A stretch of DNA of 64,000 nt from Apostichopus japonicus. Lineage: Eukaryota > Echinodermata > Holothuroidea > Aspidochirotida > Stichopodidae. The position numbers and the translations under genes are program-made. The notes beneath the pieces were generated by a model. The model made no database searches. It worked only from the letters and a program-made list of their open reading frames with translations, and had not been told where the DNA came from. Shown here one piece after another: positions 1-64,000 of the stretch (position 1 is the stretch's first letter; every line of letters starts with the position of its first letter). The stretch spans positions 30,105,989-30,169,988 of the forward strand of contig NC_092572.1 of the NCBI RefSeq assembly GCF_037975245.1, read 5' to 3'.

Positions 1-172
1 AACCCATGCAACAACATGGATAATTAAGTGACTACGCACCATCCATGACATCCTACGACCGAACAAGAACGCAACCGTGCGTGGTGATTACTTGCCGAAA
101 TGATCCCACCTCGCAACTCCCACCTCGCATTCCAGTGTTGTTTATTGGTCACATTAAAACTGCATTCATTGC

Positions 173-466
173 CAAACTGAATACGTGTACCTCATTTTCG
201 GACTGAAAAACGTATATTACACGTTTTCAATCTGAAAACGTGTATTTCATTTTCGGCCTGAAAACGTGTATTTTATTTTCGGACTGAAAACGTGTATTTC
301 ATTTTCGGACTGAAAAACGTTTACTACACGTGTTCAGTCTGAAAACGTGTATATCATTTTCATACTGAAAAACATGCATTACACGTTTCAGTCTGAAAGC
401 GTGTATTTTATTTTCGGACTGAAAACGTGTATTTCATTTTCGGACCGAAAACTTGTCGGACTGAGG
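173..466. repeat. Degenerate minisatellite with inverted sub-units
   Basis: About ten imperfect repeats of a roughly 26-33-bp unit built on CTGAAAACGTGTATTTCATT and TTCGGACTG. Several units occur as inverted partners (TACACGTTTTCAG facing CTGAAAACGTGTA), so the tract can fold into hairpins. A poly-C run follows at 478-490. No coding potential seen. Confidence 0.85.
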
Positions 467-1504
467 GGTGTACCACCCCCCCCCCCCCCCAATATCGGAC
501 TTTCAACGAATAGAAGATGGATTTAAGTTGCTCATAAACTAAAAATTGTGAAAGCATATGAATTCAAACTGAATAGAGGGGAAATATGTGGGTACAGTTA
601 TAACACATGGAATAGTTTTAACCACAGCAATCGTTATCCATGGAATATATTTAAGAAAAATGTTATAATTGAAACATATAAATAAGAAAAATTTGCTGAG
701 ATAAAATTCACGGATCAACTTTACAGCAAAAGGATAAACAACGAAGTCTTCTGTTCAAACTTTCGTCGTGTTACACAAAAACCACGAAAACACCGATGCA
801 CTACATATGTATATGACGGCTCAACGATGTTTTTAAAACACATATAATTTATATTGAATTTCACCGAAAATTAACAAAGAAATTAATCTGTATTCGAACG
901 CGGTATTTGTCGTGATTACTGCAGGAACTGTATGGATCGTGGGTTACGTCGCCATCTGCATTTGCGAAGATGACGTCACGTTCTCTACTGTTCAAGTATA
1001 TTTGAAATATCCACCCTAAACGATTAAAAATAGTTTCTCTGTCAAACGCATATTTGGAAAATTATTTATTGGCTTTAAGGTAACGGTCTGAGGGCTACCA
1101 GACAATTCTTTTAAAGATAGCATACTGTTGTTTAACTGGGGGTGGGGGGGGTGGCATTATCGGGATTTTGGCAGGCCAGCGAGTTTTCGTTTCACGTCAT
1201 TCAGAATATGGTCCGAAATATACAACAACAAAAAACAACAAAATAACGGTGGACGAAAGATATGACGTGTTACACTTGTAAGATTTCCCGCGACCATCGT
1301 TTGGGTTAGCACTAATTTCCCGCCAATTTGTAAAGTGTAAGAAATGAATTATAAACGCTGCTTAGGAGTCATAATTGAACCACGTTATCTTACATCTGAT
1401 CATAAGACATAAGGGGATGTACAAAATACTTTTTCTTCAAATAGTTATGCGTAGGCCTACCAGGTGAGATGAATGTATATTTAGCCAGCATGAATTGATC
1501 TAGT
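467..1504. other. Non-genic stretch, nothing recognised
   Basis: AT-rich sequence with poly-C at 478-490 and a G-rich run at about 1138-1154. No convincing ORF, exon or RNA gene on either strand. Confidence 0.5.
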
Positions 1505-1512
1505 AACAAAGG

Positions 1513-2634
1513 CAAGGGCGGCGGAACCGGGGGGGGGGGGCACAGGGGGCACGTGCCCCCACTTTTCCTCAGGATAAAAATGTGCCCTTTCTCTACATAA
1601 AAAATTGTACTCTTGATCACCTTATTAGGTCAGCGATATTTCAGTAAGAGATCATCTAATCCTAATTGAGAAGTTTTAATGAATTTCTGTGGGTCAAACT
1701 CAAATGTTTACTACCACAAGGCTTCTAACATTCTGGTGAGTGCTTTTAAGCATATTCAATGTGTCCAAAAAATAATCCTAATACATTTCCAAAAATACAT
1801 TGCTATATTACATTGTGACTTTGTGTTAAGCAGAAGCCATTTATAGCCTACTATGAATAATGAGTTTAGTTTTTATATCCCATAACCTATACCCCATCCT
1901 TTCTTATTTTGACATGTTTCATGCATGTATCGATCGCGTGTGTATGGACTTGGACTTTATGTTTTCACCTCATTTTGTCTCATCGAAAGAAAACTTGTTC
2001 CTTGATTCCAATGTGCACATTGGATATTGCAGGCCTAGTATGCATTTTTCCTTGAGGGGTGGGGGCGGTGGCGGAGCGTCCATACAGTCAGAGAGGGCGG
2101 ATGCCCCCCTGACGGACTCAAATTGACTGCTGGCGCCCTTTTCAGCTTTTACCACATTTTACTTATTCGCGATTATTTACTATTTTATTGCGCTCTCAAA
2201 TACCTATTGAGATTGTCACATTTTGTTGGTGTAATTTTCTGACAAAATGGCGATGACACCTATTTATTCTTCGGTTATCTGCAATTAGCAAGGCCCGGAA
2301 AGGGATATTACCGGCAATCTAGGGAGTATCTTTACTCAAAAAATTTCTGTACGCTCCGCGCCAACCTGTGGTGGCGCTCCGCTTAGATAGTGTCGAAAGC
2401 GCCCGGCCTACAAACCATTCTTGCCCCCTGACCATACCCCAAGCTCCGCCACTGAGGGTGGGGGGGGGGGGGGCGTTGATGTAGTGATGTGTATACGCAA
2501 ATAAGATAATCAATAAGAGTTATAAAGGGTTCTTAATATCAGGCTGCATCAGTCTCATCGAATTTCTGCAAAGTGCCCTTCGATGTCGGTGCCCCCCCCC
2601 CATCCCCAGATTAAAAGTGCTTCCGCCGCCCTTG
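1513..2634. mobile_element. hAT-type non-autonomous element (outer, nested host)
   Basis: The element is bounded by terminal inverted repeats CAAGGGCGGCGGAA (left) and TTCCGCCGCCCTTG (right) and flanked by identical 8-bp direct repeats AACAAAGG at 1505-1512 and 2635-2642. An 8-bp target duplication is characteristic of the hAT superfamily. It has no transposase ORF, so it is non-autonomous or a deletion derivative. G/C homopolymer runs lie just inside both ends. A second hAT-like element sits inside it (2066-2454), which explains part of its length. A related fragment is seen at about 42295-42360. Confidence 0.85.
2066..2454 (-). mobile_element. hAT-type MITE nested in the outer hAT element
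   Basis: Ends read (C)GGTGGCGGAGC and GCTCCGCCACTG. The interior is the reverse complement of much of the 555-bp element at 40576-41130: the same stretches follow in order, including the Ts near ATTTACTATTTTATTGCGCT, the CGATGACACCTATTTATTCT block and the AAGGCCCGGAAAGGG block. The flanks are G-rich (GAGGGGTGGGGG / AGGGTGGGGGGG), so a precise target duplication cannot be read. The copy is shorter than the 40576 copy, implying an internal deletion in one or expansion in the other. Confidence 0.75.
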
Positions 2635-2642
2635 AACAAAGG

Positions 2643-5188
2643 AGGAGTGTTCTAGACCTACAAAGCCTAGTCGATGAGGCGAATGTTCGTAAAAGCACAC
2701 CAAAACCAATACGTTCACTTCGAATACTGCGAACTCTGTATTAGAAAGTAATAACATGAAATGTGCCACCGTAAAGCGTTTAGTCTACACGCCATAACTT
2801 CTTTGATGCAATACTTGCAAAGTAAACTGCAGTGGAATTTCTTGTTGGCAACTTGCCAAGAAAAGTTTTTACATCTATGTCAAGTTCAATGGTACAGTAT
2901 AAACAGGTGCGGACATCGAGCCCAGCCCAACCATTTTGTGTTAGGGTTTAAATATTTCTTTTGGGTAAAGTGTGAAAACAGATATTTTTCCGGAGTTGTT
3001 GGAACAATTGTACGCACACAAAGTCGGCATATCTGCTAGATATAATTGATATGATTATATTTAGGTTTTCCATTTTATTTTATTTTCATTTTGGAAACTA
3101 TGAGAGATTTGTTTTACTTAACCCCCGCGAAAAGTCGTACCACTCATTGCACTCAAAATATTGCGCTTCAGATAGGAACAATGATTTCCCTGCCCAGTGC
3201 ATTCACTTTTTCAAAGATAGTAAACATTGGCCGTATCGGGAAAGCCCCGGTAGAAAATAGCGTGTGTGCGCTGCTTGGATGATATATACCCCCCCCCCCC
3301 CCCCCGCGAAAAGACTCACTGCATAGCTGTCGATCGCTGTTCATATTCTCTATTGCAATAACCAGGTTCGGACGTTTTCCAAGGTTTTCCAAGCCTGCCG
3401 CTATGCCCGGAGTTAACTCGTTGAAACGCGGGTTCAAATTGCAGGGCTTATCTGCGGTTACAGTTTTTGCTCCACCTTTCCTTGCTTGAAGCAAGACCGC
3501 GTTCGTGGGACCGGGGTATAAGAGGGATTCTTACACTTTATATAAAGCAGTTCATTTTTTATTGCAAATTGAAAAACATTAAGCCCAAATGTATTAAAAT
3601 TGAGAAGAAAAGATCGGTTAAAATTACCAAATCTTGTCAAAGTAATAAGCCATATAGGTAAAGATTTCGAAATTCCAATCCTCAAAAGATAAATGTCATT
3701 ATTAAATGATGCACACTGGCAATCAAACATTCATACATTTTGTAAAACAAAACAGCATTCTGACTACATTTGATGTCATTTCTACAAGTATATTTTTCTT
3801 CCAAAGTATCTGTGTAGCTCTGAGAATGATGATGCAGGCTCTATGAGCTGAAGACTAACAGTAAAGATGCTTTTAGGGTAAACATGAATTTCCTTAAGTT
3901 TTTAAATGAATTACATTGTTGGCTCTTATTTAATATCATTTCAGGTCAATTTAATGGAAGATCAGGAAAGTTGAGGAATACTTAATGCTGAAGGGAATAG
4001 AAACAAAACTAGGAATTATGTCTTTAAGATCATCAAATCCCAGATATGGCAGATATTATACATGGGTTATACCTTAATCTAAAGCATTGTAAGGTGGTAT
4101 TAGAAGATCTGAACTTGGTTAAGAATCATCATGAAAATCAATATCTCTGAGTTGTATTATCCCGTAGAGAGGAGGTACTTAACATTAATGATTCATGTCA
4201 TTCTTTGTGCCGCAGCTCACTATATAAGCAACATTATGAAGGTTAATATTTAAAGAAAAACATCTAGATTTTATGTTCAATTATTTGTCAAATTTAACCA
4301 ATATATACATACTTATTACACTTTATACCATATTAGAGCATTAAGTATTACCTTGGAGGTACAATAAATTGATTGTAGAAAAATAGCACTGACAATGAAT
4401 ATATGCACAAGTTCTCACTGTAACAATTAAAAGCATGAAGTCACAATATCAGATTAAACAACAGGCTGTACAGAATTGATGCTATGACATTAACTTCTTG
4501 AAGAACCAATTAGTATGATTCAATTCCACTCCAGTAATTTCCAAGCTATTGCCAATCATGATAAATGGAATTCCTGATATTAAAAGGATTTCAATATTTG
4601 GTAATTAAAATGTATCTTGAGAAAGAGCTTATCTGTTTTTCAAGGCTTGCTTCACAATGATTCCATAATTTAACCTTGCAAATCCCTCCCAGAAAAAACA
4701 ACAAAAACAAATTACAATGCTGTACTTTGCTTTGAAAGAAGTTAGGGTGTTTGAGGCAATATAAAGGAGTATTATCTGCCTGACATGTTCTAAGAAGGGT
4801 CCCTAATTTTCATTCTGCATTCTTTATACAAAGCAAATCCGTAAGTCAGCAAACTGTGTCCCATCTTTTGCAACGGAACAAGCAGTGTATTTATAAAAAA
4901 AAGACAGATGATGGGTGATCTACTACTACAGCTTAATGTACACAGTAGAATGCAAATTGATGATAATTATGGCAGAGAATCAAGGATCCCATTGTATATA
5001 GTGTTATTGATACTGGACACATGCCATGAATTGCCGATAAGTCTTGAAGATGTCCATCTTATGGTTCATTTTGTTCTTACCCTGTGCTGTGATAATACAC
5101 AATCATGTGTCCTGCACATAACATACAGAATGGAGGTTAGTGAAAACTCCAATTATATTGATACACATTGTCAACTGTACATACTAAC
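2643..5188. other. Non-genic stretch downstream of the lipase gene
   Basis: No exon with splice sites and no recognisable protein. A poly-C tract lies at about 3291-3305. Part of the right side may be the 3' untranslated region of LIPE, but no polyadenylation site can be fixed from sequence alone. Confidence 0.4.
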
Positions 5189-5311
5189 CTACAGGCCTAC
5201 TGCATGTAGGTAGTAGGACCTTCAATATATATGATAGCTAAAAGCTAAACTACAGGCCTATTGCATGTAGGTAGTAGGACCTTCAATATATATGATAGCT
5301 CAAAGCTAATA
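5189..5311. repeat. Two-copy direct repeat, ~62-bp unit
   Basis: Two nearly identical head-to-tail copies share CATGTAGGTAGTAGGACCTT and then ATATATATGATAGCT. Only two or three bases differ. Confidence 0.85.
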
Positions 5312-6802
5312 GACTAACCCATGTTTTCAGACTAGTATGTTTTAACATTTGTATAAACCAGCCAGTGTGTATATTAATCTTAACAAACATCTTTAGTTTG
5401 TTTATTGTTTGTTCTATCATCATAATAAGCCAATGTCTGAGAAACCTGTGATGACTGAAAGAGAATATTTAGGCCGTAAACAGAGGCACTCTCATTTGTG
5501 AGTGTTTATAATGGAATGCAGAATGAGACATTGAAGTTGCATGCATTAGTTGAATGAATTAATCACAAGAATTAATATAACTTAAAGCAATATCATGAAC
5601 AGGTAGATTTAGAGTTAAATAATCTGTAGTTATACATTTAGATAAAACCAGTCAAATTCAGTCTGAAATAATCACTTTTGATCGAAGGTCTGATTCAAGA
5701 AAGAACATGGCATAAAGGTCATTTGTAATCTGAGATTGTAAAGCTTAAAGCATCTTGGAACATAAAGAACATCATTGTACCTTTGTAAAAAAAACATCCA
5801 GTTACCTGCCTCCCCAAGATCCCCTCTTTCCTCCAAGAAATAAATAAATATACAAATAAGGATATTGCAAAAGAATCCATAACCATACCAACAACTAAAA
5901 CACTTATATTTACAGCTTATTTAGAAAAATTTCTCAATTTATACGATGTTTTGAAAGAACGCACTGAAAGAATAAACTTATAAAGGAGTAGAATAGAGAC
6001 AGGAAGACACTGTGTGCAAGGTGATTTAACTAATTAACTAATTCTAAACATTAAACAAAACAGAAAGCAGAAACATCACACAATTAAGGTCATGTGACCA
6101 ACACCTATCACAGCTCCATGTATATTGAATACTAAAATACTAAACACCCTCCTATACCATATATTTGTATGAATGACTGATTGGTCCACATCTAAAATGA
6201 AATATATGTGAATGCTGAAAATACAACGCAGTTTTAGCATATTGAAAGCAATGAATATTCATGAATACAGTACAAATGAAAGACAATTTAATCTAGTGAA
6301 AACAGTAATATTATAAACATATGAAAACCTTCCTGGTACTTACAATAAATAAATTGCACACAATTGTGAATTTGCTTGAACACATCAGTTTACCACAACA
6401 TGCAAAGAACTGGCAAACTAATTGAAAAATGATTTAGTGTGAAAATTATTTCTATGAATTAGTAGAGTATATTAACTTTAGAATTAAAAAAACACAAAGC
6501 AATTCATAGCAAAAGGACCTAGTATATGTAAAGTGTAATACAGTAAAGACGGTTGTTGACTAAAGATCTATAGTAAACAGAATACCTCATTGAGTTATGT
6601 ACATAGAAGGTGAACTAATACCAACAAGCATACATTGCTGTAGGTAGGACTATCTTTAAACACATTCTGATCAATGAATGTTCTACGCAGCCTTGAGAAA
6701 GGAAATTAACTGACACATCACAGAATCCATATATTAGAGGGCAGTAGACAAGAACTGAATCTATTAAACCAATCTCTATCTCTCTCATCAGGAAGTGAAA
6801 CA
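5312..6802. other. Non-genic AT-rich stretch
   Basis: No coding exon, RNA gene or element recognised. It could include LIPE 3' untranslated sequence. Confidence 0.4.
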
Positions 6803-7036
6803 CTTGGGATATATCGGGATGCTCTGAGTGTTAACTCAGATATGGCCAACACCACAAACCTTGGGATATATTGTGGTACTCGGAGTATAAACTCAGAGAT
6901 GGCCAACACCAATAATCTTGGAATATATCGAGTTGCTCTGAATGTAAACTCAGAGATGGCCCAACACCAATAATCTTGGGATATATTGTGGTGCTCTGAG
7001 TGTAAACTCAGAGATGGCTGACACCAATGATCTTGG
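6803..7036. repeat. Four-copy tandem repeat, 57-58-bp unit
   Basis: Four head-to-tail copies, each starting CTTGGGATATAT and containing AACTCAGAGATGGCC. The copies diverge by a few bases each, so the array is older than the large arrays inside LIPE. Confidence 0.85.
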
Positions 7037-7739
7037 GATGGTTAGTAAAGGTCAATAAGATTGTGCTACAAGCTGATAAAAGTACCTGGTATTTTGTTGT
7101 GATGTGTAAAACTTTGAATTACATTCTGTAGTTTGATGTTCATACACAAGCAATGTGATTTCATTAATACGACAGTAAGGTCACCTAACAAGACTGACCA
7201 CCATGAAGTAATCATGGAAGACAAGTTTGACCAAAAGGAAGATTTAACAAAATCATAACAACAAATTCACTGACAGGTTAACTGCAAAATAACCTATAAT
7301 CATATTTTGGTTGTAGGGAAGTCAACAAACATTGCCGAAGCTTACTACATAACTGGGATATGAAACGTTCAGTATTTATTTATTTTGTTCAACTATTTCA
7401 TTATCAAATTCAGAGTATAAACTTAATTGTGTCCTGCTCAGTAACACATTTAGAGAGGAACACTTTCTCTCATATCAACTATTGAAGTCTTCACTAAAGG
7501 ATACTAACACAAGAAAAAGATTACTGTAAGTCCTTGAAGGTGTGGTAATGCAATATTATTGTAAGGTAATACCACCACCATCATGATTTGTCACAGTCAT
7601 CATCATTATCACGATACCCTATCATCTTTGACTTATCACTGAGGATGCCAGGAAAACAACGTTACAACTGGCTGCTTGCTCATATGATCACTGATACTGT
7701 AGTTACTGACCAATATCTTCGGGAAGCTACGCTGGTAAT

Positions 7740-7973
7740 TCAATGATCATCTTCACTGTCAAACAGCTCCTCTCCTTGGAAACCATAGAGTACTTGCATT
7801 ATGTGGCGTACACATCTCATTGAGGCCGCTTTACATTCAGTGCTGATAGGTGAGAAGTTGAGGAAGCCATGAGGAAGACCGTCAATGATATCAAGCTGTA
7901 CATGCTTATTGCGTCGCTTCAGCTTCTTGGCAAACATAACAGAGTCATCCAGTAAAGGGTCTAAGGAACAGGC
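7740..7973 (-). CDS. LIPE: LIPE exon 8 (C-terminal, catalytic Asp and His)
   Basis: Encodes residues 758-834 and the TGA stop (7740-7742). It begins [11 protein letters not shown] and contains GLPHGFLNF; by family alignment Asp762 and His792 are the acid and base of the triad. The acceptor is TTCTCAG with the exon in phase 0. The tail ends in an acidic DSEDDH. The ORF reading further left of 7973 is intronic low-complexity sequence. Confidence 0.93.
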   Translation of the reverse strand, partial: ACSLDPLLDDSVMFAKKLKRRNKHVQLDIIDGLPHGFLNFSPISTECKAASMRCVRHIMQVLYGFQGEELFDSEDDH

Positions 7974-10900
7974 CTGAGAAAAAGAAAATACCACATAAAG
8001 ATGAAGAGAAAACACCATATATACATCAAGAAAACACACCATACATACATAAAAAAACCACACCATACATACATCCAAAAAAAACCACCACACGAACATG
8101 GAGAAAACACCCCAAATATATAAAGAAAAACACCATATACATCAAGAAAAACACCACACATGCTTCAAGAAACATCTCAATACATCAAGTAACACCACAC
8201 ATACATCAAGAAAAATACCATACATAGGTCAAGAAAACACATTAGGGAAGCTTGCAAATCTAACCGCCATGTCCAGGCCAGCGGAAATCTCGCACCATTT
8301 GCTCATTTCGAATGTGCATATTAGTACCATGGCTGAATGCACACCAGCTGATAGCCAGTCTGAGTAATGAACACAGCGTCATGACAACACACAGCTGCTT
8401 ATTGTTCACAAACAATGAGCAACCTTGGCCAAGTGAGCGGATTAACTTTGGCGGTTTTGACAGTCAATAGAGCTGTAGTTTACGTTGCAAATCGCCCTAT
8501 TTTATACACTAACATCCGCCACTACCAAATGTCCGAGATTCAATACTTTATATAATTCTTGCAAATCTTCCAAGTTATCAAACCTCAAACATTTATGAAC
8601 CATTGTGACAAACGGCTTCTCGAAAGTGCGATAAAAAAGCACATAGGTAAAGCCTTTACCTTGGCCTGTACATTACTAGCCTTGATCAATGAGTGATACA
8701 TAACTATTATTGAAAAAGTGAATCAGCCATTGCATTAAAATCATGCGACCCAAGAACTTTGGAAAACCTATATTGACATACCAAAAGTCAAGCAGAACAA
8801 TAATTAAGCTACGCCCCACAAGTATGCTAACTACAAAGACCATCGACCGTAAAGTTGATCTCTGTATAACCGTAGTACGTCCCTCTAAACCGTGGAAAAT
8901 TTAGTGCGAGCTACTTGCGACACAATTTAAGCGAATAAAAAAATGGTTAGCCTTGATTTTCCCATTGACTTAGTGTGTTGTTAGGCTGCCATGTGGTTAG
9001 AAATATAAGACGTTTATTCGGTGAGAATTTGAGTGCGAGCTAACTGCCACAATTTCAGCAAATAACAGATGGTTAGGCTTGATTTTTCTATTAGCTTAGT
9101 GTTTTGTTAGGCTGCCACATGGTTAGAGATATAAGAGACAGTATTCGATGAGAATTTTGGTGCAAGCTTATTTGCGATACAAGTTCAGCGAACAAACACG
9201 GGTTAGACTAGACTGCTCCCATCATGTTTTTGTGTTGTTATGCGATCGCAAGAATTGTTTGGAGACAGTTTGCACTCAAGTGTGAATCATTATTTGCTTG
9301 TAGCTGTGTTCATTATAGCCGCGGAGAAATCCACCAGTCCGGACTCGGTGGTTAGATTTGCGAGGCTACCCTTAAGAAAACACCAAATACATTAAGAAAA
9401 CACCACAACTAATTAAAGAAAACACCACACATACATAAACCACCTGGCATTGGATGGTTACCGTAGACAAGCATTGGCAATGCTAACAAAATCCACACAC
9501 AAGCACCCATCTAGGTATTTCCATGGTAACCTGAGGAGGTTGGATGACCTGTCTCTTGGAGAGTTGCCAAACAGGCTTCCAGTTCACTCCAGATATTGTA
9601 GAGCTAACATTATAGGAGAGAAGGTAAGTAGTAAAATAGATTAACCAAGATGTTACTTACGATGATGTGCATAGGTGGAAGGCCTTCTAATAACTCATCA
9701 CTGGCAACATAGGGTGAGATGTATGGGTTACGCATGATGGGTATCTCTCTAAACCTCTTTACTGGTGATGTCACAAATGGTGATGGGGTTGCACCATCCT
9801 CCTCCAACAGATCTAGCTGGAGATTATCTCTTCTCAGAGCACTGGGTTCAACATGCTCACCGCTCTGATCTATCATAGTCGACGCTTGGTTATTATTTAA
9901 ACTGGACTCCTGTAACACACGTTCACTGTATCCACCATTCTTTAAGACAGGAATCTCTGGGGGCTTGGAAGGGTCAAACACAGCCACTGACTCTCCAGTT
10001 GGCAGCTGAAAAGGTGCTGTGTTTTGTGTGTTTTCTTTATCTTCATTTGATTCAGTTGTGGCAGTCTGCTCAGTGATGGCAGGCTTTGGAATTTCTTGAA
10101 TTCTCTCTTCGAGGCTTGTTCTCTCTACTGAATCACTTAAACTGTCAACTTTACTCTCTCCCTCAATACTACTGTCCCCCTGACTCTCAGTGGAAGAGTC
10201 ACCCTCCTGGTTGATTATGTGTGGGTCCTCTTTGATCTTGTCAAGGCTTGGTGTACTTGCTGCACTGGCAGTTCTTGGCTTCTTTCTTTCTACCTCCTCA
10301 TCTGATGAGGCTGTGCTTAACGATGAGAAGGATGGCGCTCTTCTGGGAGACATCTTCTCATTAGCTCTCTGAACCAATGAGATGACAGAATCTAGTGAGA
10401 GATCCTCCTCCTTGACACCAGAATAGGCTGCGATGCTGCGCAGATGGATCCCAAGTGGAAGCATTGGATCAAAGAGACACATGAGACGAGATGGTGAGAG
10501 AGAATGATGGACAAGGAACGGAGCGTATGTTGTGACAACACCATCAGGAATCTGAATTCCATATGAGGCAGCTCTCATGGCCACTGCTGTGGCCAGATTA
10601 CCACCAGAGCCATCGCCAGCTATGCAAATGTGTTCACCAGTAGAACCTTTGGAAGTAAAGAGGATACAATATAGAATACTGAATGGCTTGATATGGGGAT
10701 AACCTATTACTGGACATAATGAATGGCTTGATATGGGGATAACCTATTACTGGACATAATGAATGGCTTGATATGGGGATAACCTATTACTGGACATAAT
10801 GAATGGCTTGATATGGGGATAACCTATTACTGGACACAATGAATGGCTTGATATGGGGATAACCTATTACTGGACATAATGAATGGCTTGATAGGGGATA

Positions 10901-13900
10901 ACCTATTAATGGACATAATGAATGGCTTGATAGGGGATAACCTATTACTGGACATAATGAATGGCTTGATATGGGGATAACCTATTACTGGACATAATGA
11001 ATGGCTTGATAGGGGATAACCTATTAATGGACATAATGAATGGCTTGATATGGGATAACCTATTAATGGACATAATGAATGGCTTGATATGGGGATAACC
11101 TATTACTGGACATAATGAATGGCTTGATATGAGGATAACCTATTACTGGACATAATGAATGGCTTGATAGGGGATAACCTATTACTGGACATAATGAATG
11201 GCTTGATATGGGGATAACCTATTACTAGACATAATGAATGGCTTGATATGGGGATAACCTATTACTGGACATAATGAATGGCTTGATATGGGGATAACCT
11301 ATTACTGGACATAATGAGTGGCTTGATATGGGGATAACCTATTACTGGACATAATGAATGGCTTGATATGGGGATAACCTATTACTGGACATAATGAATG
11401 GCTTGATATGGGGATAACCTATTACTGGACATAATGAATGGCTTGATATGGGGATAACCTATTACTGGACATAATGAATGGCTTGATATGGGGATAACCT
11501 ATTAATGGACATAATGAATGGCTTGATAGGGGATAACCTATTACTGGACATAATGAATGGCTTGATATGGGGATAACCTATTACTAGACATAATGAATGG
11601 CTTGATATGGGGATAACCTATTACTGGACATAATGAATGGCTTGATATGGGGATAACCTATTACTGGACATAATGAATGGCTTGATATGGGGATAACCTA
11701 TTACTGGACAAATTGAATGGCTTGATATGGGGATAACCTATTAATGGACATAATGAATGGCTTGATATGGGGATAACCTATTACTGGACATAATGAATGG
11801 CTTGATAGGGGATAACCTATTACTGGACATAATGAATGGCTTGATATGGGGATAACCTATTACTGGACATAATGAATGGCTTGATAGGGGATAACCTAAT
11901 ACTGGACATAATGAATGGCTTGATAGGGGATAACCTATTACTGGACATAATGAATGGCTTGATATGGGGATAACCTATTACTGGACATAATGAATGGCTT
12001 GATAGGGGATAACCTATTACTGGACATAATGAATGGCTTGATATGGGGATAACCTATTACTGGACATAATGAATGGCTTGATATGGGGATAACCTATTAC
12101 TGGACATAATGAATGGCTTGATATAGGGATAACCTATTACTAGACATAATGAATGGCTTGATAGGGGATAACCTATTACTGGACATAATGAATGGCTTGA
12201 TATGGGGATAACCTATTACTAGACATAATGAATGGCTTGATATGGGGATAACCTATTACTAGACATAATGAATGGCTTGATATGGGGATAACCTATTACT
12301 AGACATAATGAATGGCTTGATATGGGGATAACCTATTACTGGACATAATGAATGGCTTGATATGGGGATAACCTATTACTGGACAAAATGAATGGCTTGA
12401 TATGGGGATAACCTATTAATGGACATAATGAATGGCTTGATATGGGGATAACCTATTACTAGACATAATGAATGGCTTGATAGGGGATAACCTATTACTG
12501 GACATAATGAATGGCTTGATATGGGGATAACCTATTACTGGACATAATGAATGGCTTGATATGGGGATAACCTATTACTGGACATAATGAATGGCTTGAT
12601 ATGGGGATAACCTATTACTGGACATAATGAATGGCTTGATATGGGGATAACCTATTACTGGACAAAATGAATGGCTTGATATGGGGATAACCTATTAATG
12701 GACATAATGAATGGCTTGATATGGGGATAACCTATTACTGTACATAATGAATGGATTGATAGGGGATAACCTATTACTGGACATAATGAATGGCTTGATA
12801 TGGGGATAACCTATTACTGGACATAATGAATGGCTTGATATGGGGATAACCTATTACTGGACATAATGAATGGCTTGATAGGGGATAACCTATTACTGGA
12901 CATAATGAATGGCTTGATATGGGGATAACCTATTACTGGACATAATGAATGGCTTGATAGGGGATAACCTATTACTGGACATAATGAATGGCTTGATATG
13001 GGGATAACCTATTACTGGACATAATGAATGGCTTGATATGGGGATAACCTATTACTGGACATTCATCATCAGCTTGAACCTGGTCAACTTTAGGTTGTAT
13101 TATTTCTGAAATGTTACAGCACAATAAGCTAATTATACACAGTAAATGCAAATCATTTTGCTCTACTGTAATTCACATTATGAACCACAATAACATTGTA
13201 ACAGGTACAATAAACAAAAAGGGTATAACTATAGTATGCTACTGACCTAACCAGATGTTACCTATAGTCCTGATGTGTTCATAACATTACCATACTTTGT
13301 TTCTGAGTTTTCAGTTCATAGTACTGATACTTCTGTGAGGCATGCTAATAGCCTGATAATATCTGTTCATACTTAAGGACCATACTATCCTGTATGCACA
13401 ACTGAATGTTAAGGACCATACTATCCTGTATGCACAACTGAAGGTTAAGGACCATACTATCCTGTATGCACAACTGAAGGTTAAGGACCATACTATCCTG
13501 TATGCACAACTGAAGGTTAAGGACCATACTATCCTGTATGCACAACTGAAGGTTAAGGACCATACTATCCTGTATGCACAACTGAAGGTTAAGGACCATA
13601 CTATCCTGTATGCACAACTGAAGGTTAAGGACCATACTATCCCCTATGCACAACTGAAGGTTAAGGACCATACTATCCTGTATGCACAACTGAAGGTTAA
13701 GGACCATACTATCCCCTATGCACAACTGAAGGTTAAGGACCATACTATTCTGTATGCACAACTGAAGGTTAAGGACCATACTATCCCCTATGCACAACTG
13801 AAGGTTAAGGACCATACTATCCTGTATGCACAACTGAAGGTTAAGGACCATACTATCCTGTATGCACAACTGAAGGTTAAGGACCATACTATCCCCTATG

Positions 13901-16900
13901 CACAACTGAAGGTTAAGGACCATACTATCCTGTATGCACAACTGAAGGTTAAGGACCATACTATTCTGTATGCACAACTGAAGGTTAAGGACCATACTAT
14001 CCTGTATGCACAACTGAAGGTTAAGGACCATACTATCCCCTATGCACAACTGAAGGTTAAGGACCATACTATCCTGTATGCACAACTGAAGGTTAAGGAC
14101 CATACTATCCTGTATGCACAACTGAAGGTTAAGGACCATACTATCCTGTATGCACAACTGAATGTTCGAATGATCAGGAAAGACTGGAGGAGGATGGAGC
14201 AATAAACTAAATTAGGCAGATTTAAAGCAATGCTCAGCAAAAATCTCCCAGAAGCAACAGTAAGGTAATTGGGGGTAAGGGGTGGGGGCACGGGGGGGGT
14301 GTATTGGAGTTTAGAGATGCAACATTCCAATACAAATCAAATTAAATCAGACACAAAATTTGATTTGATGCTGTTGTAATGGGGAGAGTAAGTCGTTTCT
14401 CTGAGGTGTGATGGGTTCATGTCTATCAGTTACCAACTGTAGGATGAATATTCTCCAGGAGAGTTCCTTGCACACTACAGAGCAATAATCAGAATAGTAG
14501 AAAAGATAAGAGAGTAGTGGGGGGGGGGATGCCGACTCAGACAGGCTTGGTGTGACAGGCACAGGATGCACAGGATTTGAAAGGTGGGGAGGGGGGGCAT
14601 CTAAATTTTCCTGACTGATTTAAGTAGGGGTATGAACCATTATGAAAAGACCAGAGGTATTCTATAAAGGAAAAGTTTTGGTCTTGTGTTCATTGAAGTT
14701 TCTGCCATATAAGGGGGTCTGAGAAACAATTGGGAAGTTAGACTACAAATGGGGGCATTCTGAGGCATATTTAGACAAAATTTTAAGTCTATATATTAGT
14801 AGCTCTAATCAAAATGCAAGGGTGTGCTACAAAATATTCTTAATATTTGTGTGAGGTTGAAAAAATGGGAGGTCTGCATCTGCAATGCCTGGAGGTGGTG
14901 AGAGGAGGGGAACCTGTATACAACTGATTGTCAATCCATCATTAACTTGTTAAACATATGTAGAAAATTGTAATCACCATGATACAACTCAGTTTTCGAA
15001 CATTTTCTTTTCTTAATATCTCAAATGAGAAAGAAATGGATCTAAATTTTCTCTCTCAGAAAGAAATACATTTCCAATTATTTATAAATTTTGCATTTGA
15101 TCTTACCAAGGTAGGGTGCATTCTTGACAGCCCAGGCATATGCAAAGAAACACTCCTCAAAGGCTCTAGGGAAAGGAAGCTCAGGAGACAAAGAATAGTC
15201 TATAGACACAATGGGAACACCGAGGTCCTTTGCCCAGGAACGCAGGTAGACCTGGAAAAATAACCAACATAACCAAAGAGGAAAATAGATGATGAGAGGA
15301 TTGAATCTAGTTTATTAAATTCAAACTTTGAAAATAACACTATCTTTATAGGAATTTTTCAATTACATTCTATTGGGTATATTAAAAAAAACTCCATAAT
15401 GTTTTCATCACCAGAATCCTAGTTAGGGGATTTTTCATGCTATGTTTCAGGGGAAGTGAATTTTTAAAACCTCCTGCCAACTTAATCTAATATATTTTGA
15501 ACAGTGGAGAACGACGAGCGCTGTGACGTCATCGCGGCACTTCATTTCAGGAGTTGCAGGGACACTATCATTTGCAAGCTAAACTGTCGCAAGGAAAGTT
15601 ACAATTTCTGTAAGTAGCCAATTTTCGATTGAAATTTCCCAGTGAAGTTGCAAGTTAGCAATCTTTTGAAGACTTGAACGTTCAATAATTCCCTAACACG
15701 GTTTTCTAGCACTAAATTTCTCACCAGATAAATGTCTTATATTTCTAAGCACATGGCAGCTTAATAACACACTAAGTCAATGGGAAAATCAAGCCTAACC
15801 ATTTGTTTATTTGCTAAAATTCTGTCACAGTAAGCTGGCACTAAAATTATCCACGGTTTAGAGGGATGTACTACTGTTATGCAGAGATCGACATTACGGT
15901 CGATGGTCTTTGTAGTTAGCAAACTTGTGGGACGTAGCTTAATTATTGTTTTGCTTGACTTTTGGTATGTCAATATTGGTTTTCTGAATTTCTTGGGTCG
16001 CATAATTTTAATGCAATGGCTGATTCACATTTTCAAAAATAGTTACGAACCACTCGTTGATCAAGGCTAGTAATGTACAGGCCAAGGTAAAGGCTTTACT
16101 TATGTGCTTTTTTATTGAACTTTCGAGTAGCTGATTGTAAGTATTGAATCTCGGACATTTGGTAGTGGCGGATGTTAGTGTATAAAATAAGGCAATTTGA
16201 AACATAAGCTACAGCTCTATTGACTGTCCATACAGCCAAAGTAAATCCGCTCACTTGGCCAAGTGTGCTCATTGTTTGTGAACGATATGCAGCCTTGTGT
16301 TGTCATGACGCTGTGCTCATTACTCAGTCTGGCTATCGGCTGGTGTGCATTCAGCCATGGGACCCAATATGCACATGCATAATGAGCAAGTGGTGCAAGA
16401 TTTCCACCAGCCAGGTCATGGCGGTTAGATTTGCGAGGCTTCCCTTAAATATATCATTTTCAAAGTGATACATGTTGTTGTAATAATCTCAAGTACTTCA
16501 AAACATGTTGATCCATCCAAAGCTAGAGAAGATCTAGAGTGACAACAAATAAAAAGATTTACTTATATTTTGGTTAAATGTAAAAAGTGAGGAGGAAGTT
16601 TACTTGATACCTCATGCGACTTGGAGGTGTGGCCGACAAACCCTCCACCATGAATATGTATGAGAAGCCCTTTGGACATTGGGCTGGGTGGTTTCTTGGG
16701 CGGTATATTACCCCTGCTGTCTTCTCGCTGTTCCTCGCCATCTTGTACCCAAGCCTGTGAAACAAACAAAGCTGTTTGTTACCATGCATCAAGTTTAGGA
16801 TAAGAAACACAGTCTACTTGAAGAAATCATGAGAGCACTCAGAGGGCAGACTACAAAATAATTCAGAAATAGAATACTCAAGCTAACAGGTTGATGTATA

Positions 16901-19900
16901 TAACAACTTGATATCACAAAGTATACAAATATGATATTACATGAAAATAGTGAAGGGATATTAATATACACTTTAACATATGAAATAGTGCTTGATTTGA
17001 AGTACATATCCAAAGGAATATTTCAGTGGCAGTCTACTGGGTGTGTGAAAATACTCCACAATTTTTTCATTGTCACAGTCCTAGTTCTGGGCTTTTTCAT
17101 TTTTGAACCTTGTGCCAACTTAATCTAATATGATTTGAACAGTGTAGAACGATGAGCGCTGTGATGTCATTGCGGCACTTCGTTTCGGGAGTTGCAGGGA
17201 CACTATCATTAGCAAGCTACACTGTAGTGAGGAAAGTTAAATTTCTGAAACGAAATAGCGATTAAGATGGAAATTTCTCTTTGAAGTTGCTAGTTTGCAA
17301 TCTAAAAGGTTTGAAGGTTCCATAAGTCCCTAACTAGGTTTTCTTCATAATATGTTGTTCAGATATTTATTATTTGAGCAATTTTTTTAATCACAGCAGT
17401 TAGCAAAGTCTGTACACATTCATCTGTATTGTATCAAGGCCAAGCTTAGAGTGAGATGTGATCGAGTCTGACCAATGTGCCGAGCTGACGTCACCAATCA
17501 ACGTAAGTCAGTGTAGACTCAAACTTACCAGCAGGACGGGCCAACATTTCATGCCCTCTATCACAGAAACTAAAATTCAGCACAGGGCAAGGCTTACAAA
17601 GCGATTATAAAGACAAAAAATGATATGACCGGAAGGATTGGATCCCATTTTTCACTAAAAAAGCTCCTATAAATAAGTATGGAATCTTTAGGTATCCTTA
17701 CTATAATATACACAAAATATTTCAACTGTAAAGCAACATTGTCAATGTTGACATTCTCAGCTGCTCACAATTGGTTTATAGTTCACTTCCTTTGGCAATG
17801 TAAACATCCTCACATAATATTTCATTCATACTTTTCCAAGTAAATGAACGTTTAATAAAACAAATAAAAAAACCGCCAACTACATCCTACAAAAGTTTGT
17901 ATAATAGAATAAATACCTGTCACTTGAAAATGGTAACCACTTTATAAATATTCTTCTTTAAGGTATGCTTGGTAGCTCTTGAAAGCTTAAGTAATGCTTA
18001 CCTTTGTGCATTTTCTTTTCAAGATATTTTTTTTTTACAGTCCCACAATAGTAAAAGCATAGTTAGTTTAGTGCAAATTTATGCATTACCCTCCATAACT
18101 CATTGCCTTTATGTAACAAGGTAGTCAAGCAATAATTGGTACCAACCTGGCCCTCTCTCTCCACAAAGCTAAGAAGGCGTATCTGAACTGGCCCTGGGCC
18201 GACATGAGCACAAGGAGGGGTGATAGTAGCTGTTTCCTCAGAATTGTCCACACGTTCCATCTCAAAGTTGTGAGGTGTGATTTGGATAAGTTTATTGATG
18301 GCTACTGATCCTGCCATAAAATTACACATTTCCTGTAGAAAACGAGACAAGTTTGAGATAATCACGGTCAGAAAACACACATAAGGAGACATACTGGGAA
18401 ACCGAGTTGAGAATGTTGACCTTGTCCGGGATGACTACCCTCATCATGATCCTAACTAGTTCTCTGTCTCTGCGTAGCTCTTGGTAAAGAGTAGAAACAA
18501 TTATATTTACCATCAAACCATCAAATTTCACTTGATATGATCGTCAAGAAGATTTAAGATTTAACTCCCTACCAGAGATAAAAATCAGGTGGAAAAACCT
18601 ATTTTTATAGTAAATGCATACAATTAAATCCAAAATGTTTCCAAAACCGCATTCCGACTTGAGCCGAAGTCATGAAAAATAGGAAAACCATACTTTGTAT
18701 CTATTCACAGTATGAAATTCATGTAACATGCAAACAATGTCACTGTAAATTGGCAAATCACTACGACATTTCACAACCTACAGTCAATTCATGCAGATGG
18801 TTAATTGTGGAACCAGAACAAGAGTGACAGTCAGTATTTCTTTTACATACCCTTTTGTCCCTCTACATTCTAGCAGCTAACTAGAGAGAGCACATATAGC
18901 TCCATACTAGCAGCTAACTACAGAGAACAAATATAGCTCCATACTAGCAGCTAACTAAAGAGCACATATAGCTCCATACTACCAGCTAACTACAGAGAGC
19001 ATATAGCTCCATACTAGCAGCTAACTACAGAGAACACATATATAGCTCCATAATAGCAGCTAACTATAGAGAACACATATAGCTCCATACTAACTGCTAA
19101 CTACAGAGAACAAATATAGCTCCATACTAGCAGCTAACTACAAGAGAACACATATAGCTCCATACTAACTTCTAACTACAGAGAGCACACATAGCTCCAT
19201 ACTAGCAGTTAACTACAGAGAGCATATAGCTCCATACTAGCAGCTAACCACAGTGAGCACATATAGCTCCATACTACCAGCTAACTACAGAGAGCATATA
19301 GCTCCATACTAGCAGCTAACTACAGAGAACACATATAGCTCCATACTAGCAGCTAACTACAGAGAGCATATAGCTCCATACTAGCAACTAACTACAGAGA
19401 ACAAATATAGCTCGATTCTAGCAGCTAACTAGAGAGAACACATATAGCTCCATACTAACTTCTAACTACAGAGAGCACACATAGCTTCATACTAGCAGCT
19501 AACTACAGAGAACAAATACAGCTCCATACTAGCAGCTAACCACAGAGAGCACATTAGCTCCATACTAGCAGCTAACTACAGAGAACAAATATAGCTCCAT
19601 ACTAGCAGCTAACCACTAAGAGCACATTAGCTCCATACTAGCAGCTAACTACAGAGAACACATATAGCTCCATACTAGCAGCTAACTACAGAGAGCATAT
19701 AGCTCCATACTAGCAGCTAACTACAGAGAACACATATAGCTCCATACTAGCAGCTAACTACAGAGAGCATATAGCTCCATACTAGCAACTAACTACAGAG
19801 AGCGAATTTAGCTCCATACTAACAGTTAACTACAGAGAGCACATATAGCTCCATACTAGCAGCTAACCACAGAGAGCACATATAGCTCCATACTAGCAGT

Positions 19901-22900
19901 TAACTACAGAGAGCAAATATAGCTCCATACTAGCAGCTAACTACATAGAGCATATATAGCTCCATACTAGCAGCTAACCACAGAGAACACATATAGCTCC
20001 ATACTACCAGCTAACTACAGAGAGCATATAGCTCCATACTAGCAGCTAACTACAGAGAGCACATATAGCTCCATACTAGCAGTTAACTACAGAGAACAAA
20101 TATAGCTCCATACTAGCAGCTAACTACAGAGAGCACATATAGCTCCATACTAGCAGTTAACTACAGAGAGCATATAGCTCCATACTAGCAGCTAACCACA
20201 GAGAGCATATAGCTCCATACTAGCAGCTAACTACAGAGATCATATATAGCTCCATACTAGCAGCTAACTACAGAGAGCACATATAGCTCCATACTAGCAG
20301 CTAACTACAGAGAGCACATATAGCTCCATACTGGCAGCTAACTACAGAGAGCACATATAGCTCCATACTAGCAGCTAACTACAGAGAGCACATATGTGAA
20401 AGGAAGACAAGTGATATTAGCTAATCCAGTTGTTTTTTATTTGAGATTTCTACTTACTGCAAGATTATCTCCCTCTGATATGGCCCAGAAAGCTTTACAG
20501 ATGCGGACATCAGAAGAACTGAACACATCTAAGAGCTGCTTCCCTCTTGTATCCGGGTTTGTAGAATACCGTCCTCTTCAAGAAAATTAACAAAAAGAAT
20601 AAATGTACACTTTAACAATGATAAAGTTGTCAATTTGATGGATTATTTCTAACTGCCAGGTTGTTGAATTTTTTATATTTTTAAAGGACAAAAAAAAGGA
20701 ATTTTAATAAATAATTTATTTTATGACATGATGCCTTCATGTGTCTGTCTTTTTTATACTTAGAAACTTATGTTGACCCTGGAATAGGTACTTTCTGATC
20801 TAATGCCAAACTTGTACTTAGTTGTTCATGCATGCAAACCTTAATTCATTTCCAAGAAGCTTTTGATAGCATTGATAAAAAGATCCAACTGAAGTTGCAC
20901 CCCTGCATAAACTTGACTGCCACTAGATGACTTAATAGGTATTATCCATTGTTACATCATTGGTTTAGAAGCTATTTGATGTTGGAAGCAACATGTTGTG
21001 ACTCTGTGGGTTTGAGAATAACACCTCTTTTGTACTCCAATTCCTGTCTTTTTGTCTACTTTTTGTTTTCTCAGGCTGTTGGGGTGGGTGGGAGGGGAAC
21101 TAGAGGGGGATACTCTGGAGAGAGGAGGATACTCTATCACAGTGTTACACTGTTCCTGCAATCTTTTCTATTTAAAGCATTAGAAGCCAAGAGGAACATA
21201 GATCTAGCTCTGTTGTGACTGTAAGTTAGCACTAATCACTGAAATGTACTAAACCTTTAATCACAATTAAGCTACAGTATACAGAACACCAAGTTTCATA
21301 CTTTAAGTATACTGGAGTACTGAAGCCTGAATTGAGAGTAATTTCAGTGAAGCTTCTTGTAATCAACTGTACTTATACAGTAGGCCCTCACAGCAGGTAT
21401 TATCACTTGTTGTTTTGCTGCCACATGTGATTAATTTTCTTGTTGCAACATTTTATATGAAAATATGATCTGAAATGTGACTTTAAAACTGTTAATATTG
21501 ACTAATCTGCTGATTATGATGAAAAGGTCTTGCTACTTGGCCATCCTGTAAAGTTTCTGGTCCATAACAACCTTAAAACTAAGTTGTAAATATCACTTCT
21601 TTTATCCTTTTTGCAGGTTTTAACATGTCAACTAGAGATGTAAGAAAGCAATAACTATTTCTGTTCTAATTTTCATCATTTTTTTACCAGAAGATTAAAA
21701 GATTAAAATGTCTGGCTTAAATCAATGATTTTTTAAAGAAAACAGTACTGATTTAAATCAATTAGTTTCTTACCCATTGAACAGTGATGATGCTACTCTG
21801 GAAAATGCCCCCTCCTGTTTCTGGACACCTTCTCCAAATGCTGCAATTGCCAAGGACATAGAATTCAGTGGCTGGGATAGACTCTCACAAAACTACAAAC
21901 ACAAAATAGAGAGAGAAGTGTTAACTGAAGGCATCTGTATTAGTACCATAAAATATACTCAAATTTGGATGGGGGCTGGAGGGTGGGGGAGAGTTGTAAC
22001 CTATAGCATGCTATTAGATGCAACAGGGAGGGGAAACATTATATTGTGGCATCACAAATATGTTTCTGCTTCCCTACATTATTTTATGCTAGCTTGAACA
22101 CTACATTTGAATTAAGCAGACCAAGTGTGGGAAATCTTTAAGGGAACCACTTTCTTATAACACTCTGTTTGAAGGTGACAACTGGCTTTTGTTTTTAATG
22201 ATACAGAAAGACGAGAGGATATTTAACTATAAAAGACTATAATCCATATCAATGATATTTGTCCAAAACTGTTCCATATTCATCAATATTATTCCACCTA
22301 CAGTTTGCTCCATATTGATCAACGTTATCCGTCCCTAAGTTTGCTCCATACTGTATGTCAATGCTATTTTCTCTCTAGTTTGCTCCATATGTTACTTTTC
22401 CAAGTTATATATATCCATCACTGATAGAGAAATAATTAGCTTTATGGATCTACATGGTTATATGTATCACATGACAGATACAGTAACCTAGGGTAATTGA
22501 CTTATGTGGGCACTTTGCAGTACGAAAGCTGCAAAACAGTGTTATACTTATCCAATATTACTGCATAGCTTATATATTTTCATATCACAGAAAGGTATTT
22601 ATATAACCTACATTATGACTTACCAGGTAGACAACTATACAGACTTTATTTATAAACTTTCTGTCTGGGAATTCTACTCTTATCCATCTTATCTCAAAAC
22701 ATGAGAGGTTTCAGGTAAATATCTGCATTCCTCTAAGGGCAGTTAGAGCTGACACTACCATCAACACTTTCAAACCCCTCCGGTAGAAATTAAAATTCTT
22801 TCAAGTTCTGGTAAGTGTCTTTCATTCCTCTTAAGATTATTTTTTTTCATTTAGAGCAGGAGCTACTTCTGTTTCAAGTGCTAAAAATACCTGCCAGTAA

Positions 22901-25900
22901 ATCTATCCTTCATCAGACAGATAAACAGATTTTTGCATATCAAAGCAAACTCAGCACTTCTATTTTGTTAATTTGAAGAATGGTTGTATAGTTTGCTTAC
23001 TTTCAGCATAGAACAACTGTAGGACGAAGCAGTACAGAACATCCTGCTATGTTTGTACGTATGTACGAGAAAGTGTTTTTGCAATCATTCCAATACCTAG
23101 AATGTTCAACTTTATGCAATTCAAACAGTTGAACCTCCACCCCCATGGGAATCAGTTTGTACGGAAGATTTGAAGACTGAATTTTGTCTCTTACAAGCTA
23201 CTACAGTATCTGTACAAAACACAGTGATGTACATCTTTGGACATGTATGTATACAATTTTCACCATTTTGCACCCAAGTTTGCCATGCTATACTGGAGAC
23301 CCTCCCTCCCCCCCCCCACCCCTCCCCCATTTAACTGGCTTATTTCCCTGTCAGTTTACAATTCTGAAGCATATGTACAGTATGCCTAAACATTTAACAG
23401 TATTGTTATAAGTAAAGAATTCTAAGAGGCTAAAGAGCAAACCTTATTTGTAAATCGTTATCATGTTTAGTAATTTCCACCAATCCCATCCGACAAAACT
23501 TATTAGGTTATACCACAGCTACAGTAAGTACTACTAATACAAATAAAAGGAATTTTAATGAAACATTCAGTTTATCTTTTGAATGAAACCAGAACTGAAA
23601 CCACTAACATACCAAAATCAAATTCCTCACACCCATATTGTGTAGCTTTGCAGTAACACGTGTAATGTTTGCACACACCACGTTTCCCATGCATACTACA
23701 GTTAGTTCAAAGTCCACAATGCATGATTAATTCCAATGAGCACAGCCTACAGTATAATGTACACAATGAGTGACTGTACAGTCCCTCTATATACTCTATA
23801 GTAATCAAACAAATATAATACAAAACGAATATCAGCACTGCAGACTTTAAGTATAGAGTGCAAGTGATATAGGTCCATGCTGTATTCCATGTGTTTATAT
23901 ATTTACACTGCTGTATTATTAAGGTACCTCTATTGAATTTACAATACTTCTACATAGGAATGTTACAGTATACACAGAAACATGACAAAAGTGCTGGTCA
24001 ACCAACTCCTGGAATGGCAGTAAGGTAGTGTGTACAGTAAAGGCAGTGGCAAAGTTATGCAGAAATAACAACCATTGCTACTCTGTGTTATTAGTATTAG
24101 TATTGATGACCACCTGAAACAGGCCTGTGCAATGAAAATAAGTTGCATTTAATGAACATTATAAAACTTACTGGTTTATATATTTACGAGTGACCCACTT
24201 ACCTGTCTCCCCACAACATAAGCACCGCATTCTACCGTGTTTAGTATGCCCTGGTAATCTTTTAACACTGTACACCCTCACTGACCCTAGTGACCTCCTT
24301 CATTTTGAGACCACTTCTTCCCAAAGTGGCCCCTGACGCGACCTCGGGGCATACTAGACACGGTAGAATGCGGTGCTTAGGTTGTGGGGAGACAGGTAAG
24401 TGGGGAACGAAGTAAATATCACAGTTTTAATGCAAAAGGTGAAAGAATAATTTGCCTGGACCTTCTGTAGAGGTGAACAGGAGTCTGTTTCCACTTAATA
24501 AAGTAACTTAAAGATAAGAGAGCAATCTAAGTTACCGAGGAAATCAAAGTTTGACAAACCTGTGATTTTGTTGTAAAGAACAGAAAATTGCTTCAACATA
24601 AACTTGGCTTTGAATTTTAAAGCTTTCTTTCTTAAACCAAAGTATGGAATCATTGTTCATCAAAGAAGTAGGTTAGGAAGACTCTTCATAACTGCGTACT
24701 TTGCTGCTGTTAAACATATATTTCAGTCCCCCCCGCCCCATATTTTAATAGGACTGGTATAGATTACCTACACACATAAATATCGACTATAATATCAAAC
24801 TGTTGCAAGAAATTCTAAAACATGGGAAACTGAGACCTCCATTGGCAGAATTCTTCAATTCTCATAACTGTCTCAGATTTGGATATTCTCCAAACCTTTT
24901 GATTCTGAAATATCCTACTGTGAATAAATTACAATTTGGTTTCAGACAGTTTACTAAATTGTTAAACCAATGGAGTACACAATCTGTACTAGCCCATTTA
25001 AACTTGCAAAGATGCAATTGTAAAGGATAGCAATCCATCACCCACCTCCAAAATGGGTGGGCGGGACAAAGTGTCATTTTAAAATGCAAGCAAAACGTGA
25101 TTGTCTATTGTTTGTTCTGCTCTGTTAAGAGATGACCCTAGCATGGGTGATGAACTTGGACTGTAATTTGTTAAGTACTGTATAGTTGCATATATACACT
25201 ATGCACAGTTGCTTGTTGACTGATTGCTGAGACATTTCTTAATGATGTAATGCACACAAATATAGATGATACCACCAGGTACAGTATAACACACGTGTGC
25301 ACCTTAATTACACAGTTGGTAAAATCAGGCACAGTGTAGTCACAGTAGAACTTTTGACCTAACCATTGATGTGAACTCAAGCATGACATGTACTGTAAAT
25401 GAACTGTAACACACAATAAGGTTGAGTAGTTTAATCTTGTACTCTGTATAAGTGTGGTACATAATATGGCCACATGTGACAAGAAAACAAACTATTGAGT
25501 TGAGGAGAATTGAATGGAATCAATCAATTAACAGGATATCACTCATAGGAGAAACAAACCTAACCATATTTACAGAAGTGAAGCTTCACTGATCACCTTT
25601 TAAGTTTATTTTGTTAAATTTTGTTTGCTTTTCCATTAATAATACTAAATTCTATTACAATATATATTTTTTTTAATCAAATATCTTCATATCTACCTGC
25701 ACATTACATGCTCTTAGTGTTAAAATTGGCCAATGTAATGATGAGAATTATTATTATTATTATGATACATTTAATATTGCACTAGCAACCAAAAGTTACC
25801 TAATGCGCTCTACAAAGCATAGGATTCAAGACAAATTTACAAAAAATTGGAGTACAAACAAAATCTAGAACCTAGAAAAAAAAAACATGTTTTAAATTTA

Positions 25901-28900
25901 GATTTGAACTGCTTAATTGTTGCATCTTTAATTGAACCTACAGTAGGTATATAAATATTTTTGTATTGACCTACAGTAAAATTTGCATATTGTACCTACA
26001 GTAGGTATTTAATGATTTTCATATTGGACCTACAGTAAAATTTGCATATTGTACCTACAGTACAGTAGGAATTTAATGATTTTCATATTGGACCTACAGT
26101 TGGTATATCAAGATTTGCATATTGGACCTACAGTAAGTATATACAGATTTGCAACTGGACCTACAGTAGGTCTATAAAGATTTGCATATTGGACCTACAG
26201 TAGATACAGTATATAAAGATTTCCGTAGTGGACCTACAGTAGGTATATTAAAATTTGCATATTGGACCTACAGTAGGTATTTAATGACTTTCATATTGGA
26301 CCTACAGTTGGTATATAAAGATTTGCATATTGGTCCTACAGTAGGTATAATGATTTGCAATTGGCCCTACAGTAGATCTATAAAGATTTGCATATTGGAC
26401 CTACAGTAGACCGTATATAAACATTATTACTAGCACTAGACCTAAGCACTCTCCTGCCAATGTCTAAATGGAGAAGTTCTGACAGGTATTCTGGGGCTTG
26501 TCCATTCAAGCACTTCCGAACAATGGTAAGAATCTTTAACTTAACACGTAGTGTAAAGGGAAGCCAATGTCATTTCTTCAAACAGGTTGTGGAACCATCA
26601 GGTCTATCCCAACCCAGGACTAACTTAACAGCCACGTTTTGCACTTGTTGCAATTTTTCAGACTTGGCCGTAAAAGAGGCCATTACAGCAGTCAAGGTGT
26701 GATATAATCAAACCTTGTACAACTTGTTTAACAAGCATCAATGGTTAGCTATTACCTGATACTGGCTATATGATGATAACTTGCCATATAGCAGTTCTAG
26801 CATGTTACATGTAGCATTTGTTCTGTATGTGTGATTTCATGGAAAGATTATCATCAAGGTACATACCCTTTTACATATGACATGGACTTTTGATATCTCA
26901 CAGTTACTGACAGACAATTTTTGAGTTATGCATTTAAATCACTTTTTAGTTGATCTGAATTATATAAACTATTTCTTTGAGTCATTCACTTTAAGTTGGT
27001 TGTGTTCCATCCAGGATTAGACCTGACTTAACGATTCTTCAAGTACATGTGCAGTAGATGACTCAGACTCACTTTAGTGCATGATCATCAGCATACCCAG
27101 AGTTAACAATGTCAGGTATACATATTTTCATGGTGGATGCATATAGACAGAACACAGGGTTGGGCCGGCTACACTTCCCTGTGGAACTGAGAAATTTAGG
27201 TTTTTTTGATGATGATTATTCATTTTCAATGAACTCCCTTGGTGCAAGGTAACTGCAAAACCACTGAAGACATTCACCTGATATTCCAATATTTGCAGCT
27301 AAGACAATCAACAGCACCGAGTGGTCAACAGTATCGAAAGCCGCACTGAAATCTATGGATGCAAGAGATGTTATAACTTTTTATTGTCCATGTTCCACAG
27401 TATATCATTAGCTAATTTAAGGAGTGTTGTTGTATTCTCAGTGTTCCACGAACTGTTCAAGAGCAACTTTTGCTAAAAATTTTGACAAGAAATAAAAGTT
27501 ACTCAATGGTCGATAGTTAGACATGACAAGTTCTAGGTCAACATTTTTTAAGTACAGGACTCACCACGACAACTTTCCATTTTTGGATGAACACACTTTT
27601 GCATAAGGAAGTATTTATGACCCTTGTAATGATCGGCACAATTTTCTTAAGAACCTTTTTCAAATTTCACTGGCACTATGTCTATTTCACATGTCTTTGT
27701 TGGCATTTATGGAATGGCAATCCTAATAAGGTCTTCACTCACTACGGAAAACTACTGTATGCAAGAGTGAAGTTCACTTGGTCAGAAGCTGTGTACAGAC
27801 TTTTATCTTGGAGTTCCTCTCTCATTTGGAGGAAATTTTCCAAGAATTGATCGGCCGGATCTTTGTCACTTGTATGCTTTGGCAGTGGACACCCTACTCT
27901 TTCCCTCCTTCTCACAAAAGCCCTTCATCATTTAATGTTATCAAATAAACAAGATTTCTTTCAGGTCTGTAATTAGTCTCATTGGAATTAGCTGGTCCAA
28001 ACATTAACTGTGTTTTCATCCACAGCTTCCCACCGGCAGTCAAGATCATATAAATCAGTAAGGTCACACTATTTTCAATGTCCAGTTTTCAAAAGCATCT
28101 TGTGTTAATTGTTTTAATAACTACATCATCTCTTTCAAAATCTAGGTCTGCTACCATGAATAGCATGAAGCAATCATTGGATATGTACTGTATGAACCTG
28201 CAAAACAGTTTATGATTTTTAACATCACAATTTTCTGATGCATAAATGTGATGAAGGGTGTGACCTCTATCATAAGTCTGAAGTGAACATGTTGGTCAAA
28301 GCCTTTCATTGACTTGTTAATGTCATTTGAAATATAATTGGATTATCCAAACATCAACATGGATGTTGAAATGCTAATAATTTGTCAACATAATTACACA
28401 CTCACTTAATTATTATGTGGTGATAAAATATAGAATGGTGACATTAGAATCAACAAGTACATGCTTGTTACACACTAAACACATACAAGTCAACATAACG
28501 ACCTGCAAATAAAGTGTCATTTGTTACAAAATGTTGGTCTCTTTTCTTAAATATGACTGGAAACTGGACACGTCCATATTATTTTGTTCCGGGAACTGAA
28601 AGTTACTTTCATTGTTATTTTCTTTCCCAATGCTCCAAGTATATCTAGACCTGCCAACTGCCTATCATGTTGAAGACAATATCCCACTCTACTTCCAATA
28701 TTACATACTGATCTGCCGGCACAGTGATGTGTAAAAGCTCCCTTTTTTTCTATGTTACTTTTTTATTGCTGTCTTAGTTTCCTTTGGATTTACCCAATAC
28801 TCAATTTTTCCTCTAAACCCGAATTTTCTTGGGGGATTGAGAAAATTTGAATCTCCCTATATGTTAAATATTTATGAAAGCTAGAAATAGAAAAAGTCAG

Positions 28901-31900
28901 TAAAACCTTTATGTAACAATTTTATCTTTTGCGGTTTGCACTTAAGCACTGGTTATGAAGGATAGAGGAAGTGAGGGTTAGGTGAGGCCTCTTATTTGAT
29001 AGCACAAACACCCACTTCTTAATGACTGTGCTTTACACAATAGTGCTGAAAGTCGACTCATTCTTTTGTAGTCGATTAATCGCATAGCTCTTCTCACGAT
29101 TACTGCGATTACTCGGTTACAGTTATGACGTTATGACTGTCATTTTTACATTGCAGAATACATTCAAAACAAATCTTTCGCCATGGTGCACTGTCTTTAT
29201 TGATTCTTTCGTGTCTTAATGTGTGGTTTCTAAATCATGCTAAAACATCTACCAAACAAAACCTGTGAACAACTTTCAATCTACGTTTCTTAAAATCCTT
29301 CATAGTAAATCAAAAACTTTTGAATGAATCTACGAGGCTACTACAAATACTAGCACTAATAAATGCAAACGTGTAAAACAATGAATAGATGTAACACCTT
29401 GCAGCGGTGATGATTAGTATGCTAGAGCTTTCTGTAGAAGGATGTTCAACGTTCTAAGCTCTAGCCTAGCGCGATAGCACATTGAAATTAAGCTACACAG
29501 CAATTGACACACTCGATCAGATATCCAATAAATGTCAACCAGGTTGGTAATGAAGTTATTGTAAACATATTTGAAGAAATGACAAATACTTTGGCAATCG
29601 TAAAAGATTAATTTTGCGAATTTGCGATTACGTGCAATGATTAAACATTGCTAGGACTGAATGTTGCACTGCAGAACATTTGTATTACTAACAAGTAAAC
29701 GCATGAATCTAACCGGAGCAGGTGTTTGCTGATTTTTGACACAGCACAGAGCTAGTGTAGCATTGTGAGAACCACATACCTTTGCCATATTTGCTGACAA
29801 ACTGATTTAATAGTGTTGTGTTTGATAGGTTAGGCTATCCAATATTACTGCATAGCTTATATATTTTCATATCACAGAAAGGTATTTATATAACCTACAT
29901 TATGACTTACCAGGTAGACAACTATACAGACTTTATTTATAAACTTTCTGTCTGGGAATTCTACTCTTATCCATCTTATCTCAAAACATGAGAGGTTTCA
30001 GGTAAATATCTGCATTCCTCTAAGGGCAGTTAGAGCTGACACTACCATCAACACTTTCAAACCCCTCCGGTAGAAATTAAAATTCTTTCAAGTTCTGGTA
30101 AGTGTCTTTCATTCCTCTTAAGATTATTTTTTTTCATTTAGAGCAGGAGCTACTTCTGTTTCAAGTGCTAAAAATACCTGCCAGTAAATCTATCCTTCAT
30201 CAGACAGATAAACAGATTTTTGCATATCAAAGCAAACTCAGCACTTCTATTTTGTTAATTTGAAGAATGGTTGTATAGTTTGCTTACTTTCAGCATAGAA
30301 CAACTGTAGGACGAAGCAGTACAGAACATCCTGCTATGTTTGTACGTATGTACGAGAAAGTGTTTTTGCAATCATTCCAATACCTAGAATGTTCAACTTT
30401 ATGCAATTCAAACAGTTGAACCTCCACCCCCATGGGAATCAGTTTGTACGGAAGATTTGAAGACTGAATTTTGTCTCTTACAAGCTACTACAGTATCTGT
30501 ACAAAACACAGTGATGTACATCTTTGGACATGTATGTATACAATTTTCACCATTTTGCACCCAAGTTTGCCATGCTATACTGGAGACCCTCCCTCCCCCC
30601 CCCACCCCTCCCCCATTTAACTGGCTTATTTCCCTGTCAGTTTACAATTCTGAAGCATATGTACAGTATGCCTAAACATTTAACAGTATTGTTATAAGTA
30701 AAGAATTCTAAGAGGCTAAAGAGCAAACCTTATTTGTAAATCGTTATCATGTTTAGTAATTTCCACCAATCCCATCCGACAAAACTTATTAGGTTATACC
30801 ACAGCTACAGTAAGTACTACTAATACAAATAAAAGGAATTTTAATGAAACATTCAGTTTATCTTTTGAATGAAACCAGAACTGAAACCACTAACATACCA
30901 AAATCAAATTCCTCACACCCATATTGTGTAGCTTTGCAGTAACACGTGTAATGTTTGCACACACCACGTTTCCCATGCATACTACAGTTAGTTCAAAGTC
31001 CACAATGCATGATTAATTCCAATGAGCACAGCCTACAGTATAATGTACACAATGAGTGACTGTACAGTCCCTCTATATACTCTATAGTAATCAAACAAAT
31101 ATAATACAAAACGAATATCAGCACTGCAGACTTTAAGTATAGAGTGCAAGTGATATAGGTCCATGCTGTATTCCATGTGTTTATATATTTACACTGCTGT
31201 ATTATTAAGGTACCTCTATTGAATTTACAATACTTCTACATAGGAATGTTACAGTATACACAGAAACATGACAAAAGTGCTGGTCAACCAACTCCTGGAA
31301 TGGCAGTAAGGTAGTGTGTACAGTAAAGGCAGTGGCAAAGTTATGCAGAAATAACAACCATTGCTACTCTGTGTTATTAGTATTAGTATTGATGACCACC
31401 TGAAACAGGCCTGTGCAATGAAAATAAGTTGCATTTAATGAACATTATAAAACTTACTGGTTTATATATTTACGAGTGACCCACTTACCTGTCTCCCCAC
31501 AACATAAGCACCGCATTCTACCGTGTTTAGTATGCCCTGGTAATCTTTTAACACTGTACACCCTCACTGACCCTAGTGACCTCCTTCATTTTGAGACCAC
31601 TTCTTCCCAAAGTGGCCCCTGACGCGACCTCGGGGCATACTAGACACGGTAGAATGCGGTGCTTAGGTTGTGGGGAGACAGGTAAGTGGGGAACGAAGTA
31701 AATATCACAGTTTTAATGCAAAAGGTGAAAGAATAATTTGCCTGGACCTTCTGTAGAGGTGAACAGGAGTCTGTTTCCACTTAATAAAGTAACTTAAAGA
31801 TAAGAGAGCAATCTAAGTTACCGAGGAAATCAAAGTTTGACAAACCTGTGATTTTGTTGTAAAGAACAGAAAATTGCTTCAACATAAACTTGGCTTTGAA

Positions 31901-34900
31901 TTTTAAAGCTTTCTTTCTTAAACCAAAGTATGGAATCATTGTTCATCAAAGAAGTAGGTTAGGAAGACTCTTCATAACTGCGTACTTTGCTGCTGTTAAA
32001 CATATATTTCAGTCCCCCCCGCCCCATATTTTAATAGGACTGGTATAGATTACCTACACACATAAATATCGACTATAATATCAAACTGTTGCAAGAAATT
32101 CTAAAACATGGGAAACTGAGACCTCCATTGGCAGAATTCTTCAATTCTCATAACTGTCTCAGATTTGGATATTCTCCAAACCTTTTGATTCTGAAATATC
32201 CTACTGTGAATAAATTACAATTTGGTTTCAGACAGTTTACTAAATTGTTAAACCAATGGAGTACACAATCTGTACTAGCCCATTTAAACTTGCAAAGATG
32301 CAATTGTAAAGGATAGCAATCCATCACCCACCTCCAAAATGGGTGGGCGGGACAAAGTGTCATTTTAAAATGCAAGCAAAACGTGATTGTCTATTGTTTG
32401 TTCTGCTCTGTTAAGAGATGACCCTAGCATGGGTGATGAACTTGGACTGTAATTTGTTAAGTACTGTATAGTTGCATATATACACTATGCACAGTTGCTT
32501 GTTGACTGATTGCTGAGACATTTCTTAATGATGTAATGCACACAAATATAGATGATACCACCAGGTACAGTATAACACACGTGTGCACCTTAATTACACA
32601 GTTGGTAAAATCAGGCACAGTGTAGTCACAGTAGAACTTTTGACCTAACCATTGATGTGAACTCAAGCATGACATGTACTGTAAATGAACTGTAACACAC
32701 AATAAGGTTGAGTAGTTTAATCTTGTACTCTGTATAAGTGTGGTACATAATATGGCCACATGTGACAAGAAAACAAACTATTGAGTTGAGGAGAATTGAA
32801 TGGAATCAATCAATTAACAGGATATCACTCATAGGAGAAACAAACCTAACCATATTTACAGAAGTGAAGCTTCACTGATCACCTTTTAAGTTTATTTTGT
32901 TAAATTTTGTTTGCTTTTCCATTAATAATACTAAATTCTATTACAATATATATTTTTTTTAATCAAATATCTTCATATCTACCTGCACATTACATGCTCT
33001 TAGTGTTAAAATTGGCCAATGTAATGATGAGAATTATTATTATTATTATGATACATTTAATATTGCACTAGCAACCAAAAGTTACCTAATGCGCTCTACA
33101 AAGCATAGGATTCAAGACAAATTTACAAAAAATTGGAGTACAAACAAAATCTAGAACCTAGAAAAAAAAAACATGTTTTAAATTTAGATTTGAACTGCTT
33201 AATTGTTGCATCTTTAATTGAACCTACAGTAGGTATATAAATATTTTTGTATTGACCTACAGTAAAATTTGCATATTGTACCTACAGTAGGTATTTAATG
33301 ATTTTCATATTGGACCTACAGTAAAATTTGCATATTGTACCTACAGTACAGTAGGAATTTAATGATTTTCATATTGGACCTACAGTTGGTATATCAAGAT
33401 TTGCATATTGGACCTACAGTAAGTATATACAGATTTGCAACTGGACCTACAGTAGGTCTATAAAGATTTGCATATTGGACCTACAGTAGATACAGTATAT
33501 AAAGATTTCCGTAGTGGACCTACAGTAGGTATATTAAAATTTGCATATTGGACCTACAGTAGGTATTTAATGACTTTCATATTGGACCTACAGTTGGTAT
33601 ATAAAGATTTGCATATTGGTCCTACAGTAGGTATAATGATTTGCAATTGGCCCTACAGTAGATCTATAAAGATTTGCATATTGGACCTACAGTAGACCGT
33701 ATATAAACATTATTACTAGCACTAGACCTAAGCACTCTCCTGCCAATGTCTAAATGGAGAAGTTCTGACAGGTATTCTGGGGCTTGTCCATTCAAGCACT
33801 TCCGAACAATGGTAAGAATCTTTAACTTAACACGTAGTGTAAAGGGAAGCCAATGTCATTTCTTCAAACAGGTTGTGGAACCATCAGGTCTATCCCAACC
33901 CAGGACTAACTTAACAGCCACGTTTTGCACTTGTTGCAATTTTTCAGACTTGGCCGTAAAAGAGGCCATTACAGCAGTCAAGGTGTGATATAATCAAACC
34001 TTGTACAACTTGTTTAACAAGCATCAATGGTTAGCTATTACCTGATACTGGCTATATGATGATAACTTGCCATATAGCAGTTCTAGCATGTTACATGTAG
34101 CATTTGTTCTGTATGTGTGATTTCATGGAAAGATTATCATCAAGGTACATACCCTTTTACATATGACATGGACTTTTGATATCTCACAGTTACTGACAGA
34201 CAATTTTTGAGTTATGCATTTAAATCACTTTTTAGTTGATCTGAATTATATAAACTATTTCTTTGAGTCATTCACTTTAAGTTGGTTGTGTTCCATCCAG
34301 GATTAGACCTGACTTAACGATTCTTCAAGTACATGTGCAGTAGATGACTCAGACTCACTTTAGTGCATGATCATCAGCATACCCAGAGTTAACAATGTCA
34401 GGTATACATATTTTCATGGTGGATGCATATAGACAGAACACAGGGTTGGGCCGGCTACACTTCCCTGTGGAACTGAGAAATTTAGGTTTTTTTGATGATG
34501 ATTATTCATTTTCAATGAACTCCCTTGGTGCAAGGTAACTGCAAAACCACTGAAGACATTCACCTGATATTCCAATATTTGCAGCTAAGACAATCAACAG
34601 CACCGAGTGGTCAACAGTATCGAAAGCCGCACTGAAATCTATGGATGCAAGAGATGTTATAACTTTTTATTGTCCATGTTCCACAGTATATCATTAGCTA
34701 ATTTAAGGAGTGTTGTTGTATTCTCAGTGTTCCACGAACTGTTCAAGAGCAACTTTTGCTAAAAATTTTGACAAGAAATAAAAGTTACTCAATGGTCGAT
34801 AGTTAGACATGACAAGTTCTAGGTCAACATTTTTTAAGTACAGGACTCACCACGACAACTTTCCATTTTTGGATGAACACACTTTTGCATAAGGAAGTAT

Positions 34901-37900
34901 TTATGACCCTTGTAATGATCGGCACAATTTTCTTAAGAACCTTTTTCAAATTTCACTGGCACTATGTCTATTTCACATGTCTTTGTTGGCATTTATGGAA
35001 TGGCAATCCTAATAAGGTCTTCACTCACTACGGAAAACTACTGTATGCAAGAGTGAAGTTCACTTGGTCAGAAGCTGTGTACAGACTTTTATCTTGGAGT
35101 TCCTCTCTCATTTGGAGGAAATTTTCCAAGAATTGATCGGCCGGATCTTTGTCACTTGTATGCTTTGGCAGTGGACACCCTACTCTTTCCCTCCTTCTCA
35201 CAAAAGCCCTTCATCATTTAATGTTATCAAATAAACAAGATTTCTTTCAGGTCTGTAATTAGTCTTCATTGGAATTAGCTGGTCCAAACATTAACTGTGT
35301 TTTCATCCACAGCTTCCCACCGGCAGTCAAGATCATATAAATCAGTAAGGTCACACTATTTTCAATGTCCAGTTTTCAAAAGCATCTTGTGTTAATTGTT
35401 TTAATAACTACATCATCTCTTTCAAAATCTAGGTCTGCTACCATGAATAGCATGAAGCAATCATTGGATATGTACTGTATGAACCTGCAAAACAGTTTAT
35501 GATTTTTAACATCACAATTTTCTGATGCATAAATGTGATGAAGGGTGTGACCTCTATCATAAGTCTGAAGTGAACATGTTGGTCAAAGCCTTTCATTGAC
35601 TTGTTAATGTCATTTGAAATATAATTGGATTATCCAAACATCAACATGGATGTTGAAATGCTAATAATTTGTCAACATAATTACACACTCACTTAATTAT
35701 TATGTGGTGATAAAATATAGAATGGTGACATTAGAATCAACAAGTACATGCTTGTTACACACTAAACACATACAAGTCAACATAACGACCTGCAAATAAA
35801 GTGTCATTTGTTACAAAATGTTGGTCTCTTTTCTTAAATATGACTGGAAACTGGACACGTCCATATTATTTTGTTCCGGGAACTGAAAGTTACTTTCATT
35901 GTTATTTTCTTTCCCAATGCTCCAAGTATATCTAGACCTGCCAACTGCCTATCATGTTGAAGACAATATCCCACTCTACTTCCAATATTACATACTGATC
36001 TGCCGGCACAGTGATGTGTAAAAGCTCCCTTTTTTTCTATGTTACTTTTTTATTGCTGTCTTAGTTTCCTTTGGATTTACCCAATACTCAATTTTTCCTC
36101 TAAACCCGAATTTTCTTGGGGGATTGAGAAAATTTGAATCTCCCTATATGTTAAATATTTATGAAAGCTAGAAATAGAAAAAGTCAGTAAAACCTTTATG
36201 TAACAATTTTATCTTTTGCGGTTTGCACTTAAGCACTGGTTATGAAGGATAGAGGAAGTGAGGGTTAGGTGAGGCCTCTTATTTGATAGCACAAACACCC
36301 ACTTCTTAATGACTGTGCTTTACACAATAGTGCTGAAAGTCGACTCATTCTTTTGTAGTCGATTAATCGCATAGCTCTTCTCACGATTACTGCGATTACT
36401 CGGTTACAGTTATGACGTTATGACTGTCATTTTTACATTGCAGAATACATTCAAAACAAATCTTTCGCCATGGTGCACTGTCTTTATTGATTCTTTCGTG
36501 TCTTAATGTGTGGTTTCTAAATCATGCTAAAACATCTACCAAACAAAACCTGTGAACAACTTTCAATCTACGTTTCTTAAAATCCTTCATAGTAAATCAA
36601 AAACTTTTGAATGAATCTACGAGGCTACTACAAATACTAGCACTAATAAATGCAAACGTGTAAAACAATGAATAGATGTAACACCTTGCAGCGGTGATGA
36701 TTAGTATGCTAGAGCTTTCTGTAGAAGGATGTTCAACGTTCTAAGCTCTAGCCTAGCGCGATAGCACATTGAAATTAAGCTACACAGCAATTGACACACT
36801 CGATCAGATATCCAATAAATGTCAACCAGGTTGGTAATGAAGTTATTGTAAACATATTTGAAGAAATGACAAATACTTTGGCAATCGTAAAAGATTAATT
36901 TTGCGAATTTGCGATTACGTGCAATGATTAAACATTGCTAGGACTGAATGTTGCACTGCAGAACATTTGTATTACTAACAAGTAAACGCATGAATCTAAC
37001 CGGAGCAGGTGTTTGCTGATTTTTGACACAGCACAGAGCTAGTGTAGCATTGTGAGAACCACATACCTTTGCCATATTTGCTGACAAACTGATTTAATAG
37101 TGTTGTGTTTGATAGGTTAGGCTATTTTTCAAAAGCAGATTATGTGTAGTGCTAGCTTGTAGTCGAGTAATCGCAGCTTAGGTTTTGAGCACGATTAATC
37201 AAACTTCCAAAGTGTAATCGCGGTTACTGGCGATTAATTGATCAGGACTATCAGCAGTAATACACAATAGCCACTTCAAAATGAATTGAAACATAATATT
37301 CCTCACCATCCCTATTATGAGTATCTTGATTCCATCCTCGACAGACAAGTTTTCACTTAGTAATTGTATCTTCTTGTGATATAATTTGTTACTTTGTTTT
37401 GGAGTTCAACATTGAATTATCATATGCAAAGGCAATTGCATTAGTGTAGCCAAAGTTTTGTTTATAATTTTTTCATGTCCTGGTTATTATTATCCCAGAG
37501 CATACCAAAGTACCTGGAGATATGTTTTTAGCAATTATTATGGAAGTAAGACAAAGGAATGGATAGCATGAAGCCTGTTGCTATTAATGTTACCTTATCA
37601 GCAAAGCATATAACAATGTCAAATATATGAGAAGTGATTGAGGAGTGGAGAAACCAGTTGTCCCTGTACTAGAGAGAAAGCTAAATTCACGACTACATTA
37701 TAAGTACACAATGCAGCCATACCCACAGGATCATAAAATATCCCAATTCATATTAGGTCAATGATACGATAGACTGGCTTTCCCCACTGAACATCTATTC
37801 ACGGACTAGATAAAGTGAAAAAAATATTCAATATCACTATTGAAGCTCTATGAACTGCCTAACATTTTGACATTCTTACGGTCACATTGAGGAATTACAT

Positions 37901-39090
37901 GTCAAATTAATTATCCAGTAAAATAGAAAAGAAGGAAAAATAACATTTAGTCTGTAAGAACAAAGGTAGTCTTTTCTTTTCAAAGTACTCTACTGCAGCT
38001 AGAAGTGTATGTTTTAGAGTAGGTATTTTTTATCTACTGTTTTGTTCAGCTGTGAACATTGTTACAAAGCCTAAACTTGAAACTAGGCCTTTAGTTTGTA
38101 TTACTCTAGAGATCATTTACATTCCCAATACTAGCTTTTTCAAGCTTAGAAGGGCAAATTCATTCTGTGTGAAATATTTTATATAATTAAGGGCCACTCC
38201 ATAAAATATTTTGGCATACTCGGTGTAGCCTACTGTATATATGCCACCAGAAAGTTCAGTTTAAGTAAGAGTCTAGACCAATGATTTTACTGATGGCAAG
38301 AAAAAAACTTCAACATGAAAGTAAACAATAACTATGTTGATTTCCACCTGACCACACAGAGTATTTCTGTATACTAGAATTGGGTCCCGGGCAATTTCTC
38401 TGACAATGTTCACTTTGTTCTGTGAAACTGCAGGGGTCTACTGTGTAGGCCTAATTAATGTTAGACACTGGCCTAATGTTACTGTGGCCCAGGCCTTCAA
38501 CTGCATGATATACCAACCTGAAACCCAAGACATCGGCCGTAAAAGCACTCTCTGTCCAAAGCTTGCATTTCCAGTATCACCTCATGTGGAAACTGATCGT
38601 CTGTGGGGAACAAGCTCCCATCCGGTGAGTAGGCAAGCAACTTCTGGGCGTACCCCAGTATCACCCTCAGCTGGCCTAACGCACTTGCATATGCCTCAAT
38701 TTCGCGAATGTAGTGACCTGCTCTAAACAAATAACCATTTCTGTGTTCCTGAACATATTGGCAAACAGCAGTTAATTTAACAACACATGATCCCACAATG
38801 TTTACAAGACTTCTGTAACCATTTCCAAGAGACTTGCGATCAAAATCAAAAAGTGAAGCGATTCGTTCTAAACCTTCGGCTGCAGGATTCAGTGCGTCAG
38901 TTTCCTGTTCTATCAAGCAAAACACGTTTAGAAATCTCTCACTCCAATAACTTCTAGTTTGTCTGTAATAAGCGATATTGTTAAATACCGACTGTCGAAG
39001 ATCTTGGATGGGAGCCGAGACAGAATATTCTATGAAAGAGGCATTTGTTTTGACGGAGCCGGTACTATTTTGTCTCACGTACCCCGCCAT
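7740..39090 (-). CDS. LIPE: Hormone-sensitive lipase, complete 8-exon gene (gene span)
   Basis: Hormone-sensitive lipase is a cytosolic, lipid-droplet-recruited neutral lipase/cholesteryl esterase. I joined exons 39090-38518, 21892-21774, 20575-20458, 18332-18147, 16754-16611, 15251-15107, 10646-9661 and 7973-7740; all introns are GT..AG and phases match, giving 2505 nt and 834 residues, in the range of known HSLs. The N-terminal HSL domain covers about residues 1-330, with family signatures NGYRSLV and [10 protein letters not shown]. The alpha/beta-hydrolase part starts near 350, with oxyanion HGGGF at 367-371, [15 protein letters not shown] near 395-410, and DPLLDD and LPHGF at the end. A Ser/Thr-rich regulatory insert spans about 500-735. 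Asp762 and His792 sit 30 residues apart as in mammalian HSL, but the nucleophile motif is GDGSGG (439-444) rather than GDSAGG. The reading frame is otherwise intact, so this is either an active gene with an unusual site, a pseudoenzyme, or a sequence error. Confidence 0.93.
7981..8241. repeat. A-rich short-period repeat in LIPE intron 7, left part
   Basis: Irregular repeats of CACCATACATACAT and CAAGAAAACACC. The same motif continues at 9372-9440, on the other side of an inserted transposon, so one original tract was split. Confidence 0.75.
8245..9371 (+). mobile_element. PIF/Harbinger-like MITE in LIPE intron 7
   Basis: Terminal inverted repeats start GGGAAGCTTGCAAATCTAAC and end with the complement (GTTAGATTTGCGAGGCTACCC), about 25 bp with few mismatches. 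TTA flanks both sides (8242-8244 and 9372-9374), the target duplication expected for PIF/Harbinger elements. The insertion splits an AAGAAAACACC repeat tract. Its right part holds about three subrepeats of ~115 bp marked by TTGTTAGGCTGCCA and GGTGAGAATTT. No transposase ORF. A related inverted copy is at 15706-16444. Confidence 0.8.
9372..9440. repeat. A-rich short-period repeat, right part
   Basis: Continuation of the AAGAAAACACC tract seen at 7981-8241, separated from it by the MITE at 8245-9371. Confidence 0.7.
9661..10646 (-). CDS. LIPE: LIPE exon 7 (nucleophile motif and regulatory insert)
   Basis: 986 nt encoding residues 429-757. The acceptor CCAAAG joins GT to the G left by exon 6, giving [18 protein letters not shown]. 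The HSL family has GDSAGGNL here. The SPSRL and FDPMLPLG blocks match the family. Then follows a long Ser/Thr/Glu-rich segment with basic patches ([21 protein letters not shown]) at the place where mammalian HSL carries its PKA-phosphorylated regulatory loop; phosphorylation here is inference. It ends [23 protein letters not shown] before donor GTAAGT. Confidence 0.93.
10681..13063. repeat. 40-bp minisatellite, about 60 copies, LIPE intron 6
   Basis: Head-to-tail 40-bp units beginning GAATGGCTTGATATGGGGAT and ending ACCTATTACTGGACATAAT. A 39-bp variant lacking one T (GATAGGGGAT) recurs interspersed, along with single-base variants (AATGGACA, ACTAGACA, GGACAAAA). The array starts only about 35 bp from the exon 7 acceptor. 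No coding role. Confidence 0.97.
13373..14165. repeat. 36-bp minisatellite, 22 copies, LIPE intron 6
   Basis: Units of 36 bp read TTAAGGACCATACTATCCTG then TATGCACAACTGAAGG, with a recurrent CCTGTATG/CCCCTATG variant. Because 36 is a multiple of three, it stays open in one minus-strand frame as a 12-residue repeat; that is a by-product of the period and not a protein gene. It lies in the same intron as the 40-bp array, about 310 bp away. Confidence 0.96.
14166..15106. other. LIPE: LIPE intron 6, right part
   Basis: Unique intronic sequence with several G-rich runs (about 14281-14300, 14519-14528, 14585-14598). No exon or element recognised. Confidence 0.4.
15107..15251 (-). CDS. LIPE: LIPE exon 6
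   Basis: 145 nt encoding residues 381-428 plus one base of 429. The peptide contains [31 protein letters not shown] and AYAWAVKN, the most conserved block of the HSL hydrolase domain after HGGG. Acceptor TTTTTCCAG, donor GTAAGATC. Confidence 0.93.
15340..15705. mobile_element. Dispersed element A, copy 1 (MITE-like), LIPE intron 5
   Basis: Shares long blocks with 17030-17345: the ACTCCAYAATGTTTTCAT start, CAACTTAATCTAATAT, GAACGAYGAGCGCTGTGAYG and GAGTTGCAGGGACACTATCA. The two copies have facing CCTAGTTAGGG and CCCTAACNNGG motifs near their ends, suggesting terminal inverted repeats. Superfamily not resolved; boundaries approximate. Confidence 0.6.
15706..16444 (-). mobile_element. PIF/Harbinger-like MITE, second copy, truncated
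   Basis: Reverse-complement relative of 8245-9371. It ends GGTTAGATTTGCGAGGCTTCCC followed by TTA (16445-16447), and the interior matches in inverted order, e.g. ATTGACTGTCC, GCTCACTTGGCCAAG, CATCGACCGT/ACGGTCGATG and the GGCAGC subrepeat. The left terminal repeat was not found; it abuts element A at 15705. Confidence 0.75.
16611..16754 (-). CDS. LIPE: LIPE exon 5 (oxyanion-hole HGGG)
   Basis: 144 nt, 48 residues (333-380), phase 0 at both ends. It begins [13 protein letters not shown] and ends [23 protein letters not shown] (367-371) is the oxyanion-hole motif of the HSL family. Acceptor TTTCACAG, donor GTATCAAG. Confidence 0.93.
17030..17345. mobile_element. Dispersed element A, copy 2, LIPE intron 4
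   Basis: Direct-orientation relative of 15340-15705 with the same ordered blocks and CCCTAACTAGG near its right end. No coding capacity. Confidence 0.6.
18147..18332 (-). CDS. LIPE: LIPE exon 4
   Basis: 186 nt, 62 residues (271-332), phase 0 at both ends. It encodes the linker into the hydrolase domain, with [20 protein letters not shown] matching the HAHTGPGPV-type block of HSLs, ending FVEREGQ before donor GTTGGTAC. Confidence 0.92.
18871..20395. repeat. 34-37-bp minisatellite, over 40 copies, LIPE intron 3
   Basis: Units start AGCTCCATACTAGCAGCTAA and continue CTACAGAGAGCACATAT; versions without the CAC triplet or with AACAAATAT alternate. More divergent than the other two LIPE arrays. 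It ends about 60 bp from the exon 3 donor at 20457. Confidence 0.95.
20458..20575 (-). CDS. LIPE: LIPE exon 3
   Basis: 118 nt completing codon 231 and encoding residues to 270: [20 protein letters not shown] followed by [19 protein letters not shown]. The KAFW block matches the HSL N-terminal domain. Donor GTAAGTAG. The acceptor is chosen as GAAG before AGGACGG because only this keeps phase with exon 2. Confidence 0.88.
20576..21773. other. LIPE: LIPE intron 2
   Basis: Unique intronic sequence; nothing recognised apart from a G-rich run near 21082-21097. Confidence 0.5.
21774..21892 (-). CDS. LIPE: LIPE exon 2
   Basis: 119 nt beginning in phase 0 with [20 protein letters not shown], then [20 protein letters not shown]. 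This is the continuation of the N-terminal domain after GRCLGFQ; the ASSLF block is conserved. Acceptor TTTGTAG, donor GTAAGAAA. Confidence 0.9.
24194..24404. mobile_element. Foldback MITE with 58-bp inverted arms, unit 1
   Basis: Arms 24194-24251 and 24347-24404 are reverse complements with two mismatches; they start CCCACTTACCTGTCTCCCCA and end TGGGGAGACAGGTAAGTGGG. The loop is about 95 bp. A transcript of intron 1 could fold into a long hairpin. Superfamily unknown; no clear target duplication. Confidence 0.85.
25740..27930 (-). mobile_element. Decayed L2-like LINE, 3' half, unit 1
   Basis: Read on the minus strand, pieces of a reverse transcriptase appear in order: [13 protein letters not shown] and [12 protein letters not shown] (about 27490-27610), [15 protein letters not shown] (about 27310-27360), the [15 protein letters not shown] block (about 27130-27195), YADDHAL (about 27080-27100), then the C-terminal [18 protein letters not shown] and [14 protein letters not shown] blocks (about 26470-26690). 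The 3' end is marked by an ATAATAATAATAAT tail near 25750. Frameshifts and stops make it inactive. Confidence 0.85.
25938..26415. repeat. Minisatellite in the 3' region of the LINE, unit 1
   Basis: Imperfect ~34-bp repeats built on GGACCTACAGTAGGTATATA and AGATTTGCATATT. It lies between the reverse-transcriptase remnant and the ATT tail. Confidence 0.9.
29041..29835. mobile_element. hAT MITE truncated at the duplication junction
   Basis: Starts TAGTGCTGAAAGTCGACTC like the complete copy at 36328-37259 but is cut at 29835, where copy 2 of the 7.3-kb unit begins. It lacks the last ~137 bp and the right terminal repeat. Confidence 0.75.
31480..31690. mobile_element. Foldback MITE, unit 2
   Basis: Copy of 24194-24404 carried by the segmental duplication, with the same two arm mismatches. 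Confidence 0.85.
33026..35216 (-). mobile_element. Decayed L2-like LINE, 3' half, unit 2
   Basis: Duplicate of 25740-27930 carrying the same disruptions, so it arose by segmental duplication and not by retrotransposition. Confidence 0.85.
33224..33701. repeat. Minisatellite in the LINE, unit 2
   Basis: Duplicate of 25938-26415, with the same irregular unit order. Confidence 0.9.
36328..37259. mobile_element. hAT MITE, complete copy
   Basis: The left end TAGTGCTGAAAGTC and right end GACTATCAGCAGTA form imperfect terminal inverted repeats, with subterminal TCGATTAATCGC / GCGATTAATTGA motifs. Flanks TTACACAA (36320-36327) and ATACACAA (37260-37267) match in 7 of 8 positions, consistent with a hAT 8-bp target duplication. 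No transposase. Confidence 0.75.
37268..38517. other. LIPE: LIPE intron 1, 5' part
   Basis: Unique intronic sequence between the duplicated block and exon 1; no element or exon recognised. Confidence 0.45.
38518..39090 (-). CDS. LIPE: LIPE exon 1 (start codon, N-terminal HSL domain)
   Basis: 573 nt, 191 residues, starting [19 protein letters not shown]. Family signatures: [44 protein letters not shown] and [10 protein letters not shown], the last ending exactly at donor GTTGGTAT. The ATG at 39090 is the only Met of the ORF upstream of the conserved block. Alternative 5' exons, as in mammalian isoforms, cannot be excluded. Confidence 0.92.
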
Positions 39091-39226
39091 CTTTAGTCAT
39101 AGGCTATGTTTAACGCTCGTTCGTAGCCTACACTTTAGCCGCAACACAATTCGTGGTACATAGGACTAGTGAGGCCTTCGACCTGTAGACTTCACGACAC
39201 TGTAATCATAGTGGATGTAATACGGT

Positions 39227-39368
39227 TGACCGACTCTCATTCTCAATGTTGACATTGACACGTTACCAGTCGTTCGTTGAGCACTGAAATTGTTTCTCCT
39301 GGTAATATGTCTTTTAATGATGACAATTTTTTGATACGAATTGTTTTACTGGTCTTGCAAAATTAAAT
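39227..39368. repeat. Direct repeat, left copy, upstream of LIPE
   Basis: About 142 bp resembling 43548-43693: shared TGACCGACTCT, CGTTACCAGTCGTTC, GAGCACTGAAATTGTTTCTC and ACGAATTGTTTTA. It begins 137 bp upstream of the LIPE ATG, so it may overlap the promoter or 5' UTR. Confidence 0.85.
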
Positions 39369-40575
39369 ATACGTAACATACCGTTCAAAAGAAATAATTG
39401 CACGATGTGTAGAAGTGGAGTGAATGAAAAGCCTGCGCACAATAATTACGTAGCTGTTATCTTGAGCAATTCCGTACATCTGTGTTTCTCACTTGCGCCA
39501 TCTATCCACGATAAACTTTGAACCAATAAGTTCTGCGTACACTTTGTACTGGGTGTGAGGAATCGCCAGTGGGTAACCATGATTGAAATGATACTCACTT
39601 GACGTAACAGTCTTGATCATACGGTTACAGTCTCGATAAACACAAGAGTAGACAATGAAGGATCGCTACCAGAGTTACGACGTGTGTTATAATAGAGCTC
39701 ATATTTTATTGGATTTTTTTTTTCACCATTTAGTTTCAGATTTTCCAGCTTCAACGCATTTAAATGTTTAGTTTAGTTTTCTGTACATTCTGCTTATATT
39801 TATATGTCTTGTTTTTTGTTTGTTTGCCTATTTAGTTTGATCTTTCATGTCAGTTTATATGCGTAATTTTGCGAACCTAATGTTAAGGTGGCCTATCACA
39901 TGACTTGCTTTACACCAGTCTTGCGATTTTTTCCTTCGGTGAATGGCACCCATCCAACCTTGAGTAAGTTTGTTTGTTTTATTTCAGTTCATCTCATTTC
40001 AGTGCTCAATCTGTTGAGCTTATTTATTATTTATCATGCTCATTGTCACCCACAACCTTATCATCTCTGTACTGTTCTTGTAAACATACTCAAAAGTCTA
40101 TGGTTCTCCAAACTCATTGTGTTCGTCGCAACCATACTCATCTCAGAGATCAAACTTTGCCTTAAAATGCTCAAAAACTGGGTATGTTGTGCTGTTTAGA
40201 TCAAGTGAATTATTCAAATCACACTTTATCAAATTATCCTTGTATTGATGGGCATTTTCCTTCTTCAAGTTCAAATTGGAAGTTGTCAAAATTCAACTCC
40301 CACAAGAAAAAATTATTCCAGTTATTAATTACCATCTCTGGTGACATCAAAAGCAACCCAGGACCTATACCAAATTATCCTTGTTAACATTTGTAAAATA
40401 TCTGTGAAAAATAGCCAAAGAGGTATTTGTTGTGATGATTGTGATTTATGGGTTCATAGTAAGTGTGCAGGCATCAGTAATACAGCTTACAACACCCTTG
40501 GTTAGTCAAATGACGATTGGTTTTTCGTAGAATGTTCAGCACCTTACGGCATGTGTGGTATCCAGTGTCGTACAT

Positions 40576-41130
40576 CAGTGGCGGAGCTAGGGGTATTGGT
40601 CAAGGGGGGGGGGGTGAGGATGGTCTGTAGGGGCGCTTTCGACACTATCTAAGTGGAGCGCCACCATAGGTTGGCACGGAGCGTACAGAATTTTTGTGAG
40701 TAAAGATACTCCCAAGATCGCCGGAAATGACCCTTTCCGGGCCTTGCTAATTTGCAGATAAACGAAGAATAAATAGGTATCATCGCCATTTGTGATAACT
40801 CGGAAGTTTATATGGGTGTTGAAAGTACATGCGCTTCATCACAATCCCTGTGGTATCTTTGTGGGTGCTCATGTTTTCGTAGCCCTGACACAATGCCTGT
40901 TGTGCCTATTAGGTATTTTGGACCTGTAAATGCCAACAATACCACATCTTGTCAGAAAATTATACACCAACAAAATGTAACAAATGTCAATAGGTAGATG
41001 AGAGCGCAATAAAAAAAGTCAATAATCGTGAATAAGTAAAAAGTGGTAAAAGCTGAAAAGGGCGCCAGCAGTCCATTTGAGTCCGTCAGGGGGCATCCGT
41101 CCCCCTGACTGTATGGACGCTCCGCAACTG
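40576..41130 (+). mobile_element. 555-bp hAT-type element inserted in the LINE
   Basis: Terminal repeats CAGTGGCGGAGC and GCTCCGCAACTG (11 of 12 pair). The flanking 8-bp TCGTACAT occurs at 40568-40575 and 41131-41138. Removing the element and one copy restores the reading of the LINE's second zinc finger (..CRTSQKAVQC..), direct proof of insertion. Homologous, in reverse orientation, to the nested element at 2066-2454. Confidence 0.92.
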
Positions 41131-42199
41131 TCGTACATCCCAAAAAGCAGTACAGTGCGACAACTGTGATCAATGGATCCACACTAAGTGCTGTAACATT
41201 GATGACTCAAAATACAGCGAGCTAATGCACTCTAGCTGTAACTGGGTGTGTGATGTTTGCGACTTCATGAACTTCTCTGACTCTTTCTTCTCAAATAACA
41301 ATTCCATCAACTGCACTAATTCATATGATCTACTTTAATATTGTACTTCTGACATTGACTTGGGGTCCAAGTTCCAACCACCATGCAAAGATCAAATTGA
41401 AAACCAACTCAAGACAGGTTAAGAGGAAGGCACTCAAATTTCTTGTCATAAACTTCCAGAGTGTTTGTAACAATTCAGAAATCTTTCCAGACAACTATGC
41501 AGTCATTCATGAAAATAGAAGTCCAAATGGTTATGGTGGTGTATTACAGGCAATAAAAAGAGACCTGATTTTCACTGAGCTCACAAAATTGGATTCTAAC
41601 TGTGAGATAATCTGGACCAAATTACAATTCCTTAAGAAAAAGAGCATGTATATAGGAACCTTTTAGAGGCCTAGTTACAATGATCTTTCTAGCCTTCAAG
41701 AGTTGACAAGATCCCTCCAAAAAATGGGCAGAAATTGTGGCAAAAACAATGTTGTACGATAGCGATTTCAACCAACCCAACATTGACTGGAGCCAAAACA
41801 TTATTTCCTTCTTGAAGTAGCCGACTCATTCAACCTCACACAAATTGTACAGTCACCCACCAGAGACAATAACATCCTTGATCTTGTTTTCACTAACAAT
41901 GCTTCAGCTTTCACCTCAAATAAAGTCATTTCATGCATAAACGACCATGAAATTGTTGAGATGTCTCTAAATATCTACCCTCCCCGCAAAAAGTTACCAA
42001 ATGGTATTCTATTTGAAGAAAAAAGCTACTGACCACATAGGAGAGGATCTGACCAAATTGAAACTGCAAACCTTTGTTAATTTTAATATTTTATTTAAAT
42101 TATTTATTTTTAGTCTGTACATGCTATTTTTAAAATGGCATCCCATATCTTTTTGTAGCATGGTTAACAATATACAATCTCAATAAATAAAAAAATCAA

Positions 42200-42360
42200 T
42201 GTTGTAGAGCACCATAATAGTATTGATAGCATACTAACACATCATATATATTTAAGTGATATGGCCGGTGTGTATCGGTTTATAGCATAACGAGTTGTGG
42301 TTGTGGAATGAGAAAGTGCCCCTCTGATGTTGTGCCCCCCCCCCACTTTTTGGAAGCTTC
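42200..42360 (+). mobile_element. Fragment related to the 1513-2634 hAT element
   Basis: GAAAGTGCCCCTCTGATGTT followed by GTGC and a poly-C run, then ACTTTTTGGAAGCTTCC, resembles the right terminal part of the element at 1513-2634. It lies between the endonuclease and reverse-transcriptase pieces of the LINE, where sequence is missing. Left limit uncertain. Confidence 0.5.
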
Positions 42361-43547
42361 CTACCTCCTGGGCCCACATCAATGCCTTTTAGCTAAGCTC
42401 TATGCCTATGTTATTAATGGAAATCTTCTGGCTTGGTTTGCATCTTTCCTCAGCAACCGCACTCAGCGTGTTGTGTGTGACAGTGAAATATCAAATTCCA
42501 AACAAGTTTTATCTGGTGTACCCCAAGGCACTTTTCCTTTTATATGTAAACGACATCCCTGATAATATCAGTACTGTAGCACAGTTAGACTGTTTGCTGA
42601 TGATTGCCAAGTGTGTATAAAAAGTTGATAACCAAATTGACCAACAAATCCTCCAAGATGACCTAAATAAACTGGAACAATGGCAAAATAAATGGCAAAT
42701 GAATTTTAACCCTCTAAATGCTACATCCTCTCAATTTCATCTAAAAAATGTTTAAAAACACCTGTCTACACCCTGTGCAACCAATCCCTAACAGTTGTTG
42801 ACACTCACCCTTACCTTGGCAATTGATAGCAAATTTAGATTGGATAAACATAACCAATAAAGCAAACCGTGTTCTTGGCCTAAAATGTAACACCTCAAGC
42901 TGTCCAAAAGATGTTAACTACAGCATACAAAACTCTTGTCAGGCAAGTACTCGATTATGCTTCAGTAGTCTGGGACCCCCCAACACCAGTGTGATGTGGA
43001 TAAAGTAGAAGCTATTCACAGAAGACCAGCCAGATTTTGTATGGCAGACTACTCTTATTAATCCAGTGTGAAAATATGCTTGAGGCATTAGACTGGCCCC
43101 TGCTAAACACAAGGAGAAAGCACACATTTACAAATGCTTTAAAAAGCAATAACAATCTTGTATCAATTGATAAAGACAATCTAATCCTAACAAGAAGTGT
43201 TGACACAAGAAATAACTTACCTTTCAAGTTCCCTTCACTAGAAAGAATTTATATATCCCCCCCCCCCCAACACCTTAAAAGATTGGAATGCTTTGCCATC
43301 AGACATTGTGCATGCACCTATTTTTAGACTGTTTCAAAGACAAGCTTACCAACTCTTGTTTGTTATCTAATAACTTATACTCTTACTCCTACTTTGAGCA
43401 CTCAGTTGGCATTTATGTCCTCTAATAGGATTTTTGCCAACTTAAACCATTCTGATCAGAACACTTAAAAAGTAGAATTTTTGAAATAGATTTTAGTCGG
43501 GTAGAGGTACCTTAAATATATGCCAAACATTACCATTCAGCACGATA

Positions 43548-43693
43548 TGACCGACTCTTATTTTCTATGTTGATATTGGGTAGTGCACGTTACCAGTCGT
43601 TCATTGAGCACTGAAATTGTTTCTCCTGGTAATGTCTTCTAATGATGAAATATTTTTGCTACGAATTGTTTTATTAGTCTTGCAAAATCAAAT
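43548..43693. repeat. Direct repeat, right copy
   Basis: Partner of 39227-39368, same orientation, about 4.3 kb away, on the other side of the LINE. Confidence 0.85.
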
Positions 43694-44029
43694 CGCTGTT
43701 CAGGATTGGGGGGATACTCACCGATACGAGCCCTCCATTGAATGTAGATGACTAGATCAGAAGCATACACGAATTGATTGCGATATGTACCTCATTCTAC
43801 TGACTTCTACCCCTTCCCCGTACCTTAATGTTCCCAGGAAGCAAATGAATCAAGTGTCATAGGGATATATCAAAAATTGTGTAAGGGGGGGGGGGAGGCC
43901 AAACATCGCAGACCTATTTGGGGATCTTCCAAAAATAATTGTAGATGCTACTGTGGTCCAAATCGGCTTAGTATCTCAACAGTTAGCTTTTTTACCTGAA
44001 AATTTCCTGTTTACACATTGATTTTGTTG

Positions 44030-44245
44030 CTCATCTCATGAATAATAATGAGGTCACATGTCAAACTTAAAAACTTAAAAGTCAGAATTTATTTATACTT
44101 AATATTAATATGTTGGTAGATAGCGGGTACATGGTGCTCATCTCAAGAATATTAATGAGGTCACAGGGTCAAATGTAAACATTTTCAGAATTGAATCATA
44201 CTTTGTGTGAAGGTGTTGGCAGATAGCGGGTACATGATAATGTTT
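44030..44245. repeat. Two-copy ~105-bp tandem repeat
   Basis: Both copies start GTGCTCATCTCANGAAT-type sequence, contain ATTAATGAGGTCACA and end AGATAGCGGGTACATG. A weaker relative (AAATATTAATGAGGTAACAGG) is at about 45541. Confidence 0.75.
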
Positions 44246-44989
44246 GTTCAATGTGATATTATGCACATTTATTAGGGGCGGGGCTTGAGTTGATTTTTGC
44301 TAAAAATAGCTTGTGAACATGGCAAGTTAACATATTTAGTAGGTAGGACCACAGTCAGTGAAATAACCTTGCTGATCAGAATTTTAATCAACAATGACGA
44401 AAGCTTGGGATTCTAATCTCAATTGGCTTTCTGTGTTTACTGGAAACCACTAATTGTATCACTGACATTTTAATCTCAAACTGCTAGAGTACCATCTCAA
44501 CCTTCCACTTTTTTTCCCTTCAAATTTCTTATGGCACAACTTTCACTATATTCACGAAATTACAAATTTTTCATGTCTACATTTAGACCTACTCTCAACT
44601 GATGCCAAATTGGAGTCAAATTCAAGGTGGTCTTACAACCATGAATGTAAGACTGTAAGATTGGTGAACCAAACATGAAGAAAACAAAACCAAACACTGT
44701 TTCTTCCTTTCATCTGTATACATTTCCAATATTTATTAGGCTAAGAAAGTTTCCAGGCACTTTGCTCCCCCGCACCGGATCCACAATGGGGCTTTGAAAT
44801 CCAAGAAACTGAAATTGAGTTTGTCTCTAAAATATACTTCTGTGCTTTAAGTTCCCTTTGAGAGAGCAAGAAATATCTGCAATCACTGCAGCTAAAGTCC
44901 CAGGATCCATACCAGGGTCAACAGTCACATAGACATCCGGCATGGAGTTGTCCCCATTTTAAGATTCAGTGCATTAAAGTTGAATTAAC

Positions 44990-45200
44990 CCTCGTATTGA
45001 CATGACAATTTATGACACCATTAGGCTGTAATTGTGTTAAACACTACATAAGGCTGACCTACAATGCATATATGAGCTCCTTTGATGTTCAGGTTCTGGA
45101 GATACTGCCTCTTCAAGAGTTTCACCTTGTTAACACAAACACGCACACAAATACACTACCATCACCATCGCATAGATTCTTTCTGCCTTCGGCTAGGAAT
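44990..45200. repeat. Dispersed repeat family member, CA-rich end
   Basis: The right end (CACGCACACAAATACACTAC, then ATAGATTCTTTCTGCCTTCG) matches 56340-56405, which ends CATAGATTCCTTCTGCCTTC. The terminal AGATTCnTTCTGCC / GGCnAGGAATCT can form a small hairpin. See the family at 50930-51250. Confidence 0.65.
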
Positions 45201-46336
45201 CTAAAAGTAGCAATAGTTGGCACTTAGGTTGGCATCTCAAGTTTGTATTCCTGTTCAATTTTTAATTGTTAATTTCATTCAGTTTTGACCAAGGAAGAAA
45301 ATATGAAGAAGCAAATAACTTTTCATGCAAAACATGGAATACATTTTATTGAAAAGGTTGTAGGTGAAAAATACAAAAGTGGAATAAAATGCATTTTTTA
45401 TGCAAAACTCATTTTAAGAGTTAACCAGAAAACATTTAATGGTTCCAAAGGTAATACAAGTTCATCTGTATAAAGCCTGTGGTTGTTGAGATATCTTTGT
45501 AAGCTGTTTTGACGATTTCCCTTTAAGCTCCAACCACCACAAATATTAATGAGGTAACAGGTGTTGCAAAGAACATGTACTTACTATGTAGTTACATCAC
45601 CATACCATGTATGATCAAAATCGCACACACAGTTGAAGAAATATTGTCATTTTAAGAATTTTATAGTAAGCCCTGCCCACTCATTGACATTCATGAGATG
45701 AGAACCAAGAACCAACCAGTTGGGACAATTTTTTCTATACTGTAGTGTTATGTCCCGCTTCAGAGCACTCATATTGTGAGTACAAGCAGTATGAATATCA
45801 TGCTTCTATCAGATCAATGTTAGGAACTGTTTGTACTGACAATACCAGTGCTTAGAGAGCAGGATATCGGAGTACAGTTTAGAGAGGTATTAGTATTAGG
45901 AAAATGTCCCAACTGGCTGCCAAGAACAAAAGGGCACATTTACACATTGTAGGGCATCTATCTACCACATTAGATGTTGATTTAACTTGTTGTTGAGATA
46001 TCCTGTTTCCAAGCAAGCCATCACACACCTACACAAGCACGATTGCAAAGGTTACCAAGCCTACAGGATCGTAAATAAACAATTCAAACTGTCACTCCCT
46101 TGCACTGTCTGTCCTCACTTGAGATTAAAACTAGCCAGTTGTGTTTCATAGTGGTATTTCACTGGCTGCAAATTCTACTTAAAGTATTTGTAATATATTT
46201 GTCAATTAGGATAGTTTCTCAAGATATTAAGCATCCCTTCTGAGATTCATGCATGAAAAACTATCAATTCAGTTTCTACTACGACATGCCTGTTGTCAAG
46301 ACAAACTATGATGCGAACACAACCAGCTGCTTTAAA
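45201..46336. other. Intergenic stretch, nothing recognised
   Basis: No exon, RNA gene or clear element. Confidence 0.4.
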
Positions 46337-47251
46337 CACTGCCATAGAATGATAAGAGGATAGATGAACCATGGGTGTACAACTCACTTACAACTAACAC
46401 TGCCATAGAATGATAAGAGGATAGATGAACCATGGGTGTACAACTCGCTTACAACTAACACTGCCATAGAATGATAAGAGGATAGATGAACCATGGGTGT
46501 ACAACTCACTTACAACTAACACTGCCATAGAATGATAAGAGGATAGATGAACCATGGGTGTACAACTCGCTTACAACTAACACTGCCATAGAATGATAAG
46601 AGGATAGATGAACCATGGGTGTACAACTCACTTACAACTAACACTGCCATAGAATGATAAGAGGATAGATGAACCATGGGTGTACAACTCGCTTACAACT
46701 AACACTGCCATAGAATGATAAGAGGATAGATGAACCATGGGTGTACAACTCGCTTACAACTAACACTGCCATAGAATGATAAGAGGATAGATGAACCATG
46801 GGTGTACAACTCACTTACAACTAACACTGCCATAGAATGATAAGAGGATAGATGAACCATGGGTGTACAACTCGCTTACAACTAACACTGCCATAGAATG
46901 ATAAGAGGATAGATGAACCATGGGTGTACAACTCACTTACAACTAACACTGCCATAGAATGATAAGAGGATAGATGAACCATGGGTGTACAACTCACTTA
47001 CAACTAACACTGCCATAGAATGATAAGAGGATAGATGAACCATGGGTGTACAACTCGCTTACAACTAACACTGCCATAGAATGATAAGAGGATAGATGAA
47101 CCATGGGTGTACAACTCACTTACAACTAACACTGCCATAGAATGATAAGAGGATAGATGAACCATGGGTGTACAACTCACTTACAACTAACACTGCCATA
47201 GAATGATAAGAGGATAGATGAACCATGGGTGTACAACTCGCTTACAACTAA
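46337..47251. repeat. 61-bp satellite, exactly 15 copies
   Basis: 915 bp = 15 x 61. The unit starts CACTGCCATAGAATGATAAG. Copies appear identical except one position (CTCACTT versus CTCGCTT), whose order from left is A G A G A G G A G A A G A A G. Confidence 0.97.
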
Positions 47252-49312
47252 GATTAAATAGAAATGGTAGAGTAAAACAAGATTTATATTAATTCAACTT
47301 TCAAAGCTAAACAGCAACATCAACACACAGCTTTGCATAACTTCTGTGATATCATTGAGTTCAAACTGAGCCACTTTACAGTTACTTGAACTTCCAATCA
47401 CACTCGAATTTACAACTTCAACCCAAGTCAACTGAAAAAGGAATACATCCATCAGATTTCCTCAAACCACTATTAAAAACCTCCACACATCTCACTCTTC
47501 AAAAGTATAAATATCCCAAGTAGATGAAAGCACCTTTTTCACTTTTTGTTACAAGTAATATAAGTTTCATACAAAACCTTAGGGAATCAGTTCAGTCAAT
47601 ATAAACCTCTTCTTCACTGCTATTAATATGAGTTAATGTATATTCTACATGTTTATAGATGTCAGCTATCGTATAAAGAAATACACACTTATTTTTACAG
47701 TTTTTTGGACAGCTTCCTTTTGTCACAGAATAATTGAGCCAAACACTATCATAGCATAAATGCAGCTTGTAGAAAAGTCTCCTAAATCATCTTTAAGAAG
47801 TAGACATGCAGATTACAGTAAGATACAGTGAAGACTATTACTGGAATGGTAAACTACATCATCAAGTTACTGATACTTATAAAAAGGATAATAATGGTTA
47901 CACGTAATAGTACGTAGAAAAAAGTTGAACATGTAATATGAAGACTATGTACAGAGTAAATTGCATAAATGACTTGACAAGGCCACAAACTGTAAGGTGA
48001 CTGGTTGACTAGGTGTTCCAGTGAAGAAAGATGATAGGTATTAGTATGATATAATCATGTAAGGTCTGACCAGACTTCATGCACTGAGCCCTACTACAGA
48101 GGGTTCTAAGTATGATATAATCATGTAAGGTCTCACGCAGACCTCATGCACTGAGCCTTACTACAGAGGGCTCACGGCTGTAGTTGATTGCTTCGGTAAA
48201 GTGCTGGAAGTTTTCTGCATACTAAGGGTTTAACCAATTCCTCATAGCATCTGTTTGATGATACAAATGTTTCAAATTTGATAATATCTTGTGAATGCAT
48301 CTGGCCACTGTAGAGTGAATAAGGTCATAATGGCAATTCAGTTGCAAAATGTGTTTGCTTTCCTCATAATAACTCACTTATTCACAGAAACAAAAATTTA
48401 TTTCTACAAAAAAAGTTGCGTTTTGATAGATACAGAGGACATTCACAGCTAATCATTCGAAAGATATCACATTTCAAGGATTAATCAACTACAAGATCAC
48501 AATATCAGAGTATTGCATTTGAACAACATTTGCTGTTATGACATCACAGACCCTCTACAGTGAACAATTTCCTGGAATAATCTAGGTTTAGCCAGTCCAA
48601 CAAGATTACATTCAATCATATCTCATGTTAGGAACAAGATATTGCGATGGGGGTTTCAACTAACACTGTGGACTGGAAAGAATCCAGTGTTTACATTGAC
48701 TTTATTATACAGTTGGGCTATGCATGCACAATGGTAATTGTTTAACTATGCTACTGGACTTGGTTCATATCCAGACAACCTCCTGTCAGGACAATCAAGG
48801 CTATCTGTATTCTAATAATCCATAGAGTAATGCCATCACAAACATCTCCATATCATAATAATTAATACTATTAAGATTAATTATACAAAATTTTAATTAT
48901 TCCACCTAGTCAGGCTGACAACAAAATCAAATCTTGCAAGCAGATCTTCTTCCCTCCATGGAGGATTGTGTACTATTGTATAAAGTTCCACATTTTTCTC
49001 AAAATGATCCATTACATATTAATTGTAACTTCTCCATTTTCTCAAACTGCATATCATACATAGGTAAAAAAGTTTTTGAGTGGCTCTTGAGAATAATATG
49101 TATAGAAAGGTCGTTGTCACCATAGTACAATGTGAACCATCTCCAATTGTTCAAGAGGACTGATTGTGCAATGTCTGACATTGAACACATTATTGTAACA
49201 TTTTCATTGAAATTAAGTGATTACAATTTAAATACCTACTGATCAATCGGAAAGATTTTACTTGTAAATCAAACTAGGCATTACCAAAAAAGGAAAAGAG
49301 TTAGAATTACTT
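47252..49312. other. Intergenic stretch downstream of the Kirrel-like gene
   Basis: Mostly unique AT-rich sequence with one short duplication (48043-48174). The right part may contain the 3' UTR of the Kirrel-like gene. Confidence 0.4.
48043..48174. repeat. Two-copy 66-bp direct repeat
   Basis: Both copies begin AGTATGATATAATCATGTAA and contain CATGCACTGAGCC and TACTACAGAGGG. Confidence 0.85.
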
Positions 49313-49543
49313 GATTTGGAATATCAAAAGAGTCCACTGTACATTTAGGAAACACTATTGTACTGGTTATCACATCCATGAGAGTAGTAGATTTGGAATA
49401 TCAAAGGAGTCCACTGTACATTTAGGAAACACTATTGTACTGGTTATCACATCCATGAGAGTAGTGGATTTGGAATATCAAAAGAGTCCACTGTACATTT
49501 ACGAAACACTATTGTACTGGTTATCACATCCATGAGAGTAGTA
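49313..49543. repeat. Three-copy 77-bp tandem repeat
   Basis: Units start GATTTGGAATATCAAAAGAG and end CATCCATGAGAGTAGT, with three or so substitutions among copies. It lies just beyond the Kirrel-like stop codon (49767), possibly within the 3' UTR. Confidence 0.92.
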
Positions 49544-49766
49544 GAGCACTCATTTGGCAAATAAATTGAGCATGGGTCATGGCTAACACATGGCTGAAAC
49601 CAATTCCAAGTAAACAATAAAGGCACTCTCATGTTAACTTGAACAAAGGCTAATGTGAAACTCAACCCTAGTCCACACCAAGCTATGCTAACATGTGAGA
49701 CATTCTCCAGTTATCTTAACAAACATGAGACACCCTTTATCATTTCATCCATCTGATAGAAGCTGG

Positions 49767-50036
49767 TCACACATTTGTAGCAAGTTTGTTCCTAGAGTTC
49801 ATTGAAAGATTTGATCTGCGGGATACGTCATCTCGATGAACCAGTGATTCCTTTTCATCGGGACCGTTTCTGTTTCCACTGATGCTAATTCCTCTGGGTT
49901 CCTCAAAATAGCCATAGCCTTGATTTTCACTATACTGGGAATGATTAGAATACGCATCTCTCTCTAGAGGGCGACGACCACCCAGAGTACTCTCGTATTG
50001 TACATCCCTGTAAGATCCATTCGACACTTTCCTTGC
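49767..50036 (-). CDS. KIRREL: Kirrel-like last exon (tail, PDZ ligand)
   Basis: 270 nt, 89 residues and stop. It begins ARKVSNGSYRDVQYESTLGG and ends SRNKLATNV. Several Tyr lie in acidic or Gly-rich contexts (DVQYES, GYGYFEEP) and could be kinase sites, as in NEPH1 (inference). Acceptor TTTTTCAG, phase 0. Confidence 0.88.
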   Translation of the reverse strand, partial: ARKVSNGSYRDVQYESTLGGRRPLERDAYSNHSQYSENQGYGYFEEPRGISISGNRNGPDEKESLVHRDDVSRRSNLSMNSRNKLATNV

Positions 50037-53000
50037 CTGAAAAATAATAGCAGAAAATCAACTACATTAAAATAACATTGTGGAATATTCAATCCATTTT
50101 GGTTTCACAAAGCATATCTCTATGAAGGACTCCGCAGTACTAGAACAAACCTATGACAGGCAGTAAAGCATCTATATATAAACCATGCAATACATACACA
50201 GTCAACTGCTTCAAAAGTGGCAGGGGTCAGACAAAATACTAAAGCAATAAAGCACATAAGTTTTATTTTCCTATTAAATAATTTCCAAAGTACAAAACAC
50301 TACACTAACACTTATCTGATTTACAGGCTGAGAAATTTAGCCTTTTACATAAAACCTCTGGAAGTTTCCTCCCACAAATGATTAGTAGTAAGAACATGAT
50401 TGTGATGTGACAGTTTGTTCAGACTGTCTAAGATGTTGAACATGCCTCTTTCTCAAAGATATGCTTCCAACAGCCTTTTCCTATTCATACATGTGTAAAT
50501 ATGGTTCAGACTGTGCCTAAATGGTTCCAAAAATACTTGGCCAAAACAAAATGGCTCAAATTTATATTTGCCCCCCCCCCTTAAAAAAACAAAAATTTGG
50601 GTCCAAATGGTCAAAGAAAATTGAGCTGCACAAATTTCAGCCAAAAGAATGTGTCCCAAAATGAATTTGTGGTGGAAATAAATTTGGACCCACTCGCCCC
50701 CAAAATCGGCCAGATAAAATTTTGGGCTCAAATGAGGCTAAAATATTTAGGCTCAAATGTACCAGCTTTTATTCAACAACTGTATTCAAAGTTTGGTTAC
50801 CATCTGACTGAAGGTTGCAGAGTTATTGCAATGTAAAGATGACCCCATAACCTCATTAAGAACCAGAATGCAAAAATTCATTGTGGTTTCGATTGAGTCC
50901 CTTCTTTATTTATCGTGTTTTACGAGGTTTTCAGTTTGACCCCTGGTGACCCCAAATGACCTTTGACCTCCACCGAATACAACAGACATTTTGTACTTAA
51001 TGTTGTACTTCTACACACTTAATATGAAGTCGGTCCATGATTCCCATCTTGAGATATCGTGTTAAAAAGGTTTTCACAATTTGACCCCTGGTGACCCCAA
51101 ATGACCTTTCACTTCCACCAAAAACATTAAGCTTCTTGTACTCAATGTGGTACTTCTACGCACTTAATATGAAGTTGGTCTGACCTTTCCTTCTTGAATT
51201 ATGGTGTTTACAAGCTGGGCGTCACAAACGCACTCACACACACATATATACACACATTCGCAATCATGAATGCAAAGGTTATGATTATCATCGGAAAATC
51301 AATGCAACATGCTACATTATTACTAATACATACTATTGTATGTACTAGTCTGGAAGTGATGGTTGAGATAACAACAGAGCAGTAACTCTGATCAGGAGAA
51401 AGTTAATTCACTCTAACAGCAATCCTTTATTCTACCTTATAGGGTCCGTCTCCGGCCTCCATATACTCATGAGAACTACGCTGTGAGAAGCGACGGTCCA
51501 CATCATCATCATCATCATCATATGGTGGAGGTGTAGGAGAACCAATTGACAAACGGCGATATGTGGGATCATCCCAAGAATCCCGCCTCCTTGGAATGTA
51601 GTCAACAGGCTCAGCATAACGAGGAGGGGATGGTGTTCCTCTGGTAGAGTGCCGGGAGTCCAGACGTGCTAGTTTTCGCCTTTCCTCATCACTTAATTGC
51701 AAATCTGATAACTTGCGAATAATCTCTACTTTAACTTTTTTCTCATCCTCATCGGTGCTGGAAGCTGTGAAGACCAGAGAAACAGAATGAACCTGGCCAA
51801 TCAGGATTTAGTGTATAAAATCATCCACTGTTTGTATATGGTTTACAAATAAGAATTTCCATGTGCAATGTGTATCCACCAACTGTAGAGCCCTTTACTG
51901 GTGGTCATATAAAAACTAGTCAAGAACATGAAACTATAAACTTGCCTCTTTTATCTGGTGAACTAATGTATCTTACATGTGTTCCTGTTACACTTAATAT
52001 GCATGATAAGAGAGAATTGTGTGACTGACTACTGGTGAAATATTGAGTTGACTATTAAAGATAGCAAAATTAGAAATAAATACGTTAGTGGTGAATACAC
52101 CTCATTTCTCATGAAGTATTTTGAAATGTCTGTTTGAGCTTGCAATGCAGCACATGACCAGTTCAATTTGCTTCTGTCATCTACTGGAACAGCAAAACTT
52201 CTTTCAAACAGCGATTACCTTTTCTTTTTCTTGTTTAACCTCGCTCATAAATAGGTTCTCAATAAGTGACAGGCTTTTCAGTTGGCCTTTCTTGATCTTC
52301 CCGGTCTGAACAAGCCAGCCCCTATGTTCAAGGTATAACCTACATCCATACATTTTTGTTTAAATGACAAACTTGCTCCTGATTAATACCAAGGTCTACA
52401 AAAAGGCCTGTTACTAGAGAGCCAGTCTACATAGAAAGTGGGTCCTTGACCTCAAAATCTTGATTTCACCCCTAGTCACACTATTCCACTTATTTACTGA
52501 AAAAGCTACTCCAAGTTTTAAGTATTGCAGTATGAACACCTGTACTTCCAGATGTGTTGTGCATGTTGGGAAAACACCTATGCAGGCCAGTCATATACAC
52601 CTGAAGAACACTAATAACATGTAACAGGAATGTGCTATTCTACAATGTAAAATTGGTGCTTAGATATATCCACAAGTACATCTCTCTATAACCAATGACA
52701 GCACAATTGACCTTTTCAGATCTCAAATGGCCTTTGATGATGACTAACCACAACTGGGTGCATTTAGTGAATATGAGGCACACCACCCAGGTTTACATTC
52801 TTGAGATATAATGTTTACATCTCAAACAGACCTGTACATAAACACATCATCATGATTAAGAGTTAAATCATAACCAATGATTTGCACCTCTATGAATAAT
52901 CTTACTCTTACATAAAGAGTCTTGAAAGAAATCATTTAAAAGAAATATTTTGAGTACTTTTATCCGGTTGCACCAAATTCTGTTGTACTTACAAGACGCT

Positions 53001-56000
53001 GATGATCTCTGCAGCTTCCTCTTACAGTAAACCATGAAGAGGATGGACAAGATGAAGATGAGAAGAGCCACGGAAACCACAAAAATGATGATGTAAAAGA
53101 AAAAATCCAATCCTGAAGATAATCAAGATGATTTCAAGGTAATGGTTATAAATTTAATAATCTTATCAATGCATAAACACTTAATTCCATATGATTAAGA
53201 GTAGTTGACATAAAGAGTATCTAAGATAGGAAACTGTGATGCTACAGACATGACCTATATACTCCAGATATAACATATGAAGTACATAAGACTACATACC
53301 TTGCTGTTCTAGAACTATGATGGCTTCAGCTGATCCCATGGCATTAATCATAGTACAATTATATTCTGTGTAATCTGATTGATGCACTTTGCTGATGGTT
53401 AGAACACCAGCATAACCTGTCTCTCTCTCCTCCTCAGTAACGGTGAATCGACCAGAGGTGCCTAACAAATAATATGAAAAAGAAAGGTATACAATCAAGC
53501 TCTGTACTAAATCATAGCAACCTGCACTTGATTCTTATGTCTTTATTTTCTTCAAATAATCTGTAGGATTGGAAGAGATTTGGGTTCTTTTGAGAGAAGT
53601 TGTGGTAGTTTTGAAAAGATAGAAAGATGTACGTTCATTCAAGCATAATAATGTATTTGGTATGTTTTGCATAGGAATATTTATGACTGTTTCTCATAAA
53701 GAAAAGGGTGCATCCGTGGGACGCAAAAGGGTTGAATGTTTTACGTCCATGGCTAAAATCTTTGTTCATAACAATGCTGATGATATGTACATGGCATATA
53801 TTCATAATGCTACTGAGTAAGTTCTATCATCAGGAGACATTGGTAACTCACAACTAATACAATCTGGAAAGTCTCCCCTTACATCTGCAAACAATCCAGC
53901 ATGTGTTAACTTTCCAGAAAGAACTCAAGACATTCTTATTCATGAATGCGTATCCATTTGTTTAATAACTGTTGGGTCAATTTTGTGTACTTTGCTCCTG
54001 CAGCACTTCTGAGCAGTTTTTGTTAACTGGATAAAAGCACTTTACAAATGCATATTATTATTATTATTATTAATACATCTGCTTTCATGTAATAGTCACT
54101 ACACCAGGACATGCTTGCAACTCTGTAGATATAATTCATATTCATTTTTACTTTCACAAAGATTTTTAGATGGCAGTGCAACACTTACATAACACATACT
54201 AGACATTAAGTACTGATATGTCTGCAAGTTTATTTGACCATCTTGAAACAAAACAACACAGCAACTGTAAGGATCAAACTTGATTCTCTTTTATAGTTAA
54301 ACAATTGAAAACAGAGTGAAGAGAAATAAAAAGAAGCATTGTGGCACCTTGTTCCAGTTCATATTGATTCCAGGACCAGATAATGGCCTCAGGTTCTGGC
54401 TTGCTCTCCGTCTGACATTCAAGTTGAACCCTGCTACCTGGACGAGCTAGATGTTTCTCATTGTAATGAATTATTGGTACAGCTGGTAAAGAAACAAATG
54501 ATATAACAGTTCAATAATAGATAATAGACAAACACACAATATGAAATGTCAGACACTCTGAGATAATTGAACTAGAAATTTCTAATCTGTATGATCCAAT
54601 ATTTATTCCAAAAGTGTTTGTTAAAACCTTGTGCAGAACCATGCAAAGAACATATGATCTGTATCATTGGATGTAGGATTAGTCAGAAAGATAATTATCG
54701 AATTTAACAACTGTATATTAATTATATTTACTCTGTCAACAGTAATATTTCCAGTCTGTTGTCCAAAGCAATCCACAACAAAGAAGGCTACTTTGTTTAC
54801 TGTATTTGCATGCAGTCATGTTCCACTAGGCTGCTAAAACTAGGAAAGATTCCACTAACAGATAAAGTCCCTCATAAGAGCAAAACCCTCTGATAAATAT
54901 CCACAACACCAAACCCCTCAACTACAATTGCACAACTACAAAATCTTACAGGCAGTTGTATTGCCCAAACCACCTCCATGGCATTTGCATTGCCATATGC
55001 AACCATCCAACTATTTAACACTCACTATTAATATCCACCCGACCATAGCTCTCTATGGGATCAAATCCCTCCACTGTTGCCTGACAAATGTAGAGCCCAA
55101 CATCACTGGATTGTACACTATCAAACTGTAACTTCTGCATGGTACTTAAAGTAGCCCTTGATCCTATCCTGGTCCATTTGATGGTAGCAGGAGGATTGCC
55201 ATCAGCAGAGCACTCCAGCTGGGCCATCTCTCCTTCATCTACTGATGTCTCTCCTGGGATATCAACAAACCTTGGACCATCTAAAAACAAATAGAACTCA
55301 AACATGACTATTAAACCATACACAGAAGTGATGAACTCCATGGTCACATGTTTGAGATATTTAAACTAGGAAGTCAGTTGGATTTGCTATTCCTTGCCAT
55401 AAACTTTGCTCAAATTGCCAACATACTATCTGACTGATGAAGAGCAAGTGAGTTTAATTTGTCAACAAATAAAGTGTGATCCAGAAATGATCAAATATTT
55501 CTAGCTCTTATTTGTAGCACTTTCATTTAGGGCATCAGCCATTTCATTCACAAGATGGAAGTTTTATTCCAAAGTGTTTCAATATCCAGATAGAACAGTC
55601 ATCGTAAGTGAAATATAGACACATAGATGCATGAATAAAAGGGATTTGTTTACCAATTTTGATCTAAAGTAGCAAATCAGCTGCTAAAAACCATCCATTT
55701 AACTATTGTTACTAATGAATGAGAGTTACATGACATTGTAGATACACTGTGAAATAGTTTCACAACCTACTGCCAAGCAAGTCAACTAGTATAAATCACA
55801 GACAAATGGCCAATTTGAGACCATTTGAAATAACTAGTTAATCCAATGAGTACTCTTGAGCCAATTTTTGCACCATTTGAGATAAACTGTTGACCCCTCA
55901 AAGCTCAGAGGGTGATAAAGGCCCTTGTGACTGGGTAAAGCAATACTATCTATCAACTATTTGAAGTAGATTTCATCTCCAGGATGACACTGTTTTGTTG

Positions 56001-59000
56001 AAGACCATATGGAGCCACCACAATTAACTTAATTGAACTCAATTTGTATAAACTATGTACACCAAAGAAATCATAGCATTGAAGAAATCACAAATTGTAG
56101 ATTTAATTTTGAAGTTATCATGTTTAAAAAGGTTTACAGACTTTGACACCTGTGGACCTCTTGTGACATTTGACCTCTACCAATTTCATTAAGCTAGATC
56201 TACATACCAAGTATGAAGTTCAAGCAAAATGTACTTCTTGAGTTATCATGTTTACATATTTTCAGGCTTCTACTTAAACTGCTGACTGCATATGACATTC
56301 GACCTCCACCAATTTCAATGGTGTTTACATGCAAGTGTCACATACACACACGTGCACACACCCAGACACACACCAACACCATCCCATAGATTCCTTCTGC
56401 CTTCAGAAAGGAATAAAAGTTCATCTCATCCTAATAATTAGATACAAAGAAATTCTTCGCCTACTCACAACTATTGTTACGGTAAAACATATATGAAGTG
56501 CAGTGTTGTGGAAAGACATACATACATTTCACGTCCAGTGTGAGACTACCTTCACTGGTGCCAATAGAATTGGAAGCCATGCACATTACCACCGCTTGGT
56601 TGTCACTCTTTTCGAGGCTCAGTTCAATCTGGTTTGTGTCACCTGTTCATAAATGAAAATACCTTCAAAAGTTAGATTAGATGAGAAAATGTCATCAACG
56701 TGTCAAAGTAGCAAAGGCATAGTGAATTTTACAGTGTGACAGTTATAAAGATACATCAGCATTCATTACCTTGTATGCTTTTGGACTATTGTAATTAGTT
56801 TTTACATGTTTCAGTTGGAAGATTTTACAGCTTTATACATCCTAAGAGACTGCTCAGTTTTTCCTGGATGTAATGAGGCACCTATACATTTCAAATTTGT
56901 CCAGACTGTAACAATGCTACATTGTTATGTTATTGTTACAATGCCAGGTCTATCATAAAGACTTTATGAAGTGACTATAAGTATGATCATTTTTAGCATC
57001 CTTAATTGACAGAAACAAGACAAGTCAGTATGCTTCCTCTCACATACACTCATACAAGCTAAATACGTACATGCTTACCCAAAACTTATCGCAAATAAGT
57101 ATCACTGACCAGATTCATGACCAAACGGTTGAGAAGAACACCATTCTACATACATTATGGGGTCATCTATCCTGTCTTCAAACAGACAGTAAGTCAATGT
57201 GCAAACCACAGCACCCATTTTATTGCTACCCTGGAAGCATTCTGAGGCTTTTATCAAATCTTAACACTCCTTATAATTTGGCATTTCCAGGAAACAAAGA
57301 ATGACATGTCTAGTTAAACATTCCTCATAGTCTGGAAAACTAGGAGTCTTCAGGTAAATAACTTTGAAAATTTGGAGGCAAAATCTATGCTCTTCAACGG
57401 TTCTGAAGGCAATACTTTGCTAACAGATGTCTCTTAAAGTTAAGAATAACACTGGATGGGGGAAGTGAGGTCATGATTCCTCAAACATCCTTGATATGAT
57501 ATCAGATGTCTCTTAAAGTTAAGAATAACACTGGATGGGGGAAGTGAGGTCATGATTCCTCAAACATCCTTGATATGATATCAGATGTCTCTTAAAGTTA
57601 AGAATAACACTGGATGGGGGAAGTGAGGTCATGATTCCTCAAACATCCTTGATATGATATCAGATGTCTCTTAAAGTTAAGAATAACACTGAATGGGGGA
57701 AGTGAGGTCATGATTCCTCAAACATCCTTGATATGATATCAGATGTCTCTTTAAGTTAAGAATAACACTGGATGGGGGAAGTGAGTGCATGATTCCTCAA
57801 ACATCCTTGATATGATATTCATAGGCAATTATTTTATTCTCCTCACATCTGTCTATAGCTGGAGTAATGCCTTTAAGTATTTAAAGTTTGTTTAAGTACA
57901 GTCTTAACTAAGATGATGCTACCATCCATTATTCCTAAGTGTGATAGGCTGTTAAGACATGTAAGCCTTTGGCATTGTTGAGTATTCTACTACAAAACCA
58001 TTAATCAAACAGTAATGTATGGGAGGCTCTATAGAGCTCCTTCATATTATGACATTCCATGCCTTGGTGTATAAGAAGAGGATTTGATCCTGCAATAGGT
58101 GTTGGTTTATTCACTTGATACCTAGGTGGTGTTTATGCAGTTTGTTTACAATACTACAACAGGAATTTACAGGGCAAGAGTGAAAGGAAATGATCACAAC
58201 ACCTGGAATTGGTTCTATATTTTTACTCCACTGGTAGAAAACACCTCTTGGATTGGCATCCACTACACACTGTAACAGAATAGAGATGCCCTCTTTTATG
58301 TCAGAAGGAATTGACTCCACAAGCACCACTGGAGGATCTGTGTGAAATCAATATGAATATACAATATCTGGCAACAGTATAAAACACACCTTTTTAAAAC
58401 TTGCTTTTATCCTCTATGTTCTGAAAGCATAGATTGTTTCTGTAAACCGTATTTCAATTGTCCATATCATAGTACCCTTCTTTGAAATTGAGTGGTTTCC
58501 CACTGTCATTCAAATTCTTTTCCAGTAGCTAATATCTACCTGCATTTGTTTGATCTCTGGTTTGGCAGAACTGAATTACCCTGCCCTGCAACTAACTTGT
58601 ATATAAAACTCACCTGAACACCAGTCCCACAAACTTCCTTAGTTGGAAAGTTCCTAAATCAGCCACAGGCAAATGACTTCAAACATAAGCTTTTGAAATA
58701 TGAAAACAGTCATCTGCATTAAGGATGTGTCAATTATATAACTGGGTTAACTTTATTTACTTTTGACTTCACATCTTGTAGAATATAAGGGTTATAGATT
58801 TAAATCAGGGCACATGGTTAATCATCCAAACAGAACTCTTGTTGGTTCAGCAAAGCTGGTCTGATGATCATGCTGGGCACTAAGACAATGCAGAGTGTGT
58901 GCCATCATTGAACACAAACGTTATGTACCATAGTTGCATACAGTGAAAGGTATATCGTCATTGCTAACACTGATAAAATAACAGTTGGCACCAGCCTGTG

Positions 59001-62000
59001 GCACCAAGGTGGGTCAGTATCATCAGACAGATTATCAAATATTGACCACCAGATATGGATATTACTAGGGCATGGTACACATTCTGCAGGAAGGATCTGC
59101 CTACAGTGTGTATCTTCCTTGTGTAACATGCCTGGATAAGCTACATGAACTAACAGGAATCGGTTCTGGAAGCTCCCTAAGCCATGTGCATACACAGGGT
59201 GCTTACACTGTAACATCAGTTGGTATTTGGACCTACTGAATTATCAATGTTTGCGATGTATTGCTCACATATCTATCGTACTGCTAGCAATATCATTTGC
59301 CAATCAAGCTAAGCCTATAGCTTGTACAATTGTACAGGGAGGATAATATATTGCATAATCATGATAGCTAGTAGCATGTAGAAAGTAAGAATATTGTAAC
59401 AACATTGACCAATACTTTAACAGAGCACATACAGACCCACACACCAGAGCTAGCAGTGTACAAAATCAGTCAGTAACTTGAATCATATGTTATTCATATT
59501 GAGCTCTATGTCTGATCATGGAGGTGTATGCTGCCATCTTGCAACTTTACACGCCTCACTGCTATACTAAGTGTCATGCTACCAAATTAGTGAAAGTGTG
59601 TGACAATGCACAACTTCTAATAAGTCATTCTCATTTGACTTCAACTCCCAAACTTTATTTCAAAACCTGATGTAAACTGACCTTTGCTGATATAAACTCA
59701 AACATTTCAAGCAGATTGAGCATATTTCAACTCTAGAATCAACTGTACAAACAAACCTTGTGCCTGAGATTTGTTAATAGTATATCATCTAACATATAGT
59801 GCATAGATGAGTAAATATAGAATTTCCTTATTTCTAGTCATTCTTATTTAAATGGAGAATTGGTTTTTTCTCTTTCATTCATGCTGAGAATTAAGCAGAG
59901 AGGGACACCAAATTGGAATGCACCCATGAAGCCAGCATCCACAAGTTCTGCTTGAAGCTGACAGAGACATACACCTTGCAAGAGGCACTCTTTAGTACTT
60001 ACGCTGAACATCTAGTGTTAAGGTCTGCACCATTGGTTCAGCAATGGCTGCATTAATAGCCTGACATTCAAAGATAGCACCATGATCTTCTAAAGCAGGT
60101 GTCACTAGGAGGACGCTTTTTGTATCCCATAGCTTCATAGAGGGGTCAGGTGATGGCATGGTAGATATCTTATCCCCATCTTCTATTTGTTCTCCGTCCT
60201 TCAACCATGTGATCCTTGCTGCTGGATTAGCACCAGAGGCAGTACAAGATATGTTTGAAGCTACTGTCACACTAACTGTCTTCAACGGTCCCTCGTTGAT
60301 ACCAACAGAAACTGGGGGTCCTAAGAAAACAAAAACAGAAAACAACACTGTCACAATTAACACAAATGTTGTAAATATTCTACACTTTTAGTGGAAAACC
60401 CTAATTTAATAACTCCATGATAAGGTCTTCAGCATTTGTTGACCTTTGGTGACCTCAAATGGTGAGTTATTGTGTGAATAAGGTTTTTGGATGATGACCA
60501 TTGCTGACCTCAAAAAACTTTTGAATTCACCAAAGACAATAAAAGCTAAGAAGCCATTTAGCAACATTTCGATACCAAGTATGATATTCACCAAAGGTGT
60601 ACATAGCAAGTTAGTTGGTTTACTTGGTTTTCAGAATTTGACCTCTGACATCAACAAAGAAAAAGCTAGAAACCAAATGCTCATTAAGGGGGACCTATCA
60701 GTGATACCTGAGATATTCAAATAATGCACTTGTCGAGTAATTTGCATGCAAGATTCACATTTTTTGGTCACTGAAGACATCAAGTATGATTTGACCTCCA
60801 CCAATAAATACAGTAGCTGAGCACCCCCACTCAACAACATCAAGTTTAATAAAAGAATTGCAGATGGAGAGCAGTGCAGTGCTCACATGGCTTGATGAAA
60901 CACACACATGAACTTAACTGCAAAGGTAACTTGCCTGTGTATTGCATGTAACCAACCAGAATGCAAAAATGCATTGTGGTTTCAATGATGTAACATTAGC
61001 AGTTTCCTTCATGAATCTGACATAATGTATAAATAAGTGAGGGTGTGCAACATACTTGATGTAAGTAGTGAAAAGCAGTGTGATGTGACACAATAAATTC
61101 AAAATGACACAGGCTCTCCTGAAATGACCATTAACTTCAACAACAGGCTTCTTGTACTAAATACTGATAGATACATCAACATACTAAATATGACATCTGT
61201 CCTTGTTGAAATATTGTGTAAAACATGGTTTTTACAATTTGACCCCTGGTGAACTCAATCGACCATTGACATCCGCTCACTACATTAGGCTTCTTGTACT
61301 CAATGTGGTACAATTACTGTACGTACCAAATATGTGATCTGTCCAAGCTTCCCTTGTGATATTGAGAAAGGTGTGTTAGTGTAGAGAGACAGGTAAGAGA
61401 GGAGCAAAGTAACCGTTGGATGTTTCTCGACTTAAAATGACCTATACTTCCTACCAAACACAATAATGGGCTCCTTAAATTTGATATGGTTCATCTACAA
61501 ACCAAATATGAGATCTGTCCAAGGTTCTCTTCTTGTAATATTATGTTTACAAGGCATTTACGATTTGACCTGTTGTCTCCAAATGAACATTGACCTCCAC
61601 CAAAATCAATAGGCTTCCTGTTCTTAATGTTATAAACCTTCATACCAAGTATGAGATCTACTCGAGCTTGTGAGGTCTGCCAATACTTTCCTTCTTGAGA
61701 TATCGTGTTTACAAGCTGGGCGTCACAAACACACCCACACACATACACACACACTCTCCGTCTGCATGAATGCATAGGTTACGATCATCATTGAAACCAA
61801 AAATGGAGTACAAAGTTTGCTTACTTCTAATGGTCAGTCGAGCCGGTGTGGATCGAAGAGGTTCCTCGCTGGAGGAAGCTGGTGTTACTTGACATTCATA
61901 GAGCCCATCATCTTCTAAACTCACATCACTAATCTGTAAGTTGTGTTCTCCCAGGGAAGGGTCACCTACAATGGTATACCTGGGGAAAGCTGGCAGAGAC

Positions 62001-62157
62001 CTGTCAATGGAGGTTCCTGGAATAATTTTACGTTCAAACATCCAGAAGAGGTCCCCAGACATATTCTCCACAATACAGTTTAGGGTCACTGATGGAGCAT
62101 GGAGATTTACAGATGTATCGGATGGTCCCTCCACTATGGACTGTAGTTGACCAGGAA
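49767..62157 (-). CDS. KIRREL: Kirrel/NEPH-like Ig cell-adhesion protein (gene span, 5' incomplete)
   Basis: Kirrel/NEPH proteins (Drosophila Rst/Kirre) are type I membrane proteins that bind nephrin-family partners in trans at filtration slits, myoblast and neuronal contacts. Ten exons join with matching phases: 62157-61825, 60320-60003, 58337-58203, 56642-56526, 55280-55026, 54482-54348, 53461-53300, 53112-52993, 51764-51436 and 50036-49767. They encode 724 residues: five Ig domains, one membrane helix, and a ~220-residue cytoplasmic tail ending ATNV. Ig1 has the Kirrel hallmark FPRYTIVGDP...LQISDVSLEDDGLYECQV. All ectodomain introns are phase 1. The visible CDS begins mid-codon, so a signal-peptide exon must lie further right. 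TNV at the C terminus is a class I PDZ ligand comparable to the THV of NEPH1. The assignment to Kirrel over nephrin rests on five Ig domains and no fibronectin domain. Confidence 0.88.
50930..51250. repeat. Dispersed repeat family with CA-rich end (Kirrel last intron)
   Basis: Two internal ~125-bp repeats, each with TTTGACCCCTGGTGACCCCA then AATGACCTTTNACNTCCACC and TTGTACT..AATGTNGTACTTCTAC, ending in CAAGCTGGGCGTCACAAACG and a CA-rich run. Relatives lie at about 56100-56410, 60425-60850, 61130-61760 and 62500-62680. Confidence 0.85.
50957..50969 (-). promoter_or_regulatory. Perfect DR1 nuclear-receptor motif in the dispersed repeat
   Basis: The plus strand reads TGACCTTTGACCT; the minus strand reads AGGTCAAAGGTCA, the consensus DR1 bound by HNF4 or RXR heterodimers. 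Binding is inferred from the motif only; it sits within a repeat in the last Kirrel intron. Confidence 0.4.
51436..51764 (-). CDS. KIRREL: Kirrel-like cytoplasmic exon
   Basis: 329 nt encoding SSTDEDEKKVKVEIIRKLSD, then DEERRKLARLDSRHSTRGTP, DYIPRRRDSWDDPTYRRLS, TPPPYDDDDDDVDRRFSQRS and ending AGDGPYK. PPPY is a WW-domain ligand motif. The six Asp are encoded by an ATC/GAT microsatellite (about 51501-51521). Acceptor TTCACAG, donor GTAGAA. Confidence 0.88.
52993..53112 (-). CDS. KIRREL: Kirrel-like transmembrane exon
   Basis: 120 nt. It encodes a hydrophobic helix (FFFYIIIFVVSVALLIFILS, then ILFMVY) followed by the stop-transfer CKRKLQRSS. Phase 1 at both ends. Donor GTAAGTAC. Confidence 0.9.
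53300..53461 (-). CDS. KIRREL: Kirrel-like Ig5, second half
   Basis: 162 nt. It encodes GRFTVTEEERETGYAGVLTI, then SKVHQSDYTEYNCTMINAMG, with the second Ig cysteine in YNC. It ends LEQQ before donor GTATGTAG. Confidence 0.9.
53870..54078 (+). mobile_element. L2-like LINE 3' tail in a Kirrel intron
   Basis: NFPERTQDILIHECVS-like coding remnant, then KALYKC followed by an (ATT)n tail at 54055-54073, the usual end of L2/CR1-type elements. Heavily decayed. Confidence 0.6.
54348..54482 (-). CDS. KIRREL: Kirrel-like Ig5, first half
   Basis: 135 nt. It encodes VPIIHYNEKHLARPGSRVQL, ECQTESKPEPEAIIWSWNQY and ELEQ; the first Ig cysteine is in LEC and the core Trp in IIW. Acceptor TTTACCAG, donor GTGCCAC, phase 1. 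Confidence 0.88.
55026..55280 (-). CDS. KIRREL: Kirrel-like Ig4
   Basis: 255 nt, a whole Ig domain: GPRFVDIPGETSVDEGEMAQ, LECSADGNPPATIKWTRIGS, and SDVGLYICQATVEG. Both cysteines and the Trp are present. Acceptor TTTTTAG, donor GTGAGTG, phase 1. Confidence 0.9.
56100..56410. repeat. Dispersed repeat family member
   Basis: Degenerate copies of TTTGACCTCTACCAATTTCA and TATCATGTTTACA, then a CA-rich tract and CATAGATTCCTTCTGCCTTC. Same family as 50930-51250. Confidence 0.7.
56526..56642 (-). CDS. KIRREL: Kirrel-like Ig3, second half
   Basis: 117 nt. It encodes GDTNQIELSLEKSDNQAVVM, CMASNSIGTSEGSLTLDVK, with the second Ig3 cysteine in VMC. Too short for simple ORF searches; found by phase and splice-site match. 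Acceptor GAACAG, donor GTATGTAT. Confidence 0.85.
57426..57820. repeat. 79-bp minisatellite, five copies, Kirrel intron
   Basis: Units start GATGTCTCTTAAAGTTAAGA, contain GGATGGGGGAAGTGAGGTCA and end GATATGATATCA. Nearly identical; the last copy has GTGAGTGCATG. Confidence 0.95.
58203..58337 (-). CDS. KIRREL: Kirrel-like Ig3, first half
   Basis: 135 nt. It encodes PPVVLVESIPSDIKEGISIL, LQCVVDANPRGVFYQWSKNI, EPIP. The first cysteine is in LQC, the Trp in YQW. Acceptor TCACACAG, donor GTGTTG; phase 1. Confidence 0.88.
58338..60002. other. KIRREL: Kirrel-like intron, nothing recognised
   Basis: Unique AT-rich sequence. A minus-strand ORF at 58905-59216 has no family features and no splice context and was not called. 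Confidence 0.45.
60003..60320 (-). CDS. KIRREL: Kirrel-like Ig2
   Basis: 318 nt, a whole Ig domain: PPVSVGINEGPLKTVSVTVA, SNISCTASGANPAARITWLK, and DHGAIFECQAINAAIAEP. The SCTA..NP.A.ITWLKDG pattern matches Kirrel Ig2. Acceptor TTTTCTTAG, donor GTAAGTAC, phase 1. Confidence 0.92.
60425..60850. repeat. Dispersed repeat family member (degenerate)
   Basis: Contains TTGACCTTTGGTGACCTCAA, ATTTGACCTCTGACATCA and GATTTGACCTCCACCAAT spaced as in 50930-51250. Confidence 0.6.
61130..61760. repeat. Dispersed repeat family member, long
   Basis: At least three ~120-bp repeats (TTTGACCCCTGGTGAACTCA, TAGGCTTCTTGTACTCAATG, CCAAATATGAGATCTGTCCA) ending CAAGCTGGGCGTCACAAACA and CACACACATACACACACAC. It abuts the Ig1 exon donor by about 65 bp. 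Confidence 0.85.
61825..62157 (-). CDS. KIRREL: Kirrel-like Ig1 (first visible exon)
   Basis: 333 nt. It encodes PGQLQSIVEGPSDTSVNLHA, CIVENMSGDLFWMFERKI, FPRYTIVGDPSLGEHNLQIS, DVSLEDDGLYECQVTPA and ends ARLTIR. The acceptor TTGCTGTCAG leaves TT of a split codon, so one upstream exon must supply its first base. Reading further right is intronic, so the Met at 62221 is not a start. Confidence 0.92.
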
Positions 62158-62499
62158 CTGACAGCAAGAGAGAAAGAAACATGTAAACATCATGATCACT
62201 ACTGGACCTCTTCAACAACATAACATAAAGGTCATTTCTACTTGCAAATTCTGTGTGCTACAAGCATATCACACATTCTCGTGTTGGTTCAGAAAACATC
62301 CAAAGTTCACATAGCAACCCATGAGTATTGTGCATGGTGATTGTTATGGGATATTTATGGATATTCATCTGAAAAAGTGAGTAACAACAGAGGCTAAATT
62401 GACATCCACCCAAAACAAGTTTATGTTTTTGTACTCACTGTTAGAAAAATGCATGCCAAAAATGAGCTGTGTGGATAAAACATATTTTAGGATATTGTG

Positions 62500-62680
62500 T
62501 TTACAAGGTTTGTGTTTATAAGGCTTTGCAGAGTGTACCCTTTAATGACACCAAATGACCTTTATCCTCCACCAAAACAATAAGGTTCTTGTAATGTAGG
62601 GAAGCCACATGCAAAACATGAGAGCCAATACTGTTTCCTACCTGGAGATATCATGTTTATAAGGATTTCAAGTTTCGTTG
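62500..62680. repeat. Dispersed repeat family member (degenerate)
   Basis: AATGACCTTTATCCTCCACC, AACAATAAGGTTCTTGTA and GAGATATCATGTTTATAAGG follow the order seen at 50930-51250. Confidence 0.6.
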
Positions 62681-62756
62681 CATGAGATGACTTATATAAT
62701 AAACTACTGTATCATGCATACACCATCATGACAGAATAGATTATTAGAGCTGTTAA

Positions 62757-63377
62757 AGCAGCATTTTGCGTTTGGTCACCGTTTTCGACTTTTTTTAATT
62801 GTCCATCGAGTTTTTTACATACTGTATATCAATCACAAAACAGCAAACTAAGATATTAGCCAAGTTTTTCCCTGCCAACAACGTTAATTGGCGAGTAATT
62901 AAGGATATTTGCAGATAATGAGAAGAGTGTCCATGACAAATTCCACATACAAAAATTAATCGCATACAGTTCCCCGAAACCCACTAGTTTGAATTCAACC
63001 AATCAGAGATGCAGGTTTAGTTATGAGCCGTTGCTAACAATAGATTCAAGACTTTGCGTTGGTATAACCAGGGAGTTGTTATGCAACTCCCTGGTACAAC
63101 TGCCATAGACTGTACACAAATCAAGCATGGTGTTATATTACGTATTGGTCAATGACGTTCGTAGTGTTTAAATATTCATATTATGGGCGAGGTTTATTGG
63201 GATCCCAATGGAAAATATCTTGGAGAAAAACAAAGTTGAAAAAAGTTGCAAATTTTTCAACTTTTATGCCAACATTTGAAGTAAAATTTAAATAGATAAG
63301 CTAGTTATGTATGTCGTTATGGCATAGTGGAGTCAGTGAGGTTGAGAAAAATCATAGAAAAGGACGCAAATGCTGCT
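62757..63377. mobile_element. piggyBac-like MITE
   Basis: TTAA at 62753-62756 and 63378-63381 flanks inverted ends AGCAGCATTTTGCGT and ACGCAAATGCTGCT. TTAA duplications are the mark of piggyBac elements. No transposase. An internal hairpin (ACCAGGGAGTTG / CAACTCCCTGGT, 5-base loop) is at 63068-63096. Confidence 0.8.
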
Positions 63378-63749
63378 TTAACATCAGAATCAATAAGGCT
63401 AACAAATGCAGCACAGAAAGTGTCAATTTAAGTAATAGGCCCTGCAGGGATAGGAGGTAAGTAAACCTTCCCATTCCAACCTTATTTAACCGAGAACTAC
63501 ACATTTGTTCATTTCGGCCTGCATAACATTTGGGAGAACCATTATTAGTGGAATGTAAGATGTCAGGTGCTTAGATTCAGAGGTTCTTTTCTCTGCAACT
63601 TTAGGAAACAATGTTGGAGAATGTAAAACTCTGTAGGTTGGTTGTACCCTACAAACATGTTAGATATTACTCTCACTAGGATTTACTGTTATTAATATTC
63701 AGTCTGTCAGTGAGGGAGGAGGGGGAGCTAATGTCATTAAGTATATACA

Positions 63750-64000
63750 ACCAAATCTACACACTACCAGAAGACTACAGATAGCAGTGTCTCTGTGCAT
63801 TATGATGAAGATAATGTACATTCTTACAGTCATCACCAAGTACTACCAAATCTACACACTACCAGAAGACTACAGATAGCAGTGTCTCTGTGCATTATGA
63901 TGAAGATAATGTACATTCTTACAGTCATCACCAAGTACTACCAAATCTACACACTACCAGAAGACTATAGATAGCAATGTCTCTGTGCATTATGATGAAG
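63750..64000. repeat. 95-bp tandem repeat, at least 2.6 copies, cut by window end
   Basis: Units start ACCAAATCTACACACTACCA and contain GTGTCTCTGTGCATTATGAT. Copies start at 63750, 63845 and 63940; the array continues beyond the window. Confidence 0.95.

Follow-up and report, generated by a model that had tools for sequence, protein, structure and literature searches.

The window analysed here, a stretch of 64,000 nucleotides from the sea cucumber Apostichopus japonicus (contig NC_092572.1, positions 30,105,989 to 30,169,988 of the forward strand), carries on its minus strand LIPE, the gene for hormone-sensitive lipase (HSL). Rebuilt from the window, LIPE consists of eight exons that together give 2505 nt and a protein of 834 aa with one terminal stop (Table 1). 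Introns are bounded by GT and AG throughout, with gttggt instead of gtaagt as the donor that follows exon 1 and exon 4. Exon 2 was located with a 40-residue stretch of human HSL, and the whole-protein alignment to the human structure 8zvq then confirmed it. A frame of 834 aa that lacks internal stops, together with GT-AG borders at all introns, argues that this is not a decayed copy. In the spliced protein, Pfam recovers both domains expected of the LIPE lineage: HSL_N (PF06350), with 296 bits at residues 29-332, and Abhydrolase_3, with 141.2 bits in two stretches split by a long insertion. The best solved relative is human HSL (PDB 8zvq chain A, 525.8 bits by phmmer), to which the protein aligns in two blocks, 35-513 and 729-819, and the C-terminal Asp/His block is present. 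To judge from its domains and motifs, the gene is LIPE by descent. As candidate protein kinase A sites, an RxxS-type pattern matches eight times in the protein, two of them in the insertion (R531xxS and R553xxS), the pattern being a loose one counted with no shuffled control.

Table 1. Coding exons of LIPE and position of its nucleophile motif in the window
Feature	Position	Strand	Content and basis
LIPE coding exon 1	38518..39090	minus	Start ATG at 39090; HSL_N domain; GT donor gttggt, HSL_N match, 8zvq alignment
LIPE coding exon 2	21774..21892	minus	Located by human HSL stretch; confirmed by spliced protein against 8zvq
LIPE coding exon 3	20458..20575	minus	AG/GT borders, HSL_N match
LIPE coding exon 4	18147..18332	minus	AG/GT borders, HSL_N match
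LIPE coding exon 5	16611..16754	minus	Oxyanion-hole motif HGGGF, residues 367-371
LIPE coding exon 6	15107..15251	minus	Abhydrolase_3 match, AG/GT borders
LIPE coding exon 7	9661..10646	minus	Nucleophile elbow and long regulatory insertion
LIPE coding exon 8	7740..7973	minus	Catalytic Asp762, His792, stop codon
GDGSGG replacing GDSAGG, residues 439-444	10600..10617	minus	Spliced frame, 8zvq alignment

The introns of LIPE are filled with minisatellites, at 10676-13062, 13373-14166, 18866-20395 and 7983-8241, which consist, in that order, of 60 copies of a 40-bp unit, 22 copies of a 36-bp unit, 42 copies of a 37-bp unit and one array of 21-24-bp units. The 40-bp array begins 30 bp upstream of the exon that encodes the nucleophile, and the last array lies 10 bp upstream of the exon with the catalytic His. 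Intron 1 also contains a segment of 4,671 bp present twice with zero mismatches (23309-27979 and 30595-35265, the copies 7,286 bp apart), which represents either a very recent duplication or a duplication in the assembly. Upstream of LIPE, the minus strand at 53000-62300 matches the C2-set, V-set and I-set/Ig_3 domains in exons that belong to a gene of the immunoglobulin superfamily, and on the plus strand, at 41271-42562, there are open frames that by eye resemble pieces of reverse-transcriptase retroelements. Elsewhere in the assembly, the COX1 frame stays open under several mitochondrial codes, but table 9 alone, which reads AAA as Asn, puts Asn where other animals have it, a mark of echinoderms; COX1, ND1 and ND2 share one strand of a 16,099-base contig, an arrangement found in sea urchins and sea cucumbers but not in sea stars. 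Five further COX1-like pieces lie at G000:C29:14745-31219, on a contig numbered among the nuclear ones; they may be mitochondrial insertions, or the contig may be a mitochondrial one that was left unplaced.

At the nucleophile elbow, residues 422-427 of 8zvq (GDSAGG) lie opposite residues 439-444 of the sea cucumber protein (GDGSGG) without a gap. Gly441, encoded by GGC (10611-10609, minus strand), stands opposite human Ser424, and Ser442, encoded by TCT (10608-10606), opposite the Ala that follows. The other two catalytic positions are intact, with Asp762 opposite human D693 and His792 opposite H723; residues 424, 693 and 723 of the human enzyme are those that we take to be the catalytic triad of HSL. 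The HGGG oxyanion sequence of catalytic HSL is likewise found, in the HGGGF that starts at residue 367, and Asp440, just before Gly441, is retained. The first-pass annotation had described an 834-residue product with Gly441 and Ser442, Asp762, His792, HGGGF and no stops, a model that the rebuild and the 8zvq alignment reproduced exactly, and its central claim, that GDGSGG takes the place of GDSAGG with Gly at the site of the catalytic Ser, is borne out by the gapless alignment. Since the nucleophile serine of the GxSxG motif, a hallmark of catalytic HSL and of family IV, is missing from GDGSGG, the gene is not classed as a catalytic HSL. The motif is real in the assembly, and it is uncommon.

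Identity to human HSL is 19/27 over residues 429-455, 65/95 over 361-455 and 85/145 over 361-505; over the stretches 729-819 and 35-330 it is 42/91 and 112/296, respectively. The comparison of 361-455 with 35-330 marks the catalytic core as the best conserved part of the protein, and in this alignment both altered residues sit inside the most conserved block of that core. This conservation may mostly predate the change, and it therefore gives no date for it.

No second HSL_N locus was found in the 671.6-Mb assembly, where all three matches belong to this gene (4/4 candidates scored), and no second nucleophile exon either, the single match being the exon itself (8/8 candidates scored), a missing match not being proof of absence in either search. 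Within the window, G.S.G has one match on the minus strand between 7000 and 21000, at 10594, in another frame with nearby stops, and a narrower elbow pattern matches the minus strand of the window just once, at 62055, where a stop interrupts the frame. These searches indicate that the window holds no alternative GDSAGG exon. A second intact LIPE, with the present gene as its silent copy, had been raised as a possibility beforehand; it was looked for across the assembly with HSL_N, the nucleophile exon and Abhydrolase_3, was found by none of these searches, and was rejected. What the assembly contains is a single-copy open frame that is intact except for its missing nucleophile, the pattern expected of an alpha/beta-hydrolase pseudoenzyme.

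Other members of the fold in the same genome keep the serine. Abhydrolase_3 gives 36 rows in the assembly: two are LIPE, 24 come from 12 AADAC-like frames, each matched in two halves, and ten are others. The 12 AADAC-like frames that were read are the best-scoring of the 36 rows, ten further non-LIPE rows standing outside the count, and the Ser is present in every one of the 12, within GDSAGG in nine and within GDSMGG, GDSGGG and GDSVGG in one each. These frames (L018-L029), all with a GDS elbow, lie on contigs C10, C5 and C13 of G000, nine of them on C10, and make up an expanded carboxylesterase family. Patatin-type loci are present as well, which means that other lipase families exist in the assembly. 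The best patatin-family match, at G000:C22:484256-485299, has 11 internal stop codons, which suggests either that the copy has decayed or that the match bridges an intron.

How uncommon the altered elbow is was gauged with an exact coding pattern for AGDGSGGNL, in which Ser was allowed as TCN and Leu as CTN only. Run over 84,980 prokaryote species, each represented by a single genome, it returned ten matches, none of the ten in an HSL-like frame, the frames being judged by eye over at most 110 residues before the motif and 220 after it. Within one phylum, 10 of 299 genomes together contained 11 matches to the corresponding AGDSAGGNL pattern, all matches being counted whether or not they lie in an HSL gene; as the two scans were run on different collections, the frequencies of GDGSGG and GDSAGG are only roughly comparable. 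Viral contigs scanned with the nucleophile exon showed pattern matches at four stretches, none of which is a relative. In the literature searched, we found neither the string GDGSGG nor a pseudoenzyme LIPE, nor an account of the catalytic triad of an echinoderm HSL.

The sea cucumber protein shares with human LIPE (8zvq) the HSL_N domain, an alpha/beta-hydrolase core split by a long insertion, HGGGF and the catalytic Asp and His, but differs in carrying GDGSGG where the human protein has GDSAGG with Ser424. The gibberellin receptor GID1 is an HSL-family fold that has turned into a non-enzyme, its activity having been lost through the His; its elbow, GDSSGG, has Ser at both positions and, unlike that of sea cucumber LIPE, keeps the first. 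In the neuroligins, the nucleophile Ser is replaced by Gly. Bacterial family IV esterases, with their GDSAG and GTSAG subfamilies, share the Abhydrolase_3 core, and their motif is known to vary, as in GCSAG and GSSGG, around a retained Ser (PMC6986724); active family members retain the Ser, whereas in sea cucumber LIPE the Ser itself is substituted. The neuroligins and other inactive carboxyl/cholinesterase-like proteins, as portrayed in PMC3017765 and PMC5385555, offer a further likeness as alpha/beta-hydrolases kept for binding after catalysis was lost. The neuroligins differ in belonging to another family and in serving extracellular adhesion, and a new partner of sea cucumber LIPE would be conjectural.

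The reading that we favour, with a probability of roughly 0.52, is that this single-copy echinoderm LIPE has exchanged its catalytic Ser for Gly, with a Ser next to it, and would still fold but act as a pseudo-lipase. To the gene structure, the motif and the lack of a second copy, this reading adds a presumed loss of activity and a presumed non-catalytic role that has been retained. The protein would be expected to fold normally, since glycine, which tolerates a strained backbone, suits the nucleophile elbow, and it keeps the regulatory insertion along with the oxyanion loop and the remaining pair of triad residues. Deprived of the nucleophile hydroxyl, the acyl-enzyme could most likely not form. 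In the family member LpEst1, the elbow residue has a phi of 56 and a psi of -128, with a distance of 2.8 A between its O-gamma and the His N-epsilon2 (PMC3963902); glycine, having no side chain, cannot make such a contact. That same paper describes, for a family member of solved structure, an Asp before the nucleophile that steadies the oxyanion loop and whose replacement by Ala leaves a folded, inactive protein. Precedents for the retention of such proteins come from inactive carboxyl/cholinesterases, among them the neuroligins and a silkworm clade without the catalytic serine, which have lost the nucleophile Ser and been kept as non-enzymes (PMC3017765). The pseudo-lipase would bind lipid, lipid-droplet or partner proteins, and hydrolysis would fall to ATGL-type and AADAC/NCEH1-type enzymes.

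The substitution may have arisen in two steps. AGC GCT becomes GGC TCT by two single-base changes, and a change from Ala to Ser that came first, an order that we infer, would give GDSSGG on the way. Such a pair of changes had already been suggested by the first-pass annotation; the arithmetic holds, and the starting codons are assumed, not derived from an orthologue. Against a pseudo-lipase speaks the fact that Asp762, His792, HGGGF and Asp440 are kept and that the surroundings of the active site are better conserved than any other part of the protein, as would be seen in an enzyme under selection, and that a serine directly adjoins the lost one. With Asp, His and the oxyanion loop retained, either the loss would be recent, or the site would still bind something, or Ser442 would have taken over.

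The last of these possibilities makes Ser442 a displaced nucleophile: Gly441 would relax the elbow so that Ser442 reaches His792, and the protein would be an active lipase. We regard this as possible though unlikely. It accommodates the retention of Asp762, His792 and HGGGF as well as the Ser newly present at the adjacent site, a position at which Ser already occurs in the GDSSGG motifs of plant GID1 alignments. Placed on an idealised backbone, for which the true rotamer and His position are not known, the O-gamma of Ser442 comes within 3.5 A of the His N-epsilon2 in 8.3% of 10,377 sampled placements; in the same model, and with the same caveat, a nucleophile rotamer near -65 degrees on an unchanged elbow makes no contact in 5,691 placements, contacts being confined to the other two rotamers. 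The exact motif is, moreover, absent from HSL-like frames among the prokaryotes scanned (0/10 matches). That the catalytic Ser of an animal HSL has relocated by one residue via a GDSSGG intermediate, enabled by the elbow Gly, seems decidedly unlikely. A recent loss could instead be confined to the sequenced animal, which would carry a loss-of-function allele or a variant that segregates in the species, while others have GDSAGG or GDSSGG. The assembly represents one individual, and the intact Asp, His and HGGGF are what a recent loss would leave; a study of A. japonicus also regards hsl as a normal gene of lipolysis, with mRNA that rises on PLIN2 knockdown (PMC13256177). The motif differs, however, by at least two nucleotides, in adjacent codons, from any coding of GDSAGG, which is more than one simple mutation, and we consider an allele of this kind unlikely.

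The finding depends on few bases, yet an assembly or base-call error is highly improbable. The 834-residue frame is otherwise clean, and two in-frame substitutions in neighbouring codons without an indel are an atypical HiFi error. Data for the chromosome-level A. japonicus assembly amounted to about 64x in HiFi reads and 84x in Illumina reads (PMC10344927), and if the present assembly is the one reported there, it was made with Hifiasm from about 64x PacBio HiFi, so that a base error becomes unlikely. It is scarcely credible that a functional product is regained after transcription, by RNA editing or an alternative nucleophile exon, and nothing in favour of this came to light. A-to-I editing would need an A, which GGC lacks, and a C-to-U change would give GGU, still Gly; editing to Ser at 441 was rejected because GGC has no common route to Ser. 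As for an alternative exon, the interval between the flanking exons contains no other elbow motif whose frame could be used, and the assembly yielded no second copy of the exon. From the three readings that had been left side by side at the outset, base-call error thus emerges as unlikely and the non-catalytic homologue is tentatively favoured over the displaced serine.

HSL ranks among the standard enzymes that mobilise fat. A LIPE that is present in one copy and lacks the canonical nucleophile would mean either that A. japonicus mobilises lipid without HSL catalysis and retains the protein for some other role, or that the position of the catalytic serine has shifted. Expression work in this species uses the mRNA of an hsl that may be the present gene as a marker of lipolysis (PMC13256177). 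If the protein is inactive, the reading of hsl as a lipolysis gene in A. japonicus would need revision.
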